Below are positions 1-57,558 of a stretch of DNA of 57,558 bases, in pieces. The notes below the pieces were generated by a model that was not told where the DNA came from, ran no database searches, and saw only the letters and a list, made by a program, of their open reading frames with translations. The DNA comes from a virus. The stretch is from IMG/VR virus record IMGVR_UViG_3300035670_009774, positions 1 to 57,558 of that record; one strand, given 5' to 3'. The translations under genes and the position numbers were made by a program. Positions within the stretch are counted from its first letter, which is position 1. Each line of letters starts with the position of its first letter.

Positions 1-63
1 GTAAAAGTAGTTCAAGTTGAATTCCGCGAACATGAAAAAAACACAGCATTTTATAAAGGTTAA
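1..63 (+). CDS. 3' end of an upstream gene, QueD-like (partial)
   Basis: Twenty codons in frame 1 end at TAA (61-63), and queE starts three bases later. The fragment reads VEFREHEKNTAFYKG near its end, which resembles the C-terminal strand of 6-carboxytetrahydropterin synthase (QueD), where a Glu is followed by a short Thr/Ala/Tyr tail. QueD makes the substrate of QueE, the next gene, so position supports the guess. The fragment is too short for certainty. Confidence 0.4.
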   Translation, partial: VKVVQVEFREHEKNTAFYKG

Positions 64-65
64 TT

Positions 66-848
66 ATGGCACTAAAAAGAATTGAAGATTATAGCAAAAA
101 GCTACCAATCGTAGAACTTTACACATGCGTACAATCAGAAGGCAGTAGGGCAGGTCGTCCTACTGTTGCTGTACGCACAACAGGATGTACCCACCGTTGT
201 TATTTTGGTGAAGGTGGATGGTGTGATTCTTGGTACACAAGTATTCACCCCGAAAAAGGTAAATATTCATTTCAAGACATTGTAGATGTTTATAATGCTC
301 ATCCTGAAATTACAGAGATGATGTTAACTGGAGGTTCACCGAGTATGCACCCAGCACTTGTAAATGAATTAACACACTTTGCTAATGAAAGAAATATTAT
401 TATTACTATTGAAACTGAAGGATCCCATTTCTTGGAAACAGATTATCCACTGGGTCTTATTTCTTTTAGTCCTAAGTTTAGCAACAGCCTTCCCGTACTT
501 GGTGTTTCTACACCTATGGGGAGTATTGTAGACCAAAAAATGATTGATCAACATAATAAATTTCGTTTGAATAAAGATGCTATTAAACAATCAATGGAAT
601 ACCATTCTGATTACCATATGAAGGTTGTAGTCAACCCAGTTGAAGATCCTGAAACGTGGAATGAAATTAAAACATTCCTTGATGAATTAGGAGTACCTAA
701 AAATAAAATTTGGATTATGCCTCCTGGAGATAATCGTCAAGAATTGATTCGAGTTTATCCTATGGTAATTCAATGGTGTACAGATAATTATTACAATTTT
801 ACAGGTAGAGAACATATTATTGCATTTGATACAAAACGTGAAGTTTAA
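66..848 (+). CDS. queE: 7-carboxy-7-deazaguanine synthase QueE (radical SAM)
   Basis: 260 aa. QueE converts 6-carboxytetrahydropterin to 7-carboxy-7-deazaguanine, the step that forms the deazapurine ring of preQ0. The N-terminus has the substrate-binding pattern QSEGSRAGRPTVAVRTTGC. The radical-SAM cysteines are C41, C45 and C53, giving CX3CX7C instead of the usual CX3CX2C. MLTGGSPSM follows as the SAM-binding GG motif, and IWIMPPG near the C-terminus is also typical. It lies between a QueD-like tail and, further on, folE. In phages this pathway usually feeds 7-deazaguanine DNA modification that blocks restriction. No transglycosylase is seen in this window, so DNA as the target is inferred. 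Confidence 0.9.
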   Translation: MALKRIEDYSKKLPIVELYTCVQSEGSRAGRPTVAVRTTGCTHRCYFGEGGWCDSWYTSIHPEKGKYSFQDIVDVYNAHPEITEMMLTGGSPSMHPALVNELTHFANERNIIITIETEGSHFLETDYPLGLISFSPKFSNSLPVLGVSTPMGSIVDQKMIDQHNKFRLNKDAIKQSMEYHSDYHMKVVVNPVEDPETWNEIKTFLDELGVPKNKIWIMPPGDNRQELIRVYPMVIQWCTDNYYNFTGREHIIAFDTKREV

Positions 849-1237
849 TGGATATATTATCAACACACCCCGTTAAAAAATTAGATTTAGGTTTTCATGG
901 CAATCTATTTGGCGGCAAATTGCTTAGCTGGGTAGATGCCGCTGTTGCCGCTTATGCTATGGAACGTTGTCATAGTAAAAATATGATTACAGTAGCATTA
1001 GATAAATGTGTATTTGAGAAACCAGCTAAAGAAGGACAATTAGTAAAAATTTATGCTGATATGTCTAGAATAGGAACCACTTCAGCTACATTTGATGTAG
1101 AAGCTAGAAATTATAATGTTTTTAGAGGTGATGAGCAAATTATTTTAAAAACAAGTATGACTTTTGTTCGAGTAGATGATGAAGGTATTCCAATCCCTAT
1201 TTCAGAACAAGTAAAACGAGAATTTCAACATTTTTAA
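848..1237 (+). CDS. Acyl-CoA thioesterase, hotdog fold (YciA-like)
   Basis: 129 aa, starting in a TAATG overlap with queE. Residues 18-32 (GNLFGGKLLSWVDAA) match the hotdog thioesterase signature: Asn, the GG turn and the catalytic Asp at position 30 on the central helix. The length equals the single-hotdog YciA/cytosolic acyl-CoA hydrolase class, which cleaves acyl-CoA to free acid and CoA. A metabolic enzyme of this kind is unusual in a phage nucleotide operon. It could act on lipid turnover, or on a different thioester as a repurposed fold. The family call is firm, the substrate unknown. Confidence 0.8.
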   Translation: MDILSTHPVKKLDLGFHGNLFGGKLLSWVDAAVAAYAMERCHSKNMITVALDKCVFEKPAKEGQLVKIYADMSRIGTTSATFDVEARNYNVFRGDEQIILKTSMTFVRVDDEGIPIPISEQVKREFQHF

Positions 1238-1243
1238 ATATAA

Positions 1244-1753
1244 ATGAAACTTCAAACACTATTTACAGAACTTGAAATTAAAAATAAAGTAGGTGAAATT
1301 GCTTATAAAATTTCAAAACAAAAACACAATTCACCTCCTGTTTTTATTTGCGTTTTAAATGGCGCCTTTATGTTTTTTACGGATTTAGTGAAACATATAA
1401 AAGAATGCGAAATAGACTTTATAAGTGCGAAATCCTACACAGGTACAACACAGGGTGAGATAAAACTTTTAAAAGATATTACTAGTAATATTGAAGGAAA
1501 AGATGTTTATCTTGTAGATGATATATATGATTCTGGAAATACTATTAAGTTTTTAACTGAGCATCTTGCTTGGAAAAACCCAAAATCTATTACTCCTGTA
1601 GTTTTATTTAAACAATTTTATTCACACAATCCTAATTTAATTTATGGTTTTGAATTAGAAAATGAAAGTTGGTTAGTAGGTTATGGGTTAGATGATGAAA
1701 AAGGTCTTCAAAGAAATCTTAAACATATTGTTGGAATTCCTAGAGAGGATTAG
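1244..1753 (+). CDS. Hypoxanthine/purine phosphoribosyltransferase
   Basis: 169 aa, the normal length for a type I phosphoribosyltransferase. The PRPP-binding loop is at residues 88-100 (VYLVDDIYDSGNT), with the paired acidic residues D92 and D93. FICVLNGAFMF at the N-terminal side and the C-terminal WLVGYGLDDEKGLQRNL segment match the hypoxanthine-guanine class. The enzyme joins a free purine to PRPP to give the nucleotide. Next to queE and folE it may salvage host purines or accept a 7-deazapurine base. Base specificity cannot be read from sequence. Confidence 0.82.
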   Translation: MKLQTLFTELEIKNKVGEIAYKISKQKHNSPPVFICVLNGAFMFFTDLVKHIKECEIDFISAKSYTGTTQGEIKLLKDITSNIEGKDVYLVDDIYDSGNTIKFLTEHLAWKNPKSITPVVLFKQFYSHNPNLIYGFELENESWLVGYGLDDEKGLQRNLKHIVGIPRED

Positions 1754-1776
1754 TATATTATATAAAAATAAAAATC

Positions 1777-2205
1777 ATGAATGTATCTCAAGCATTAAAG
1801 CAAAAAAACAAATTAATTGTTGAATTAAAAAAGCAATATCAAATTGCACAAAAATTTAATTCTCAAGAAGAAGGGAATGTTAGACGCTATTCAGTGCAAA
1901 ACGCATTGGATAAAGCTGTTGAGTTAACTATAGAGTTAACTGATTTAAAAACCAAAATTCACTTGGCAAATGCCCCAGTATACGATAAGATTTTTCGTAT
2001 GGCTGAATTGAAAAACCGTATTAAGGAACTGAGAAAAATTCCAACGGACGAAGGAAAAGTAGAAGCACGATTCAGTTCAGTAGCATCTGTAAAAGAAGTG
2101 GAAATTAATATTGCCCAACTTGATGAAATGGTCCAAACATTGGAAGCAAGAATTGATGAAATTCAAGCTGAGTTGGACGTTCATAACGCAACAACACAAA
2201 TTTAA
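1777..2205 (+). CDS. Coiled-coil protein of unknown function
   Basis: 142 aa. The chain is almost wholly alpha-helical, with heptad-like Leu/Ile spacing at about residues 1-25, 45-65 and 105-137 and a charged, Lys/Glu-rich composition. No enzyme motif, signal peptide or membrane segment is visible. A middle segment (LANAPVYDKIFRMAELKNRI) looks like a conserved hinge. It is the last gene before the structured segment at 2209-2400. A structural or DNA-associated role is possible but not shown. Confidence 0.7.
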   Translation: MNVSQALKQKNKLIVELKKQYQIAQKFNSQEEGNVRRYSVQNALDKAVELTIELTDLKTKIHLANAPVYDKIFRMAELKNRIKELRKIPTDEGKVEARFSSVASVKEVEINIAQLDEMVQTLEARIDEIQAELDVHNATTQI

Positions 2206-2208
2206 TTT

Positions 2209-2400
2209 GAGTAGGGAGTGATGATAAATTGATTTTCGATGTCGTACAATTCTACTATGAGCCAAATAGCGGATAAGTGATAATGATAAGGTACGCCAAC
2301 ATCAAAATTTAAATACTCAAAACATCAATCCTCGCGCACTTTCAATAAATTTAAACCTCTTTGAACTGGACTAGATTATTGATTTTGATTCGCTCCCCTC
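2209..2400 (+). ncRNA. Candidate structured RNA or cruciform between two genes
   Basis: A 192-nt non-coding segment starts four bases after the stop at 2205. An 11-bp closing stem pairs 2209-2211 and 2214-2221 with 2390-2397 and 2398-2400, with a 2-nt bulge (TA) and one G-U pair. An inner arm pairs GATGTCGTAC (2238-2247) with GTACG (2291-2295) and ACATC (2299-2303) across a 3-nt bulge, and continues as ATTTT (2232-2236) with AAAAT (2304-2308). A weaker arm pairs 2324-2329 with 2378-2383. No known RNA family is recognised. The segment ends before the folE promoter, so it is not the folE leader from that promoter. Strand assignment follows the genes. Confidence 0.45.
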
Positions 2401-2407
2401 ATTTTAA

Positions 2408-2439
2408 TTTGGATATTTTAAATATCCTTTATACATTTA
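2408..2439 (+). promoter_or_regulatory. Promoter for folE, Bacteroidota type
   Basis: TTTG at 2408-2411, a 20-bp gap, then TACATTTA at 2432-2439, 21 bp before the folE ATG. It matches the other promoters of this window in spacing and boxes. Confidence 0.7.
2411..2427. repeat. 17-bp palindrome inside the folE promoter spacer
   Basis: GGATATTT-T-AAATATCC has perfect 8-bp arms around a single central T. It fills most of the gap between the -33 and -7 boxes, a position where a bound repressor or an extruded hairpin would block RNA polymerase. It is probably an operator. Confidence 0.6.
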
Positions 2440-2460
2440 AATACAAAATTAATTAGTTAT

Positions 2461-3156
2461 ATGGAAAACAAAAGACGAAAAAACCACACTGATTTAGAGT
2501 GTGTTAAAACAGGTTTCGCTAATGGAGTTGCACCTGGATTCCCCCTTACCGAGAAAGAAAAGTGGTCAATGGTAGATGAAGCAGAAGAAGCTTATGGTAA
2601 ATTTCTTGATGCTCTAGGATGTGACTGGAGAAATGATCCAAATTCAATGGAAACACCTCGCCGTGTAGCTAAAGCTTATGTATTTGATTTATGGAAAGGT
2701 CGTTACGATGCTATGAGTGATATCACTTCATTCCCTTCAGATGGTTATGATGGTATTGTAATTGAAAGAAATATTCCTGTTACTTCAATGTGTTCACATC
2801 ACCACCAAACAATTGGAGGAGTAGTTCATGTTGGTTATGTAGTTGGTAAAGAAGGTCAAGTAATTGGTTTATCTAAGTTAAATAGAATTGTTGAATTGTT
2901 TGGTCGTAGAGGAGCAATTCAAGAACAACTAACATCTGCTATTCATAATGCTGTTGATAAAGTATGTGAAGGTAATAAAGGTGTTATTGTTACTGTAGTA
3001 GCAACACATAATTGTGTATCTTGTAGAGGTGTAAAACATCAAGGTGCTTCAATGGTTACAACCAAAGCATCAGGTGTATTTATGGAAAATGATAATCAAG
3101 CACGTAAAGAATTTTTTGATTCATTGAAAATTAATAACGGAGGACACCAGATATGA
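2461..3156 (+). CDS. folE: GTP cyclohydrolase I
   Basis: 231 aa. FolE converts GTP to 7,8-dihydroneopterin triphosphate, the first step toward both folate and 7-deazaguanine. Visible motifs are METPRRVAKAY (about 63-73), the zinc and active-site segment TSMCSHHHQTIGG with C111 and H113-H115, LSKLNRIVELFGRR (137-150), and the second metal cysteine C175 in HNCVSCRG. The ATG lies 21 bp downstream of the promoter at 2408-2439, which fixes the start. With QueD-like and QueE upstream, it should supply the preQ0 branch. Overlaps the next gene by 4 bp. Confidence 0.93.
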   Translation: MENKRRKNHTDLECVKTGFANGVAPGFPLTEKEKWSMVDEAEEAYGKFLDALGCDWRNDPNSMETPRRVAKAYVFDLWKGRYDAMSDITSFPSDGYDGIVIERNIPVTSMCSHHHQTIGGVVHVGYVVGKEGQVIGLSKLNRIVELFGRRGAIQEQLTSAIHNAVDKVCEGNKGVIVTVVATHNCVSCRGVKHQGASMVTTKASGVFMENDNQARKEFFDSLKINNGGHQI

Positions 3157-3770
3157 GTCTACTAGAACAAAAACAAGCTGAATTAATTGAATTATTAGCA
3201 GGTCAAGTAGTAGATTTATCTATGATGTCTAAAATTGAACTTGGAAATGATGTAATTCAAGAATGGTCTCGATTGAATCTAGAGATTAATAATCTAAAAG
3301 ACAATTATGTACCATTTGTAAGTGAAGTTGAAGATTTTAATTCCCTAATGAATAAACCTAACAACTATGAACCGACAATTCCAGAAAATAGATCAGAGTG
3401 GGAATTCGTTTATAACTTCATTCTTGAAGAGCTTGAAGAATATAAACATGCTTGTGAAACCGGAAACATCGTTGAAGTTTTGGATGCGTTGTGTGACATT
3501 ACTTACGTTTCCCTTGGGAACGGTGCTATGCTTCATGGTCTTAAGAATAAAGTTTGGCCCGCTTATATGGAAGTACAGGCGTCGAATTTATCGAAAGCTT
3601 GTAGATCTCAAGAAGAGGCAGAAGAGACTGTACAAGTACGTTCCAAAGAACAAGGCGAAACATGTCATTGGGAAAAGGTTGGTGACAATTATATTGTATA
3701 CCGTAGCCGTGATAGGAAAGTTATGAAAAATATCAATTATTTTAGACCTGATCTTAAAAAATTCTTTTAA
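3153..3770 (+). CDS. MazG / PRA-PH-like NTP pyrophosphohydrolase
   Basis: 205 aa. The central region carries the all-alpha NTP-pyrophosphatase signature: EELEEYKHA (about residues 91-99) followed by EVLDALCDITYV, giving the ExxE plus ExxD metal-binding pairs. The C-terminal part (WPAYMEVQASNLSKA) is typical of phage members of the phosphoribosyl-ATP pyrophosphohydrolase-like group. These enzymes hydrolyse (d)NTPs to the monophosphate. A role beside the DNA polymerase in cleaning non-canonical nucleotides or lowering ppGpp is plausible. The first 65 residues are an extra helical region of unknown role. Confidence 0.75.
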   Translation: MSLLEQKQAELIELLAGQVVDLSMMSKIELGNDVIQEWSRLNLEINNLKDNYVPFVSEVEDFNSLMNKPNNYEPTIPENRSEWEFVYNFILEELEEYKHACETGNIVEVLDALCDITYVSLGNGAMLHGLKNKVWPAYMEVQASNLSKACRSQEEAEETVQVRSKEQGETCHWEKVGDNYIVYRSRDRKVMKNINYFRPDLKKFF

Positions 3771-6373
3771 TGTATCAATCGATATATTACGACAGAGAAA
3801 GTTATCAATATTATTTAAGAGACGACAAGCGAGGTTGGAAGATATTTAATTATCAACCAACCTGCTATGTTGCTGATGTTGATGGTGAGTATGAAACATT
3901 AGATGGTACTAGAGTATCACCTGTTAAGAAAATTGACTGGAAAGATCCTAAATATTTTGAAAAAGACGTAGACAAAAATACTAGAGTACTAGTCGATTTT
4001 TATTCTGAATCAGATGATACTCCTTCTTATCACAATTTAGTTTACTTAGATATTGAGTGTGAAATTGCAGGAGCACTTACACCTGAAAATATTAAAGATC
4101 CTAAAGGTAAAATTACATCAATTGCTTTATATGATAATAATAGTAAAAAATACTACTGTTTGATTTTAGATGAAAAACAATTGATGAAAGATGCTACATC
4201 AGAAGGTAAAGAAGTAATCCCATATAAATCAGAAAAAGAATTACTTAGTGGATTTCTTGACATCTGGATCAAACTTGATCCTACTATCATTTCAGGATGG
4301 AATAGTGAATTTTTTGATATCCCTTATCTATACTATCGTATTTCTAAAATATTAAGTACAGAATTAGCTCAATATTTATCTCCTATTCAAAAAGTTAAAT
4401 CTACATCTATGTTTGATAGTGGAGTAATGACTGATTTTGTAGTAATAGGAGGTGTTAATCATTTAGATTATATGAACTTATTTAAAAAGTTCATTACTAA
4501 ACAAGAACCAAGTTATGCTTTAGGTAATATTGGAGAAAAATATGTTAAGTTAGGTAAAATTGACTATAAAGGATCTCTTGATAAATTATTTAGAGAAGAT
4601 ATAAATACATTTATCGAATATAATATTCGAGACGTTGAAATTATTGTTGAATTAGAAAAATCACTCAAGTTTATTGACTTAACAGTTACAATTGCTCACT
4701 TATGTCATACAACTTATGAATCAATTTATTACTCAACAGTATTAAATGATGGAGCTATTTTAACTTATCTAAAACGTAAGGGAATTGTATCTCCTAATAA
4801 ACCTACTACTTATAATCCTGTACTTAAAGAAATTAAGGAAGAATATGCTGGAGGTTATTTAAAAGATCCTGTACCTGGTTTATATGAATGGGTTATTGAC
4901 CTTGACTTTACTTCGTTGTATCCATCGATTATTCGTTCACTTAATATGGGTATTGAAACATTAGTAGGACGCGTTGTAAACACAGGTAAATTCGATAATC
5001 AATGGTCATTAAGGGAACTCAAAAAAATGGATCCTGAAAAATTTGTTGAAATTGAAAAGGTTAAAAAAGATAGAAAACTTATTCGTTCTGAAATTAAAGT
5101 AAAACATCTAATAGAACTTATTGAAGAAGGTGACCTACTCATTTCAGCTCCAGGAGTAATATTCCGTAAAGATAAGTCAAGTGTTGTTTGTGAAATTTTA
5201 GCTGACTGGTTTGCTAAACGTCAAGAATATAAGGCGTTAATGAAAAAAGCATATAAGGTTGATAACGATCCTGTAATGGGAGAATTTTATAACAAACGTC
5301 AACACGCGTATAAAATTAAATTAAATGATGTTTACGGGGTATTTGCTATTAATGGTTGGAGATACACTGATGGACACAAATTCATCAGTAAAGCTATTAC
5401 ACTTACTGGTCAAAGATTAACTCAAGAGTCAATTAAGTTTGTAAATGAATGGATGAATACAGAATTAGGAACTAAAGATAAAGATTATATTGTCACATCA
5501 GATACCGATTCATTATTTATTCAAACTAAAGAATTAATTCTTCAACGTAATCCTGAATTAGCAAATGGTACTCAAGATGAAATTGTAAAAGCGGTCCTTG
5601 AAGTTGCTACTGAAATTCAAAAATTAGCAAATGATCATTTACATGTTTTAGTACAAGAGTTATTTAATGTTAAATATCCTGACGAACCACATTACTTTGA
5701 ATTAAAACAAGAAGTTGTACTTGATAGAGGTTATTTTGCTGGTAAACGTAGATATGCAATGCATATTGTAAATAAAGAAGGTGTACCAACAGATGAGCTA
5801 GATATGAAGGGTCTAGATTTGATGAAATCAAATTTCCCTCCACTATTTAGAAAGTTTGGAGAACATATTTTAAATGAAATTATGTTTGGTACTTCTAAAA
5901 CTAGTATTGATAAACAGGTGCTTGAATTTAGAGAATCACTTAGAACAGTAGGTTGGGAACAAATCCTAAAACCTACAGGATTAAAGAAAATGAGTGAATA
6001 TATTGCTTCAGGCCCCACAGCAGGTGAAATATTTAGTAAATTAGGTTTAAAATGTCCTATTAATACTAAAGCAGCTATCTATTATAATGATTTACTTCGT
6101 TTTAAAGGATTAGATAAAAAACATCCAACTTTTCAAATAGGAGATAAAATGTACATTGGATATCTGAAGGAGAATCCGTATCGTATCGACGTGATAGGAT
6201 TTAATGGACATAGCGATCCTCCTGAAATTATGGAGTTTATTGAAAAATATATTGATAGAGATGGACTATTTGATTCTGTTATGAAAAATAAATTAGAAGG
6301 CATCTACAGTGACTTAGGTTGGGGTATGCCTGTATTTAATAAAAAAGTTAACAAATTCTTTACATTCGAATAA
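3770..6373 (+). CDS. Family B DNA polymerase (T4 gp43-like)
   Basis: 867 aa, close to T4 gp43. The replicative polymerase has an intact 3'-5' exonuclease: Exo I D94-I-E96, Exo II around N178 and D183 (GWNSEFFDIP), and Exo III YNIRDVE with D288. Polymerase motif A is DLDFTSLYPSII (D377), motif B KIKLNDVYGVFA (from K515), and motif C SDTDS (D578, D580). The protein ends in KKVNKFFTFE, whose aromatic tail could be the clamp-binding peptide. It starts in a TAATG overlap with the MazG-like gene and is followed after 3 bp by the sliding clamp. Confidence 0.96.
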   Translation: MYQSIYYDRESYQYYLRDDKRGWKIFNYQPTCYVADVDGEYETLDGTRVSPVKKIDWKDPKYFEKDVDKNTRVLVDFYSESDDTPSYHNLVYLDIECEIAGALTPENIKDPKGKITSIALYDNNSKKYYCLILDEKQLMKDATSEGKEVIPYKSEKELLSGFLDIWIKLDPTIISGWNSEFFDIPYLYYRISKILSTELAQYLSPIQKVKSTSMFDSGVMTDFVVIGGVNHLDYMNLFKKFITKQEPSYALGNIGEKYVKLGKIDYKGSLDKLFREDINTFIEYNIRDVEIIVELEKSLKFIDLTVTIAHLCHTTYESIYYSTVLNDGAILTYLKRKGIVSPNKPTTYNPVLKEIKEEYAGGYLKDPVPGLYEWVIDLDFTSLYPSIIRSLNMGIETLVGRVVNTGKFDNQWSLRELKKMDPEKFVEIEKVKKDRKLIRSEIKVKHLIELIEEGDLLISAPGVIFRKDKSSVVCEILADWFAKRQEYKALMKKAYKVDNDPVMGEFYNKRQHAYKIKLNDVYGVFAINGWRYTDGHKFISKAITLTGQRLTQESIKFVNEWMNTELGTKDKDYIVTSDTDSLFIQTKELILQRNPELANGTQDEIVKAVLEVATEIQKLANDHLHVLVQELFNVKYPDEPHYFELKQEVVLDRGYFAGKRRYAMHIVNKEGVPTDELDMKGLDLMKSNFPPLFRKFGEHILNEIMFGTSKTSIDKQVLEFRESLRTVGWEQILKPTGLKKMSEYIASGPTAGEIFSKLGLKCPINTKAAIYYNDLLRFKGLDKKHPTFQIGDKMYIGYLKENPYRIDVIGFNGHSDPPEIMEFIEKYIDRDGLFDSVMKNKLEGIYSDLGWGMPVFNKKVNKFFTFE

Positions 6374-6376
6374 ATC

Positions 6377-7117
6377 ATGATAAACAAATTAGATCTTACC
6401 TCAGTTATTTCAAAATATTACCTAAATGGTATGATTGAAGCTGTTAAATGGGATATTCAAGATGAAAATATGGTAATTAAATTTAATGCACCTACTAAAG
6501 AAATGATTGGTCGTGTTGAGTTTAATGAAATGCCTCTTGAAGATTCAACAATTGCAATTAGTAATACTACTCAATTAAATAAATTAATTGGTATTACAAA
6601 TGGTTATTTAGATTTAAAATATGAAAAAATTAATAAATTTATTACTAAATTAATTATTGCTGATAATCAATTTACTCTTAATTATGCTTTAGCTGATACA
6701 ATGATTATTCCTAAAGCTGGAGAAGTAACAGGTGAAATGTCTTGGAATATTGAAGCACCTTTAGATAATGAAAGTATTAATGCCATTGTTAGAGCCAAAT
6801 CAGCATTAGCTGAAAGTGAAACAGTAGTAATTAAACCACATGAAAATGCTGATGGTGAATTTCAAATTGAAATGCAATTTGGAGGTAATGTAGAACATGC
6901 TAATAAAGTATCATTTTACATCCCAGGAGCAAAAACAACAGATCTACCAGATGATTTCAAAGAACATTACAATTCAAATATGATTAAAGAAATTATGTAT
7001 TGTAATAAAGATATGGTAGGTGGAACTATTAGTATCAATTTAGAAGGTATTATGAAGTTAGAATTTGAAAACGATTCTGTAAAAAGTACATACTATCTTG
7101 TATCAAAAGAAATCTAA
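6377..7117 (+). CDS. DNA polymerase sliding clamp (gp45-like)
   Basis: 246 aa, slightly longer than T4 gp45 (228 aa). Its position immediately behind the polymerase, the repeating beta-alpha pattern with two similar halves, and acidic-basic alternation fit a trimeric processivity clamp. The N-terminal half runs to about residue 110 and the C-terminal half contains VSFYIPG and ends in STYYLVSKEI. Clamps have no catalytic motif, so the call rests on context, size and overall pattern. In T4-like phages the clamp also activates late transcription. Confidence 0.8.
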   Translation: MINKLDLTSVISKYYLNGMIEAVKWDIQDENMVIKFNAPTKEMIGRVEFNEMPLEDSTIAISNTTQLNKLIGITNGYLDLKYEKINKFITKLIIADNQFTLNYALADTMIIPKAGEVTGEMSWNIEAPLDNESINAIVRAKSALAESETVVIKPHENADGEFQIEMQFGGNVEHANKVSFYIPGAKTTDLPDDFKEHYNSNMIKEIMYCNKDMVGGTISINLEGIMKLEFENDSVKSTYYLVSKEI

Positions 7118-7140
7118 CGTATATTTATAAATAAAATAAA

Positions 7141-7767
7141 ATGACACAAGAGCAACTTCGTATGCAAATGTTGGCGGGTATTATCACTGAAGGTCAATTT
7201 AAAGCAAAATTAAATGAAGAATTATCTGATGATGTTAAACAATATTTAAAAGATAACTTTGAAATGTATTTAGAAGGTGGAGATGAATTCGAAGAAGAAC
7301 CAGGAGAAACCCACACATTTACAATGGAAGCTGATGAATTTGGAAACCCAGAATATTATGATGATGCTGATACATTTAAAAAAGCAATAGAACAATTAAA
7401 AAGTTCATCTTTTATTCTTGATTCTGATAAAGAAGAAGATTTTGTTGGGGAAGGATATGGAAAAATTACTTTTACAACTGATGGAACTAATATAAAACTT
7501 TCTTTTACTGTCCCCAAATATGATAATAAAAATGATAATAAAAATGATGGTAAAAATAAATGGTCTAAAAGTTTTGAAAATCATATACAAGCATTAAAAG
7601 ATGAATTGGGTGATGAATATGAAGATGCTAAGATAAATTCAAGTTTGGAAGGTGATGGAAATAAACCTACTATATCTTCTAAAATAGATGGTAATCCTGT
7701 TAAAGTTTTTAAAACAATACATGATGAAGATGGAAATATAGAAGATCAAAAATTATACAATTATTAG
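7141..7767 (+). CDS. Acidic protein of unknown function
   Basis: 208 aa, strongly acidic, with long Asp/Glu/Asn-rich low-complexity stretches (about 120-160). The N-terminus QLRMQMLAGIITEGQFKAKL is a compact amphipathic helix that I believe recurs in Bacteroidota phage proteins, though no function is known to me. There is no membrane segment and no catalytic motif. It is the last gene before a strong terminator (7799-7826), so it closes the replication operon. Confidence 0.7.
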   Translation: MTQEQLRMQMLAGIITEGQFKAKLNEELSDDVKQYLKDNFEMYLEGGDEFEEEPGETHTFTMEADEFGNPEYYDDADTFKKAIEQLKSSSFILDSDKEEDFVGEGYGKITFTTDGTNIKLSFTVPKYDNKNDNKNDGKNKWSKSFENHIQALKDELGDEYEDAKINSSLEGDGNKPTISSKIDGNPVKVFKTIHDEDGNIEDQKLYNY

Positions 7768-7798
7768 TTAGTTTAAAAATAAAATAAACTTTACAGAA

Positions 7799-7826
7799 AA
7801 GCTTGTCTACCGACAGGCTTTTTCTT
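7799..7826 (+). terminator. Rho-independent terminator
   Basis: AAGCTTGTC (7799-7807) pairs with GACAGGCTT (7812-7820) around a TACC loop: 9 bp including one G-U pair. A T-rich tail follows (7819-7826). It ends the operon from folE through the gene at 7141-7767. Confidence 0.85.
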
Positions 7827-7860
7827 ATCTTTAATATATGTATATAAGACAAAACCATGA

Positions 7861-7871
7861 CTTTAGGGAGC
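7861..7871. repeat. Left arm of an 11-bp inverted repeat around hsp20
   Basis: CTTTAGGGAGC is the exact reverse complement of 8362-8372 (GCTCCCTAAAG). The two arms flank the Hsp20 gene 490 bp apart. In RNA they could pair and tie the two ends of the message together. Confidence 0.55.
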
Positions 7872-7926
7872 AAGTTTTGTTAATGTTTAACCCGCTGATC
7901 TTAGGACAGCACAAATTTAAAATGAT

Positions 7927-8355
7927 ATGAGTACATTATTTACCGAGAATTATTTCTCACCATTTGATTTATTATTCAAAGACTTTTTTAAGTCTGAATT
8001 AGATTTTCAACCGGCTAATCAAGCCAAATATTCCCACCCAGTAGACATCTTTGAAAACTCAGAAGGACTTCATTTTGAAGTTGCATGTACGGGTCTTGCT
8101 AAAGAAGATGTTGAACTTCATATTGAAGGAGATTTACTCGTTATTCGATATGATAAAAATTCTAAAGCACTTCAAGAAAAAGAAAGTCATAACTATATTC
8201 ATAGAGGTATAGCTAGACGTTCTTTTAGTCTAGGTTATAGAATTGCTTCTAAATTTAATCTTTCACAAGCAGAAGCAATAATGGAAAATGGATTACTTAC
8301 TATTGATATTCCATTTGCCGAAGAATCTAAACCAAAATTGTTGCAAATTAAATAA
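7927..8355 (+). CDS. Small heat shock protein, Hsp20/alpha-crystallin
   Basis: 142 aa. The alpha-crystallin domain spans about residues 38-138, starting at PVDIFENSEGLHFEVACTGL and ending with the diagnostic A-x-x-x-N-G-L-L-T-I-D-I-P strand. The short N-terminal arm is Phe-rich (SPFDLLFKDFF), as in IbpA-type proteins. Hsp20s hold unfolding proteins for refolding by other chaperones. It precedes groES-groEL, so the phage carries its own holdase and foldase. It is probably transcribed separately, because terminator 7799-7826 lies upstream. I could not identify its promoter. Confidence 0.9.
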   Translation: MSTLFTENYFSPFDLLFKDFFKSELDFQPANQAKYSHPVDIFENSEGLHFEVACTGLAKEDVELHIEGDLLVIRYDKNSKALQEKESHNYIHRGIARRSFSLGYRIASKFNLSQAEAIMENGLLTIDIPFAEESKPKLLQIK

Positions 8356-8359
8356 TTAA

Positions 8360-8383
8360 AAGCTCCCTAAAGCTTGGTTTTTT
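8360..8383 (+). terminator. Weak terminator-like hairpin after hsp20
   Basis: AAGCT (8360-8364) pairs with AGCTT (8371-8375) around CCCTAA, followed by GG and six T (8378-8383). The stem is short. The right arm of the hsp20-flanking inverted repeat and the -33 box of the next promoter overlap it. Confidence 0.35.
8362..8372. repeat. Right arm of the inverted repeat around hsp20
   Basis: GCTCCCTAAAG, the perfect complement of 7861-7871. It lies directly after the Hsp20 stop codon and overlaps the weak terminator hairpin. Confidence 0.55.
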
Positions 8384-8404
8384 CAAGAATATTTCGTATA
8401 TTCA
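8373..8404 (+). promoter_or_regulatory. Promoter for the groES-groEL operon
   Basis: CTTG (8373-8376), a 20-bp gap, then TATATTCA (8397-8404) preceded by TTCG. It matches the window's promoter family and lies 21 bp before the ATG at 8425. Confidence 0.65.
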
Positions 8405-8424
8405 CGTTATAAAATATATAAAAA

Positions 8425-8720
8425 ATGAGTTATACTATTATTAAAGATCCGGCTATTGAGCCATTCCACATCTCTAAAGATCAATACTGTTACACAGTAG
8501 TGGAAACCATCACCCCAGATGAAAAGAATTTAGAAGCAGGAAGTGTAGGTAAAAATTATGAAAAGCCTTTAGGTCATTACACTAATTTATCCCATGCACT
8601 TAAAAAAATTGCTAAATCTAAATTAGACCTTAAATCTGAATATTCTACTATTATGGAGTATATTAATGAATGGCAACGCCAACAAGATGAAATGAATAAA
8701 CTATTAGAAAAAATTGGACT

Positions 8721-8724
<4 letters not shown>
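8425..8724 (+). CDS. Conserved phage protein of unknown function
   Basis: 99 aa, the first gene of the promoter-led chaperonin operon, overlapping groES by 4 bp. The N-terminal half is predicted beta-rich (IIKDPAIEPFHISKDQYCYTV), the C-terminal half helical and charged, ending in a short coiled coil. The PAIEPFHISKDQY segment looks familiar from other phage proteins, but I know of no assigned role. Tight linkage to groES/groEL hints at a substrate or accessory role in folding, which is inference. Confidence 0.75.
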
Positions 8725-10626
<1,902 letters not shown>

Positions 10627-10637
10627 ATTTAGTTATT

Positions 10638-10835
10638 ATGAGAGATGCAGTAGGTCTTATAGGGAAAAAAGTTACAATCAAAGAAAAAACTTATATAATT
10701 CATGATATACATTTTCTCCCTCAACCAGCTCAACCATTAAATTATATTTGGTTTGGATTAAAAAATGGAGATGGAATATTAAATTATCCGTATAATGATC
10801 TACTGCCTTATCTTAAAGAACAAATTAAGTTATGA
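10638..10835 (+). CDS. Small protein of unknown function
   Basis: 65 aa, starting 11 bp after groEL and overlapping the next gene by 4 bp (ATGA). It looks like a small beta-rich domain (GKKVTIKEKTYIIHDIHFLP) followed by YPYNDLLPYLKE. There is no membrane segment, cysteine pair or catalytic motif. Operon position between groEL and the clamp loader is the only functional hint. Confidence 0.65.
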   Translation: MRDAVGLIGKKVTIKEKTYIIHDIHFLPQPAQPLNYIWFGLKNGDGILNYPYNDLLPYLKEQIKL

Positions 10836-11092
10836 AAACAGAAATTCAAGAACAATTAGTTGAATTTGCTCAACGTGTTCCTCCTGGAGATCGTTGGGAA
10901 GTAAATGGAGTTAAAGATATCCAAAAAGGATTAACAGAAGCATTAGAAGCTTATTATGAAGTATCTACTGTAAAACCTAAAGCATTTCGTTTAGATTTGG
11001 TTGTTGGAAAACTTTATGGTATATTCTCGACAGAGGTAGAAATTAAAGAACCTGAAATTAAAAAGTATAACATTTATGGGGAGCTCGAGTAA
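10832..11092 (+). CDS. Small protein of unknown function
   Basis: 86 aa, overlapping the genes on both sides (4 bp upstream, 17 bp with the clamp loader). It is acidic and mostly helical with RVPPGDRWEVNGVKDIQKGL near the N-terminus. No known domain is recognised. Tight translational coupling to the clamp loader suggests co-expression with replication. Confidence 0.65.
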   Translation: MKTEIQEQLVEFAQRVPPGDRWEVNGVKDIQKGLTEALEAYYEVSTVKPKAFRLDLVVGKLYGIFSTEVEIKEPEIKKYNIYGELE

Positions 11093-11999
11093 AAAAGCAC
11101 ATACACTTTGGGTTGAAAAATATCGTAGCTCTAATTTAGATTCATATGTTGGAAATGAAAATATTAAAAAAACTATCCAACAGTATCTAGACCAAAATGA
11201 TATTCAAAATTTTATTTTTTATGGTCCTGCTGGAACTGGTAAAACTACTTTAGCTAAACTTATTGTTAATAATCTTGATTGTGATTATCTCTATATTAAT
11301 GCTAGTGATGAAAGAGGTATTGACACTATTAGAGATAAAGTATCAGGATTTGCTTCAGTAGCATCTTTTAAATCACTTAAAGTTGTTATTTTAGATGAAG
11401 CTGATTTTATTACAATTCAAGGTCAAGCAGCACTCCGAAATGTAATTGAAACATATTCTCGTACAACACGTTTTATTTTAACTTGTAATTTTGTTGAACG
11501 TATTATTGATCCTCTTCAATCACGTTGTCAAGTACTTAAAATTGTTCCTCCTTCAAAACAGGATATTGCTAAACATGTTGCCGGAATATTAGAGAAGGAA
11601 GAAGTATCATATACTATGGATGATATTAAAATCCTAGTAAGCCAATTCTATCCCGATGTACGTAAAATGCTTAATACAGCTCAATTATCAAATCAAGAAG
11701 GCGAGCTTAACATTGATAAATCCGTAATTGTATCAAATAGTTATACAACCCAAGTAGTTAAAGAATTATCTAAACCTAAACCGAGTTTTAATGAAATACG
11801 TCAAATTATTGCAAATGCAAATGTCCAAGATTTTGAGGAACTTTATCGTTTCTTGTATGATAATGCTTCTGCATATGCAGCAGGCAGTGAAGGAATGGTG
11901 GCAATCTATATAAATGAATACTCATATCAAGCTAATTTTCGAATAGATAAAGAAATTAATTGTATGGCATTAATAGCTAGATTAATTGAGTTAAAATGA
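11076..11999 (+). CDS. Clamp loader large subunit, AAA+ ATPase (gp44/RFC-like)
   Basis: 307 aa, close to T4 gp44 (319 aa). It has the RFC-family N-terminal box LWVEKYRSSNLDSYVGNE, Walker A GPAGTGKTT (50-58), Walker B VVILDEAD with D107 and E108, sensor 1 around TCNF, and the SRC arginine-finger motif at 149-151. The C-terminal third is helical, the oligomerisation collar. It opens the sliding clamp (6377-7117) and loads it on primed DNA, with the small subunit at 12434-12856. Confidence 0.94.
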   Translation: MGSSSKKAHTLWVEKYRSSNLDSYVGNENIKKTIQQYLDQNDIQNFIFYGPAGTGKTTLAKLIVNNLDCDYLYINASDERGIDTIRDKVSGFASVASFKSLKVVILDEADFITIQGQAALRNVIETYSRTTRFILTCNFVERIIDPLQSRCQVLKIVPPSKQDIAKHVAGILEKEEVSYTMDDIKILVSQFYPDVRKMLNTAQLSNQEGELNIDKSVIVSNSYTTQVVKELSKPKPSFNEIRQIIANANVQDFEELYRFLYDNASAYAAGSEGMVAIYINEYSYQANFRIDKEINCMALIARLIELK

Positions 12000-12199
12000 A
12001 ATATTTTATAAAATACACATTATCTTGGGTTTCACAGAATTTATCGGTACCATTTTGGATGGTGGGACATATACACTTAATGACCACTATATACGCAGAT
12101 ATACATGAGATACTAATGTCGTTAGGAATGAATATAATAGTCGCGGCTGGATTTATCCATGACTTTATAGAATATAGAAAAGAAAAATTAAATAAATAA
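11996..12199 (+). CDS. Small membrane protein of unknown function
   Basis: 67 aa, ATGA overlap with the clamp loader. It has a moderately hydrophobic central segment (GHIHLMTTIYADIHEILMSLGMNIIVAAGFIH) and a Lys/Glu-rich tail, suggesting one or two membrane-associated helices. No family recognised. Codon pattern and spacing match the operon. Confidence 0.55.
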   Translation: MKYFIKYTLSWVSQNLSVPFWMVGHIHLMTTIYADIHEILMSLGMNIIVAAGFIHDFIEYRKEKLNK

Positions 12200-12201
12200 A
12201 C

Positions 12202-12447
12202 ATGAACCAAAAACCACAACTCAATGTCAATATTGACATTAAAAACACACAAGCAATTACATCATCTGATGGTAATCAAGTATTCCAAGAGGGAGTAATT
12301 TTACGTAAAGTATCTAAATTTGTAACAGGTACCCAAGAAGATGGAATTATTCCAGTTCCATGTTTTTTTGATGTAAAAACAGGTAAAGTATTAGTAGAAT
12401 TATTGCCTAAAGAATTAAGAGCAGAATTCGAAGATGACGCTATTTGA
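12202..12447 (+). CDS. Small protein of unknown function
   Basis: 81 aa, starting after AATAAAC and overlapping the next gene by 14 bp. It is beta-rich with the segment GIIPVPCFFDVKTGKVLVELLPKEL. No catalytic or metal motif. It sits between the two clamp loader subunit genes, so a link to replication is likely by position only. Confidence 0.65.
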   Translation: MNQKPQLNVNIDIKNTQAITSSDGNQVFQEGVILRKVSKFVTGTQEDGIIPVPCFFDVKTGKVLVELLPKELRAEFEDDAI

Positions 12448-12856
12448 TTGGCTAAATGAATTAACCTTTAATAAAAGGGAATGGTCATCTTTTTCAGAAG
12501 ATCAGCGAGAATCGTTCAATTCTTACATGATTCATAGATATGTATCGATGTATATAGGTTATGTAGAAATTGCAAATGTTGCACAAAAACTCCCGCTTAC
12601 TGAAAAAGAAAAAATTTATAACATTTATAAGACCATGTTACCAAAGAAAAAAATGTTCCTCAAGTATGTAAAAAAACAAAATAAAAACACATACGAAGAT
12701 TTATTACAATATGTAGCAGATTACTATCAATGTAGTCTTGGAGAAGCTGAAGAGTATATTGATATTATACGTGAATCCGGAGTAAGAGGAATCCTTTGGG
12801 AAATGGGAATTAATGAAAAAGAAACAGACAAGTTAATTAAAAAAGCAAAGTTATGA
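12434..12856 (+). CDS. Clamp loader small subunit (gp62-like)
   Basis: 140 aa, wholly helical. The opening TLFDWLNELTFNKREWSSFS, then FNSYMIHRYVSMY and a LPKKKMFLKYVKK segment match the gp62-type small subunit found in marine T4-like phages, as I recall the family. It is shorter than T4 gp62 (187 aa). One copy joins four gp44-like ATPases to form the loader. The gp44-like gene is 435 bp upstream in the same operon, which supports the call. Confidence 0.72.
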   Translation: MTLFDWLNELTFNKREWSSFSEDQRESFNSYMIHRYVSMYIGYVEIANVAQKLPLTEKEKIYNIYKTMLPKKKMFLKYVKKQNKNTYEDLLQYVADYYQCSLGEAEEYIDIIRESGVRGILWEMGINEKETDKLIKKAKL

Positions 12857-13080
12857 GTATGAGAAATACAATTTTATCAGCAGTATATAAACATGCCGAA
12901 GGGCATATTGCTAAACATAGAGCTAATATTGAAGTTTACCTCCACCAACCAGTTGGAATTGGAGAACATTCAGATATTGTAGAGGCAATTGAAATTGAAC
13001 TTAAAGCGATTGCTGAGTATCAAGATCAAATTGAGATTTTAAACAATTATTTTCCATTAGAAAAAGAAATACTTATTTAA
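12853..13080 (+). CDS. Small helical protein of unknown function
   Basis: 75 aa, ATGA overlap with the clamp loader small subunit. It is a predicted helical hairpin: RNTILSAVYKHAEGHIAKHR, then a short loop (HQPVGIGEHSD), then a second helix of acidic and Ile/Leu residues. No cysteine or catalytic motif. The fold may be a small dimerising helical bundle. Confidence 0.65.
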   Translation: MSMRNTILSAVYKHAEGHIAKHRANIEVYLHQPVGIGEHSDIVEAIEIELKAIAEYQDQIEILNNYFPLEKEILI

Positions 13081-13083
13081 GTT

Positions 13084-13458
13084 ATGATTACTGAAAATGG
13101 TTATGATCCTTCGGGAGCTCAGAGAGCAATTTCTGATTTTGAAAAAACTTATCCTTCACTTGCTGAAGCATTTAAAGAAAATCAACAAGAACAATACGAA
13201 TTATTTGCTCGTAAAATGATGGATTATGGTCTTAATAATATTTCTTTAGGGTCTACACTTGATGATCCTGAAGATATTAATCTTTCATTGACTGGTATTT
13301 GGCTGCGTTGTAACGACAAGATAAATCGCTTAAAAAACATGTTAAAACGTAAAGGACGTAACTACGTTCAAGACGAACCGATGATTGATAGTTTTATCGA
13401 TATTTCTAATTATGGTATTATTGCCCAATTAGTGATGAAGGGTAAATGGAAAAAATAA
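13084..13458 (+). CDS. DUF1599 / nucleotide-modification-associated domain 1 protein
   Basis: 124 aa. It matches the DUF1599 (Nmad1) pattern: FARKMMDYGLNNIS (about 42-55), then GIWLRCNDKINRLKNML and a C-terminal DISNYGIIAQLVMKGKW. By comparative genomics this family has been linked to phage base-modification loci and probably acts on modified nucleotides; no reaction has been shown to my knowledge. With queE and folE in the same window it supports a modified phage genome. All-alpha, MazG-like topology is possible. Confidence 0.75.
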   Translation: MITENGYDPSGAQRAISDFEKTYPSLAEAFKENQQEQYELFARKMMDYGLNNISLGSTLDDPEDINLSLTGIWLRCNDKINRLKNMLKRKGRNYVQDEPMIDSFIDISNYGIIAQLVMKGKWKK

Positions 13459-13462
13459 ATCT

Positions 13463-14122
13463 ATGTTTAAATGGACCCACACCCCAGAATGGTTTAAATC
13501 TGTAGTTGAAGAAGAAATTTTTCAAAATAAAATCTATGAAAAATTATTTACTGTAGATGAAAATGATATAGTTTTAGATATAGGAGCTAGTGTAGGTCCT
13601 TTTACATATTCTATTCTTCCTAAAAATCCTAAACATGTTATTTGTGTTGAACCTAGTCCTAGCCAATTTTATACATTAGTAGAAAATACTCAACACGGAA
13701 ATGTTACTTGTTTAAATAAATCTATTACATATACCAATGAAAAAATATTCACAGATACTGTTTATGGATCTGAAGGAGTATTAACTGAAAGTTATGGGAT
13801 ATCATTCATTCAATTAATTAATCAATATAATTTAGATAAGATTGATTTTCTTAAAACAGATTGTGAAAGTGGAGAATATGCTATTTTTACTTCTGAAAAT
13901 CTAGTTTGGATAAAACAAAATGTTAAAAAAATAGTAGGTGAATGGCATTTAGGTAATCCTGAATTGAAGCAAAAATTTAGAGAATTTAGAGATACATATT
14001 TAAGAATATTTCCTAATCATCAAATATTTTCAACAGATGGTCATAGTATTAATTGGGATTTATGGAATGAACATTTTATTGAGTATTATAATGAAGTTAT
14101 AATTTATATAGATAATAGATAA
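13463..14122 (+). CDS. FkbM-family SAM-dependent methyltransferase
   Basis: 219 aa. The SAM-binding motif I is VLDIGASVGPFT (about 32-43), followed by the acidic ribose-binding ICVEPSPSQF and the FkbM signature FLKTDCESGEYAIF (about 130-143). FkbM enzymes O-methylate sugars and polyketides. It opens the glycan locus and abuts the next gene (1-bp overlap), so a sugar hydroxyl is the likely acceptor. A second FkbM gene is at 43559-44509. Confidence 0.85.
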   Translation: MFKWTHTPEWFKSVVEEEIFQNKIYEKLFTVDENDIVLDIGASVGPFTYSILPKNPKHVICVEPSPSQFYTLVENTQHGNVTCLNKSITYTNEKIFTDTVYGSEGVLTESYGISFIQLINQYNLDKIDFLKTDCESGEYAIFTSENLVWIKQNVKKIVGEWHLGNPELKQKFREFRDTYLRIFPNHQIFSTDGHSINWDLWNEHFIEYYNEVIIYIDNR

Positions 14123-14835
14123 TGGAAAAATTAATTTCTGTATTAATTCCTAGTAGAAATAGACCTCAAGGTTTAAGAGAATTATGTGATTCTTTATTTA
14201 ATAATGCTAATAATCCTAATCAAATAGAAGTTATAGTTTACTTTGATTTAGATGATTCTTATATTCCTGAATATGTTGAATATTTTAATGAATTAACACT
14301 TAAATATACTAATCCTGTAAAAACTATAATAGGTCCTAAATTAGTTTTAAGTGATTATCCTAATAAACTTCTTCAAATAGCATCTTCTGATATTTTTATG
14401 AATTTAGGAGATGATATGAGGTGTAGAGCTAAAGGATGGGATGAGATTATAATAGAGGCTATAAATGAATATCCTGATAAGATTAATTTTGTTTATGTTG
14501 ACGATGGATACTGGGGACCTAATCTAGCTAGTCACCATATTATTCATAGAAATTATGTTGAATGTTTAGGTTACTTTTACCCTCCATTTTTTGATTTTGG
14601 CTACTCAGATGCATGGATGTTTCAAGTAGCTCAAAAAGTAGGAAGAATTAAATTTTTACCAATATTATTTGAACATATGCATTATAGTATAGGTAAAGGA
14701 AATTTTGATCAAACCTACCAAGATAAATTGGAAAAAAATCAAAATAATATTTATGGAGATTTATTTGTTTCAACAGAATATTTACGAGATCAAGATGTAA
14801 AAAAATTACAAAGTTATATAAAAAGTTTTGTCTAA
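14122..14835 (+). CDS. Glycosyltransferase, GT2-like
   Basis: 237 aa. The N-terminus SVLIPSRNRPQGLRELCDSL is the classic GT2 opening, and FMNLGDDMRC (about 91-100) is the DxD-like metal and sugar-nucleotide site. The C-terminal half contains FDFGYSDAW and EHMHYSIG, typical of phage and capsule GT-A proteins. It would transfer a sugar from a nucleotide donor. No membrane segment, so cytosolic. Overlaps the nuclease gene by 8 bp. Confidence 0.8.
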   Translation: MEKLISVLIPSRNRPQGLRELCDSLFNNANNPNQIEVIVYFDLDDSYIPEYVEYFNELTLKYTNPVKTIIGPKLVLSDYPNKLLQIASSDIFMNLGDDMRCRAKGWDEIIIEAINEYPDKINFVYVDDGYWGPNLASHHIIHRNYVECLGYFYPPFFDFGYSDAWMFQVAQKVGRIKFLPILFEHMHYSIGKGNFDQTYQDKLEKNQNNIYGDLFVSTEYLRDQDVKKLQSYIKSFV

Positions 14836-15772
14836 AAAGAAAAAAATACCTCAAATTCTTAAACAAATTAAGAATCAACCATTAAGAGAAATGAATTATG
14901 CTTTTGAAAAAGCAATTTCATATAGCCAATTTTCTGTTTACCAAAATTGTCCCCGTAAATGGTCTTTACAGTATAAAGATGGTCATTATACTAGCGAATC
15001 ATCCATTCATATGACTTTTGGAACAGCATTACATGAAACTTTACAACATTATTTAACAACTATATATGAAGTTAGTGGTGCGGCTGCTGATAGAATTAAT
15101 TTAAAAGAATATTTTGAAGAACGTTTTCGAGAAACTTATTTAAAAGACTACAAATCCAATAATAATATCCATTTTAGCAACTCAGTTGAAATGAATGAAT
15201 TTTTTGAAGATGGAATTGCTATTTTAGAATTTGTAAAGAAAAAACGAGGTAGTTATTTTAGTAAAAAAGGATGGCATTTAGTAGGATGTGAAGTTCCTCT
15301 TATGGTTACTCCAAATCCCCAATATCCTAATATTTTATATAAAGGTTATTTAGATGTTGTTTTATATAATGAAACACTAAATAAATTTAAAATTTTAGAT
15401 ATTAAAACATCTACTAGAGGTTGGGGTGATCGAGAAAAAAAAGATGAATTAAAACAATTTCAACTTATTCTTTATAAAAAATATTATGGACAACAATACA
15501 ATATCCCTACAGATAATATTGATGTAGAATTTTTTATTGTAAAACGTAAAGTATGGGAGAATAGTGATTTTCCTATTTCACGAATCCAAGAATTTATACC
15601 AGCAAGTGGTAAAGTCAAATTAAATAGAGCAGTTACATCCGTAAACAATTTTATTGAAGAAGCATTTAACACAGATGGTTCTCACAAATCAGGAAGTTAT
15701 CAACCAAATCCATCTGCTCATAATTGTAGATTTTGTCCTTTTAAGGATAATAAAGAACTTTGTAATAAATAA
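14828..15772 (+). CDS. PD-(D/E)XK exonuclease with Fe-S cluster (Cas4/AddB-like)
   Basis: 314 aa from a TTG start; an ATG at 14891 is an alternative that keeps the domain intact. Nuclease motifs are GTALHETL (H69), D176 in GYLDVV and D191-I-K193 in KILDIKTS, followed by QFQLILYKKYY. C41 (YQNCPRKW) with C300, C303 and C312 make a C-xn-C-x2-C-x8-C pattern, the 4Fe-4S ring of Cas4 and AddB nucleases. Such enzymes degrade or trim single-stranded ends. It is a DNA-processing gene inside a glycan locus. T4-like phages often carry a RecB-type nuclease for replication or recombination. Confidence 0.85.
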   Translation: MSKKKKIPQILKQIKNQPLREMNYAFEKAISYSQFSVYQNCPRKWSLQYKDGHYTSESSIHMTFGTALHETLQHYLTTIYEVSGAAADRINLKEYFEERFRETYLKDYKSNNNIHFSNSVEMNEFFEDGIAILEFVKKKRGSYFSKKGWHLVGCEVPLMVTPNPQYPNILYKGYLDVVLYNETLNKFKILDIKTSTRGWGDREKKDELKQFQLILYKKYYGQQYNIPTDNIDVEFFIVKRKVWENSDFPISRIQEFIPASGKVKLNRAVTSVNNFIEEAFNTDGSHKSGSYQPNPSAHNCRFCPFKDNKELCNK

Positions 15773-15782
15773 ATATTAAAAT

Positions 15783-16787
15783 ATGAATTCACACGAAGTA
15801 ATGCTCATAACAGCCCATACCCCAGATGAATATAGAATGGGTTTACTTAGAAATTTAGTAATAAAACTTAAAGAAAATAATAAAAAAATAGTAATTTCAT
15901 CCCATAGTAAAATAGATGATGATATTATTGATATGGTTGATTATTTTGTTTATGATTCTAATAATCAACTTTTAATATATAATGAACCTGAAGGATGGAT
16001 TAAAACAACAGCAACTATTCAATCTCAAACTATAGTTACTAAAGATTCCCTTTATTTAGGAAGTCCTGTTTTAGCTCATTGGAGAACTTTGAGTAATGGG
16101 TTAATGCTTTGTAAAAGTGTTGGTTTTAAATATGTTCATTATTTAGAATTTGATACTGAAGTTAAAAGTATTGTAGAAATAGATACTAATACAAAACTTC
16201 TTCAACAAGGAAATGCTAATGTAGTTTATACATTTCCTGAGGATATAGAAAATCCAAAAAAATATTTTAATTTAGAAGGGCATTATAATGTTTGGAATTT
16301 AGATTATTATTCATTTGAAGAACTTTCTTTTGATGAAAAAAAATCTCGTTGTATTCTCCAAGATAATCAAGGATGTTGTGAATGGGCTTATTATGATTTT
16401 TTTATAAAAAATAAACCTCATATAATAAAAAATCAATATATTCTTAATGATAAAGGTATAATTTTAGATTTACACCATAATACATGGAATTTATTATCTT
16501 CTAGAGGATTAATAGAACCTATACTATATGTAGAAAATAATATTATTTATGCTTATATTAATAATCCCTTTGATAAAGAATATCTTTTAACTTTAATAAT
16601 TAACAACGAAGAAGAAATCCACCAAACCTCAGAACCAGAACATTGGTTACGTTTTCCTATAGGTGATCTCCAGAATATAAATAATCTTAGAATTTATTTA
16701 AACGGAAACTTTTTAAGAGAAATAATTTTTGAAGATGATACTCAAAAAGAAACTTTTAAAAATAATAATTATATTTTAGTATTTTAA
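15783..16787 (+). CDS. Glycosyltransferase-like protein with C-terminal beta domain
   Basis: 334 aa. The N-terminal two thirds look like a GT-A fold: LITAHTPDEYRMGLLRNLV opens it and HYLEFDTEV (about 119-127) offers a DxE metal site. The C-terminal about 80 residues (LYVENNIIYAYINNPFDKEY onward) form a predicted beta-sandwich resembling the N-terminal part of 43559-44509. Donor and acceptor are unknown. It sits between the nuclease and a ribbon-helix-helix regulator. Confidence 0.6.
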   Translation: MNSHEVMLITAHTPDEYRMGLLRNLVIKLKENNKKIVISSHSKIDDDIIDMVDYFVYDSNNQLLIYNEPEGWIKTTATIQSQTIVTKDSLYLGSPVLAHWRTLSNGLMLCKSVGFKYVHYLEFDTEVKSIVEIDTNTKLLQQGNANVVYTFPEDIENPKKYFNLEGHYNVWNLDYYSFEELSFDEKKSRCILQDNQGCCEWAYYDFFIKNKPHIIKNQYILNDKGIILDLHHNTWNLLSSRGLIEPILYVENNIIYAYINNPFDKEYLLTLIINNEEEIHQTSEPEHWLRFPIGDLQNINNLRIYLNGNFLREIIFEDDTQKETFKNNNYILVF

Positions 16788-16806
16788 AAGAATCCTAATA
16801 TATTTA
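16775..16806 (+). promoter_or_regulatory. Possible promoter for the RHH gene
   Basis: TTTA (16775-16778), a 20-bp gap, then TATATTTA (16799-16806). The -7 box is perfect, the -33 box has one change, and TTCG is absent. It starts inside the end of the upstream gene. Confidence 0.5.
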
Positions 16807-16832
16807 TATACAACAATTAAAAAATAAAATTT

Positions 16833-17024
16833 ATGAGTAAAAAAGAAATGACTCTCACTTCTGTAAAAGTGCAGAGTGAGTTATTTGAAGAATTCAAAAT
16901 TTCGTGTGTAAAATATAAATTTTCACTACAAAAGCTTGCTGATCGTACAATTCATTTGTATCTTACCGATGAAGAATTTAGAAAAAAAGTACATAATCAC
17001 ACAAATTTAGAAATCAACGGTTAA
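16833..17024 (+). CDS. Ribbon-helix-helix DNA-binding protein
   Basis: 63 aa. A short strand TLTSVKVQ is followed by helix ELFEEFKISCVKYK and helix SLQKLADRTIHLYLTDEEFR, the order and lengths of an Arc/CopG-type fold. These dimers insert the two-stranded ribbon in the major groove and usually repress. It has its own promoter-like site and precedes the long glycosyltransferase run, so it is the best local candidate for a repressor of the palindromic promoters. Target not shown. Confidence 0.7.
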   Translation: MSKKEMTLTSVKVQSELFEEFKISCVKYKFSLQKLADRTIHLYLTDEEFRKKVHNHTNLEING

Positions 17025-17046
17025 AAATTAAATTAAATAAAGTTAC

Positions 17047-18489
17047 ATGAATAATAGTTTTGAATACCTGCCCCCAGAGCAGAGGAAAAAAATCTTACTA
17101 ATTTGCGATGACATTCGAGTCCACTCAGGAGTAGCAACTGTTGGTAGAGAAGTAGTAATTAATACTGCTCATCATTTTAATTGGGTAAACATTGCTGGGT
17201 CTCTTAACCACCCTGAAATAGGAAAACGTCTTGATCTTTCAAAATCAACAGATGAATCTGCAAATTTAACAGATTCCTCAGTTATCTTATACCCAGCAAA
17301 TGATTATGGTGGACCTGATATGCTCCGTCAAATTATTGAATTGGAAAAACCAGATGCTATCATGTTGATTACTGATCCTCGTTATTTCTTTTGGTTATTT
17401 TCTATGGAAAATGAAATTAGAAAAAATATTCCTATTACTTATTTAAATATTTGGGATGATTATCCGGCTCCACTTTATAATAAACCTTATTATGAAGCTT
17501 GTGATCTATTAATGGGTATTTCAAAACAAACAGTAAATATTAATAATATTGTTTTAGGTGAAAAAGCAAAAAACAAAATTGTTCGTTATGTTCCCCATGG
17601 CCTGAATGAAAAACTTATGCATCCTATTACTTCTGAGGATCCAAGTTGGGAAAATTTACAAACATTTAAAAAACAATTTTTCGAAGGAAAAGAATATGAT
17701 TTTGTTTTATTCTTCAACTCTAGAAATATTCGTCGTAAACAAATTCCTGATACCATGTTGGCTTATAAGTTTTTTATAGATCAACTTCCTGAAGAAAAAG
17801 CAAAGAAATGTTGTTTTGTACTTCATACTGAATTAGTAAGTGATCATGGAACTGATTTAGCGGCTGTACAAGAATTATTTTTAAATGAAGAAAAATATAA
17901 TGTTATTATTACAAATAGAATTTTTAACAACTATGAAATGAGTTTGTTATATAACATTACCGATGCTCAAATTCTTTTAACATCTAATGAAGGTTGGGGT
18001 TTAAGTTTAACAGAAGCTATCCTAACAGGTAATCCTATTATTGCTAATGTAACCGGAGGAATGCAAGACCAAATGAGATTTGAAGATGAAAATGGAAATT
18101 GGTTTACTCCTACTTTAGAAATTCCCTCTAATCATAACGGCACCTATAAAAAACATGGTGAATGGGCTTTCCCAGTATACCCAACAAATCGTTCAATTCA
18201 AGGTTCACCTCTAACACCTTATATTTGGGATGACAGATGTCGTCCTGAAGATGCTGCTGAGCAAATTATGGCTATTTATTCTTTATCTAAAGAAGAACGT
18301 AAAGCTAGAGGTTTAAAAGGTAGAGAATGGGCTTTAGGAGAAGCTGGATTTACTGGAAAAATTCAAGGTGAAAGAATTATAGAAGCATTTAAGGAATTAT
18401 TTAAAACTTGGAAACCAAGAGAAAAATATGAACTTATTAATGTAAATGAAGTTAAAGATAGAGTAAACACACATAAATTGTTATATTAA
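17047..18489 (+). CDS. Glycosyltransferase, GT4 family
   Basis: 480 aa, GT-B fold. The N-terminal domain begins ILLICDDIRVHSGVATVGR. The C-terminal nucleotide-binding domain carries NEGWGLSLTEAILTGNPIIA (about 317-336), the E-x7-E motif of retaining GT4 enzymes, then NVTGGMQDQM. Cytosolic, with no membrane segment. It meets the next GT4 gene in a TAATG overlap. Sugar donor unknown; GDP-mannose-derived donors from this locus are candidates. Confidence 0.87.
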   Translation: MNNSFEYLPPEQRKKILLICDDIRVHSGVATVGREVVINTAHHFNWVNIAGSLNHPEIGKRLDLSKSTDESANLTDSSVILYPANDYGGPDMLRQIIELEKPDAIMLITDPRYFFWLFSMENEIRKNIPITYLNIWDDYPAPLYNKPYYEACDLLMGISKQTVNINNIVLGEKAKNKIVRYVPHGLNEKLMHPITSEDPSWENLQTFKKQFFEGKEYDFVLFFNSRNIRRKQIPDTMLAYKFFIDQLPEEKAKKCCFVLHTELVSDHGTDLAAVQELFLNEEKYNVIITNRIFNNYEMSLLYNITDAQILLTSNEGWGLSLTEAILTGNPIIANVTGGMQDQMRFEDENGNWFTPTLEIPSNHNGTYKKHGEWAFPVYPTNRSIQGSPLTPYIWDDRCRPEDAAEQIMAIYSLSKEERKARGLKGREWALGEAGFTGKIQGERIIEAFKELFKTWKPREKYELINVNEVKDRVNTHKLLY

Positions 18490-19793
18490 TGAAACCATTA
18501 TTTATTATAAGTTCCCCTTTTGATACCTACTCAGGCTATGGAGCTCGTTCTCGAGACGTTATTAAATCTATTGTTCAATCGGGTAAATACAACGTACGTT
18601 TATTATCTCAAAGATGGGGAAACACACCCTTTGGATTTTGTAAAGATAATCCTGAATGGAAATTTTTATATGATTTAGTACTTCCTAATAATCAAATCCC
18701 AAAACAACCAGAAATTTGGGCTCAAATAACTATTCCTAGTGAATTTCATCCTGTTGGAAAATATAACATTGGATTTACAGCAGGAATTGAATCTACCATT
18801 TGTCCAGGTGATTGGGTAGAAGGATGTAATAGAATGGATTTAAATATTGTATCATCAGAACATTCTAAAAAAGTATTCCAAGAATCTCAATTTGAAAAGA
18901 GAAATAAACAAACCAATGCTTTAGAAGGTATAATAAAACTAGAAAAACCTATTGAAGTATTATTTGAAGGAGCAAATACTGAGGTTTATAAAGTAATAGA
19001 ACGTAATGAAATTAAAAATATTAATTTAAATTCCATTAAAGAAGATTTTGCATATCTGTTTGTAGGGCATTGGATGCAAGGTGAATTAGGTGAAGATCGA
19101 AAAAATGTAGGATTATTGGTTAAAGCATTTTACGAAACCTTTAAAAACAAAACTAAAAAACCAGCATTAATTCTTAAAACTTCTCAAGTAGGTTCTTCTT
19201 ATTCTGATAGAGAAGAAATTCTTAAAAAACTTAAAATTATTAGAAAATCAGTTAATTCTAAAAACTTACCAAATGTTTATTTATTACATGGTGAATTTAC
19301 TGATACTGAAATGAATGAAATTTATAATCATTCAAAAGTAAAAGCTATGGTTAGTTTAACTAAAGGTGAAGGTTTTGGCCGTCCTTTACTTGAATTCACC
19401 TTATCTAAAAAACCATTAATTACTACAGGATGGTCTGGGCAAATGGATTTTTTAAATCCTGAATTTACTAATTTAATTGGGGGTCAATTATCTAATGTTC
19501 ATCCAAGTGCTGCCAACCAATGGTTACTAGCAGATTCACAATGGTTTACTCCAGATAATGGACAGATAGGTTTTTATTTAAAAGATGTTTTTGAAAATTA
19601 TAAAAATTATATTGATAAAGCAAAACGTCAAGCTTATAAAAGCAAAAATGAATTTAGTTGGGAAAGAATGCAAGAAAAACTTAATACTCTTTTAACTCAA
19701 TCTCTTCCTAATTTCCCTGAAGAAATTGAATTAAAACTTCCTACTATTAAAAAGATTAATTTACCTAAAAAAGTTGAAATAAAAAATGGATAA
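18489..19793 (+). CDS. Glycosyltransferase, GT4 family
   Basis: 434 aa, GT-B fold. It opens FIISSPFDTYSGYGARSRDV, with a Gly-rich loop for the acceptor side. The donor-site motif is KGEGFGRPLLEFTLSKKPLI with the two glutamates spaced as in GT4, and GWSGQMDFLN follows. It pairs with the preceding GT4 as a tandem, possibly adding successive sugars. Overlaps the zinc-ribbon gene by 8 bp. Confidence 0.87.
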   Translation: MKPLFIISSPFDTYSGYGARSRDVIKSIVQSGKYNVRLLSQRWGNTPFGFCKDNPEWKFLYDLVLPNNQIPKQPEIWAQITIPSEFHPVGKYNIGFTAGIESTICPGDWVEGCNRMDLNIVSSEHSKKVFQESQFEKRNKQTNALEGIIKLEKPIEVLFEGANTEVYKVIERNEIKNINLNSIKEDFAYLFVGHWMQGELGEDRKNVGLLVKAFYETFKNKTKKPALILKTSQVGSSYSDREEILKKLKIIRKSVNSKNLPNVYLLHGEFTDTEMNEIYNHSKVKAMVSLTKGEGFGRPLLEFTLSKKPLITTGWSGQMDFLNPEFTNLIGGQLSNVHPSAANQWLLADSQWFTPDNGQIGFYLKDVFENYKNYIDKAKRQAYKSKNEFSWERMQEKLNTLLTQSLPNFPEEIELKLPTIKKINLPKKVEIKNG

Positions 19794-20241
19794 TCTAATT
19801 AATTGCTCCCGTTGTGGTTCAGATGCGTGTTACGTAGAAGAAGTGAACCAAGATATTAAAACATATTTTTGTTACGGATGTGGGTTTCAAACTAATTCTT
19901 TAATGAAAGAAGGTGAAACTTTTTATGAAGAACAGATAAATATTTTACCTGAACTTTATAAAGATTTAGTTAATAAAGATGAAAACGGAATTATGTGGAT
20001 GCCTTCTACTGTTAATTTACCTCAACAAGGAATGATATTTGCTAATGGTCCTTCTAAAACGGATTGGGGTTGGGCCGCAGTAAAAGCAGTACCTGTTTTA
20101 GAGGAAGAAAAAGAAAAATACCCTATTCCTGGCAAAAATGGAGAATTTTACGAGTGGAGAATGGATATGACTACACTTCAAATGTTTCCTGAGCGTGATT
20201 TTATAGAAGCACTTTCGTATATTGGAGTATTACCTGAATAG
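19786..20241 (+). CDS. Zinc-ribbon protein of unknown function
   Basis: 151 aa. Two CxxC knuckles, CSRCGSDAC and CYGCGF, within the first 35 residues form a treble-clef or zinc-ribbon. The rest contains GIMWMPSTVNLPQQGMIFAN and a WGWAAVKAVPV segment without catalytic residues I recognise. It is embedded in the glycosyltransferase run but may be a nucleic-acid or protein-binding factor instead. Confidence 0.65.
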   Translation: MDNLINCSRCGSDACYVEEVNQDIKTYFCYGCGFQTNSLMKEGETFYEEQINILPELYKDLVNKDENGIMWMPSTVNLPQQGMIFANGPSKTDWGWAAVKAVPVLEEEKEKYPIPGKNGEFYEWRMDMTTLQMFPERDFIEALSYIGVLPE

Positions 20242-20247
20242 TATTTT

Positions 20248-20877
20248 ATGAAAATCAGTTATGCAATCACAGTGTGTAATGAGTTTGTTGAAATTCAACG
20301 ACTCATTACATTTTTGTTAAAAAATAAAAGATCACAAGATGAAATAGTAGTTTTAGTTGATATGACTAAAAATGAACCAACATCTGAGCTATTAGGATAT
20401 TTACATAGATTAAGTAGTAGTAATTATATCCTCTTATCCGAACAAAAATTTAATGGCCATTTTGCTGATTGGAAAAATTATTTAACTAGTTTATGTAGTG
20501 GTAATTATATTTTTCAAATAGATGCTGATGAAATCCCCCATGAAAATTTAATAAATTCCCTCCCAGAATTATTAGAAGAAAATTCAATAATTGATATGCT
20601 TCGAGTTCCACGAGTAAATACAGTTGAAGGTTTAACAGAAGAACATATAAAAAAATGGGGTTGGAATGTAAATGAAAAAGGTTGGGTAAACTGGGCAGAT
20701 TGGCAAATGCGAATCTATAAAAATACTCCTGAAATTAAGTGGATAAATAAAGTTCATGAAGTATTAGATGGATTTAAAACACATGGAATGCTTCCGGTAG
20801 ATGAAGAATGGGCTTTATATCATCCAAAAACAATAGAAAAACAAGAAAAACAAAACAATTATTACGATACGTTATGA
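20248..20877 (+). CDS. Glycosyltransferase, GT2 family
   Basis: 209 aa. ISYAITVCNEFVEIQRLITF is the GT2 start, and IFQIDADEIPHENL (about 90-103) holds the D-A-D metal-binding motif, with GHFADWKNY just before it. KWINKVHEVLDG near the C-terminus is common in WaaE-like GT2 enzymes. This is a compact single-domain, cytosolic form. Its stop overlaps the next start (ATGA). Confidence 0.85.
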   Translation: MKISYAITVCNEFVEIQRLITFLLKNKRSQDEIVVLVDMTKNEPTSELLGYLHRLSSSNYILLSEQKFNGHFADWKNYLTSLCSGNYIFQIDADEIPHENLINSLPELLEENSIIDMLRVPRVNTVEGLTEEHIKKWGWNVNEKGWVNWADWQMRIYKNTPEIKWINKVHEVLDGFKTHGMLPVDEEWALYHPKTIEKQEKQNNYYDTL

Positions 20878-21278
20878 GTGAAAGAAAATATTTACCTACA
20901 CTAAGTGAATTGATTGATCGTTTATCAATCACCCAATTAAAAGAAGTATTCATTACTGATCACAAATCAGAATATGCTGCTGAAATTGCTGATATTGTTC
21001 ATGATATCCAATTACATTTAAATGAATGTAAAGAACCAATTACTGCTGAAACTATTAGAGCAATTGTAGTTTTATCCCAAATGAATCTTCATATTTGGCA
21101 CAATGAATCAAATGTTAGAAGTGGAAAATCAGGACCAAATGCATTAGCATTAACTCATGGATTAAATGGTATTCGTAATACTGCTAAAAACCAGATCCAA
21201 GAAATAATGGGGGGTCGTAAAGATTATAAAATTGATTGTTTAGCAGCAGATTTTAAAGATTGGGAAATATCATGGTAA
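20874..21278 (+). CDS. Conserved helical protein of unknown function
   Basis: 134 aa, start chosen at the ATGA overlap with the GT2 gene rather than a start 66 bp further upstream. All-alpha, with LSELIDRLSITQLKEVFI and ITAETIRAIVVLSQMNLHIW; the C-terminus contains HGLNGIRNTAKNQI. I think the same pattern occurs near sugar genes in other phages and bacteria, but no function is known to me. It overlaps the downstream epimerase by 7 bp. Confidence 0.7.
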   Translation: MSERKYLPTLSELIDRLSITQLKEVFITDHKSEYAAEIADIVHDIQLHLNECKEPITAETIRAIVVLSQMNLHIWHNESNVRSGKSGPNALALTHGLNGIRNTAKNQIQEIMGGRKDYKIDCLAADFKDWEISW

Positions 21279-22177
21279 AAAAAGTATTAATAATTGGTGG
21301 TAACGGATATATCGGTTCTAGATTATATAGTCACCTTGTAAATTTAGGATATAACGTTACTAATATAGATTTAGGATGGTTTGGTATTACCCATACAGAT
21401 GCAATTCAAAAAGACTATAGAGATTTAACAAAAGACGAATTAAGTGAATACACACATATTATTCTTTTAGCAGGTCATTCAAGTGTTTCTATGTGTGGAG
21501 GTGAATTAACATCTTGTTTTAACAATAATGTTTATAATTTTGTAAATTTATTAGATAAGATAGATGATAATCAAACTTTAATTTATTCAAGCACACTTGC
21601 TGTATATGGAAATAATCCTAAATTAGTAACAGAGGAAGATCCAATTAAAAAAGCATTAAACGTTTATGATTATACTAAAATAGCTAGAGAAAATATTGCT
21701 GATCTTTATCCTAATAAAAAATTAGTAGGATTAAGATTTGGTTCTGTATCTGGATTTTCATCTAATTTTAGAAATGAAAATCTATTAAATTCATTAACCA
21801 TGTCTTCAGTAAATAAACTTCCACTTACAATTTCTAATGGAGATGCTTATAGATCTGTTTTAGGTTTAAATGATTTATGTCGTGCTATAGATAAAATCAT
21901 AGAAGTAGATATTATTAAAAACAAAATCTACAATTTAACCTCAGTAAGTGATAAAATTATTAATTTTGGTTACGAAGTTAAACGTTTAACAGATTCTGAA
22001 TTAATAGTTAATGATTCTTTTAAAACAGATTACAGTTTTAATTGCTCGGCTGAGTTGTTTGAAAAAGATTATAATTTTAAGTTTGGAGATACTATAGAAT
22101 CTATATATAATGACATCATTATAAATTACGATAATATATTATTTAATACTAAACGAGAAAAAGTAACATATGAATAG
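21272..22177 (+). CDS. NAD-dependent epimerase/dehydratase (extended SDR)
   Basis: 301 aa from ATG at 21272; a TTG 12 bp upstream is less likely. The Rossmann motif is IIGGNGYIGSRL, and the catalytic pair is Y-D-Y-T-K (about 135-139) with SSTLAVYGNN before it supplying the active-site Ser. Likely a nucleotide-sugar 4-epimerase or 4-reductase. It is coupled to the C-methyltransferase gene (8-bp overlap), so both may act on the same keto-sugar. Confidence 0.82.
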   Translation: MVKKVLIIGGNGYIGSRLYSHLVNLGYNVTNIDLGWFGITHTDAIQKDYRDLTKDELSEYTHIILLAGHSSVSMCGGELTSCFNNNVYNFVNLLDKIDDNQTLIYSSTLAVYGNNPKLVTEEDPIKKALNVYDYTKIARENIADLYPNKKLVGLRFGSVSGFSSNFRNENLLNSLTMSSVNKLPLTISNGDAYRSVLGLNDLCRAIDKIIEVDIIKNKIYNLTSVSDKIINFGYEVKRLTDSELIVNDSFKTDYSFNCSAELFEKDYNFKFGDTIESIYNDIIINYDNILFNTKREKVTYE

Positions 22178-23387
22178 AAATACATGTAGAAGTTGTGAAA
22201 GTACTAACTTAAAACCAGTAGTTTCATTAGGTTTATCACCATTAGCAAATAATTTATTAAATTCTAATACTGAAGAAGATAAATTGTATCCTTTAGAAAT
22301 GGTAATATGTTCTGATTGTCATAATTGTCAACTTTCATATTCTGTTCCTTCTGAGGAAATGTTTGATCATTATTTGTATGTTTCTTCAACAGCACAAAGT
22401 TTTAGAGATCATTTTCAAAAGGCATCATTACAATATATTAAAGAGTTTAATTTAAATGATAATTCATTAGTAATAGATATTGGTTCCAATGATGGTATTG
22501 CTTTAGTACCATTGAAAGAAAAAAATATTAAAGTACTAGGAGTAGAACCTGCAAAAAATATTAGTGCAATTGCCTTAGAAAAAGGAATCCCAACAATTAA
22601 CAATTATTTCACCTCAGAAATTGCGGATACAATTCTTCAAGATTATGGTTATGCAGATGTAGTAACAGCATCTAATGTATTTGCTCATGCAGATGGTTTA
22701 AAAGAAATAGCAAATTCCGCATTTAAAATTTTAAAAAACGAAGGAACTTTTATTGTTGAAGTTCAGTATTTGTTAGATACTATTAATGATTTAACATTCG
22801 ATAACATATATCATGAACACGTTAATTATTGGAGTGTAACGTCTATAGTTAATTTCTTTAATAATCTTGGATACAACGTTGTTAAAGTAGAACATATTGA
22901 TACACACGGTGGTTCAATTAGGGTATATGTTCAAAATCAAGGATATAAAATTGATTCTAGCGTAGGATTATTCCTTAATAAAGAAGATGATTTTGGTTTA
23001 ACAAATTATGATACTTATTTAGGTTTTGCTAAACGTGTAGAACAAATAAAAACTAATGTTTTAAAAAATATTAAAGCATTAAAATATCAAAATTTAACCC
23101 TTGTTGGATATGGATCCCCAGCGAAGGCAACAACTTCCTTAAATTATTTTGGTATTACTTCAAACGAAATATCTTATATTGTTGAAGATAATCCTTTAAA
23201 ACATAGTAAACTCCTCCCAGGAGTAAGAATTCCAATTTATTCTAAAGAAAAAATCTATGAAAACCTTCCAGATGTAATTATTGTTATGGCTTGGAATTTC
23301 TTTGAATATATTAAACAAAACAATCAAGATTTAATAGATAAAGGAGTTAAATTTATTAGTATTAAAGATCTTCAGAATGAAAATTAA
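22170..23387 (+). CDS. Nucleotide-sugar C-methyltransferase (TylC3/Methyltransf_13-14 type)
   Basis: 405 aa. An N-terminal zinc domain has CRSCES and CSDCHNC, the SAM domain has VIDIGSNDGIAL (about 92-103) with VLGVEP, and the active-site segment FDNIYHEHVNYWS (about 211-223) carries the His residues of C-3 methyltransferases. The C-terminal domain (LVGYGSPAKATTSLNYFG) is a second Rossmann-like fold. The order is that of 4-ketosugar C-methyltransferases, which make branched sugars such as mycarose. It suggests the product glycan carries a C-methyl branch. Confidence 0.85.
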   Translation: MNRNTCRSCESTNLKPVVSLGLSPLANNLLNSNTEEDKLYPLEMVICSDCHNCQLSYSVPSEEMFDHYLYVSSTAQSFRDHFQKASLQYIKEFNLNDNSLVIDIGSNDGIALVPLKEKNIKVLGVEPAKNISAIALEKGIPTINNYFTSEIADTILQDYGYADVVTASNVFAHADGLKEIANSAFKILKNEGTFIVEVQYLLDTINDLTFDNIYHEHVNYWSVTSIVNFFNNLGYNVVKVEHIDTHGGSIRVYVQNQGYKIDSSVGLFLNKEDDFGLTNYDTYLGFAKRVEQIKTNVLKNIKALKYQNLTLVGYGSPAKATTSLNYFGITSNEISYIVEDNPLKHSKLLPGVRIPIYSKEKIYENLPDVIIVMAWNFFEYIKQNNQDLIDKGVKFISIKDLQNEN

Positions 23388-24294
23388 GATTACATACCAT
23401 ATAATGCCTTGGGAGATTGATTTTGCATTAATATCTTTTTTACAATTAAAAAAATCCAAATATCATATTGATCCTACAGTTGATGTTAAAATCACCGCTG
23501 TATTAAACATGTCTGACTATTTAATTGATTGGGATAATACAAAATTGCCAAAAGAATTATTTAAACAAAAATTCAAAGATTTAGGAGTTTTATTAAAAGA
23601 TTATGAATATGATCCTGTTATAATTGAAGGCCCAGAACAATATGGAATCCTAGATATGCAGAAAAATAGCTATGAACCTGATGTTGATTATTATATTAAT
23701 ATAACTCAGGATATGTATTTTAGTGAAACTTTATTATCTAATTTAATTGAAGCTACTAAATTAATAAAAAATAAATATTTTGTTATTACCCCTGAAATAT
23801 ATAAAATGTGGGATAATACTTGGGATGAAATTGTAAATGAAAAATACCTAAGTGTTCCTTATAATGATTGGGATAAAGCAGATATTTTTGATATTAGACA
23901 TGATTTAAAAACCTCAGATGATGAATTGTATTTGTATCCTACAAAACGAAGTAAATGGGCTTGGTGGTTAGATTTATATAGTAAAGCATTTTATGAAGAA
24001 TTTGCTCCTGTTCAAGATGATATGAAAGGATACGGTGCTTGGGATTTTTATACATTACTGTTAACAGAACAAGCTAAATCTAGAGGAGCAGATTTTCAAC
24101 AATATGTTTTAAAAGGTCAAACAATATTTGAATATCCTATAGGTTCTTTAAAAGAAAGAGGGTTTACTGGGTATTATAAGGATTATTTTAGTATTAAGGT
24201 TAATGCTTTAGATCAAAGAAAAGTATTTGAAAGTAAAATGGCTCAATACTTACAACATGGAATTAAAGAATTAGAATTAAAAAATATAATATAA
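23377..24294 (+). CDS. Putative GT-A glycosyltransferase
   Basis: 305 aa, overlapping the methyltransferase by 11 bp. The pattern YHIMPWEIDFALISFLQLKK, the stretch DVDYYINITQDMYFSE and the acidic WDFYTLLLTEQAKSRGADF late in the protein are consistent with a GT-A-like fold. No clear DxD is seen. Context among glycosyltransferases is the main argument. Confidence 0.5.
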   Translation: MKIKITYHIMPWEIDFALISFLQLKKSKYHIDPTVDVKITAVLNMSDYLIDWDNTKLPKELFKQKFKDLGVLLKDYEYDPVIIEGPEQYGILDMQKNSYEPDVDYYINITQDMYFSETLLSNLIEATKLIKNKYFVITPEIYKMWDNTWDEIVNEKYLSVPYNDWDKADIFDIRHDLKTSDDELYLYPTKRSKWAWWLDLYSKAFYEEFAPVQDDMKGYGAWDFYTLLLTEQAKSRGADFQQYVLKGQTIFEYPIGSLKERGFTGYYKDYFSIKVNALDQRKVFESKMAQYLQHGIKELELKNII

Positions 24295-25178
24295 TGGATA
24301 TAATTGCTAACTTTAGAGATCCTAATACTGATCCTTATTTATTATTTATTAAAGAAAAATATAAAGATAAACCTTTTACTTTTTGGTATGATAAATTACC
24401 TAATAATTTTCATGAATTACAATTAAATCCTTATAATTTTTTATTTCTTCATGAACCCGATGAATTTTTTAGTTTTCACACTAATACTTTAAATTTAAAT
24501 AATTATTTTACAGCTATATTAACTTGGAACGAATCCCTATTAAATCAGATGGATAATGCTGTTAATTTTACTTATAATGGGCAAACTTTAGATTTTGATT
24601 ATATTAATAATATTAAACCTAAAGAATTTAATATTTCTTTTTTGTGTGGAACTAAAAGTTTAGTTGAAGGACATGTTTTGAGACAAAATGTTTATAAATT
24701 AAAAGATAAAATTACTATTCCTAATAAATGGTATTATGTTTTAGAAGATTATGATCCACAAACAAACTCACGCCCAGGTTATGCAGAATATTCAAAAGAT
24801 TTATCCCATATACCTCAAGGAGTAGATCCTGTTGGTTTTGGTAGAAGAGTTTTATTTGATAATTCTATGTTTAATGTGGTCATAGAAAATGTAAATTATA
24901 ACAACTGGTACAATAAAATAGGAGATGCATTTTTATCTAAAACTATTCCAATTTATTGGGGATGCTCAAATATAAGTGAGTTTGGTTATGATGAAAAAGG
25001 TATTGTTAGATTTAAAACAACTGAAGAACTGTTAGATATAATTAATAATTTAACTCCTGAAGTATACAATCAAATGCTTCCTTACATAGAGTATAATTAT
25101 GAATTAGCTAAACAGGATACTTTTGAAAACAATATAAGTCAATTTTTTGATAGTTTTATAGAATTAAACAATTTATGA
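24294..25178 (+). CDS. Glycosyltransferase, GT10 (fucosyltransferase)-like
   Basis: 294 aa. The C-terminal half has the GT10 donor-site pattern: RRVLFDNSMFNVVIENVNYN, then GDAFLSKTIPIYWGCSNISE, equivalent to the alpha-1,3-fucosyltransferase IEN...K..DA...G.IPIYWG block. The family uses GDP-fucose or related GDP-6-deoxy-sugars. The locus encodes GDP-mannose 4,6-dehydratase and SDR reductases, so the GDP-6-deoxysugar made here is a natural donor. Overlaps the next gene by 4 bp. Confidence 0.75.
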   Translation: MDIIANFRDPNTDPYLLFIKEKYKDKPFTFWYDKLPNNFHELQLNPYNFLFLHEPDEFFSFHTNTLNLNNYFTAILTWNESLLNQMDNAVNFTYNGQTLDFDYINNIKPKEFNISFLCGTKSLVEGHVLRQNVYKLKDKITIPNKWYYVLEDYDPQTNSRPGYAEYSKDLSHIPQGVDPVGFGRRVLFDNSMFNVVIENVNYNNWYNKIGDAFLSKTIPIYWGCSNISEFGYDEKGIVRFKTTEELLDIINNLTPEVYNQMLPYIEYNYELAKQDTFENNISQFFDSFIELNNL

Positions 25179-25666
25179 AAATCACAACCCACCCAGACGT
25201 AAAAATTTACACACATGATGTTTATTATGATTTTAGAGGAGAATTATGGACCGTATGGAAACAAGATGAATTTAATCCTCAATTAAATTTTAATCATGAT
25301 AAAGTATCTACTTCTAGAAAACATGTTTTAAGAGGTATTCATGGTGATAGTAAATCTTGGAAATTAATTGAATGTCTATATGGTGAACTTTATTTTGTAG
25401 TAGTTGATAATAGACCTGAATCACCTAATTATAAAAACTGGACTAGTATGATGCTCTCAGATAAAACTAGACAATCAGTTTTATTACCTCCTGGATTTGG
25501 AAACGGATTTTGTGTAATGAGTGATCATTCTATATTTCATTACAAATGGTCTTATCCAGGTGAATATCCTGATGTTAAAGATCAATTTACACTTAAATGG
25601 AACGACCCTGAATTAGGAATTGAATGGCCTATTAACAACCCTATTTTACAGGGACGTGATAAATAA
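25175..25666 (+). CDS. RmlC-like sugar 3,5-epimerase (cupin)
   Basis: 163 aa. Motifs follow dTDP-4-keto-6-deoxyglucose 3,5-epimerase: DFRGELWTVW, STSRKHVLRGIHGDS with the catalytic His, LYGELYFVVVDNR, and LLPPGFGNGFCVM. Shorter than cellular RmlC (about 180 aa). In this GDP-sugar locus it may act on a GDP-4-keto-sugar. Also possible is a 3-epimerase only. Confidence 0.83.
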   Translation: MKITTHPDVKIYTHDVYYDFRGELWTVWKQDEFNPQLNFNHDKVSTSRKHVLRGIHGDSKSWKLIECLYGELYFVVVDNRPESPNYKNWTSMMLSDKTRQSVLLPPGFGNGFCVMSDHSIFHYKWSYPGEYPDVKDQFTLKWNDPELGIEWPINNPILQGRDK

Positions 25667-25698
25667 CTTGGAAACCCAAATAATTTTAATTAAATTAG
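25667..25698 (+). promoter_or_regulatory. Promoter-like site for the TPP enzyme genes
   Basis: CTTG (25667-25670), a 20-bp gap, then TAAATTAG (25691-25698), 5 bp before the ATG at 25703. The spacer TTGGAAACCCAAATAATT is nearly repeated at 33210-33227. Confidence 0.45.
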
Positions 25699-25702
25699 TA
25701 AT

Positions 25703-26329
25703 ATGAATATACCGAAACATTACACCAAAGTTCGAGATGTAAACATTACACCTGAAGAACTTATAGCCTTTGAAGATAGAGTAAAAGATGCTTATGAAGC
25801 TGGACAAATTAAAGGACCTGTCCATTTATCTAAAAATAACGAAGAACAACTAATTAATCTCTTCCAATACATTCACCCAGATGATTGGGTTTTTTCAGCT
25901 TGGAGAAATCACTATCATGCTTTACTACATGGAGTTGATTCTGAAAAATTGTTTGAATGGATTAGTGAAGGTAGAAGTATGGGAACAAATAATTTAAAAC
26001 CTAATTTCTATGCTTCATCTATTGTAGGAGGTATTGTCCCTTTATCTTTAGGTGCTGCTATGGGTTTAAAACGTTCTAATTCTCCTCGTCGTGTTTGGTG
26101 CTTTATTGGAGATATGACAATGGAAACAGGAGTATTCCATGAAGCATATAAATACTCCCAAAACTTTAATCTTCCACTTCAGTTTGTAGTTGAAGATAAT
26201 AATTTAAGTGTTCATACACCAACAGATGTAGCCTGGGGTAAACGAATGGATGCTCCAGAAAATGTAATTTACTATCAATATAAAATGTCTTATCCACACC
26301 ATGGAACAGGCAAATGGGTTAACTTTTAA
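25703..26329 (+). CDS. Thiamine-diphosphate enzyme, alpha (PP-domain) subunit
   Basis: 208 aa. It has the TPP pyrophosphate/metal motif GDMTMETG (from G136) through N166-N167, i.e. GDx about 27 residues before NN, and ASSIVGGIVPLSLGAAMGLK before it, as in E1-alpha and the N-terminal half of transketolase. It is about 100 residues shorter than dehydrogenase E1-alpha. With the beta-like protein encoded 4 bp downstream it should form one active site that transfers or releases a two-carbon unit. Its place beside the ColD-like enzyme suggests a sugar-branching reaction. Confidence 0.82.
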   Translation: MNIPKHYTKVRDVNITPEELIAFEDRVKDAYEAGQIKGPVHLSKNNEEQLINLFQYIHPDDWVFSAWRNHYHALLHGVDSEKLFEWISEGRSMGTNNLKPNFYASSIVGGIVPLSLGAAMGLKRSNSPRRVWCFIGDMTMETGVFHEAYKYSQNFNLPLQFVVEDNNLSVHTPTDVAWGKRMDAPENVIYYQYKMSYPHHGTGKWVNF

Positions 26330-26333
26330 TAAT

Positions 26334-26864
26334 ATGAAATATAAAGACGAATTAATTAGAGCAATGGAATATCTGGCAACCAAACCAGATACCGTATTTA
26401 TGGGACAAGCTATTGGAATGAGTGGTCATGCCATTTCAAATACAGTAGCTACAGTTTCCCAAGATAAACGAGTTGAACTTCCTGTATTTGAAGAAACACA
26501 AATGGGAATAGCTACAGGAATGGCTATGACTGGTTGGGTACCTGTTACAGCATATCCTCGTTTTGACTTCTTTATTTTATCACTTAATCAATTAGTTAAC
26601 CATCTTGATAAAATGAAAGATATGTCTAAAGGTGAAATGAATCCTAAAGTTATTATTCGTGTAGCTGTAGGTTCTAAAGTACCTTTTAGTGCTGGTCCTC
26701 AACATACTCAAAACCATACCGAAGCAATGCGTAAAATGCTTACCGAAGTAGAAGTAATTGAATTAATAGAACCAGAAGAAATTTTCCCAGCATTTGAAAA
26801 AGCTTATAATAGTGACAAATCATTTTTAATTATTGAACATAGCGAATTTTATGGCAGCAAATAA
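26334..26864 (+). CDS. Thiamine-diphosphate enzyme, beta (pyrimidine-domain) subunit
   Basis: 176 aa from ATG at 26334; a start 33 bp earlier would overlap the alpha gene. It is a Transket_pyr domain: VELPVFEETQMGIATGMAMTG carries the Glu that activates the TPP aminopyrimidine, and PRFDFFILSLNQLVNHLDKM follows. The C-terminal transketolase domain found in E1-beta is absent, so this is a minimal subunit. It overlaps the aminotransferase-fold gene by 14 bp, tying the three into one unit. Confidence 0.8.
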   Translation: MKYKDELIRAMEYLATKPDTVFMGQAIGMSGHAISNTVATVSQDKRVELPVFEETQMGIATGMAMTGWVPVTAYPRFDFFILSLNQLVNHLDKMKDMSKGEMNPKVIIRVAVGSKVPFSAGPQHTQNHTEAMRKMLTEVEVIELIEPEEIFPAFEKAYNSDKSFLIIEHSEFYGSK

Positions 26865-28023
26865 TTATACTTGGCCTCTCATTAATGATAACATTACTAA
26901 AAGTGATAGAGAAATTTTAGCGGATTTTTGTATAAATGGTGAACGTTTTACAAATGGTCCTAAAGTAAAAGAATTTGAAAAAATTTGGTCAGAATGGCTA
27001 GGAGTTAAACATTCCGTAATGGTTAATTCAGGAGCATCTGCTAATTTTATTTCCATAGCAATGGTTAAAGAGTTAGTTGGTATTGGAGAAGTAATCGTTC
27101 CCCCAATTGGTTGGGTTTCAGATATATCTTCAGTAGCTCAGTTAGGTATGACTCCTGTATTTGTGGATGTTTCAATAAATGATTTTAATATCACTTTTGA
27201 AAATATAAAAAATGCTGTTACCCCAAACACAAAAGCTATTGTATTAGTTCATACATTAGGTTTTAATGGTATTAGTGATGAATTAATCCAATTTGCTAAA
27301 GAACGTAATATTATCTTAATTGAAGATTGTTGTGAAGCTCATGGAGCTACTTATAAAGATAAAAAAGTCGGTTCATTTGGTGATATTTCATTATTTTCAT
27401 TTTATTTTGGACATCATATTACTACTATTGAGGGTGGTACGGTTTGTGTAAATGATGATAAATTATATGATTTAGCTAAGTTGTTCCGTTCGCATGGCAT
27501 GACTAGAGAGGCATCACAAGAATTACAACGTGATTATCAATTAATGTGTCCGGATTTGAATCCATTGTTTACATTCGCTGTAGCTGGGTTTAATATGCGA
27601 AGTAGCGAATTAAATGCGGTACTAGGTATTGAGCAAATGAAACGCATTGATAACAATGTAAAACGTAGAACCGAAAATTTACATATTTGGTTAAATAACC
27701 TAGATTCTACCAAATTTATTACAGGTTTTAAAACATCCGGAAGTAGTAATTTTGCTTTACCTCTTGTAATGCAAGGAAATACTCGTGATAAACTTAAAGA
27801 TGTTTGTTCTATCTTAGAAAATGAAGGTGTAGAATATCGTTTAGGTACAGCTGGTGGTGGTAACCAAGCTCGTCAACCTTATTTGAAAAAATTTAACTAT
27901 AGAATAAATGGAACATTAGCTCAAGCTGATTATATTCATGATAATGCTCTTTATATTGGTAATCATACTGATTTAAATGAAGAACAAATTGTTAATCTTT
28001 GTAAAAAAATAAATAATGTTTAA
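26851..28023 (+). CDS. ColD/E1-type PLP-dependent sugar 3-dehydrase (DegT fold)
   Basis: 390 aa from ATG at 26851 (a TTG at 26833 is less likely). The DegT/DnrJ/EryC1 fold is clear: MVNSGASANFISIAM, IEDCCEAHGATYKDKKVGSFGD. The residue that is normally the PLP-linking lysine in SFYxxK is H188 in SFYFGHHITTIEGG. This His is the hallmark of GDP-4-keto-6-deoxymannose 3-dehydratase (ColD) and CDP-sugar E1 (RfbH), which remove the C-3 hydroxyl instead of transaminating. GDP-mannose 4,6-dehydratase at 30614 would provide the GDP-4-keto-6-deoxymannose substrate. Expected product: a 3,6-dideoxy-4-keto sugar. Confidence 0.87.
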   Translation: MAANNYTWPLINDNITKSDREILADFCINGERFTNGPKVKEFEKIWSEWLGVKHSVMVNSGASANFISIAMVKELVGIGEVIVPPIGWVSDISSVAQLGMTPVFVDVSINDFNITFENIKNAVTPNTKAIVLVHTLGFNGISDELIQFAKERNIILIEDCCEAHGATYKDKKVGSFGDISLFSFYFGHHITTIEGGTVCVNDDKLYDLAKLFRSHGMTREASQELQRDYQLMCPDLNPLFTFAVAGFNMRSSELNAVLGIEQMKRIDNNVKRRTENLHIWLNNLDSTKFITGFKTSGSSNFALPLVMQGNTRDKLKDVCSILENEGVEYRLGTAGGGNQARQPYLKKFNYRINGTLAQADYIHDNALYIGNHTDLNEEQIVNLCKKINNV

Positions 28024-28987
28024 AAATCAAAAAGTTTTAGTTACTGGTGGTGGTGGAATGATAGGACGTTCATTAGTAAAATTCCTATTAGAAAAAGGAG
28101 CACTAGTTACAATAGCCGATTTAACAGTCCCTACAGATCTTCCTAAAGGTGTTGAATTTATTAAAGTAGATTTACGTTACTTTGATCAATGTGAAAATAT
28201 CTGTAATGGAATGGATTATGTATTTAATCTTGTTGGCGTTAAAGGATCTCCTAAAATGTGCGCTGAACAACCTGCTGACTTTATGGTTCCTATGCTCCAA
28301 TTTAATACTAATATGATGGAAGCAGCACGTCGAGCTAATGTAAAATGGTATCTTTATACGAGTTCAGTAGGTGTTTATGCTCCTGCTGAAGTGTTTGTAG
28401 AAGATAGTGTATGGTCAACAGTTCCATCACCAAATGATCGTTTTGCTGGTTGGGCTAAGCGTATGGGAGAATTACAGGCCGAAGCATATTCAATTCAATA
28501 TGGTTGGGATAAAGTATCAATTGTAAGACCAGCTAATGTATATGGTGATTATGATAATTTTAATCCTGCTAACGCAATGGTAGTACCTTCACTTATTCGT
28601 AAAGCACAAGAAAATGATGTACTTGAAGTTTGGGGTGATGGTTCTACAATTCGTGATTTTATTCATGCTGATGATGTTGCTTTAGGTATGTTATTTACTG
28701 TTGAAAATTCAATCACCCAACCAATCAATTTAGGTTCAGGTAAAGGATATTCAATTAAAGAAGTAGTAGATATGGTTGTTAAACACTCAGGTAAAAATCT
28801 TGAAGTAAAATGGTTAACAGATAAACCAGGTGGGGATGCTATTCGTTTATTTGATATGACACGAGCCAAATCTTACGGATTTGATATTTCAGTTTCTTTA
28901 GATGAAGGAATTAAAAATACTACAGAATGGTTCTTAAATAATAAAGAAATTTTAGATAAACGTTATAACGCTTTTGTACATCATTAA
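28016..28987 (+). CDS. NAD-dependent epimerase/reductase (extended SDR) with altered catalytic site
   Basis: 323 aa. The cofactor motif is VTGGGGMIGRSLVKFL, TSSVGVYAP supplies the active-site Ser region, and RFAGWAKRMGELQAEAY is where YxxxK belongs. The Lys is kept, but the position four residues before it is Ala, with a Phe one residue further. Fold and C-terminal RDFIHADDVALGM are typical of GDP-sugar epimerase/reductases. It may use another base or act mainly as a reductase. Confidence 0.8.
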   Translation: MFKNQKVLVTGGGGMIGRSLVKFLLEKGALVTIADLTVPTDLPKGVEFIKVDLRYFDQCENICNGMDYVFNLVGVKGSPKMCAEQPADFMVPMLQFNTNMMEAARRANVKWYLYTSSVGVYAPAEVFVEDSVWSTVPSPNDRFAGWAKRMGELQAEAYSIQYGWDKVSIVRPANVYGDYDNFNPANAMVVPSLIRKAQENDVLEVWGDGSTIRDFIHADDVALGMLFTVENSITQPINLGSGKGYSIKEVVDMVVKHSGKNLEVKWLTDKPGGDAIRLFDMTRAKSYGFDISVSLDEGIKNTTEWFLNNKEILDKRYNAFVHH

Positions 28988-29673
28988 TGGCACGATTTTT
29001 AGTAACTGGAGTTAATAGTGGGTTGGGTAAATATTTGTATGAAAATTTACCTAACTCATTAGGATTAAATAGAGACAATTTTAATCTTATTAAAAACGAA
29101 GAGTATGATACTATAATCCATTGTGCTTTTAATAAAGAAAATATTATTACTGACTATGAAAAGTATTTAGATGATAATATTTTTCTTACTCAACGTCTTA
29201 AAAAATTAAATTATAAAAATTTTGTATACATTTCAACAGTAGATGTTTATCAAGAAAATCCTTCAATGTATTCTCATTTTAAAAGATTTTCGGAAACATT
29301 ATTAGATGAAAATGATTTAATTTTAAGATGTCCTATGATGTTGGGAAATACTATGAAACCTAATCATGCTACAAAATTAATATCTAATATTGATTCGTTA
29401 GGATTATCAAAAGACTCTACATTTAATTATATTTTAATGGATGATTTAATTGAGTTTTTTAGTAGTAAAGATTATAAACAACATAACGGAATTATCGACT
29501 TTGTATCTAATGGTTTGGTAAGATTAGAAGAAGTAAAAAAATATTTTAACTCAACTACAAAATTGGGTGAATATACTTACCAAAATAATGTGGAATATCC
29601 AAACCCTATATTTAAATTAGATGAAAAGTATAATAAGTCATCATTTGACAAACTAAAACAATATTTTAAATGA
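28987..29673 (+). CDS. Short SDR nucleotide-sugar reductase-like protein
   Basis: 228 aa. FLVTGVNSGLGKYLYENL is a Rossmann start, YISTVDVYQENPSMYSHFK keeps Ser and the Y-x-x-x-K pair. The length is about 60-80 residues below typical SDR sugar enzymes. It resembles RmlD-type 4-ketoreductases in layout. TAATG overlap with the preceding gene and 4-bp overlap with the next show a single unit. A role in reducing the branched 4-keto product is inference. Confidence 0.72.
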   Translation: MARFLVTGVNSGLGKYLYENLPNSLGLNRDNFNLIKNEEYDTIIHCAFNKENIITDYEKYLDDNIFLTQRLKKLNYKNFVYISTVDVYQENPSMYSHFKRFSETLLDENDLILRCPMMLGNTMKPNHATKLISNIDSLGLSKDSTFNYILMDDLIEFFSSKDYKQHNGIIDFVSNGLVRLEEVKKYFNSTTKLGEYTYQNNVEYPNPIFKLDEKYNKSSFDKLKQYFK

Positions 29674-30617
29674 AACGTATATTAATTTGTGGAGCAACCG
29701 GTTTTATTGGTAGGAACTTGTTGGATTTTTATCACCAAAAAGGTAATTATAATATTAGAGCAGTTCATTTCAATCGCCCTGCAATCGAAGGATATTATGG
29801 AGTTGAATGGATTAAAGCTGATTTGCGTAATCCTGAAACAGTAAAACAGGTGTTACAAGATGTAGATATTGTTTTACAATTTGCAGCAACAACCTCAGGA
29901 GCTAAGGATATTATGACTCGTCCTTATATTCATGTTACAGATAATGCTGTGATGAATAGTTTATTGTTACGTGAATGTTATGAACAAAGTATCGAACATT
30001 TTGTATTCCCTAGTTGTACAGTAATGTATCAACCCTCTTCATGTGCTTTAGCAGAATGTGATTTTAATGGAGATGAAGAATTATTCCCAACATATTTTGG
30101 TGTAGGTAATACTAAAGTTTACATTGAAAAGATGTGTGAATTTTTTTCACGTTTAGGAAAAACCAAACATACTGTAATGAGACATTCAAATATGTATGGA
30201 CCTTATGATAAGTATGATTTAGAACGTTCTCATATGTTTGGAGCTACTATTACAAAAGTAATGACATCTGAAGATGGTAAAGTTAATGTTTGGGGAACTG
30301 GTGAAGAATCTAGAGATTTACTTTATGTAGAAGATTTAGTCAATTTTGTTGATGCTGCTATTGAAAAACAAACCACTCCTTATGAATTATTTAATGTTGG
30401 TGTCGGTAAAGCTATTAGTGTTAAAGATGTAGTCAATAAAATTATTACCCACTCAGGACGTGATTTAGAAGTAGTTCATGACTTATCTAAACCAACAATC
30501 CCTACTTCATTATTTCTAGATTGTACTAAAGCTAAAGAAATGTTAGCTTGGGAAGCTAAAACAGATTTAGATACGGGAATTATTAAAACATTAAATTGGT
30601 ATAAAGAAAACATATGA
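29670..30617 (+). CDS. GDP-L-fucose synthase-like SDR
   Basis: 315 aa. ILICGATGFIGRNLLDF is the NADPH site; FPSCTVMYQ, then TYFGVGNTKVYIEKMCEF takes the place of the usual Ser and YxxxK segments, and RHSNMYGPYDKYDLERSHM is the substrate loop seen in GDP-fucose synthase (Fcl). LLYVEDLVNFVDAAI completes the family pattern. Fcl enzymes epimerise and reduce GDP-4-keto-6-deoxymannose. The Tyr spacing is unusual, so the exact reaction is open. Confidence 0.78.
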   Translation: MKRILICGATGFIGRNLLDFYHQKGNYNIRAVHFNRPAIEGYYGVEWIKADLRNPETVKQVLQDVDIVLQFAATTSGAKDIMTRPYIHVTDNAVMNSLLLRECYEQSIEHFVFPSCTVMYQPSSCALAECDFNGDEELFPTYFGVGNTKVYIEKMCEFFSRLGKTKHTVMRHSNMYGPYDKYDLERSHMFGATITKVMTSEDGKVNVWGTGEESRDLLYVEDLVNFVDAAIEKQTTPYELFNVGVGKAISVKDVVNKIITHSGRDLEVVHDLSKPTIPTSLFLDCTKAKEMLAWEAKTDLDTGIIKTLNWYKENI

Positions 30618-31624
30618 TTAACGCTTTTATTACAGGTATTACAGGAATGGTCGGTTCACATTTAACCGACTTTCTTTTAGAAAACACAGATTGGAAAATT
30701 TATGGTTTAGCTAGATGGAATGATTCCCTAGAAAATATAGAACACTTATCAGAAGAAATTAATAAAAAAGAACGTATTGAACTTATTTATGGGGATTTAA
30801 ATGACTTAGCTTCTCTTATTACAGCTGTTAATAAATCAAAACCAGACTATATATTTCATTTAGCGGCTCAATCTTATCCACAAACAAGTTTTGATGCGCC
30901 TATAGAAACGCTTCAAACTAATATATTGGGAACGGCTAATTTATTAGAGGCATTGCGTAAATCCAATTATAGAAACGCTATAACGCATGTGTGTGCATCA
31001 AGTGAAGTATTTGGTCGTGTTCCTAAAGAAAAACTTCCTATTAATGAAGAATGTTCTTTCCACCCAGCGTCACCTTATGCTATTTCTAAAGTAGGTACTG
31101 ATTTGGTAGGTCGTTATTATGCTGAAGCTTATGGAATGACTATTATGACTACTCGTATGTTTACACATACTGGTCCTAGAAGAGGTGATGTGTTTTCGGA
31201 ATCAACATTTGCTAAACAGATAGCTATGATTGAAGCAGGTTTACAAGAACCTAAAATTTATGTAGGTAATTTAGATTCACTTAGAACTTATGCTGATGTA
31301 AGAGATGCTGTAAAAGCATATTATATGTTAGTTACTAATAATCCAACATCCGGTGAATATTATAATATTGGTGGTACTTATACTTGTAAAATTGAAGAGA
31401 TGCTTAATTATCTAATTAATCAATCAACAGTCAAAAACATTGAAATCATAACAGACCCAGAACGTCTAAGACCTATCGATGCTGATTTACAAATCCCCGA
31501 TACTACTAAATTTCAAAACCATACTGGTTGGAAACCAGAATATACCTTTGAACAAACTATGAATGATCTCTTGCAATATTGGAGAGACAGAGTTAATTCA
31601 GGACGTAAATTTTTAAGACGATGA
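30614..31624 (+). CDS. gmd: GDP-mannose 4,6-dehydratase
   Basis: 336 aa. TGITGMVGSHLTDFLL is the cofactor site. The GMD-type signatures follow: YGDLNDLASL, HLAAQSYPQTSFDAP, CASSEVFGRVP, SPYAISKVGTDL with catalytic Y and K, and RMFTHTGPRRGDVFSES. It converts GDP-D-mannose to GDP-4-keto-6-deoxy-D-mannose, the entry point for fucose, rhamnose, perosamine and colitose. It therefore probably feeds the ColD-like enzyme and SDRs of this locus. Confidence 0.88.
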   Translation: MINAFITGITGMVGSHLTDFLLENTDWKIYGLARWNDSLENIEHLSEEINKKERIELIYGDLNDLASLITAVNKSKPDYIFHLAAQSYPQTSFDAPIETLQTNILGTANLLEALRKSNYRNAITHVCASSEVFGRVPKEKLPINEECSFHPASPYAISKVGTDLVGRYYAEAYGMTIMTTRMFTHTGPRRGDVFSESTFAKQIAMIEAGLQEPKIYVGNLDSLRTYADVRDAVKAYYMLVTNNPTSGEYYNIGGTYTCKIEEMLNYLINQSTVKNIEIITDPERLRPIDADLQIPDTTKFQNHTGWKPEYTFEQTMNDLLQYWRDRVNSGRKFLRR

Positions 31625-32352
31625 AAATATTAGTTATAGGAGATAGTTGTGTAGATATCTTTAGATATGGTAAAGTAGAAAGAATAGCCCCTGAAGCTCC
31701 AGTCCCTATTATAGTACCTGAAAGAGAAACCTCCAATCCAGGAATGGCAGGAAATGTAGTAGCTAATTTAAAAGCATTAGGAGCTGAAGTAGATTTTATT
31801 ACTAATAAAACTGAAATTCGTAAAATAAGATATGTTTGTTCTAAATACAATCATTTACTTTTACGAGTAGATGAAAATGATACTTGTGAAAAAATAGATA
31901 TAGTTCCCTTTAAAACAGAAATTTATAATGCTGTTATCATTTCAGATTACTGTAAAGGATTTTTAACTGAAGAAGATATAGAAAACATTTCCAAAAGTTT
32001 TGATTGTCCTATATTTTTGGATACTAAAAAAATATTAGGTAATTGGGCTCATAATATTGATTTTATTAAAATTAACTATCATGAGTATGAAAGGAATAAA
32101 GAAATATTAAAAAATGATCTTATTCTTAACAATAAAACAATTGTAACTAGAGGTAAATATGGTTGTGATTACCAAACTAAAAATTACCCTACAGTTGATG
32201 TCCCTGTAAAAGACGTTTCAGGAGCAGGTGATACCTTCCTTTCAGGTTTAGTAATAGAATATGCTCGTTCTAAAGATATAGATAAAGCAATTCAATTTGC
32301 TCAAGAATGTACAACAATAGTAATTCAAAAATCAGGAGTATCAACAATATGA
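31621..32352 (+). CDS. PfkB-family sugar kinase (HldE/RfaE kinase-like)
   Basis: 243 aa, shorter than HldE kinase domains (about 310). GDSCVDIFRYGKVERIAPEAP and GMAGNVVANLKALGAEV match the N-terminal substrate-binding lid of heptose-7-phosphate kinase, and DVSGAGDTFLSGLV holds the catalytic Asp of PfkB enzymes. The missing residues lie in the middle. A D-glycero-heptose phosphate or another sugar phosphate may be its substrate. Overlaps the next gene by 4 bp. Confidence 0.8.
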   Translation: MKILVIGDSCVDIFRYGKVERIAPEAPVPIIVPERETSNPGMAGNVVANLKALGAEVDFITNKTEIRKIRYVCSKYNHLLLRVDENDTCEKIDIVPFKTEIYNAVIISDYCKGFLTEEDIENISKSFDCPIFLDTKKILGNWAHNIDFIKINYHEYERNKEILKNDLILNNKTIVTRGKYGCDYQTKNYPTVDVPVKDVSGAGDTFLSGLVIEYARSKDIDKAIQFAQECTTIVIQKSGVSTI

Positions 32353-33203
32353 AAACAGCAGCTTTATTGTATGTAAGAAATGATGGGTATAAAGAAGATG
32401 AACGTGTCTTAGTATGTTTAAAATCAATGCTTGATACTTTTGATGAAGTTTTTCTTTTAGATTGGAATTCACCTGAGGGAAAAAATCCATTATTATGGGA
32501 TATTGAGGATAAACTTCCAAAAACAGGTAAACTTAAACATATGGTTATTCCTCCAAATGTTGCTAAGATGTTAACTAACTATGATCCTAAAGCTCAAGTA
32601 TGTACTCAAGTAATTTCATCTAATTTAATGTTAAGACGATGTGATGCTGATTGGATTGTTGCTACAACTATTGATATTATAGCTCCTAATAAAGATAAAT
32701 TCCATGAATTTTTATCAAAAGCAGATAAAAATACTTTTTATACAGTATCTAGAAGAGATTTTGAAATTCAAGATCTTGAAAAACATGGATTTGAAAATTG
32801 GAAATCATATAGAGATATTTTAGATTCTACTTCCCAAGAACGTAGACTCCCAGCTATGGTTACACCTAATGACCATTATAGTTTAATAAATTGCTGTGGG
32901 GATTTTCAATTAGCTCATAGAGATTTATGGAATGATATTAAAGGATTCGAAGAAAAAATGCTTTATGCTTGTTTTCAAGATACTAATGTGCAAAAAAAGG
33001 CAATATTAAAAGGTTATAATTTAGAAGCTATTTATGATTTACCACTATACCACATGTCCCATAAAGGAATGGGAAATGATGGTAGTTCACCCTCAAAGCA
33101 AACCTATAATGATGCTTGGGAATGGATTGAATGGTTTGAAGAATCAAAAAATCCAAACAATTGGGGATTCTCAGATATTGATATTGAATATGAAACTTTG
33201 TAA
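32349..33203 (+). CDS. Putative GT-A glycosyltransferase
   Basis: 284 aa from the ATG at 32349, in ATGA overlap with the kinase stop; a start 42 bp upstream is rejected. AALLYVRNDGYKEDERVLVC with DEVFLLDWNS and DWIVATTIDIIAPN (about 98-111) form a GT2-like donor site with a D-x-D. NDHYSLINCCGDFQLAHRDL and GFEEKMLYACFQDTN are typical acceptor-side segments. It ends the glycan locus. Confidence 0.62.
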   Translation: MKTAALLYVRNDGYKEDERVLVCLKSMLDTFDEVFLLDWNSPEGKNPLLWDIEDKLPKTGKLKHMVIPPNVAKMLTNYDPKAQVCTQVISSNLMLRRCDADWIVATTIDIIAPNKDKFHEFLSKADKNTFYTVSRRDFEIQDLEKHGFENWKSYRDILDSTSQERRLPAMVTPNDHYSLINCCGDFQLAHRDLWNDIKGFEEKMLYACFQDTNVQKKAILKGYNLEAIYDLPLYHMSHKGMGNDGSSPSKQTYNDAWEWIEWFEESKNPNNWGFSDIDIEYETL

Positions 33204-33208
33204 ATAAG

Positions 33209-33240
33209 TTTGGAAACTCAAATAATTATTATTAAATTTA
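33209..33240 (+). promoter_or_regulatory. Promoter for the small-gene block after the glycan locus
   Basis: TTTG (33209-33212), a 20-bp gap, then TAAATTTA (33233-33240), 7 bp before the ATG at 33248. The spacer TTGGAAACTCAAATAATT differs by one base from 25668-25685. Confidence 0.6.
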
Positions 33241-33247
33241 CAATAAG

Positions 33248-33406
33248 ATGGTATTTGGATATTATTCACGAACAGATAAAACAGAAGAAATTGTTAATAA
33301 AACAGTAGGATTTTCACGTTTACAAGCCGCTAAACATTTTGCCGCTCGTAAACAGTTAGATATTAAAACGTTTCTAAAACTATATGCTGTAAAAACAATA
33401 GTATGA
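33248..33406 (+). CDS. Small protein of unknown function
   Basis: 52 aa, read directly from the sequence (MVFGYYSRTDKTEEIVNK start). It follows a promoter by 7 bp and overlaps the next gene by 4 bp (ATGA), both signs of a real gene. Helix-forming and basic (SRLQAAKHFAARKQLDIKTF), with an Ala/Lys-rich middle. Possibly a small DNA-binding peptide. Confidence 0.6.
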   Translation: MVFGYYSRTDKTEEIVNKTVGFSRLQAAKHFAARKQLDIKTFLKLYAVKTIV

Positions 33407-33774
33407 ATCCTTTCGGTAAAAATTTAAACATAAAAAAACGTAATCCTGAATATACTGAAAAGGAAATATTCTTAGATATTGTTTTAACGGTTGATGAGTG
33501 TTGGAAACGAACTCGCCATATGGAGGAAGAAATGGAAATGGGAATGTCTTCATATGAAGAACCATTTTATTTAGTTATCGAAAATCTAGTATTTTTACAT
33601 TATGGTGAGTGGAAAGGACATATAATTTTGTGGTGGTTGTTTGAACGTTTTAGTGAAGAAGGTGAATTATTACCTATTACTCTTAATGATGATGATGAAC
33701 AAACCTCAGAAGACATTTTAATAAAAGACCCAGAGGAACTTTGGGCATTAATTAAAAAAATTGAATTAAAATAA
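33403..33774 (+). CDS. Acidic protein of unknown function
   Basis: 123 aa. Helical N-terminal half (EKEIFLDIVLTVDECWKRTR) with a Glu/Met-rich patch, then an aromatic segment YGEWKGHIILWWLFERFSE and an acidic tail (DDDEQTSED). No catalytic motif. The short helical/acidic make-up resembles phage host-interaction proteins, but there is no specific match. Confidence 0.65.
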   Translation: MNPFGKNLNIKKRNPEYTEKEIFLDIVLTVDECWKRTRHMEEEMEMGMSSYEEPFYLVIENLVFLHYGEWKGHIILWWLFERFSEEGELLPITLNDDDEQTSEDILIKDPEELWALIKKIELK

Positions 33775-33789
33775 AAGTTGTAGATAATT

Positions 33790-34104
33790 ATGGTTATGGC
33801 AAAGTATTGTATTGGATGTGGTGAACAAATTCACCCAAAGCGTGTAGAAATTCTTCCAAACACAAAAACATGTGTAGGATGTTCAACAACAGGAGCAAAA
33901 CGAGGTATTCCTGTTTTACATGGTAATGTTGATAAAGATGACACTTGGGTAGATATGGTGTTTATGGAAGCAGACGAATATGAAAGCTACATGGAACAAG
34001 AAGGAAAATTAAAACGTATTGTATCTAATGCTCCTAAAGCCGAATATCAGAATTATGATACTGATGTTGAAGAATCAACTCATCCAACATTTGAAGAAGA
34101 GTAA
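33790..34104 (+). CDS. DksA/TraR-type zinc-finger protein
   Basis: 104 aa. CIGCGEQIHPKRVEILPNTKTCVGC is a four-cysteine zinc finger of the DksA C4 type (CxxC, 18-residue gap, CxxC) including the PxR and LPxT positions. DksA-like proteins bind RNA polymerase through the secondary channel. The helical coiled-coil arm of DksA is missing, so this is a finger-only form with an acidic tail. ATG at 33796 is an alternative start. Confidence 0.7.
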   Translation: MVMAKYCIGCGEQIHPKRVEILPNTKTCVGCSTTGAKRGIPVLHGNVDKDDTWVDMVFMEADEYESYMEQEGKLKRIVSNAPKAEYQNYDTDVEESTHPTFEEE

Positions 34105-34748
34105 TGCCTAAAGCTAAACCACTAGGAAAAGAACTTATTTTAGCTGCTATGGCTAAAACTAAATCAAATAAGGCCGCTGCTCGTTATTTGAATTGTTCTT
34201 ATATCCATTACAAAATGTGGGCTAAAAGATATGACGCTACTGAACCTGGGTATCCTGATTTATTTGAACAACATAAAAACCAATCTGGTAAAGGTATCCC
34301 TAAATTTTTAAGTAATGGTAATCCAAGAAAGGATTTTGCATTACTTGATTTAATTGAAGGTAGAATTGATCCATCTTCATTTAATCCTAATAAAATCAAA
34401 TATAGATTGTTACAAGAGGGTTATATGAAGGAGGAATGTTATTCGTGTGGATTCCATGAGCATCGCTTACTAGACTATAAAATGCCGCTTTTAATGCATT
34501 TTAAAGACGGAAACAAACAACACTACCGTCTTGAAAATCTAGAAATGTTATGTTACAATTGTTATTTTCTCCAAATTGGAGACATATTTAGTGATAAACA
34601 ACTTGAAGGTTTAGAAGAACATTTAATCAAAAATGAATCTAAAGTTGATTGGGAAGTAGATGATTATACTCAACAACGTTTAAGAGAATTAGGATTATAT
34701 GACCCCAAACCAGTTGATGATGGTAGTGAATTTGTATCAAGATTATGA
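34104..34748 (+). CDS. HNH-like zinc protein with N-terminal helix-turn-helix
   Basis: 214 aa. The N-terminus (ELILAAMAKTKSNKAAARYL, about 9-28) looks like a helix-turn-helix. A C-terminal HNH-type zinc site has CYSCGF and, 39 residues on, CYNCYF, with LMHFKDGNKQHYRLENLEML between. The first catalytic His pair of HNH is reduced to a single His (MHF), so cleavage activity is uncertain. It may be a homing-type endonuclease or a DNA-binding regulator. Confidence 0.7.
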   Translation: MPKAKPLGKELILAAMAKTKSNKAAARYLNCSYIHYKMWAKRYDATEPGYPDLFEQHKNQSGKGIPKFLSNGNPRKDFALLDLIEGRIDPSSFNPNKIKYRLLQEGYMKEECYSCGFHEHRLLDYKMPLLMHFKDGNKQHYRLENLEMLCYNCYFLQIGDIFSDKQLEGLEEHLIKNESKVDWEVDDYTQQRLRELGLYDPKPVDDGSEFVSRL

Positions 34749-34933
34749 GTAAAAAACGAGTACCATTATTAAAAAAAGGCAAGCATAAAAAACATGATGC
34801 TATTGTAAATGATTTTGATAATCAAAAAACAAAACATCTTGAAAAACTTGCTACTAAAATGCTTAAAGATCAAGATAAAATAGATCAACTAAAATCAAAA
34901 AACATTAATACAGACTTTTTAAATTTATTTTAA
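34745..34933 (+). CDS. Small basic protein of unknown function
   Basis: 62 aa, ATGA overlap with the HNH-like gene. Lys-rich N-terminus (MSKKRVPLLKKGKHKKHDAI), then a helical region with Asp/Lys alternation. Likely nucleic-acid binding by charge; no family recognised. Confidence 0.6.
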   Translation: MSKKRVPLLKKGKHKKHDAIVNDFDNQKTKHLEKLATKMLKDQDKIDQLKSKNINTDFLNLF

Positions 34934-34934
34934 T

Positions 34935-35276
34935 ATGGCAGTAGAAATCACAGTACAGAACTCAGATGAATTTCAAGAAATGGTAGATACTAAAGACTTT
35001 CGTATTTCGGAAGCAGTTGTATCCGGTATTTTAAAAAATATTGATTCAAAGAAAAAACATATTCATGTATTATCTATAGCTTGTATAGAAGACGATGCTA
35101 TCTACGATATTACAGTTGAACGTAAACATTTTGCAGAAACATTAGAAGAAAATTTACCTTATTATGTTCAAGAAGAACGTTATGAAGATTGTAGGGTAAT
35201 AGCTGATACTATTAAAAAACTAAAAGACCAAGAAGTTGGAACTTTAGTAGATAGTCTCAAAAAATCTAAAAAGTAA
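34935..35276 (+). CDS. Small protein of unknown function
   Basis: 113 aa, one base after the preceding stop. Beta-rich middle (KKHIHVLSIACIEDDAIYDI) and helical C-terminus with Glu/Lys. No cysteine cluster, membrane segment or catalytic motif. Ends one codon before the next promoter. Confidence 0.65.
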   Translation: MAVEITVQNSDEFQEMVDTKDFRISEAVVSGILKNIDSKKKHIHVLSIACIEDDAIYDITVERKHFAETLEENLPYYVQEERYEDCRVIADTIKKLKDQEVGTLVDSLKKSKK

Positions 35277-35308
35277 TTTGGTTCCCTGAAATAGGATACT
35301 TATATTTA
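35277..35308 (+). promoter_or_regulatory. Promoter for the transglycosylase operon
   Basis: TTTG (35277-35280), a 20-bp gap, TATATTTA (35301-35308) followed by C. ATG at 35331. Confidence 0.75.
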
Positions 35309-35330
35309 CGGAAACAAAAAAATAAAAGTT

Positions 35331-35663
35331 ATGAAAGAAAACAAAATGTTTACCCAACAAACAATTAATTTTGTTAAAAAGCATGTTAAAAATGCTTTGA
35401 GTATTGTAGTAGTAGCATCTGTTGCTACAGCATCCTTTAAGTTAGGAGCTAAGTATGGTACTCCTGAAGAAAAGCAAGTTGAAAATCCATATGCTCATGC
35501 TTTTTCCCCTGAAGAAATTTCTATTGCTGTTAATGAGAGTAACGAATTGATTATGATTGAGAGAGCTACAGGTGAATATATCGTTTACAGCGATAAGATT
35601 GGACAAACAATCTTTGGTATGTATGCTAACCGTATTAGTCAAGAAATCAATGCTAGTAAATAG
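35331..35663 (+). CDS. Membrane-anchored protein of unknown function
   Basis: 110 aa. A basic start is followed by one membrane helix (NALSIVVVASVATASFKLGA, about 22-41) and a soluble, probably periplasmic, domain of about 65 residues. It is transcribed just ahead of the lytic transglycosylase with a 14-bp overlap, so it may help localise that enzyme or act in lysis or superinfection exclusion. Start in the ATAAAAGTTATG context. Confidence 0.7.
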   Translation: MKENKMFTQQTINFVKKHVKNALSIVVVASVATASFKLGAKYGTPEEKQVENPYAHAFSPEEISIAVNESNELIMIERATGEYIVYSDKIGQTIFGMYANRISQEINASK

Positions 35664-36168
35664 TCTTAAAATCGGTATTGCAGTGGGAGCATTAGCTGTC
35701 GCTGCATTAACCGTTACTAGTAAGGAAAAAGATACACTCACAGATGTAAGAATTCCTGATAGTATCGATCAATCATCTCCTGTAAGTTTACAAATGTATC
35801 AACATATTAAGGAATATGCTGATTCATTTAATATTCCTTTAAAATATGCTTTTGGTGTTGCAAATACTGAAACAGGATATAGAGGCCCATTTCATTGGAA
35901 ATACAACCCAGCTCAAACATCTTCAGCAGGTGCTGTAGGTCCAATGCAAGTAATGGTATCAACTGCTCGTTGGATTAATAAAGATAAAGTATCTAAAGAA
36001 CGATTAAGAACTGATATTGAATATAATATCTATACTTCAATGAAACTTTTACGTATTTTATTTAACAAAAATAGAGATTGGAAAGTAGCATTTGGAGAAT
36101 ATAATACTGGTCGTCCTTGTATTAATGGATATTCACATAAAGTTTACAATTACAACCCAAATTGGTAA
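35650..36168 (+). CDS. Lytic transglycosylase (SLT domain), exported
   Basis: 172 aa from ATG at 35650; the frame is open further upstream but that start would lie deep in the preceding gene. An N-terminal signal or anchor (SLKIGIAVGALAVAALTVTS) precedes the SLT domain: KYAFGVANTETGYRGPFHWK with the catalytic Glu, AGAVGPMQVMVSTARWIN, then FGEYNTGRP. It cleaves peptidoglycan glycan strands in the periplasm. It could serve cell lysis, DNA entry if virion-borne, or wall remodelling. Compact relative to MltC/Slt enzymes. Confidence 0.83.
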   Translation: MLVNSLKIGIAVGALAVAALTVTSKEKDTLTDVRIPDSIDQSSPVSLQMYQHIKEYADSFNIPLKYAFGVANTETGYRGPFHWKYNPAQTSSAGAVGPMQVMVSTARWINKDKVSKERLRTDIEYNIYTSMKLLRILFNKNRDWKVAFGEYNTGRPCINGYSHKVYNYNPNW

Positions 36169-36213
36169 AAAAATTGCGATATGTATTAGGGTACGTTTTA
36201 ATCCTAATAAGTA

Positions 36214-36357
36214 ATGGCAAAATTAAAATCTCAATCAGTAACCCTAAAAAAAGATTCATCTAAAGTAAGCAGACCAGGTGTTCATGCTAAAACAAAAACA
36301 AGTAAATTAAAATCAAGCAAAAAATATCGAAAATTATATAAAGGTCAAGGAAAATAA
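36214..36357 (+). CDS. Small highly basic protein
   Basis: 47 aa, read directly from the sequence. Lys/Ser/Thr-rich (15 Lys), with RPGVHAKTKTSKLKSSKKY and an ending LYKGQGK. I believe this C-terminal block recurs in Bacteroidota phage genomes. Charge suggests nucleic-acid or ribosome binding. The ORF is too short for automated calls, but its composition is strongly non-random. Confidence 0.6.
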   Translation: MAKLKSQSVTLKKDSSKVSRPGVHAKTKTSKLKSSKKYRKLYKGQGK

Positions 36358-36377
36358 AATTATAAATTATAAAAGTT

Positions 36378-36515
36378 ATGAGTAAAACAAGCAATCATGC
36401 AAAACTAGAATGTCTAAAAGCTTGGACTGAAAATCGTAAGTTTAAAGCTAAAAGAAAACCTAAAAAACAACCTCTTTGGTTAAAAGATATGCATCGTGAA
36501 GAAGATGAAGATTGA
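36378..36515 (+). CDS. Small basic protein of unknown function
   Basis: 45 aa with an ATAAAAGTTATG start context. Lys/Arg-rich centre (ENRKFKAKRKPKKQPLWLK) and an acidic C-terminal tail (HREEDED). It overlaps the next gene by 11 bp. No family recognised. Confidence 0.6.
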   Translation: MSKTSNHAKLECLKAWTENRKFKAKRKPKKQPLWLKDMHREEDED

Positions 36516-36678
36516 TGGTAATACTATTGACTTTTTCTCCTCTATCCCAGATGATGTTTTAGCTAAAGTAGCATTTTATGATTGGAAAGCTTTAGAGAGA
36601 TTGTGTATTGCTTTAACTTTAGATCTCCAATTAATATATGAATCCATCCCAGAATCTGATGTAGATTATGTAAATTAA
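36505..36678 (+). CDS. Small acidic protein of unknown function
   Basis: 57 aa from ATG at 36505 (a GTG at 36496 is an alternative). DGNTIDFFSSIPDDVLAKVA then a helical stretch (ALERLCIALTLDLQLIYE). The DFFSSIPDDV phrase looks like a short interaction motif. Followed by a run of T and the next promoter. Confidence 0.55.
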   Translation: MKIDGNTIDFFSSIPDDVLAKVAFYDWKALERLCIALTLDLQLIYESIPESDVDYVN

Positions 36679-36698
36679 TTTTTTTTTTTATAAAAATG

Positions 36699-36730
36699 TT
36701 TGGAGGAGCGAAAGCTCCTTCGTATATTTA
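36699..36730 (+). promoter_or_regulatory. Promoter with hairpin spacer
   Basis: TTTG (36699-36702), a 20-bp gap, TATATTTA (36723-36730). The spacer holds AGGAGC-GAAA-GCTCCT (36704-36719), a perfect 6-bp stem with a GNRA-type loop. ATG at 36749. Confidence 0.75.
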
Positions 36731-36748
36731 TCACATAAAATAAAGGTT

Positions 36749-37210
36749 ATGGCACTTTGGAGATTTAGCAATTTAAACAAGTATGGTAATTGGAGGTATA
36801 GGATTATTTCTTGGCCTGATAATAAACCATTTTCACATGGTCCTGGTTATGGTAAAGCAGTTGGAGTACAACGTTTTAAATATGAGTATGAACATGCTTA
36901 TATAGCTCCTGCATTATTTACTTCACCTCGAGATGGACAAAAATATATCATCCCAGGTTGGATAAAAGTACATCCTGATACTCAATTAAAGGATATTAAT
37001 TGGATTAAACCTGAACCTAAAGTAGTTGCAAAACAAGATGCTCCTACAACTCATGAAGAATTTAAATTCGAATCCAAAAGCGAACCAGGTAGTTTTTATG
37101 TTGTTCGAGTAATAGGAGATAAAGTAAAATGTAATTGTGCTGGTCAATATCGAGCTAAAGATAGACAATGTAAACACATGAAAGAAGTTAAACAGAAATT
37201 AGGTCTATGA
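36749..37210 (+). CDS. SWIM-type zinc-finger protein
   Basis: 153 aa. A C-terminal CxC then CxH pattern, KCNCAGQYRAKDRQCKHMKE (about 129-148), is the SWIM finger. The N-terminal half is rich in Trp/Tyr and Pro (GNWRYRIISWPDNKPFSHG), with no known fold. SWIM domains bind DNA or protein partners. It overlaps the HNH gene by 4 bp, which suggests the two work together. Confidence 0.7.
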   Translation: MALWRFSNLNKYGNWRYRIISWPDNKPFSHGPGYGKAVGVQRFKYEYEHAYIAPALFTSPRDGQKYIIPGWIKVHPDTQLKDINWIKPEPKVVAKQDAPTTHEEFKFESKSEPGSFYVVRVIGDKVKCNCAGQYRAKDRQCKHMKEVKQKLGL

Positions 37211-37599
37211 AGTGTAGAGTAGAATGGTGTAATCATGAAACAGAGTTTTATAACAAAAAACAACGTTACAAATACTGCTCTACCCATATTCAGTATAAAC
37301 AATATGCTTCTAATGCTCCTGTACGTCCTTGGTTGATGTATAAAGTAGAAAAAGTAGTAAATAATGATTTAGTTTGTGAACACTGTAGTTTAGATATGGT
37401 TAAACATTATAAAAATACTAATCTAAAAGCCATACTTACAGCAATGGATGTTGACCATATTGATTCAGCTATTAAAGGTACTCCTGAAGGTGAACAACCA
37501 AACAACTACCAATTACTTTGTAAAATGTGTCACATTATTAAGTCATATGATGAAGGTGATTATGTAAATAAAAAATACAAAAAAGATTTGGAATCCTGA
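37207..37599 (+). CDS. HNH endonuclease-like protein
   Basis: 130 aa. An N-terminal Cys/His segment (MKCRVEWCNHE ... CSTHI) may bind one zinc. The HNH core is CEHCSLD, then MDVDHIDSAIKGTPEG with the D-H catalytic pair, NNYQLLCKMCHIIKS with the Asn and the second CxxC. It should nick or cut DNA, or serve as a homing-type or packaging-linked nuclease. It is better conserved than the protein at 34104. Confidence 0.78.
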   Translation: MKCRVEWCNHETEFYNKKQRYKYCSTHIQYKQYASNAPVRPWLMYKVEKVVNNDLVCEHCSLDMVKHYKNTNLKAILTAMDVDHIDSAIKGTPEGEQPNNYQLLCKMCHIIKSYDEGDYVNKKYKKDLES

Positions 37600-37618
37600 G
37601 ATCCTGTTCGTATATTCC
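37587..37618 (+). promoter_or_regulatory. Promoter
   Basis: TTTG (37587-37590), a 20-bp gap, TATATTCC (37611-37618) preceded by TTCG. It overlaps the last codons of the HNH gene. ATG at 37638. Confidence 0.7.
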
Positions 37619-37637
37619 CCATATAAAGATAAAGGTT

Positions 37638-38066
37638 ATGACAGAAAAAACAGAACGTAGAGGTAGACCAGCAGAAACTCCATTCGAAAAACCAGAAAAA
37701 TGGACTCGTGAATTTTATGAAGTACCAACTAAACCTGAGTTGGGTTATAAAATGACTTATTATTACGACATTAATAAGAGTGTTAATGGTCCGTATAAAA
37801 CAGAAATTGTTTATCCTAAAGGTTATAAACATGATAAATTTAAGGTTGAAAAAGGTAAAGCATATAATAAACAACCTGTTGTTTTAGTATTTAAAACATC
37901 AAATCGTTCAAATGCCCAAACCAAAATGAAGGTATTTGCAAATGAAAATATTGACTACATAATGTCAGCTGATAAATTAGTAGGTGTACCTGAAACAGCA
38001 ATTATTTTAGAATGTGGAGTAGGTGAAAGCTTTATTGAAGCTTGGAAATCTAAATACTCTCTTTAA
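37638..38066 (+). CDS. Protein of unknown function
   Basis: 142 aa, start in the ATAAAGGTTATG context 20 bp after a promoter. Lys/Glu-rich, N-terminus EKTERRGRPAETPFEKPEKW is basic and AT-hook-like (RGRP). The middle is beta-rich (MTYYYDINKSVNGPYKTEIV). No enzyme motif. The RGRP core may bind AT-rich DNA. Confidence 0.6.
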   Translation: MTEKTERRGRPAETPFEKPEKWTREFYEVPTKPELGYKMTYYYDINKSVNGPYKTEIVYPKGYKHDKFKVEKGKAYNKQPVVLVFKTSNRSNAQTKMKVFANENIDYIMSADKLVGVPETAIILECGVGESFIEAWKSKYSL

Positions 38067-38093
38067 TATTTATAACATATAATTTAAAATAAA

Positions 38094-38822
38094 ATGGCTA
38101 CAAGAGCATTAATTGGATACATTGAAAACGGGGTTTTAACTTCAACATACAACCACTATGATGGTTATCCTGAAAATTTGGGTAAAGCATTAGAGAGTTT
38201 TTATAATACCCCTGAAAAAGCAAAAGAGATTGCTAATAAAGGATATGTTAGTTATATTTCTCCTGAAACTGGAGAAATTGAAGCAAACAACAAACAAGCC
38301 CCAGGTAAAGTTAAGTTATCTGCTAATTTTTTAGATGCTATGGATGAAATAGCTGAAGAAATTGATTCTTATGGTGGTGATTATGGATACATTTGGGATA
38401 ATTCAAAAGGTGAATGGATTACTATTGAAAATGAGGGTATTGGAGAAATGTCCCAAGATTTAGAAATGCAATTAGCTCACTTAAAAGATGAATTTGATGC
38501 TGAAGAAGTAGATGAAGCTTATCACGTTGGTGATAACAAAGAAGTAGTTACTAAAGAAGCTGAAGATAAAGTAGATTCACAAGAATCATTTGCTAAAGTA
38601 TTATCTCAAGCAATTTTTAAATTACAAGACGAACCTAAAGATATGCTTAGCGCTTATAAAGATTCGGTAGCTAATGATGTTCGTTTAAATGGTGTTGAAC
38701 AGTATGCTGATTATACAGTAGAAGATTTTATCGAAGATTATAATAATTATATCCAAGATAAAATGGAATTAGACGAAAACTTTATTCGTCAAATGAAATA
38801 TAAAGCAGGTATTATTAAATAA
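38094..38822 (+). CDS. Conserved phage protein of unknown function
   Basis: 242 aa. The start TRALIGYIENGVLTSTYNHY with DGYPENLGKAL is a pattern I know from many phage proteins of unassigned function. The rest is acidic and helical with Glu/Asp-rich stretches (about 125-190). No membrane segment. There is no clear promoter in the 27-bp gap, so it is probably read from 37587. Confidence 0.7.
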   Translation: MATRALIGYIENGVLTSTYNHYDGYPENLGKALESFYNTPEKAKEIANKGYVSYISPETGEIEANNKQAPGKVKLSANFLDAMDEIAEEIDSYGGDYGYIWDNSKGEWITIENEGIGEMSQDLEMQLAHLKDEFDAEEVDEAYHVGDNKEVVTKEAEDKVDSQESFAKVLSQAIFKLQDEPKDMLSAYKDSVANDVRLNGVEQYADYTVEDFIEDYNNYIQDKMELDENFIRQMKYKAGIIK

Positions 38823-38850
38823 TTTAGAATCATTCTAAATGACGAAGGGA

Positions 38851-38882
38851 TTTGGCTTTGCCGGATCCCTTTCGTATATTTC
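38851..38882 (+). promoter_or_regulatory. Promoter placed directly on the next start codon
   Basis: TTTG (38851-38854), a 20-bp gap, TATATTTC (38875-38882). AAGGGAT (38845-38851) and ATCCCTT (38865-38871) form an inverted repeat around the -33 side of the spacer. The ATG lies only 4 bp after the -7 box. Confidence 0.65.
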
Positions 38883-38886
38883 CGAC

Positions 38887-39024
38887 ATGATGAAAAAGTT
38901 AGAAAAGATAGAATTGACAATCCACGAGTGGAACGAAGCTATGCGTATGCCAACTCCACATCGCAACAAAAAGAAATACTACAGAAAAGAAAAGCACAAA
39001 GATGCTTGGAAATCTGAAAAATAG
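38887..39024 (+). CDS. Small basic protein, possibly from a leaderless message
   Basis: 45 aa from the first ATG after the promoter (38887; a second ATG follows at once). An in-frame ATG at 38839 lies upstream of the promoter and is rejected. The C-terminal half is Lys/Arg/His-rich (PHRNKKKYYRKEKHKDAWK). A transcription start about 6 bp past the -7 box would coincide with the ATG, so the message would have no leader. Confidence 0.5.
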   Translation: MMKKLEKIELTIHEWNEAMRMPTPHRNKKKYYRKEKHKDAWKSEK

Positions 39025-39036
39025 TTCGTATATTTA
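39005..39036 (+). promoter_or_regulatory. Promoter
   Basis: CTTG (39005-39008), a 20-bp gap, TATATTTA (39029-39036) preceded by TTCG. It overlaps the end of the upstream gene. ATG at 39060. Confidence 0.7.
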
Positions 39037-39059
39037 CCGAGTAAGAAAAAATAAAGGTT

Positions 39060-39407
39060 ATGGAAAATAAAAATTTGTTTATTGAGTTAGCTAGAGTATT
39101 AAATGCTAAAGGTGCTAACATTGAAATGGAGTATTGTTTTATTGGTGAAGAGTGTGTCCCCTCTAATACCCCAGTAGTTCGTGGTTATATGGGTCCTGAA
39201 GGTGAGGGATTTTATTTCCGTGCCAATCGTAATTATTTTGGAATTAGCGAATCAGAAATAGCTAGTGTATTCCCAATTTCAATTGAAGATCATGATGTAC
39301 GTATGGTAAGCTTCAGTGAATATGAAGTTGAGTTTGATAATGATCGCTCATACCCAGAATCATTTTCATTTATTATTGAAAAAAATGGCCAAAACATTTT
39401 AAAATAA
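39060..39407 (+). CDS. Protein of unknown function
   Basis: 115 aa, ATAAAGGTTATG start context. It alternates predicted strands with acidic residues (EMEYCFIGEECVPSNTPVV, EGFYFRANRNYFGISE) and is probably a small beta domain. No metal or catalytic motif. Confidence 0.65.
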   Translation: MENKNLFIELARVLNAKGANIEMEYCFIGEECVPSNTPVVRGYMGPEGEGFYFRANRNYFGISESEIASVFPISIEDHDVRMVSFSEYEVEFDNDRSYPESFSFIIEKNGQNILK

Positions 39408-39412
39408 AAGTT

Positions 39413-39550
39413 ATGTTATTAGAAGATTTAACCTGTATTGATGATTTGTATTATATTGGCGATATTGCTGATGTAGACGGTAGTCCTTGGGTTGATCAAG
39501 CAACTGCTGAATTAATTCTTTTAGAATTTAATGCAGGAATTCAAAAATAA
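39413..39550 (+). CDS. Small acidic protein of unknown function
   Basis: 45 aa, read directly from the sequence, with ATAAAAGTTATG before it and 5 bp after the previous stop. Strongly acidic (LLEDLTCIDDLYYIGDIADV), rich in Asp and Leu. Ends just before the next promoter. Possibly an inhibitor or DNA mimic by charge; this is speculation. Confidence 0.55.
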   Translation: MLLEDLTCIDDLYYIGDIADVDGSPWVDQATAELILLEFNAGIQK

Positions 39551-39551
39551 A

Positions 39552-39583
39552 TTTGGCTCCCCGAAATTTCGTTCGTATATTTA
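39552..39583 (+). promoter_or_regulatory. Promoter
   Basis: TTTG (39552-39555), a 20-bp gap, TATATTTA (39576-39583) followed by C. The spacer holds the palindrome CGAAATTTCG (39562-39571). ATG at 39608. Confidence 0.75.
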
Positions 39584-39607
39584 CACATAAGATAAAAGAT
39601 AAAGGTT

Positions 39608-40000
39608 ATGAAAAACACACAAAAATCAATTTTGACAGCAGAGTGGCTTACAATTAAATCAATGTATGAAGCCAACACAAATGGTTCAAACAAATATGGT
39701 ACTAATTTTCCAATCAATGGTGAATTAGACCAATTATCATTAGACTTTATTGATAAATTGGGTGTCTTGACAACACAATTAGGCTTTGAATGTACTGTAG
39801 ATGGTGTTCATATGAATTTGTGGAAAGAACGTATTTGGTCACTTGTTGAAAATGCTGGTCTTCTCCAAGACATTGCCTGGAAAACAGATCTGGAAGACGA
39901 AGAGGCAGAAATTCAAGACAACTGGTATTCAGTTGAAGATGAGTTTGATGCTGATATGGAAGCTCAAAGTTTTGAAGTATTTGGTCTTAATAAAATCTAA
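39608..40000 (+). CDS. Acidic protein of unknown function
   Basis: 130 aa, ATAAAGGTTATG start. Mostly helical with an acidic C-terminal third (DLEDEEAEIQDNWYSVEDEF). No motif recognised. First gene of a four-gene unit ending in the Smr-domain protein. Confidence 0.65.
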   Translation: MKNTQKSILTAEWLTIKSMYEANTNGSNKYGTNFPINGELDQLSLDFIDKLGVLTTQLGFECTVDGVHMNLWKERIWSLVENAGLLQDIAWKTDLEDEEAEIQDNWYSVEDEFDADMEAQSFEVFGLNKI

Positions 40001-40003
40001 GAT

Positions 40004-40138
40004 ATGACACCCGAACTAAAAGAACGTTTGTATAGAGAATTGATGCAAATATTAATGTCCCTTGAAGAAAGTGATTTTAATGGAGCAACAATGGAACTTG
40101 AAGATTTAATTAACCGTTTAAAATACGATAAACTATGA
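40004..40138 (+). CDS. Small helical protein of unknown function
   Basis: 44 aa, read directly from the sequence, starting three bases after the previous stop and overlapping the next gene by 4 bp (ATGA). Predicted as two helices (ELKERLYRELMQILMSLEES and MELEDLINRLKYDK). Small dimeric helical peptide by appearance. Confidence 0.55.
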   Translation: MTPELKERLYRELMQILMSLEESDFNGATMELEDLINRLKYDKL

Positions 40139-40359
40139 AATTTTTGAAACTAACAGGATATGGAAATAGTCATTCACATCTAATTCCCCTAAAATCAATT
40201 ACTGATATTGAATTTGAAGTTAATTATACTTCGGTTACTCTATCTAGTGGTCGCAGTGTAAACGTAGTAGAAACTGAAGAAGATTTTGAAAAAATCATTA
40301 ATTTTTCTGGAGGATATATTATAAATGAAAATTCAATTAATAATGATTTGCCTTTTTAA
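40135..40359 (+). CDS. Small protein of unknown function
   Basis: 74 aa. Beta-rich: KFLKLTGYGNSHSHLIPLKS, then FEVNYTSVTLSSGRSVNVVE and a short helix. The strand order resembles a small barrel or PilZ-like domain, but nothing specific is recognised. It abuts the Smr gene directly. Confidence 0.6.
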   Translation: MKFLKLTGYGNSHSHLIPLKSITDIEFEVNYTSVTLSSGRSVNVVETEEDFEKIINFSGGYIINENSINNDLPF

Positions 40360-40587
40360 ATGAAACCAAAGCTTACCTTAGATCTACATGGTATTAAACA
40401 TCAAGATGTAGAACTTATGTTAGAAAATTTTTTTCTATGGGAAAATAATATTGTAAAACAAACAGTCCAAATTATTTCTGGCAATTCTACTGATATGAAA
40501 AGAATTGTTTGTAAATGGCTTGATTCTAATGAATTTTCTTATTACATTCCCTCAAATAATTTAGGCACTATTTATGTAAATGGATAA
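40360..40587 (+). CDS. Smr-domain protein
   Basis: 75 aa, a minimal Smr domain. LTLDLHGIKHQDVELMLENF carries the LDLHG signature, VQIISGNSTDMKRIV is the GxG-like loop (here GNS), and the final strand is NLGTIYVNG. Smr domains of MutS2 and stand-alone proteins bind or cleave nucleic acids, including collided-ribosome mRNA in SmrB. Whether this short copy is catalytic cannot be seen. Confidence 0.75.
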   Translation: MKPKLTLDLHGIKHQDVELMLENFFLWENNIVKQTVQIISGNSTDMKRIVCKWLDSNEFSYYIPSNNLGTIYVNG

Positions 40588-40636
40588 ACTCTAAATATTT
40601 ATTATCACATTAGTTTTATAAAATAGTTTACATATA

Positions 40637-42295
40637 ATGAAGTTAATAAAAAATTCTCCATATAAGATATTAAGTATTATAGGTGGTCTTCACTCATGTG
40701 GTTTAACTTATTATGAAAATGGAGAAATAAAAGTTGTTCTAGAGGAAGAACGATTAGTTAGAACTAAACCTTACGTTGATTTACATAATGATTTTTTTAG
40801 ATATCCTTTAGAATCTCTTAGAGAACTTATTTTTAAATATAATGTTAATTTAGAATCTATAGATTATTTTACTAGTTTTTATGAATATGAAACTATAAAA
40901 ATAATGTTAAATGAAACTTGTAACTATTCTTTACCTCCTCACAAATATATTAAAACAGAGCACCACGAAACACACTGTGCTCTAGCTTATTACCTTTCAG
41001 GATTTCAAGAAGATACATTAGTAATAGCAATTGATGGCAGTGGAGAAGAACATTCAGCTAAATATTATTTAGGTACTAACGGTGATTTAAAATACATTGA
41101 TGGAATTGGTATTGATAGGCATTCTATAGGAATGTATTATTGTGCTCTTACGGAATTATTAGGTTTTAAACGTTTAAAAGATGAAGGTAAAATAGTTGGT
41201 TTGGCGGGTCATGGAGAATATATTCCTGAATTTTATAATGTTTTTAAAAAGGTTTTATTATTAGAAGATGGTTTAAAAACTAAAAAATCAACATTTGAAA
41301 ATCAACAAGATTTAGCAGGTGGTGGAGTTTATCAAGAATTATTTTCAAACTTTTTTAATTTTATGGGAAGTAATATCTCTTGGAGATATGAAAACCAACG
41401 TAAAAACATAGCTTATTGTGGTCAATTAGTTCTTGAAGAAACAATCCTCGAAATATTACACACACTTCATATAAAATATCCTCATGTTAAAAAATTAGCC
41501 TTATCCGGAGGTGTATTTGCTAATATAAAAGTAAATAAAAAAATAAATGAACTTAAATGGGTTGATGAAGTATTTATTACTCCCCCTATGGGTGATGAAG
41601 GTTTACCTTTAGGTTCATTATTACTTGTATTAAAAAAATTATATCCCGAATTTAAACCAATTCGTTTGGAAAATGTTTTTTTAGGATTAGAATATACAAA
41701 TGAAGAAGTAGATAATGCTGCTAAGTGTATAATGGAGGAGTATATTAAAATTCCTTATAATGTTGATTATGTGGGTGAATTACTTAAATCTAAAAAAATA
41801 TTAGGTTTATTCAATGGTCGATTTGAACACGGACCTAGAGCATTAGGTAATCGAACAATTACTTGTGATCCAACACATCTCGAAACTTATGATATAATTA
41901 ATGGTAAACTTCAACGTAATGATTTTATGCCATTCGCTCCTGCAGTTTTAGATGAAGATGCTAATCGTTTATTTAAAGTAGATAAATCTCAATATACAGC
42001 TGAGTTTATGACTATGTTATATGATACTAGGGATGAATTTAAAGATATGTTACCCACAGTAACACACCCTGTTGATAAAACAGCTCGTATTCAAATTGTA
42101 ACAGAACAATCAAACCCATTCTTTTATAATATCCTAAAAAAATATAAAGAATTAACAGGTATTGGATGTTTAGTAAATACCTCATTTAATGTTCATAACG
42201 AACCAATTGTAAATAAACCTGAAGAAGCATTTATGCATCTCAAAAATGGAATAATAGATTTTTTAGTAACCCCTTATGGAATTTATTCAAAATGA
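40637..42295 (+). CDS. Carbamoyltransferase (NodU/CmcH/TobZ family)
   Basis: 552 aa. An N-terminal Kae1-like domain has HHETHCALAYYLSGF and IAIDGSGEEHSA, and KLALSGGVFANIKVNKKI is the ATP-site segment. The C-terminal YrdC-like domain has GRFEHGPRALGNRTI and GCLVNTSFNVHNEPIV. The enzyme makes carbamoyl-AMP from carbamoyl phosphate and ATP and transfers the carbamoyl group to a sugar hydroxyl. With the oxygenase and FkbM genes downstream it decorates the same glycan, by inference. Confidence 0.9.
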   Translation: MKLIKNSPYKILSIIGGLHSCGLTYYENGEIKVVLEEERLVRTKPYVDLHNDFFRYPLESLRELIFKYNVNLESIDYFTSFYEYETIKIMLNETCNYSLPPHKYIKTEHHETHCALAYYLSGFQEDTLVIAIDGSGEEHSAKYYLGTNGDLKYIDGIGIDRHSIGMYYCALTELLGFKRLKDEGKIVGLAGHGEYIPEFYNVFKKVLLLEDGLKTKKSTFENQQDLAGGGVYQELFSNFFNFMGSNISWRYENQRKNIAYCGQLVLEETILEILHTLHIKYPHVKKLALSGGVFANIKVNKKINELKWVDEVFITPPMGDEGLPLGSLLLVLKKLYPEFKPIRLENVFLGLEYTNEEVDNAAKCIMEEYIKIPYNVDYVGELLKSKKILGLFNGRFEHGPRALGNRTITCDPTHLETYDIINGKLQRNDFMPFAPAVLDEDANRLFKVDKSQYTAEFMTMLYDTRDEFKDMLPTVTHPVDKTARIQIVTEQSNPFFYNILKKYKELTGIGCLVNTSFNVHNEPIVNKPEEAFMHLKNGIIDFLVTPYGIYSK

Positions 42296-42489
42296 CAAGA
42301 GAACAACGACTTGAAGAAATGTTACATCATGCTCATGAAAGAGGATATTATGAGCAAGTAATTAAAAAAGCAAAAGAACTAGAAATATATAATCCCCGAA
42401 TGGAATTTTACGAACGCTGGGAAAAAGCCTATCACATAAGTAAATCAGAATTTTATGATATTAAATTTACAGAACAACTCCCACGCTAA
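42292..42489 (+). CDS. Small helical protein of unknown function
   Basis: 65 aa, ATGA overlap with the carbamoyltransferase. Helical and charged: EQRLEEMLHHAHERGYYEQV, then KKAKELEIYNPRMEFYERWE. It overlaps the next gene by 35 bp. No family known. Confidence 0.6.
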   Translation: MTREQRLEEMLHHAHERGYYEQVIKKAKELEIYNPRMEFYERWEKAYHISKSEFYDIKFTEQLPR

Positions 42490-42907
42490 TATTTCTTTTA
42501 CTAATTTAGTTAAAGTATCTATTAGAGGTGAACATAGCTATAATGTATCTTGGTATAAAGATGAAATATTTATAGGTCAAATGGAACTTCATTCGGGTAC
42601 TTGGGGTGGTTTCGAAAATGAATTAGGAAATTGGAGATTAGAATTTTGGCAAAATGAAATTTTAGTTAATTCAATTACATTTAATTTAGAAAATAAAAAC
42701 GTATTGTTTATCTATACTCTCCACACAGAAAAAGGTAAATTACCTAATATTAATTCAATTATTGAATATATCAGTGATGTTAAAAATAGATATAATTTTA
42801 TTCCCTATGTTTATTTTAAAGGAAGTGAAAAATATAACATTCCTTTTAATACTTTAAAGTTAAATGATTCTGTAAATTTTGACCTTATATTAGAAAAAAA
42901 TGGATAA
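42455..42907 (+). CDS. Beta-domain protein, possibly a truncated glycosyltransferase
   Basis: 150 aa. Predicted strands with VSWYKDEIFIGQMELHSGTW and NWRLEFWQNEILVNSITFNL, then NKNVLFIYTLHTEKGKL. The layout recalls the N-terminal beta domain of large phage/bacterial glycosyltransferases of the O-heptosyltransferase type, whose catalytic domain would start next. Here the chain stops after about 60 more residues. Either a remnant or a stand-alone binding domain. Overlaps the oxygenase gene by 8 bp. Confidence 0.5.
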   Translation: MILNLQNNSHANISFTNLVKVSIRGEHSYNVSWYKDEIFIGQMELHSGTWGGFENELGNWRLEFWQNEILVNSITFNLENKNVLFIYTLHTEKGKLPNINSIIEYISDVKNRYNFIPYVYFKGSEKYNIPFNTLKLNDSVNFDLILEKNG

Positions 42908-43562
42908 TCTAATTAAAATTTATAATAACTCCCTAAACCCAGAGATTTGTCAGTTTATTATTGATAAATTTGAATCATCCCAAAATCTAATAGAAGGAAT
43001 GTCAGGTGGTGGGGTAAAGAAATCAGTTAAAGCATCTACTGATTTGATGATTCATAGTGAACGTCATACCGATAAAGATTGGGATTATATATATAATTAT
43101 TTGATGGAAAATTTATTATCCCATTTAGTAGATTATCTTGAACATAATGATTTTCCTATTTTATCAAGTAATTTCTCCAGTAAATCTAGTATTGTTAGAA
43201 CAGCTCAATCATGTTTTATGAGTAGTAACAATAATATTCCTCATATCCAAATGCAAAGATATATTGGGGGTGAAGGTTATTACGCTTGGCACCATGAAAA
43301 TGAAGGTGGTAGTACTTCTAAACGAGAATTATTTTTTATATATTATTTAAATACTCTTAATACTGGGGGAACAGAGTTTAAATATAATCCTCAAATAGTC
43401 TATCCAGAAACTGGGAAACTTATAATGGCTCCGGCATATTGGACTCACAAACATAGAGGAAATGCTCCTGGTGAAGGGAATACAAAATATATCTTAACAG
43501 GTTGGATTGAAAGTAAACCTAATACAATTAGTGAAGAATTTGAACAAGATTATTTAATATGA
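42900..43562 (+). CDS. 2-oxoglutarate/Fe(II) oxygenase (prolyl 4-hydroxylase-like)
   Basis: 220 aa. Iron ligands are H131 and E133 in YAWHHENEG and a distal His in WTHKHRG (H183 or H185). FIYYLNTLNTGGTEFKYNPQ and GKLIMAPAYWTH are the usual DSBH strands, and KYILTGWIE ends the domain. The first metal pair is H-x-E rather than H-x-D, which I recall from phage members. It hydroxylates a protein, sugar or base using 2-oxoglutarate and O2. Its operon suggests a glycan or glycoprotein target. Confidence 0.83.
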   Translation: MDNLIKIYNNSLNPEICQFIIDKFESSQNLIEGMSGGGVKKSVKASTDLMIHSERHTDKDWDYIYNYLMENLLSHLVDYLEHNDFPILSSNFSSKSSIVRTAQSCFMSSNNNIPHIQMQRYIGGEGYYAWHHENEGGSTSKRELFFIYYLNTLNTGGTEFKYNPQIVYPETGKLIMAPAYWTHKHRGNAPGEGNTKYILTGWIESKPNTISEEFEQDYLI

Positions 43563-44509
43563 ATCTAAATATAAATTTTACCCCGGATAATATTGTTATT
43601 TGGAATCATGAACCCGAAAATATTGAATTAGAAGGAATCTATATAGATATTGAAACAAATTTAATAATTTTTAAAAATATATTATATTTACCACCTTATG
43701 ATGGTTATGTAAATATTTCTTTAGATCACGATAATTTTAGGTATTGTAAAGGATTTGAGGTAAAATTATATTATAAAGGTGAATTAGTTAAAACAGCTAC
43801 TCATATATATGATAATAAATTAGATAGTCGTTTATATTTTTATCGAAGTGATAATGCCTCAAACTATGGTTCTTGGTTAAGTTTATTTCATCAAAATGAA
43901 TATGGTAATAAAATTAATATAAGTCCAAACGATATTGTATACGATTTAGGAGCTAATATTGGAGCTTTTACAAAATGGGCAACTTTTTATAACCCAAAAT
44001 CGATATATAGTTTTGAACCAACTCCATCTTTATATAAAGATTTATTAAAAACATTTGAACATAATTCTAATGTTAATGTTTTAGATTTAGCAATAACTAA
44101 TACTAATAAATTAATTAACTTTTATTCTTTTACTGAGGATACAAGTAATACTTTAATAGAAACTCCTATAGAAAACATAATTCCTGAAAAATTTAATGGG
44201 ATTATTGAGGTACAAGGAATTAATTTAGAAGAGTATGTAAAAAAACATAATTTACCTTTACCTACATTATTAAAAATAGATATTGAAGGTAGTGAATATG
44301 ATTTTTTTGAAAATACAAGTAATGATTTTTTTATTAATATTTCACAAATGATTATAGAATTTCATCATAATAGTAGTGGGATTGAAAAATTAGATAAAAT
44401 TAATACAATTATAAAAAGATTTTTAAATTTAGGTTATAAAATTCAAGTAAAAGAAGGTGATTCAATAGATAATTATATGTTTACTATTCTTATTACTAAA
44501 TTTGGTTAA
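43559..44509 (+). CDS. FkbM-family methyltransferase with N-terminal beta domain
   Basis: 316 aa. The first about 115 residues are a beta-rich extension (IYIDIETNLIIFKNILYLPP). The methyltransferase domain follows with VYDLGANIGAFTKWA (about 124-138), YSFEPTPSLY and the FkbM signature LLKIDIEGSEYDFF (about 238-251). O-methylation of a sugar is likely. The same family is encoded at 13463-14122 without the extension, so this copy may recognise a different acceptor. Confidence 0.86.
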   Translation: MNLNINFTPDNIVIWNHEPENIELEGIYIDIETNLIIFKNILYLPPYDGYVNISLDHDNFRYCKGFEVKLYYKGELVKTATHIYDNKLDSRLYFYRSDNASNYGSWLSLFHQNEYGNKINISPNDIVYDLGANIGAFTKWATFYNPKSIYSFEPTPSLYKDLLKTFEHNSNVNVLDLAITNTNKLINFYSFTEDTSNTLIETPIENIIPEKFNGIIEVQGINLEEYVKKHNLPLPTLLKIDIEGSEYDFFENTSNDFFINISQMIIEFHHNSSGIEKLDKINTIIKRFLNLGYKIQVKEGDSIDNYMFTILITKFG

Positions 44510-44532
44510 TTAGTTTTAAGTTATTATATTAT
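44501..44532 (+). promoter_or_regulatory. Promoter-like site before the thyX operon
   Basis: TTTG (44501-44504), a 20-bp gap, TATATTAT (44525-44532), 4 bp before the ATG at 44537. The -7 box has one change from the family and TTCG is absent. Confidence 0.5.
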
Positions 44533-44536
44533 ATAA

Positions 44537-44743
44537 ATGTCAAAAGGTTTAAAATTAACTAAAGAAGATTACCATGAAATAACTGATCGTTTACATGTGA
44601 TTAGTTGTATGGTGAATGATCATTTAATCCAACATAAAGTAAGTAAACTAGACAAAGAAATCAACCAACCAATTGAACAAGCATTAAATTTACTATTTGA
44701 TGCCTATCAAACCTCAGGAAAAAAACTATTTGAAAATGAATAA
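44537..44743 (+). CDS. Small protein of unknown function
   Basis: 68 aa. Helical throughout: LTKEDYHEITDRLHVISCMV, then KLDKEINQPIEQALNLLFDA. It overlaps thyX by 8 bp. No known domain; it could be a small helical-bundle partner. Confidence 0.62.
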   Translation: MSKGLKLTKEDYHEITDRLHVISCMVNDHLIQHKVSKLDKEINQPIEQALNLLFDAYQTSGKKLFENE

Positions 44744-45359
44744 TACAGCAGAATTACTAGGATATTACGGTGATGATTTAACTCATGCTTGTTCAGCTTG
44801 GACAAGTACATCACGTGAATTAACTGATGAAAAAATTGCTCGAGTATCTAAATTGTTAACAATGTTAGCAACTGAAGGTCATCATACTCCATTTGAAAAA
44901 TCGGGATTACATTTTCTAGTAACGGTAGACCAAGCAACACACATACATTTGTTGAAACACCGTATTGGAGTAAGTATAAACGGTGAAAGTGCTCGTTATA
45001 AGGAACTTAAAGAGGATAAAATGTACATCCCAAATGATTGGAGTAATACTTGGCATTTTAAACTTGAAAAATTTGCTGAAGAGGGAAATAAATTGTATCA
45101 TGAAGCCCTTGAATATTTTACTCCTATTTTAGGTCGTAAACGTGCTAAAGAATCTGCTCGTTTCTTTAAAACATTCAATTCCCAAATTACTATGGATATT
45201 ATGTTTAACTGGAGAAGTTTTGCTCATTTTCAACAACTTCGAAACAGTGAACATGCTCAAAAAGAAGTTAAATTTTTAGCTCAAGAAATGCTTGATTTAG
45301 TTAAAAATATTGAAGGTAATCCATTTGAACACACAATTAATGCTTTTGGACTTAATTAA
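44736..45359 (+). CDS. thyX: Flavin-dependent thymidylate synthase ThyX
   Basis: 207 aa from ATG at 44736; an in-frame start 39 bp upstream is rejected. ThyX methylates dUMP to dTMP using FAD, NADPH and methylenetetrahydrofolate. TEGHHTPFEKSGLHFLVTVD and the signature KHRIGVSINGESARY (74-88) match RHRxxSxNExSxRY with Lys in the first place. NWRSFAHFQQLRNSEHAQKE is the second active-site region. It supplies dTTP for this AT-rich genome. Confidence 0.93.
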   Translation: MNNTAELLGYYGDDLTHACSAWTSTSRELTDEKIARVSKLLTMLATEGHHTPFEKSGLHFLVTVDQATHIHLLKHRIGVSINGESARYKELKEDKMYIPNDWSNTWHFKLEKFAEEGNKLYHEALEYFTPILGRKRAKESARFFKTFNSQITMDIMFNWRSFAHFQQLRNSEHAQKEVKFLAQEMLDLVKNIEGNPFEHTINAFGLN

Positions 45360-45365
45360 TTTAAT

Positions 45366-45737
45366 TTGAAAAAACCTGATAATGTAGCAGATAGTCCTGG
45401 GTTATTACCTTATGCTTCAAATGTTGGAGCCCCAGTGATTAAAGTAGAGGATATTTCCGCTTGGAAAGCGGTTAATGCTATTAAGGTAAACCATCAGTTA
45501 CAAACCAAATTTAATGAATTAAAAGAAGAGTATAAAAAACTAGTAGAAGAATACAAATGGAATGAGTTAGTTTATAATGCTAAATTTTCATTTGAACCTG
45601 TTATTGGTCAAACTTATCATTTGTATATTGGTAGAGATAAAAATATATTTTTATCAATGGTAAATCCTGATGAATGGTCATATGAATGGGTAGGTAGTTT
45701 TACATTAGATTCAAATAACAAATGGAACAAAATATGA
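45366..45737 (+). CDS. DUF2452-like protein
   Basis: 123 aa from a TTG start (no ATG before the conserved part). KPDNVADSPGLLPYASNVGA at the N-terminus and FEPVIGQTYHLYIGRDKNIF in the second half match the DUF2452 family as I remember it, which is known from bacteria and phages without function. A helical segment between them is a coiled coil (about 47-65). Overlaps the Nudix gene by 4 bp. Confidence 0.65.
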   Translation: MKKPDNVADSPGLLPYASNVGAPVIKVEDISAWKAVNAIKVNHQLQTKFNELKEEYKKLVEEYKWNELVYNAKFSFEPVIGQTYHLYIGRDKNIFLSMVNPDEWSYEWVGSFTLDSNNKWNKI

Positions 45738-46090
45738 AACGAGTTGTAGCAGGTATTGTTGAAAAAGATGGTAAATTACTTATGTTTCACAGTAAAAAAC
45801 ATAACTTATGGGAATTTCCTGGAGGTAAAGTTGAAGAAGGTGAAACTGACGTTGATGCTTTAAAACGTGAATGGAGAGAAGAATTAAATTGTGAAATTAT
45901 TATTGATCAATATTTTGATTACCATTACAGCGAAACAGATGGTTGGGAAATAAATTATTATTTAATTACCCCAATTACAAATTGGACCTTTAAAGAACAT
46001 ACCGAAGCTAAATACCTACCCCCAGATGAAGCAATGTTATTAGAAATGTGGCCTAGTGATTGGTTAATGGTTGGTGAATTTTATGAATAA
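45734..46090 (+). CDS. Nudix hydrolase (MutT-like)
   Basis: 118 aa from ATG at 45734 (ATGA overlap); an ATG 12 bp upstream is also in frame. The Nudix box is GGKVEEGETDVDALKREWRE, continuing E-L-N, which fits GX5EX7REUXEEXGU apart from Asn for the last Gly. MutT-like enzymes hydrolyse 8-oxo-dGTP or other nucleoside diphosphate derivatives. Next to thyX it probably cleans the dNTP pool. It is also a candidate for nucleotide-sugar hydrolysis. Confidence 0.85.
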   Translation: MKRVVAGIVEKDGKLLMFHSKKHNLWEFPGGKVEEGETDVDALKREWREELNCEIIIDQYFDYHYSETDGWEINYYLITPITNWTFKEHTEAKYLPPDEAMLLEMWPSDWLMVGEFYE

Positions 46091-46298
46091 TATATACTAT
46101 CATAACGGACAACCTTATAAAGTTTTAAGGGTACTTAAATCACACAATGTGTCTCCTAAAGGGTATTTAAACATGGAATTACTTAAGGAATGGAGAGATT
46201 ATATTGGTGCGGATCATGTTTTACAAAAACAAGATGAATTTTGGCTCTGTGAAACAATTAAAGAGGCTGAAGTTGTGGAAGAAAATTTGGTTTCCTAA
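46083..46298 (+). CDS. Small protein of unknown function
   Basis: 71 aa from ATG at 46083 (8-bp overlap with the Nudix gene). IYYHNGQPYKVLRVLKSHNV suggests a small beta-barrel, followed by a helix and DEFWLCETIKEAEVVEE. No family recognised. Ends inside the next promoter region. Confidence 0.6.
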   Translation: MNNIYYHNGQPYKVLRVLKSHNVSPKGYLNMELLKEWRDYIGADHVLQKQDEFWLCETIKEAEVVEENLVS

Positions 46299-46317
46299 AA
46301 TCCATTTCGTATATTTA
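46286..46317 (+). promoter_or_regulatory. Promoter
   Basis: TTTG (46286-46289), a 20-bp gap, TATATTTA (46310-46317) preceded by TTTCG. It overlaps the last codons of the upstream gene. ATG at 46337. Confidence 0.75.
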
Positions 46318-46336
46318 CGTATAATAAATTAAAGTT

Positions 46337-46537
46337 ATGGAAAAAATAGGTGAAATTTTAGGAACAGTAGCAGTAGCATTGGTTGTTATCTTTGTATTAG
46401 CATTTCCTGTTCAATGGTTGTGGAATAATTGTTTAGTACCCGCCGTTAACGGTATTAATTACATTGGGTTTTGGCAAGCATTAGGTCTTACAATTCTTTC
46501 AAATGTATTGTTTAAATCTAATGTAAATAAAAAATGA
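46337..46537 (+). CDS. Small membrane protein
   Basis: 66 aa with two membrane helices (ILGTVAVALVVIFVLAFPVQ, about 8-27, and INYIGFWQALGLTILSNVLF, about 40-59). ATTAAAGTTATG start. Function unknown; first of a four-gene unit that includes another membrane protein and the metallophosphoesterase. Confidence 0.68.
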   Translation: MEKIGEILGTVAVALVVIFVLAFPVQWLWNNCLVPAVNGINYIGFWQALGLTILSNVLFKSNVNKK

Positions 46538-46947
46538 TACATAAATTTAAACGTTACATTCAACGAGTTGCTATTAAAACAATTCGTATGATGAATCCTG
46601 GGATTGATAGGCATGCTAGTGATTATGATCATGAAGCGTTTTCAATTTCAAAACGATTGATTTCCAAACGAGAAACAACACTATTGATCTCCCCAATTTC
46701 CGGAAAACGATATATTAAAAGTGATGATAATCAATTGTTTATCATTATTGAAAGTCATCAAATGACTATTGTTAATCACCAATACAGTTATAATATTGAT
46801 ATTGCTGGAAAATCATTTGAGAAAATATCTCAAGTGTTTGATGCTGAAGTTGAAAAACGTAGGGAAGATATGGAAGCAGAAATACGTTCAAATGTAAAAC
46901 ATTCCTTATCAAACATTTATAAAAGTTTATTGAATGAAAAAATTTAA
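46534..46947 (+). CDS. Protein of unknown function
   Basis: 137 aa, ATGA overlap. Basic N-terminus (HKFKRYIQRVAIKTIRMMNP), then a beta-rich part (QLFIIIESHQMTIVNHQYSY) and a charged C-terminal helix. Phage proteins with a basic helix and small beta domain often bind nucleic acids, but no specific match is seen. Confidence 0.62.
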   Translation: MIHKFKRYIQRVAIKTIRMMNPGIDRHASDYDHEAFSISKRLISKRETTLLISPISGKRYIKSDDNQLFIIIESHQMTIVNHQYSYNIDIAGKSFEKISQVFDAEVEKRREDMEAEIRSNVKHSLSNIYKSLLNEKI

Positions 46948-47188
46948 AAGTTTATGGTACACAGGATTAGCCATTGTTGGTATTCCTGCTGTTATAGTTG
47001 TTATAGCTACTTTTTTTGTAATATTAAATCAAACTAAAACAATAATTTATCCTGCAGAAAAATCACAACAAGAAAAACCAAAAGTTGACACAGTAGTTGT
47101 AGAAAAGCGTGTAGTAGTAAGAGATACTGTGTATATTAAACCAAAACCAACCCCAAAATCAGTAGCAACAGTACAAGATACATTATGA
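46934..47188 (+). CDS. Single-pass membrane protein with Pro/Lys-rich tail
   Basis: 84 aa. One N-terminal membrane helix (GLAIVGIPAVIVVIATFFVI, about 12-31) and a periplasmic tail rich in Lys, Val and Pro (VEKRVVVRDTVYIKPKPTPK). The layout, a short anchor plus Lys-Pro repeats, resembles a mini TonB or an inner-membrane spanin. The overlap with its neighbours is 14 and 4 bp. Role unproven. Confidence 0.6.
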   Translation: MKKFKSLWYTGLAIVGIPAVIVVIATFFVILNQTKTIIYPAEKSQQEKPKVDTVVVEKRVVVRDTVYIKPKPTPKSVATVQDTL

Positions 47189-47892
47189 GAATAACCTTTA
47201 TTTCAGATACTCACACTAAACATGCTCAAATTACTCAGGATTTACCTGGTGGTGATTTGCTCATTCATGCTGGTGACTTGATGAATTCAGGTTATTATTG
47301 GGAAGAAGTATATCCATTTTTAGATTGGTTTAATAATTTAGGTAATTACGATCATAAAGTATTCATTGCTGGCAATCATGATAGATTGTTTGAAGATAGA
47401 CCAGAAGAAGTAAAGGGTTTACTTACTGGTTATAAAAATATTGATTATTTACGAGATGAATGGATTATAGTTGGAGATGCAGATCCACATAATCCAAATG
47501 TAAAAACTGCTAGAATATACGGTTCACCTTGGCAACCTGAGTTTTATAATTGGGCATTTAATCTACCTCGTAATGGAGTTGATTTAGAGGAAAAATGGTT
47601 TAATATTCCTAATAGTACTGATATTTTAATTACACATGGTCCACCTTGGGGGCATTGTGATGTTACTCCTTATGGTAATCTAAATGTTGGTTGTGAATTA
47701 TTACGTGTACGAGTAGATGAATTAAAACCTAAAATCCATGTATTTGGACATGTCCATTCAGGTTATGGATATAAGTTTCATGAAGGTACTCATTTTATTA
47801 ATGCTGCTGTGTTGAGTGAGCGTTACCAATATAGTAATAAACCAATTACAGTTGATTGGAATCCCGAAACAAACGAATTAGAATTTATATAA
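47185..47892 (+). CDS. Metallophosphoesterase (calcineurin-like)
   Basis: 235 aa. All metal motifs are present: ISDTHTK (D8, H10), HAGDLMNSG, AGNHDRLF, LITHGPPWG and FGHVHSGYG. The set of short loops resembles the MPPED-type phosphodiesterases, which cleave cyclic nucleotides. In a phage this could destroy cyclic-nucleotide defence signals, e.g. CBASS or Pycsar products, or act on nucleic-acid ends. The substrate is not readable from sequence. Confidence 0.85.
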   Translation: MRITFISDTHTKHAQITQDLPGGDLLIHAGDLMNSGYYWEEVYPFLDWFNNLGNYDHKVFIAGNHDRLFEDRPEEVKGLLTGYKNIDYLRDEWIIVGDADPHNPNVKTARIYGSPWQPEFYNWAFNLPRNGVDLEEKWFNIPNSTDILITHGPPWGHCDVTPYGNLNVGCELLRVRVDELKPKIHVFGHVHSGYGYKFHEGTHFINAAVLSERYQYSNKPITVDWNPETNELEFI

Positions 47893-47894
47893 TT

Positions 47895-48527
47895 ATGGAA
47901 ACAAATTTTGCACCTACATTCTTTGATAGTGTCAAACGAATGGTTAATAGACAAAGATGGTATTGGAAAACATGGGATTTCCTAAAATATGACATGCCTA
48001 ATTTCTTTAGAAACCTATGGTTATTTAGAAAAGATCTATATAACTATCATTGGTACTCAGGTCAACATGCTGTACTTCCGTTTATGAAAACAGCTTTAAA
48101 TAATATGGCTACTAAAATTGATGAACGTGGAATTGAAATAGAATATTCTAAATCTAAAAAATTAGATAAAATGCGTCGTGCTGTTTATCTTATGGAACGT
48201 TTTATCGAAGATGATTTTATTGATTTAGCTGAAAAAGAATTAGGTGAAGTAGTGTGTCATGGATTTGCATTTGAACCTGTACCTGATAAACCAGGTTATA
48301 GTCAATTAGTAGATAAAGAAACACCTGAAGAAAGAGAACACAACAGTAAAGTATATACTCGTGCTCGTGAAATTGAAGAACAGATGTGGAATGAATTATG
48401 GATTACTTTAAAGGGTCAAGATTATTCTGATTTTGATAAAATCAAAGGTGATGCCAAATGGAAAGAGCAAGACGAATTGTATAAAAACTGGTTTGATGGA
48501 TCAGGTTTGCGAGGATGGTGGGATTAG
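47895..48527 (+). CDS. Protein of unknown function
   Basis: 210 aa from ATG at 47895 (an upstream start would overlap the phosphoesterase). Rich in Trp, Tyr and Arg at the N-terminus (RQRWYWKTWDFLKYDMPNFF), then long helices and an acidic C-terminal half. It shares this aromatic/basic opening with the protein at 48574, which suggests two related families. No motif recognised. Confidence 0.65.
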   Translation: METNFAPTFFDSVKRMVNRQRWYWKTWDFLKYDMPNFFRNLWLFRKDLYNYHWYSGQHAVLPFMKTALNNMATKIDERGIEIEYSKSKKLDKMRRAVYLMERFIEDDFIDLAEKELGEVVCHGFAFEPVPDKPGYSQLVDKETPEEREHNSKVYTRAREIEEQMWNELWITLKGQDYSDFDKIKGDAKWKEQDELYKNWFDGSGLRGWWD

Positions 48528-48559
48528 TTTGGAGAACTGAAATAGGATTCGTATATTTA
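48528..48559 (+). promoter_or_regulatory. Promoter
   Basis: TTTG (48528-48531), a 20-bp gap, TATATTTA (48552-48559) followed by C. ATG at 48574, 14 bp after the -7 box. Confidence 0.75.
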
Positions 48560-48573
48560 CACAAATAAAAGTT

Positions 48574-49203
48574 ATGAGCAAAATAAATAAAAACAGTAAA
48601 TTCTACAAACCACCGACGTTCAAAGAACGTATGGAAAATCTTAAATACACAATCCTGTTTTGGAAAGGACGTAGTAAAGGAAGGATTTATACCCGTAATA
48701 TTGAGTTGGATGATTTCAGATATATCTTCTTTCCCAAAGGATTTGAGAAATATGGTTATTTAGGAACACAAATATGGGGTGAAGATAGTGATTATTTTAA
48801 AGCATTATATCCATTAGTACTTGCTTTAGATTATGAGGCAAAACCTAAATTATGTCCAAGATGGTTTTTACGCTTCTTACATGTGTTTGGTAGTGATAAA
48901 TCAATTGTTCGAGTTCGTAATTGGACTTTACATAACTTACATCGTAAACTAACTAAGGGTATTGCCTTTGTAGATTGGAAAACTAAATGGTCAGATTACG
49001 ATCTACGTATCTCAATTCACGGACCTAAACATTTACAAGATTTAGCTGATGATATTGAGCATGGATTTTATTCTAGAGGTAGACAAAATGAATTAGTTGA
49101 ACAAATCAAAGCAATAGACCCAGATGCTTCAATCATTTGGGGCAGTATTGAACGCTTTGAAAAACAATTAGAAGAATTAGAAAATAAAAATGAACAAGGT
49201 TAA
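48574..49203 (+). CDS. Protein of unknown function
   Basis: 209 aa, ATAAAAGTTATG start. FKERMENLKYTILFWKGRSK opens a basic, aromatic N-terminal half; the C-terminal part (LHNLHRKLTKGIAFVDWKTK and onward) is mixed helix/strand. Distantly similar in composition to the previous gene. No known domain. It overlaps the next gene by 14 bp. Confidence 0.62.
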   Translation: MSKINKNSKFYKPPTFKERMENLKYTILFWKGRSKGRIYTRNIELDDFRYIFFPKGFEKYGYLGTQIWGEDSDYFKALYPLVLALDYEAKPKLCPRWFLRFLHVFGSDKSIVRVRNWTLHNLHRKLTKGIAFVDWKTKWSDYDLRISIHGPKHLQDLADDIEHGFYSRGRQNELVEQIKAIDPDASIIWGSIERFEKQLEELENKNEQG

Positions 49204-49396
49204 TATTTGGGTAGTAACAGCCCATCGCACTACTTTAAGTGAACATTCTTATGTAGTTGGATTGTATGAGAATTTTGAAGATGCTAAAAAAGCAGCTAAT
49301 ATTGAACAATACAATAGAGGAGGCAAATATAATATGGATATTAATGGATACATTCTTAACAAACTCCCAGAAGAAATAATTAATAACGAAATATGA
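49190..49396 (+). CDS. Small protein of unknown function
   Basis: 68 aa. KVNIWVVTAHRTTLSEHSYV, then GLYENFEDAKKAANIEQYNR reads as a ferredoxin-like beta-alpha-beta unit. No active-site motif. Overlaps both neighbours by 4 to 14 bp. Confidence 0.6.
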   Translation: MNKVNIWVVTAHRTTLSEHSYVVGLYENFEDAKKAANIEQYNRGGKYNMDINGYILNKLPEEIINNEI

Positions 49397-49746
49397 GTAA
49401 ATTAGGAAGTAGAGGAATTCCAATAACATTAACGGAAGATAATGTATTGAAGATTGCTATTGAGCAAGGAGTAATTGAAAACGAATTCAATTGGAAATTA
49501 GTTCGTGAACATGATGGATTAACTAAACAATCAAAGGAGGTAATGTGGATTGAATTTAATGATGAAGGTCGTTTTAAATCAAAACATGATGAACCTGCTG
49601 TTGATAGAAGTTTAATGATGTCTCCTTTTACATTTTCATTTACTTGGCAGACAACTCCTGTTACAGAAATATTGGAGGAGCGAAAAGATTATATTAAATT
49701 TAAGACACGAAATAGTGTTTACGAATTATTTAAATTAAATGTTTAA
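49393..49746 (+). CDS. Protein of unknown function
   Basis: 117 aa, ATGA overlap. Mixed helix and strand; SFTWQTTPVTEILEERKDYI and KFKTRNSVYELFKLNV look like a small beta sheet. No membrane segment or catalytic motif. Confidence 0.6.
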   Translation: MSKLGSRGIPITLTEDNVLKIAIEQGVIENEFNWKLVREHDGLTKQSKEVMWIEFNDEGRFKSKHDEPAVDRSLMMSPFTFSFTWQTTPVTEILEERKDYIKFKTRNSVYELFKLNV

Positions 49747-49846
49747 CTTATTATTAAATATTTTATTAATAATTTGGACATTATTGATTTCATGGTTAAT
49801 TTATAATATCATAAAACATATATGGAAACTAAACGCAAACGATTAA
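49739..49846 (+). CDS. Single-pass membrane mini-protein
   Basis: 35 aa, read directly from the sequence. One membrane helix covers most of it (NLLLNILLIIWTLLISWLIY). It overlaps the upstream gene by 8 bp and the next by 25 bp. Short coding length makes the call tentative. Holin-like or regulatory membrane peptides look like this. Confidence 0.4.
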   Translation: MFNLLLNILLIIWTLLISWLIYNIIKHIWKLNAND

Positions 49847-50115
49847 CTCGAGAACAAAAACGCGAAAAAGCAGTTGTAGATCTAATAAATCAAATGTTTA
49901 TTATTGCTGGTCATCAAGTTACTTATGATGATATCAAGGATCGTAAAGATAATTGGTTTCAACAATGGGAAATGACTGTTGAACAAGCAGATGAATGGAA
50001 AAAATGGGGTGTAAAATACTTACGTGAAAATCTTAAAATAAACAAAGCATCAGCTGAACGAGAAATGTTATGGGTTAATTTACAATGGGGCTTGAAATAT
50101 AGTAATTGGGAATAA
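49822..50115 (+). CDS. Small helical protein of unknown function
   Basis: 97 aa. Basic N-terminus (METKRKRLTREQKREKAVVD), then helices with NWFQQWEMTVEQADEWKKWG. A helical, probably nucleic-acid-binding protein by charge. No named family recognised. Confidence 0.62.
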   Translation: METKRKRLTREQKREKAVVDLINQMFIIAGHQVTYDDIKDRKDNWFQQWEMTVEQADEWKKWGVKYLRENLKINKASAEREMLWVNLQWGLKYSNWE

Positions 50116-50116
50116 T

Positions 50117-50338
50117 ATGGAACTACAGAAGCTTGAGAAAATGATTAACACTTATCTAAACGATATTCAAGCGTTTGGAGAAGATAATGAATATGATAAT
50201 GCTAAAGAAGTATTAATTGATTTTCTATTATACTTTCAGAGTATAGATGATGAAGATTTTATAGATAGTATAGATGAGTATTATGAAAAAATAGATACTG
50301 ATTTAGGCTATGATTTTGACGATGATGATGAAGATTAA
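50117..50338 (+). CDS. Small acidic protein of unknown function
   Basis: 73 aa, strongly acidic (over 20 Asp/Glu), with YDFDDDDED at the C-terminus. A coiled-coil-like start (LQKLEKMINTYLNDIQAFGE) and an amphipathic middle. Acidic mini-proteins in phages can be DNA mimics; no direct evidence here. Confidence 0.62.
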   Translation: MELQKLEKMINTYLNDIQAFGEDNEYDNAKEVLIDFLLYFQSIDDEDFIDSIDEYYEKIDTDLGYDFDDDDED

Positions 50339-50681
50339 TTATATAGCATTACTGATAGGAATAGTATTTGGATTTTTAGCTCAAATTGCAACCTTTTTTC
50401 AATTACAAGGATCACTTAGATATGAGTGGTTTAAGAATAATTACTGGTTTGCTGTACTTATGGGGATTCCTATTTCAATGTTATTTATGGAATCTGTTAA
50501 ACAAATGGTTACTGCTTATAGTGGACAACTATGGCCTTCACGCTTAATTGGGTTTTCAATAGGTGCAATAGTATTTACTTGGTTAAGTTGGTGGTTATTT
50601 AAAGAACCAGTAACAATGAAAACAATGGTAAGTTTATTATTTGCAATTGGTATTTTAGGTGTTCAAATATTTTGGAAATGA
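50328..50681 (+). CDS. Four-helix membrane protein
   Basis: 117 aa from the last of four possible ATGs (50310, 50322, 50325, 50328); the first ones extend over the acidic end of the previous gene. Four membrane helices, e.g. YIALLIGIVFGFLAQIATFF and MVSLLFAIGILGVQIFWK. The size and topology recall small DMT-type transporters. Function unknown; overlaps the upstream gene by 11 bp. Confidence 0.68.
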   Translation: MKINYIALLIGIVFGFLAQIATFFQLQGSLRYEWFKNNYWFAVLMGIPISMLFMESVKQMVTAYSGQLWPSRLIGFSIGAIVFTWLSWWLFKEPVTMKTMVSLLFAIGILGVQIFWK

Positions 50682-50971
50682 GTTGGTTAAAAAAATTATT
50701 TAAATCAAAACTACAACCACAACCTGAAATTATTAGGGAAATTGTTCATATTCCTTATGAAACTTTAGTACTTAAAGCACGTATTAGTGAACCTGAAATG
50801 CCTAGGTATGCAATAGTTGATCCTAACTATGCAATGAATCAAGTAAAAAGCCAACTAGCAATGGAATTATTAGAACAAATAGTAAACCAAGATCTAATTA
50901 AATTTGAAAATATTCAAGATTTTGGTCATAATATAGTTGAAGCAACAATATTAGTATCAATTAAAAAGTAA
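50678..50971 (+). CDS. Small protein of unknown function
   Basis: 97 aa from ATG at 50678 (ATGA overlap). Basic start (SWLKKLFKSKLQPQPEIIRE), then RYAIVDPNYAMNQVKSQLAM and a beta-rich end. It may bind a membrane surface through the amphipathic first helix. No family recognised. Confidence 0.6.
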   Translation: MSWLKKLFKSKLQPQPEIIREIVHIPYETLVLKARISEPEMPRYAIVDPNYAMNQVKSQLAMELLEQIVNQDLIKFENIQDFGHNIVEATILVSIKK

Positions 50972-50974
50972 GAT

Positions 50975-51070
50975 ATGGAACAATTTATTTGGGGAGTATT
51001 AGGAGTAATGTTAGTCGTAGGTATTTCTTATTTATTTAGTGAATGGGAAGATAAACAAAAAAAGAAATAA
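50975..51070 (+). CDS. Single-pass membrane mini-protein
   Basis: 31 aa, read directly from the sequence: one helix (FIWGVLGVMLVVGISYLFSE) and a basic tail EDKQKKK. It begins 3 bp after the upstream stop and is followed by the next gene after 1 bp. Topology with the Lys tail inside is likely. Confidence 0.5.
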   Translation: MEQFIWGVLGVMLVVGISYLFSEWEDKQKKK

Positions 51071-51071
51071 T

Positions 51072-51284
51072 ATGAGATTATCAATAGATGAACAAACAGA
51101 ACACCTACTCAGGAAAATGACTGTTGATATGCAAATGGATTTTTGGCAATCTCAACAATGTGCTATTGCTGCTTGTGATGAAATTATAGACGAAATTAGA
51201 TATATAGCAGATGAGGAAATAGTAATTCCAACTATTATTTATTGGGAAAAAGTAAAACATAAACTAGAAAATTATAAAAAATGA
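51072..51284 (+). CDS. Small helical protein of unknown function
   Basis: 70 aa from ATG at 51072 (the frame is open 33 bp upstream, over the mini-protein). Helical throughout: EQTEHLLRKMTVDMQMDFWQ, then EIIDEIRYIADEEIVIPTII. Acidic middle and a basic end. No known domain. Confidence 0.6.
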   Translation: MRLSIDEQTEHLLRKMTVDMQMDFWQSQQCAIAACDEIIDEIRYIADEEIVIPTIIYWEKVKHKLENYKK

Positions 51285-51529
51285 CAGAACAAACATTTAT
51301 TGATTTAGGTTTTGAACGCAATGATGTTCCAATGGTAGAATCAGGTGATGACCATGATTTCTATTATTACACACTTGATATTGGAGATATTTGCTTAATG
51401 TCCTCTTCAGATGATGATGCCGAGAAAAAAGGTTGGAGTGTTACCATTTTTGATTCAGAAACTTGTGAAATTAAAGGTGCAGGTGATTTAGAAGATTTGG
51501 TAAGAATTTTAAAAAATAACATGATATAG
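51281..51529 (+). CDS. Small acidic protein of unknown function
   Basis: 82 aa, ATGA overlap. Alternating strands and Asp-rich loops (ESGDDHDFYYYTLDIGDICL); the end is helical (DLEDLVRILKNN). A small alpha/beta domain. No motif. Confidence 0.6.
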   Translation: MTEQTFIDLGFERNDVPMVESGDDHDFYYYTLDIGDICLMSSSDDDAEKKGWSVTIFDSETCEIKGAGDLEDLVRILKNNMI

Positions 51530-51538
51530 TAAAAAAAA

Positions 51539-51570
51539 TTTGGAAGGGCGAAAGCCCTTTCGTATATTTA
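51539..51570 (+). promoter_or_regulatory. Promoter with hairpin spacer
   Basis: TTTG (51539-51542), a 20-bp gap, TATATTTA (51563-51570). The spacer holds AAGGGC-GAAA-GCCCTT (51544-51559), a perfect 6-bp stem with the same GAAA loop as at 36704. ATG at 51590. Confidence 0.75.
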
Positions 51571-51589
51571 CCATATAAAGATAAAGGTT

Positions 51590-51880
51590 ATGAAAAAAGC
51601 ATTTTCAACACACGTAGCAAAAGACATCAATCACGATGGTTTTCACATGACATTTGATAACGGTACAACTGTTAGTGTAATGTTTGGTAAATACAGTTAT
51701 AGTGATCAAGGCGAAACAACCGCCGAGGTTGCTGTTTGGGATCAAAATGGTGATTGGTATATTCTAAATGAAGATGACAACCATAATAGTTTGATCAAAT
51801 ACCCAGATGGTACTGAGGTAATAGGTCATTGTACTTCAAACATGGTTGCTCACATTATAAACTTAGCTAAAAATCTATAA
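51590..51880 (+). CDS. Small protein of unknown function
   Basis: 96 aa, ATAAAGGTTATG start. HVAKDINHDGFHMTFDNGTT and then repeating strands with Asp/Asn turns, ending in a helix (SNMVAHIINLAKNL). Probably a small beta-sandwich. No motif recognised. Confidence 0.65.
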   Translation: MKKAFSTHVAKDINHDGFHMTFDNGTTVSVMFGKYSYSDQGETTAEVAVWDQNGDWYILNEDDNHNSLIKYPDGTEVIGHCTSNMVAHIINLAKNL

Positions 51881-51881
51881 T

Positions 51882-52298
51882 ATGAATATTCAAAATTTAA
51901 ATGCAGATGAGTTAAAGCAACTACAATCGTTGCTTAATAAAATGAACCCGAATCCAACTGAAAAGGTGTATCTAGATCCAGTTAATAAAATGATTGATGA
52001 CATTATGGATGAATTTAACTTTGCTAAAGTTCAAAGCGCAATGTATCATTTGGATTGGGAATGGGCTAGTGTTGGTATTCCTACAATTGATGATTTGAGA
52101 AATGAAGCAGAACGATTACTTCGTGGAGCTGCTGAAGCTAGATTAGGTCAATTTAAAGATACACATTGGGAACAAGGTATTATTAATGGTACAGGTGGAT
52201 TTCAAGCAATGGCTTTCTGTAATGAAGATAAAACCAAAATTACAGGATTGGATTTGAAATTTGTGTTAGCTGAGTGGGACGAATCAATTGAAGATTAA
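51882..52298 (+). CDS. Protein of unknown function
   Basis: 138 aa, one base after the preceding stop. Helical N-terminus (NADELKQLQSLLNKMNPNPT), then a strand-rich part with GGFQAMAFCNEDKTKITGLD. Acidic. No catalytic or metal motif. Confidence 0.62.
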   Translation: MNIQNLNADELKQLQSLLNKMNPNPTEKVYLDPVNKMIDDIMDEFNFAKVQSAMYHLDWEWASVGIPTIDDLRNEAERLLRGAAEARLGQFKDTHWEQGIINGTGGFQAMAFCNEDKTKITGLDLKFVLAEWDESIED

Positions 52299-52299
52299 T

Positions 52300-52539
52300 A
52301 TGAGAAACTTTACCATACATAAATTTGAACCAGATAACGAATGGGTTACTATTGAGGTAACAGATATTTTTAATAATCCCCATTTAATGGATGTTAAAAT
52401 GATTGATTTGGGTGCTTATGAAGACGGAGAATTAATCCAAAATGCTTTTCCCTATTTAACTAATGAGCAACGTGAATTAATGTTGACTGGATTAACAGAT
52501 GATGTGTGGGATGAAGTATTTGGTGATGAAGAAGAATAA
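52300..52539 (+). CDS. Small acidic protein of unknown function
   Basis: 79 aa from ATG at 52300; an in-frame upstream start at 52288 is less likely. TIHKFEPDNEWVTIEVTDIF, an acidic loop, and a helical C-terminus. Ends in WDEVFGDEEE. No family known. Confidence 0.6.
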   Translation: MRNFTIHKFEPDNEWVTIEVTDIFNNPHLMDVKMIDLGAYEDGELIQNAFPYLTNEQRELMLTGLTDDVWDEVFGDEEE

Positions 52540-52567
52540 AAATTTCTCAAAAACTTTTGCGAAGATA

Positions 52568-52599
52568 TTTGGAGGGGCGAAAGCCCCTTCATACATTTA
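52568..52599 (+). promoter_or_regulatory. Promoter with hairpin spacer
   Basis: TTTG (52568-52571), a 20-bp gap, TACATTTA (52592-52599). The spacer holds AGGGGC-GAAA-GCCCCT (52573-52588), a third 6-bp stem with the GAAA loop. ATG at 52631. Confidence 0.75.
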
Positions 52600-52616
52600 T
52601 GGGGTAAGATTGATAA
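52592..52616 (+). repeat. 25-bp promoter-leader repeat, copy 1
   Basis: The -7 box and leader from 52592 to 52616 are identical over 25 bp to 56294-56318, including TTTATGGGGTAAGATTGATA. The genes that follow are unrelated, so the conserved unit is the leader itself. Confidence 0.75.
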
Positions 52617-52630
52617 TTAAAATACAGGTT

Positions 52631-52867
52631 ATGATTTCAAATGTTGATTATTTAGTTCAAAAGTACGCTGAGGCGAGAGAGAAAATGTTAGATGCTGCTA
52701 ATGAGGCAGGTAACAATTATTGGAGAGGTGCAATGGATACCTACCATAATTTATTGTGTACAGCATTTGATGGTTGGGCTGATCGTGGTACAACAGGTTG
52801 GTATGTGTTTTATGAGCAAATGACTTATGATGAAGCACTTAATCAAGTTACAGGAATTTTAAAATAA
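52631..52867 (+). CDS. Small helical protein of unknown function
   Basis: 78 aa from ATG at 52631; the frame is open upstream through the promoter and that extension is rejected. Helical: VDYLVQKYAEAREKMLDAAN, then YHNLLCTAFDGWADRG and a final helix. No motif. Monocistronic, since another promoter follows at 52879. Confidence 0.62.
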   Translation: MISNVDYLVQKYAEAREKMLDAANEAGNNYWRGAMDTYHNLLCTAFDGWADRGTTGWYVFYEQMTYDEALNQVTGILK

Positions 52868-52878
52868 TTGCGAGGAAA

Positions 52879-52910
52879 TTTGGAGAACTGAGATCCGGTT
52901 CGTATATTTA
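52879..52910 (+). promoter_or_regulatory. Promoter
   Basis: TTTG (52879-52882), a 20-bp gap, TATATTTA (52903-52910) preceded by TTCG. ATG at 52953 after an A-rich leader, longer than usual. Confidence 0.75.
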
Positions 52911-52952
52911 CAGGGTAAGATAAGATAAGAAAAACAATTAAAAATTAAGGTT

Positions 52953-53684
52953 ATGAAAAATGTAGGACAACAATTAGATTTATTTGCAGGTGTTTTATTT
53001 ACTGAAGAGCAAGAGCAAATGATTGCTGATTATAAAGAGCGTTGTGCAAAAAATGCTTTGTATTATAAAAATCAAAATGATAGTCTTGAGCAATTATTGC
53101 TTGATAATGGTTTTGTTAAGGATGTTAACTTTGTAAATAATTTTACAACTAAAACCGAAACTAAAGAAGTATCATTAGGTAGTGATTATAGAAACAATCG
53201 TTTTGAGACAGAAATTACCTATGAAACATATGAAGGTGATCTTCGTCTTAAAGGTTTCTCATTTTATAATGGTAATCTTGAACAAAAACAATTCTCAATT
53301 GGTTTAGAGAGAGGGTTAGTTCAATGTAGTGCTATCCAAGATCAGTATCGTTACATTAAACCAGCTACAATGTTAAATAAATTGATTCAACACAATGCTC
53401 AGCAAGTAGAAAATTATGAATTCTATGTTAAGAAAAATGCATTGAAGATTGAAATCATCAACAAATATAAAGCGTTGTACCCAGATGCAACAGTTGAGAT
53501 GAAACAAGATTGGAGTAAATACAGTGGTTCATTTGATGTGCTTGAGGTGAAATTTAAATCAGGTAGTTACATTCAGTTCCAATTGAACACTTACCAAAAC
53601 AAAGAAGTATTTTACAAAAAGTATGATGCTGAATTGGAAAATATGAGTGTAGAAGAAGTATTAAATAAATTCAACAATCAATAA
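52953..53684 (+). CDS. Protein of unknown function
   Basis: 243 aa, AATTAAGGTTATG start. The N-terminus (GQQLDLFAGVLFTEEQEQMI) has QLDLF, a possible clamp-binding peptide (Q-x-x-h-x-h). The middle holds beta-strands with GDLRLKGFSFYNGNLEQKQF; the C-terminus is helical. If the peptide binds the sliding clamp, this protein acts at the replication fork. Otherwise unknown. Confidence 0.65.
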   Translation: MKNVGQQLDLFAGVLFTEEQEQMIADYKERCAKNALYYKNQNDSLEQLLLDNGFVKDVNFVNNFTTKTETKEVSLGSDYRNNRFETEITYETYEGDLRLKGFSFYNGNLEQKQFSIGLERGLVQCSAIQDQYRYIKPATMLNKLIQHNAQQVENYEFYVKKNALKIEIINKYKALYPDATVEMKQDWSKYSGSFDVLEVKFKSGSYIQFQLNTYQNKEVFYKKYDAELENMSVEEVLNKFNNQ

Positions 53685-53692
53685 TAAAAGTT

Positions 53693-53929
53693 ATGAATAC
53701 TCCAAGTCAAGAAATTTACAACGAAATGAAGTCAATTGCGACATCAATTTGGTCAAGTTATGATAACACTTATGGTTATGTAACGGAAAAACTAAATTAC
53801 ATTAACCGCATTGAAAATATTGAAGATAATGCTATGGTGTTTTATCGAATGTTTGATGATAATAATCAAGAAACATTTAGAACAAATGCATCAAACGAAG
53901 TATTAAATTATATTCAAAATAATAAATAA
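53693..53929 (+). CDS. Small protein of unknown function
   Basis: 78 aa, ATAAAAGTTATG start, 8 bp after the previous stop. Helical and Tyr/Asn-rich (EIYNEMKSIATSIWSSYDNT), ending in a helix (NEVLNYIQNNK). No motif. Confidence 0.6.
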   Translation: MNTPSQEIYNEMKSIATSIWSSYDNTYGYVTEKLNYINRIENIEDNAMVFYRMFDDNNQETFRTNASNEVLNYIQNNK

Positions 53930-53930
53930 A

Positions 53931-54077
53931 ATGAAAAATACATTAATAATAACAGGTGGAGTAATATTATCAATTGCATTAATATTAACATTACCAAAAT
54001 TTGTTTTAGGGTTAATTGGATGTTGGCAAATAGGTAGTTGGATAGGTGATATTACTATCAGGCTAATCAAAAAATAA
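53931..54077 (+). CDS. Membrane mini-protein
   Basis: 48 aa, read directly from the sequence. Two hydrophobic segments (LIITGGVILSIALILTLPKF and FVLGLIGCWQIGSWIGD) and a basic end (RLIKK). It begins one base after the upstream stop. Holin-like size, no specific match. Confidence 0.5.
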   Translation: MKNTLIITGGVILSIALILTLPKFVLGLIGCWQIGSWIGDITIRLIKK

Positions 54078-54084
54078 GATAATC

Positions 54085-54225
54085 ATGAAATATATTTTAT
54101 TATTTATTCCGTTTATGTTTATCCATTTAGGTTATTTTATATGGTACTTTAAAAAGTGGGATAAGACATTTAAACAGTATGTTAAAGATATAGATGATTA
54201 TGAACCACCAATGGACTTTCATTAA
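54085..54225 (+). CDS. Single-pass membrane mini-protein
   Basis: 46 aa, read directly from the sequence. An N-terminal helix (MKYILLFIPFMFIHLGYFIW), a Lys-rich stretch and an acidic tail ending in PPMDFH. It follows the other membrane mini-protein by 7 bp. Confidence 0.5.
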   Translation: MKYILLFIPFMFIHLGYFIWYFKKWDKTFKQYVKDIDDYEPPMDFH

Positions 54226-54274
54226 AAATAAGCAGCAAAGCTTTCGCTACCACACCTCATACAGAAATACGTAT

Positions 54275-54300
54275 ATACGATAAAAATACATTTTTACTTA
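54275..54300. promoter_or_regulatory. A/T dyad element, copy 1
   Basis: ATAAAAATACATTTTTA (54280-54296) lies just before the ATG at 54305, with the palindrome CGTATATACG (54270-54279) directly upstream. Two further copies occur at 54582-54598 and 55368-55384, each at the start of another small gene. Confidence 0.55.
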
Positions 54301-54304
54301 CGAA

Positions 54305-54580
54305 ATGATAGAATTATTTGAATTAATGGATGATGCATTTGCAGATGAATTAGGTGTTGATCTAGAAACATATGTGGATGTGATTGAAAACAGATGTACA
54401 TTAGAGGAAGCCGATTTCATTATTGATCAATTGTTTAATGATGGAGATATTGATGCAGCAAAGCAAATGTTTAATAGTAAATTAACAAAACAACGTGGTT
54501 GGACAGGTGATGGTAGTCCTACGGGTACTTTAGCATTATCGGGTTCAGTAAGAATAGGTTCATATAAACAAGAAGAATAA
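54305..54580 (+). CDS. Small acidic protein of unknown function
   Basis: 91 aa. Acidic helical N-terminus (ELFELMDDAFADELGVDLET), then ENRCTLEEADFIIDQLF and a Gly/Ser-rich end (RGWTGDGSPTGTLALSGS). First of three genes preceded by the A/T dyad element. No family recognised. Confidence 0.6.
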   Translation: MIELFELMDDAFADELGVDLETYVDVIENRCTLEEADFIIDQLFNDGDIDAAKQMFNSKLTKQRGWTGDGSPTGTLALSGSVRIGSYKQEE

Positions 54581-54581
54581 T

Positions 54582-54598
54582 ATAAAAATATATTTTTA
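54582..54598. promoter_or_regulatory. A/T dyad element, copy 2
   Basis: ATAAAAATATATTTTTA lies 3 bp before the ATG at 54602, containing an exact AAAAATATATTTTT dyad. Same layout as copies 1 and 3. Confidence 0.6.
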
Positions 54599-54601
54599 TT
54601 T

Positions 54602-54814
54602 ATGGAAGATCAAAAAGTAGTAATGGTAGACTATAGTAAATTGAATAACGCATTGGAGATTCTAGATGAATTATCTAAATTATTTGATGATAGGATTTCA
54701 GATTTGTATCAAGTAAAAGGTGGAATGGAAGCGAGACATGCTTTTATGTTTTATAGAGACAGGGTATGGGGTGCAATGCATTTAATACAAAATGTTAAAC
54801 AACAAGAACAATGA
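54602..54814 (+). CDS. Small helical protein of unknown function
   Basis: 70 aa. Helical: YSKLNNALEILDELSKLFDD, then SDLYQVKGGMEARHAFMFYR. Overlaps the next gene by 4 bp (ATGA). No motif recognised. Confidence 0.6.
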   Translation: MEDQKVVMVDYSKLNNALEILDELSKLFDDRISDLYQVKGGMEARHAFMFYRDRVWGAMHLIQNVKQQEQ

Positions 54815-55047
54815 CAGAAGATCAACTAAGAGACGAATTAGACAATTGGGAAAGGGTTCGTTACAGAATGGATGAGGAAGGAATGGAATATTGCTTTAGA
54901 CATTACTCCAGTTTTCCAGAAGTTAAGGATGAAGAATTCCATTTGAAACGAGAAAAACTAGTTGCACTAATGAATGAAATAGAGCAATACGTTGAGGATA
55001 AAATAACAGAAGTAGAAGATAAAATAATTGAATTAGATGAGCAATAA
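54811..55047 (+). CDS. Small helical protein of unknown function
   Basis: 78 aa, acidic and helical: TEDQLRDELDNWERVRYRMD and a C-terminal coiled coil (QYVEDKITEVEDKIIELDEQ). ATGA overlap with the previous gene, 11-bp overlap with the next. Confidence 0.6.
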   Translation: MTEDQLRDELDNWERVRYRMDEEGMEYCFRHYSSFPEVKDEEFHLKREKLVALMNEIEQYVEDKITEVEDKIIELDEQ

Positions 55048-55363
55048 GAGATTTATGGAAATAGATCCAATAATGATAAAAGTACCGGAGACACCTAATG
55101 AGTATGCTCGAGTAATAGTACACAGATATTATTATGCATTGCCAAATAATGGTTCACATGATCACGGAATTAATAATTGTGGAGCGCGTTATAAAGAAGC
55201 TATCAAATGTGCTTTAATTGAGGTAGAAAACATTATTGTGGAATTGGAATTCATTATTATTAAAATGATGGAGAAGGGGAATGAATTGGAAGGATACATC
55301 ATGGAGAAAATAAACATGTATGATACAATCCAGAGTGAATTAATTAAAATCCAATCAAAATAA
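55037..55363 (+). CDS. Protein of unknown function
   Basis: 108 aa; ATG at 55055 is an alternative. An N-terminal part with MIKVPETPNEYARVIVHRYY and HDHGINNCGARYKEAIKCAL, then a long helix (about 70-105). No known domain. Confidence 0.58.
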   Translation: MSNKRFMEIDPIMIKVPETPNEYARVIVHRYYYALPNNGSHDHGINNCGARYKEAIKCALIEVENIIVELEFIIIKMMEKGNELEGYIMEKINMYDTIQSELIKIQSK

Positions 55364-55367
55364 TAAT

Positions 55368-55384
55368 ATAAAAATACATTTTTA
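55368..55384. promoter_or_regulatory. A/T dyad element, copy 3
   Basis: ATAAAAATACATTTTTA lies 3 bp before the ATG at 55388, in the same position relative to the start codon as copy 2. Confidence 0.6.
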
Positions 55385-55387
55385 TTT

Positions 55388-55942
55388 ATGAAAGATTTAG
55401 ATTGGAATATGTTTACATTTTTGTCTTGGCTAGAACGCAATAAAGAAGCTCACACATTAGATGGATTAATGATGAGTGATGGTTATGGATGGTATAACGA
55501 ACAATGGAAATCTTGGTTGCACAATAGTGATGCCGGTAAACAAATCCTAAACCAAAGCGGAGAAATAACATGGTGGGGAGGCAATACGAGTAATAATCCA
55601 GATGATAAGAATAACGTGACGGGGGAGACAACGATCGAATTTCCAAAACGTCAAGAACAAAATAAACCAAAACCGTATAATCCGAATCGAGCACAACTGG
55701 ATACAATGACGTTTAGATTTTATCAAGAGGCAAATTGTGTAGATGGTGGAGAGAGTGAACAGTTGATTGTTGAGGCAAAATCGTCTCTAGGAATAGATGG
55801 TGACGGGGGAGCATTTTTTGTGTTGAGAACAAAACAATGGGCTTTTGATGATATGAATGATTTTGAGGAGTTTGTATCGTTGTTGAGACGGGTTGAGGCG
55901 GCTGTGAATGCAACTAACCCAACGTCTATACACGTTAAATAA
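55388..55942 (+). CDS. Protein of unknown function
   Basis: 184 aa. A Trp-rich N-terminus (DLDWNMFTFLSWLERNKEAH, WYNEQWKSWLHN), a Pro/Asn-rich linker, and a C-terminal part with GGAFFVLRTKQWAFDDMNDF. The stretch from about 55560 is visibly richer in G and C than its neighbours, a possible sign of a different origin. No motif recognised. Confidence 0.62.
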   Translation: MKDLDWNMFTFLSWLERNKEAHTLDGLMMSDGYGWYNEQWKSWLHNSDAGKQILNQSGEITWWGGNTSNNPDDKNNVTGETTIEFPKRQEQNKPKPYNPNRAQLDTMTFRFYQEANCVDGGESEQLIVEAKSSLGIDGDGGAFFVLRTKQWAFDDMNDFEEFVSLLRRVEAAVNATNPTSIHVK

Positions 55943-55955
55943 ACGTTATTAACGT
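55922..55955. repeat. Phased ACGT repeats
   Basis: ACGT recurs at 55922, 55932, 55943 and 55952, spaced 10, 11 and 9 bp, so on one face of the helix. The first two lie in the end of the coding region. Typical of a protein-binding array, though short. Confidence 0.35.
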
Positions 55956-55964
55956 ATTAGAAAA

Positions 55965-55990
55965 TAGGGTCGTGGAATGCTACGACCCTA
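55965..55990. terminator. Hairpin, possible terminator (either strand)
   Basis: TAGGGTCGT (55965-55973) pairs with ACGACCCTA (55982-55990), a 9-bp stem plus one G-U pair and a 6-nt loop. On the minus strand a TTTT run would follow it; on the plus strand none does. It could end the plus-strand operon without a T run, or stop antisense transcription. Confidence 0.45.
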
Positions 55991-56182
55991 AATTCATGTT
56001 TATATAAACGGTATAAAATGTGACAAACAATCCCTATATGGATATAAAAATATTGTGATATTTGTATTGTATGTGAAAAATGGATGACGCGATGGGTAAT
56101 ATAGAAGTGATGGTGGGTTAACCCCTTTTCCCCGCTCCCCCAAGTTTTTTACTAGAGGTAAAAAGTATATATGAACCGCAAA

Positions 56183-56253
56183 TTGTTCACAACTCTTCAT
56201 GGTTCAATTTGGATCCCCGAGATGTTCATAAATTGTTCATAACCGTTCATGAC
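56183..56253. repeat. Phased GTTCA repeats (iteron-like)
   Basis: GTTCA occurs at 56185, 56202, 56224, 56235 and 56245, with a related CTTCA at 56195. The last three are 11 and 10 bp apart, i.e. one helical turn, and read ATGTTCATAA, TTGTTCATAA and CCGTTCATGA. Such arrays bind initiator or regulator proteins. They lie 17 bp upstream of a promoter. Confidence 0.5.
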
Positions 56254-56269
56254 TGTTTTTGCAATAAGG

Positions 56270-56301
56270 GTTGGAGGAGCGAAATCCCGTTCGTACATTT
56301 A
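56270..56301 (+). promoter_or_regulatory. Promoter with degenerate hairpin spacer
   Basis: GTTG (56270-56273), a 20-bp gap, TACATTTA (56294-56301) preceded by TTCG. The spacer GGAGGAGCGAAATCCC keeps the GCGAAA of the hairpin promoters but the stem no longer pairs fully. ATG at 56332. Confidence 0.65.
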
Positions 56302-56318
56302 TGGGGTAAGATTGATAA
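56294..56318 (+). repeat. 25-bp promoter-leader repeat, copy 2
   Basis: Identical over 25 bp to 52592-52616. Confidence 0.75.
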
Positions 56319-56331
56319 GAAAATAAAGGTT

Positions 56332-56907
56332 ATGAAAGCATTAGAAAACATCCAAAACGAAGCCAAGCAGATTGTTGAACAATTAGCTGACCGTCAAATT
56401 AATAACATGAAGGAACGTTACAATCAATTCCAGGAATGGATGAAGATTGAAGGCAATACGCTTTACCATCATTATTACCAAGATAAAATTGACATGTATC
56501 AATCAGCTCACAAATATGTTTACATGACCCAATATAAAAAATATAATAGAGAGTTGGGTACATATGAAGCCCCAGTTGCTTATCCTAGTGATTATAAGGG
56601 TCGTGCTGAGATTAATCACCTTAAGGGTTTGATGTTCCAATTGTTTGAATTGAGATTGCAGATACCTGAAAAATGGGAAAACAGTTACCGTGAGGATTTT
56701 ATTAATCAAAACATGGTTAAATTGAATCGTGCCTTGGTTAAACACCTCAACGATGAAATGACTGCTAAGGATATTAAAGTTAAAGTTGGTGGTGACGGAG
56801 CTGAGGTGTTAGCCGATGTGGATGGTAAATTATTCAAAACATTCGGAACCTTGTGTGGTGGGTATGTTCAGTGTTTACATTACCGTTACAGAAGTTCATT
56901 AAAATAA
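56332..56907 (+). CDS. Protein of unknown function
   Basis: 191 aa from ATG at 56332; the frame is open to 56209 but that would cover the promoter. Helical N-terminal half (NIQNEAKQIVEQLADRQINN), Tyr-rich middle (YHHYYQDKIDMYQSAHKYVY), C-terminal part with GGDGAEVLADVDGKLFKTFG. No motif. The leader and promoter are shared in sequence with 52592. Confidence 0.65.
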   Translation: MKALENIQNEAKQIVEQLADRQINNMKERYNQFQEWMKIEGNTLYHHYYQDKIDMYQSAHKYVYMTQYKKYNRELGTYEAPVAYPSDYKGRAEINHLKGLMFQLFELRLQIPEKWENSYREDFINQNMVKLNRALVKHLNDEMTAKDIKVKVGGDGAEVLADVDGKLFKTFGTLCGGYVQCLHYRYRSSLK

Positions 56908-56918
56908 TTGCCAATAAA

Positions 56919-56950
56919 TTTGGATCCCCGAAAAATTGTTCGTATATTTA
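56919..56950 (+). promoter_or_regulatory. Promoter
   Basis: TTTG (56919-56922), a 20-bp gap, TATATTTA (56943-56950) preceded by TTCG. ATG at 56972. Confidence 0.75.
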
Positions 56951-56971
56951 CCGTATAAAGAAATTAAGGTT

Positions 56972-57172
56972 ATGAAAAATATAGTATTACATTTATTAGC
57001 ATCAATTGGTTCATTTGGTATTGCCGTTGGTTTGATGCAAGGATTTATTCAACAGTTTATCTCATTTGCTGATCCAATCAACGAAATGGGAATGTGTGTT
57101 CTTATGTTAATGGCTGGAACAGTGTTCATGGGTGTGGTTGTAAGTGAAGTCAAAGAACAATTAAGTAAATAA
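56972..57172 (+). CDS. Small membrane protein
   Basis: 66 aa from ATG at 56972 (AATTAAGGTTATG context, after the promoter). Two helices (LHLLASIGSFGIAVGLMQGF and MCVLMLMAGTVFMGVVVSEV) and a charged C-terminus. Holin-like in size and topology, but no family match. Confidence 0.66.
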   Translation: MKNIVLHLLASIGSFGIAVGLMQGFIQQFISFADPINEMGMCVLMLMAGTVFMGVVVSEVKEQLSK

Positions 57173-57178
57173 TAATAT

Positions 57179-57251
57179 AGTCAGGTAGCTCAATGGTGAG
57201 CGGGTCCGTAAAAGGAGTTGCCGTATGCAGGTTCGAATCCTGTCCTGACTA
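57179..57251 (+). tRNA. tRNA-like gene, identity uncertain
   Basis: Acceptor AGTCAGG (57179-57185) pairs fully with CCTGACT (57244-57250), discriminator A57251. D stem GCTC/GAGC (57188-57191, 57198-57201) has a 6-nt loop, and the T arm GCAGG-TTCGAAT-CCTGT is canonical. The anticodon arm is poor: 57202-57226 gives only TCC/GGA around GTAAAA. No CCA is encoded. It may be a degenerate Tyr(GTA)-like tRNA, or part of a longer RNA. Confidence 0.5.
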
Positions 57252-57257
57252 CAGACG

Positions 57258-57295
57258 GTCCCAACCCGGAAACATTGAAAGACAAAGTTGGTGAC
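57258..57295. other. Hairpin between the two tRNA-like T arms
   Basis: GTCCCAAC (57258-57265) pairs with GTTGGTGAC (57287-57295), 8 bp with one bulged T, around a 21-nt loop. It links the tRNA-like gene with the second T arm and points to one continuous structured RNA. Confidence 0.4.
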
Positions 57296-57312
57296 AATTG
57301 GAAAGACAATAA

Positions 57313-57385
57313 TATGGGTCTGCAGGCCCGAGGGTTCCAAGGCGGCAGGCAGCCAAAATGGGGGTTCGAGTCCCCCGCCCTCACA
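57313..57385 (+). ncRNA. tRNA-like 3' end with canonical T arm but no matching 5' half
   Basis: GGGGG-TTCGAGT-CCCCC (57360-57376) is a perfect T arm, followed by GCCCTCAC. No TGAGGGC-like acceptor half or D arm is found upstream. GAGGGT (57330-57335) pairs with GCCCTC but leaves too little room for a tRNA. GGGTC/GGCCC (57316-57329) forms a separate hairpin. It could be a tRNA fragment, an interrupted tRNA, or a non-tRNA RNA using a T arm. Confidence 0.35.
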
Positions 57386-57404
57386 AATTAAAAATTGAAA
57401 TAAC

Positions 57405-57558
57405 ATGAGTGAGGAATTATACAACTTTGCCTACGACAAGGCTATGCAAGTGGGGAAATTACAGGGTGCAATTGGAGCATTGATTAAATATAATAATCCA
57501 GAAATGTCCAATACCGATTTTAAAATATTAGCCCAAACATACATTGAATGCTCCACCG
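57405..57558 (+). CDS. Protein of unknown function (runs off the window)
   Basis: 51 codons are visible, starting MSEELYNFAYDKAMQVGKLQ after an A-rich leader and continuing without a stop to the end of the window. Helical, with KILAQTYIECS near the visible end. Too short to identify. Confidence 0.55.
   Translation, partial: MSEELYNFAYDKAMQVGKLQGAIGALIKYNNPEMSNTDFKILAQTYIECST

Follow-up and report, generated by a model that had tools for sequence, protein, structure and literature searches.

The window analysed here, the whole 57,558-nucleotide stretch of the viral record IMGVR_UViG_3300035670_009774, carries one tight block of genes for a two-part TPP enzyme, a ColD-type 3-dehydrase, SDR proteins and a GDP-sugar 4,6-dehydratase. 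We give an even chance to the reading that this block makes a GDP-bound, carbon-branched 3,6-dideoxy sugar, most likely from GDP-D-glycero-D-manno-heptose. The 4,6-dehydratase would yield GDP-6-deoxy-4-keto-heptose, from which the ColD-type enzyme, with PMP, would remove O3 to give GDP-3,6-dideoxy-4-keto-heptose, and the cupin epimerase may then invert C5. The E1-like TPP pair would add two carbons to the ketone, with pyruvate the probable donor and C4 the probable position; at least one SDR would reduce the new acetyl group or the remaining ketone, and a glycosyltransferase would finally put the sugar on a glycan. The first three steps are known for homologous enzymes of Campylobacter jejuni, which makes GDP-3,6-dideoxy-4-keto-heptose by the same enzyme types (PMC10440746), and pyruvate dehydrogenase (PDH) E1-like pairs are credited with attaching two carbons to the keto sugars of antibiotics (PMC12247030, PMC4753412). 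We infer the two-carbon branching step, its donor and its branch point, the step itself from gene linkage only.

All genes named in an earlier note on this DNA are present in the window (Table 1). The range that it gave for the gene set, 26334-31624, covers TPPb but misses TPPa, and the epimerase gene, said there to follow the block, precedes it. The order TPPa-TPPb-ColD-SDR-(SDR)-(SDR)-4,6-dehydratase recurs in 16 of 19 related IMG/VR loci having TPP genes and a dehydrase; in the other three the contig ends before the 4,6-dehydratase gene. Some relatives with this order are only 78-79% identical to the window in TPPa, and the conserved gene order among the viral relatives is more than chance. 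The SDR genes vary: SDR_C is absent from some relatives, and most carry a different SDR in place of SDR_D. The TPP enzyme had also been described as joined to the unit by gene overlaps, which holds for TPPb and ColD (14 nt) but not for TPPa and TPPb, which lie 4 nt apart in the window and 3-12 nt apart in relatives. The start of TPPb was fixed by comparison with relatives, and an overlap beginning at the ATG at 26301 was rejected because this codon lies upstream of the start that relatives use. A single frameshifted gene was likewise rejected, since TPPa and TPPb are separate genes in bacteria and in each of the 20 related loci, whereas another lineage has them truly fused.

Table 1. Predicted genes of the sugar block and its surroundings in the window.
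Feature	Position	Strand	Basis
NDP-sugar C-methyltransferase	22170..23387	+	PF08421 and PF08484
RmlC-fold epimerase, closest to C. jejuni GDP-heptose C3/C5 epimerases	25175..25666	+	7ang/7an4/7m14, 158-159 bits
TPPa, E1-alpha-like half of TPP enzyme	25703..26329	+	208 aa; PF00676 (E1_dh), 54.7 bits
TPPb, E1-beta-like half (transketolase pyrimidine domain)	26334..26864	+	176 aa; PF02779 (Transket_pyr), 41.7 bits
ColD-type GDP-4-keto-6-deoxy-sugar 3-dehydrase, His188	26851..28023	+	best PDB match ColD 2gms, 201 bits
SDR_B, GDP-fucose-synthase-like reductase/epimerase	28016..28987	+	NF047922, 149 bits (below cut-off); best PDB match 1bsv, 114 bits
SDR_C, short SDR-like protein	28987..29673	+	GxxxGxG and YxxxK visible; no Pfam match
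SDR_D, GDP-fucose-synthase-like SDR	29670..30617	+	
GDP-sugar 4,6-dehydratase, GDP-D-glycero-D-manno-heptose type	30614..31624	+	PDB 7us5, 375 bits; PF16363, 268 bits
PfkB kinase resembling heptose-7-phosphate kinase HldA	31621..32352	+	TIGR02198, 138 bits (below cut-off); PF00294

In ColD-type dehydrases a histidine replaces the PLP-anchoring lysine. Residue 188 of the window protein, counted from its ATG, is the first histidine of FGHHITTIEGG and aligns with His188 of Escherichia coli ColD, likewise of the GDP-sugar 3-dehydrase family, as had been claimed; the aligned PDB sequence of 3b8x has asparagine at this position. The window protein is predicted to remove O3 rather than to transaminate, and the enzyme types support the earlier proposal that, together with the 4,6-dehydratase, it would give a GDP-3,6-dideoxy-4-keto sugar. 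The colitose pathway of E. coli starts from GDP-mannose and has no TPP step, unlike the pathway proposed here.

The TPP enzyme is, by its family matches, a stripped-down E1-alpha/E1-beta pair of the PDH E1 type. TPPa is shorter than PDH E1-alpha and retains the GD...N motif and RH; it matches the 2-oxoacid dehydrogenase E1 family TIGR03182 with 89 bits and transketolase barely (E 3e-4). TPPb, in which a glutamate aligns with the conserved E1-beta glutamate, has Transket_pyr as its sole match and lacks the transketolase C-terminal domain of full-length E1-beta. The E1_dh and Transket_pyr matches rule out an enzyme of the YerE type, a single-chain flavoprotein of the acetolactate-synthase type, with which the TPP enzyme had been compared. 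Synthesis of yersiniose A nevertheless has a similar logic, in that a 3-dehydrase acts before a TPP enzyme adds a C2 unit to a 3,6-dideoxy-4-keto sugar, there a CDP-sugar. By description, the window pair more closely recalls AviB1/AviB2, Pau11/Pau12 and KbDH-alpha/beta (the alphaKADH2 group), PDH-E1-like alpha/beta pairs also credited with action on keto sugars. As in that group, E1-alpha and E1-beta homologues stand in a sugar cluster lacking E2 and E3. That group belongs to antibiotic sugars; the viral subunits have no E1-beta C-terminal domain and, in one viral lineage, form a fused protein. This fused alpha-beta form is PHROG 34187, the cyanophage 'transketolase central region' protein (S-SM2, P-TIM68), which belongs to the same TPP family (alpha half 42-45% identical), has no E2 or E3 among its annotated neighbours, lies in a ZnADH-TPP-PfkB group and usually has no His-type dehydrase nearby.

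The tie between TPP enzyme and dehydrase asserted in the earlier note extends well beyond this virus. The TPP pair adjoins a His-type dehydrase in Omnitrophota, Verrucomicrobiota, Pelagibacterales, Acidimicrobiales and Azospirillum. The direct order TPPa-TPPb-dehydrase occurs in four loci (L088, L090, L134 and L135) from Verrucomicrobiota, Acidimicrobiales and Pelagibacterales, and Azospirillum has E1-alpha, E1-beta and ColD in this order, with full-length E1 subunits. Where a DegT-family neighbour has a readable anchor residue, 44 TPP loci have a His-type dehydrase, and lysine was found in only two such neighbours (that of L070 and a second copy in L123). Recurring as it does in viruses and several cellular lineages, the pairing is not due to chance.

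Which sugar enters the pathway was judged from the dehydratase, the epimerase and the activation genes of relatives, and we put the odds of heptose over mannose at roughly two to one. The window's dehydratase shares 54% identity with the GDP-heptose 4,6-dehydratase of Campylobacter, against 36-38% with GMDs (157 bits and 38% for E. coli GMD, 1db3), its diagnostic columns are heptose-type in 66 cases versus GMD-type in 17, and canonical GMDs form a separate clade in a tree that does not settle the branch order of the dehydratase and 7us5. The epimerase likewise scores higher with GDP-heptose epimerases (159 bits) than with its best RmlC match (1dzr, 91 bits), and relatives adjoin HddA/HddC-like genes (HddA in Bellamy, 279 bits; an HddC-GmhB-like fusion in L091), all of these HddA/HddC matches scoring below the NCBI curated cut-offs. 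These observations argue against GDP-mannose, which the earlier note took as the starting point; from GDP-mannose the same branching chemistry would give a GDP-linked yersiniose-like octose, a product that we regard as distinctly unlikely. Such a product would fit some features of the epimerase, which retains the catalytic residues His67, Lys74, Tyr134 and Asp173 but has Ser56 and Phe123 as in the hexose enzyme RmlC, and not Ile56 and His123, which contact C7 in the heptose epimerases; Ser56 is found in all phage epimerase relatives, and His123 is kept in 13 of 20 phage sequences compared. GDP-mannose is, moreover, widely available in hosts. HddA and GmhA had no match in the window or the 19 related viral records, all of them fragments, whereas the C. 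jejuni cluster has hddA, gmhA and hddC. A 'phosphoheptose isomerase' label in P-TIM68 has no NCBIfam support, and GmhA counts across TPP loci were set aside.

The TPP enzyme might instead act earlier, as a transketolase- or DXS-like ligase forming a heptulose or related sugar phosphate that is then phosphorylated by the PfkB kinase, and the final sugar would be a 3,6-dideoxy-heptose without a branch, like that of C. jejuni HS:5. All enzyme types of the HS:5/HS:11 pathway occur in the window, namely a heptose-type 4,6-dehydratase, a PLP C3-dehydratase, a cupin epimerase and a GFS-like reductase (Ghosh 2023, PMC10440746), and that pathway, unlike the window, has no TPP enzyme. The HldA-like kinase of the window is short (243 aa). 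Among 50 fused-TPP loci from cyanophages and IMG/VR contigs, a PfkB kinase accompanies the TPP genes in 44 and a His-type dehydrase was found within the stretch examined in one, which implies that the TPP enzyme can do without a 3-deoxy sugar; many bacterial TPP loci also adjoin HddA-like kinases. Foldseek matched the fused form over its full length to transketolases (TMq about 0.6), a result that mainly confirms the PP-PYR fold of TPP enzymes and does not tell an E1 function from a transketolase one. An early ligase is nonetheless rather unlikely, as it leaves unexplained both the overlap of TPPb with the dehydrase gene and the His-type partner in several lineages, and is at odds with the E1 rather than transketolase affinity of the alpha half; in addition, Pelagibacter L086 carries, next to its TPP pair, a separate transketolase-like pair that is also split. 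Glycan loci of phages are mosaics, and the TPP pair could serve another product and merely share an operon with the 3,6-dideoxy-sugar genes; one locus (L019) has TPPa/b and the 4,6-dehydratase without the dehydrase, and another (L015) has an extra gene between TPPb and ColD. The pair adjoins a His-type dehydrase not only in viruses but also in at least five lineages of cellular organisms, which makes two unrelated pathways highly improbable. Against the branched-heptose pathway itself, with its predicted enzyme functions, stands the missing E1 C-terminal domain.

Should the branched-heptose pathway prove correct, a single pathway, in phages, would combine the synthesis of 3,6-dideoxy-heptose with sugar branching by a TPP enzyme. 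A TPP family that annotations call just 'transketolase central region' or unknown (PHROG 34187) would then gain its first function open to testing. A review assigns E1-type branching to antibiotic sugars and YerE-type branching to LPS sugars (PMC12247030), a range that would grow if the E1 type also served surface glycans. The pathway would also give a marine phage a specific way to alter the cell or virion surface, by a chemistry that has yet to be reported from phages; no relevant paper emerged from literature searches for branched sugars made by phages. More tentatively, we suggest as a possibility that minimal E1-like TPP enzymes lacking the C-terminal domain, whether encoded as two genes or as a fusion, form a separate family dedicated to two-carbon branching of nucleotide-bound heptoses that go into surface glycans. 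On a 3,6-dideoxy-heptose such an enzyme would give a nine-carbon branched sugar, in marine phages and uncultured bacteria. The NDP-sugar C-methyltransferase is a second possible carbon-branching enzyme; it lies outside the core and is variable, being matched among the relatives in L002, L008 and L009.

The sugar block of the window encodes the enzyme types needed for a 3,6-dideoxy GDP-sugar together with a thiamine diphosphate (TPP) enzyme divided into E1-alpha-like (TPPa) and E1-beta-like (TPPb) halves. From TPPb onwards neighbouring genes overlap by 1-14 nt, including the 14 nt shared by TPPb and the dehydrase (start ATG 26851), and these two are similarly crowded in most relatives. Since TPPb begins 3-12 nt past TPPa in the relatives, its start in the window was placed at ATG 26334. 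Scanning viral contigs with TPPa yielded 20 loci (63-98% identical). The dehydrase lies downstream of TPPb in 19 of them, with one extra gene inserted in L015; in 16 of these 19 it is followed by one to three SDRs and then the dehydratase, the remaining three ending at the contig end, and L019 has TPPa, TPPb and the dehydratase without the dehydrase. Gene content upstream differs among the relatives, which marks the block as a unit. The gene set described in the earlier note is confirmed, all named genes being present in an order that recurs in viral relatives. Two versions of the block exist among L002-L021, with either SDR_D (a GDP-fucose-synthase-like SDR) or another SDR of about 319 amino acids ahead of the dehydratase, and whether residue 123 of the epimerase is Phe or His follows the version in part.

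Features of the window and of related loci
Locus	Positions	Feature
Window	66-3156	Radical SAM (QueE-like), thioesterase-like, phosphoribosyltransferase-like and GTP-cyclohydrolase-like genes, in a row
Window	8721-10626	GroES-like and GroEL genes, phage-encoded
Window	22170-23387	NDP-sugar C-methyltransferase (zinc-binding and C-terminal domains)
Window	25175-32352	Sugar block: cupin epimerase, TPPa, TPPb, ColD-type dehydrase, three SDRs, 4,6-dehydratase, PfkB kinase
Window	40637-44509	Second glycan-modification group: carbamoyltransferase, 2OG-Fe(II) oxygenase, FkbM methyltransferase
Window	57179-57252	Single tRNA gene, called tRNA-Phe (anticodon AAA)
L014	10145-11297	Dehydrase split into two overlapping ORFs (frameshift or assembly error)
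L023 (P-TIM68)	13474-13812	Gene labelled 'phosphoheptose isomerase'
L028 (735-kb uncultured phage)	6397-8615	TPPa and TPPb parted by another gene; two C-methyltransferase-like genes flank
L077	4574-6127	Protein resembling that of L088
L088	10277-11845	B12-binding radical SAM protein near TPP genes
L139 (Azospirillum lipoferum plasmid)	5983-9321	Full-length E1-alpha, E1-beta, then ColD-like protein

The best solved match of the dehydrase is ColD (201 bits). Residue 188 is His, in the same register as His188 of ColD, and FGHH is kept in all viral relatives that have this stretch; the PDB sequence 3b8x, as aligned, has Asn there. In C. jejuni, GDP-D-glycero-D-manno-heptose is converted to GDP-3,6-dideoxy-4-keto-heptose by a 4,6-dehydratase and a PLP C3-dehydratase, after which C5 is epimerised and C4 reduced (PMC10440746). 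All enzyme types of this route are present in the window, which, unlike C. jejuni, adds the TPP enzyme. The 3,6-dideoxy step proposed earlier is supported.

TPPa matches E1_dh and TPPb, which is without the C-terminal domain, Transket_pyr in Pfam; the NCBIfam matches, to PDH E1 alpha and beta, lie far under the curated cut-offs. S-SM2 and P-TIM68 have a fused form of 400 residues, as do many IMG/VR contigs, and the model of this form (pLDDT 79, pTM 0.85) is matched by transketolases along its length and by E1-beta over a part. These matches place the protein among TPP enzymes in the E1/transketolase class, its donor not being readable from sequence; by these family matches the likening to YerE is probably wrong at the enzyme level. 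In yersiniose synthesis a TPP enzyme puts a two-carbon unit on an intermediate of this kind, there linked to CDP (PMC12247030), and C2 branches of antibiotic sugars are credited to E1-like pairs (PMC12247030, PMC4753412, PMC10338323). Linking these precedents with C. jejuni, the best explanation is a pathway in which the 3,6-dideoxy-4-keto GDP-sugar steps would be joined to TPP-driven two-carbon branching, a plausible reading by gene linkage and analogy.

The main difficulty for branching comes from the fused-TPP loci, of which 44 of 50 have a PfkB kinase, usually accompanied by a zinc alcohol dehydrogenase, versus one of 50 with a His-type dehydrase within the available stretch. The TPP family may add branches to several keto sugars, of which the alcohol dehydrogenase would supply some, or the enzyme may act earlier, such as in making a sugar phosphate, which these counts favour and which we consider rather unlikely. 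A gene group of zinc alcohol dehydrogenase, fused TPP enzyme and PfkB kinase is found repeatedly in cyanophages and in many IMG/VR contigs (L022, L023, L029-L076).

For the branching reading, linkage of TPP genes and dehydrase extends to cells. A scan of cellular genomes with group searches found the TPP pair in 30/334 Omnitrophota, 4/162 Pelagibacterales and 2/388 Verrucomicrobiota genomes and in 1/345 genomes of the class to which the TPP locus L090 belongs. A His-type dehydrase is nearby in many Omnitrophota loci, and the A. lipoferum ColD-like protein has FSHHISTMEGG. Counting all loci, the His-type dehydrase lies near TPP genes in 44, and two DegT proteins have Lys; many of the 44 are closely related and are not independent cases, and it is separate lineages, not the count, that carry the argument. 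HddA-like kinases and HddC-like nucleotidyltransferases surround the cellular pair, their matches falling under NCBI cut-offs and so denoting homologues, not proven heptose enzymes. An HAD-IIIA protein is encoded near the A. lipoferum genes. ORFs close in size to the L088 radical SAM protein also lie in L103-L135, where they neighbour TPP genes in Omnitrophota loci.

As the starting sugar, a heptose is on balance favoured, being about twice as probable as mannose. The window dehydratase scores 375 bits against GDP-heptose 4,6-dehydratase (7us5), 196 against GDP-6-deoxy-lyxo-hexulose reductase (2pk3) and 157 against E. coli GDP-mannose 4,6-dehydratase (GMD), and 66 diagnostic columns unite it with 7us5 to the exclusion of both GMDs, compared with 17 that unite it with both GMDs to the exclusion of 7us5. 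Canonical GMDs split off in the tree with full support, the window, Pelagibacter, 7us5 and reductase branches having no settled order. The epimerase matches GDP-heptose epimerases of C. jejuni better than it does RmlC (159 versus 91 bits) and retains H67, K74, Y134 and D173. The GDP-mannose start proposed earlier is, on these scores and columns, probably wrong. Ile56 and His123 are said to fit the seventh carbon in GDP-heptose epimerase (PMC7949155); the window has Ser56 and Phe123, like RmlC, and His123 is kept in 13 of 20 phage epimerases compared and both Pelagibacter ones. Synechococcus phage Bellamy has a 54% identical dehydratase near an HddA-like kinase (279 bits) and an HddC-like protein; neither HddA nor GmhA was found in the 20 viral records, all fragments. 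The labelled P-TIM68 isomerase matches only the capsule phosphatase model EcbF-BcbF (26 bits), with no match to GmhA.

The C-methyltransferase, present in only some relatives, is possibly a second carbon-branching enzyme. The record is a fragment of 57,558 bases in which the + strand carries nearly all of the listed genes. It encodes a PolB-kind polymerase whose closest match is in Microcystis phage Mel-JY01 (35%). The GroEL shares 62% identity with its counterpart in Flavobacterium phage immuto, and a Bacteroidota host is possible. Phage immuto also has an accessory set similar to the radical SAM row. The usual tRNA-Phe anticodon is GAA.
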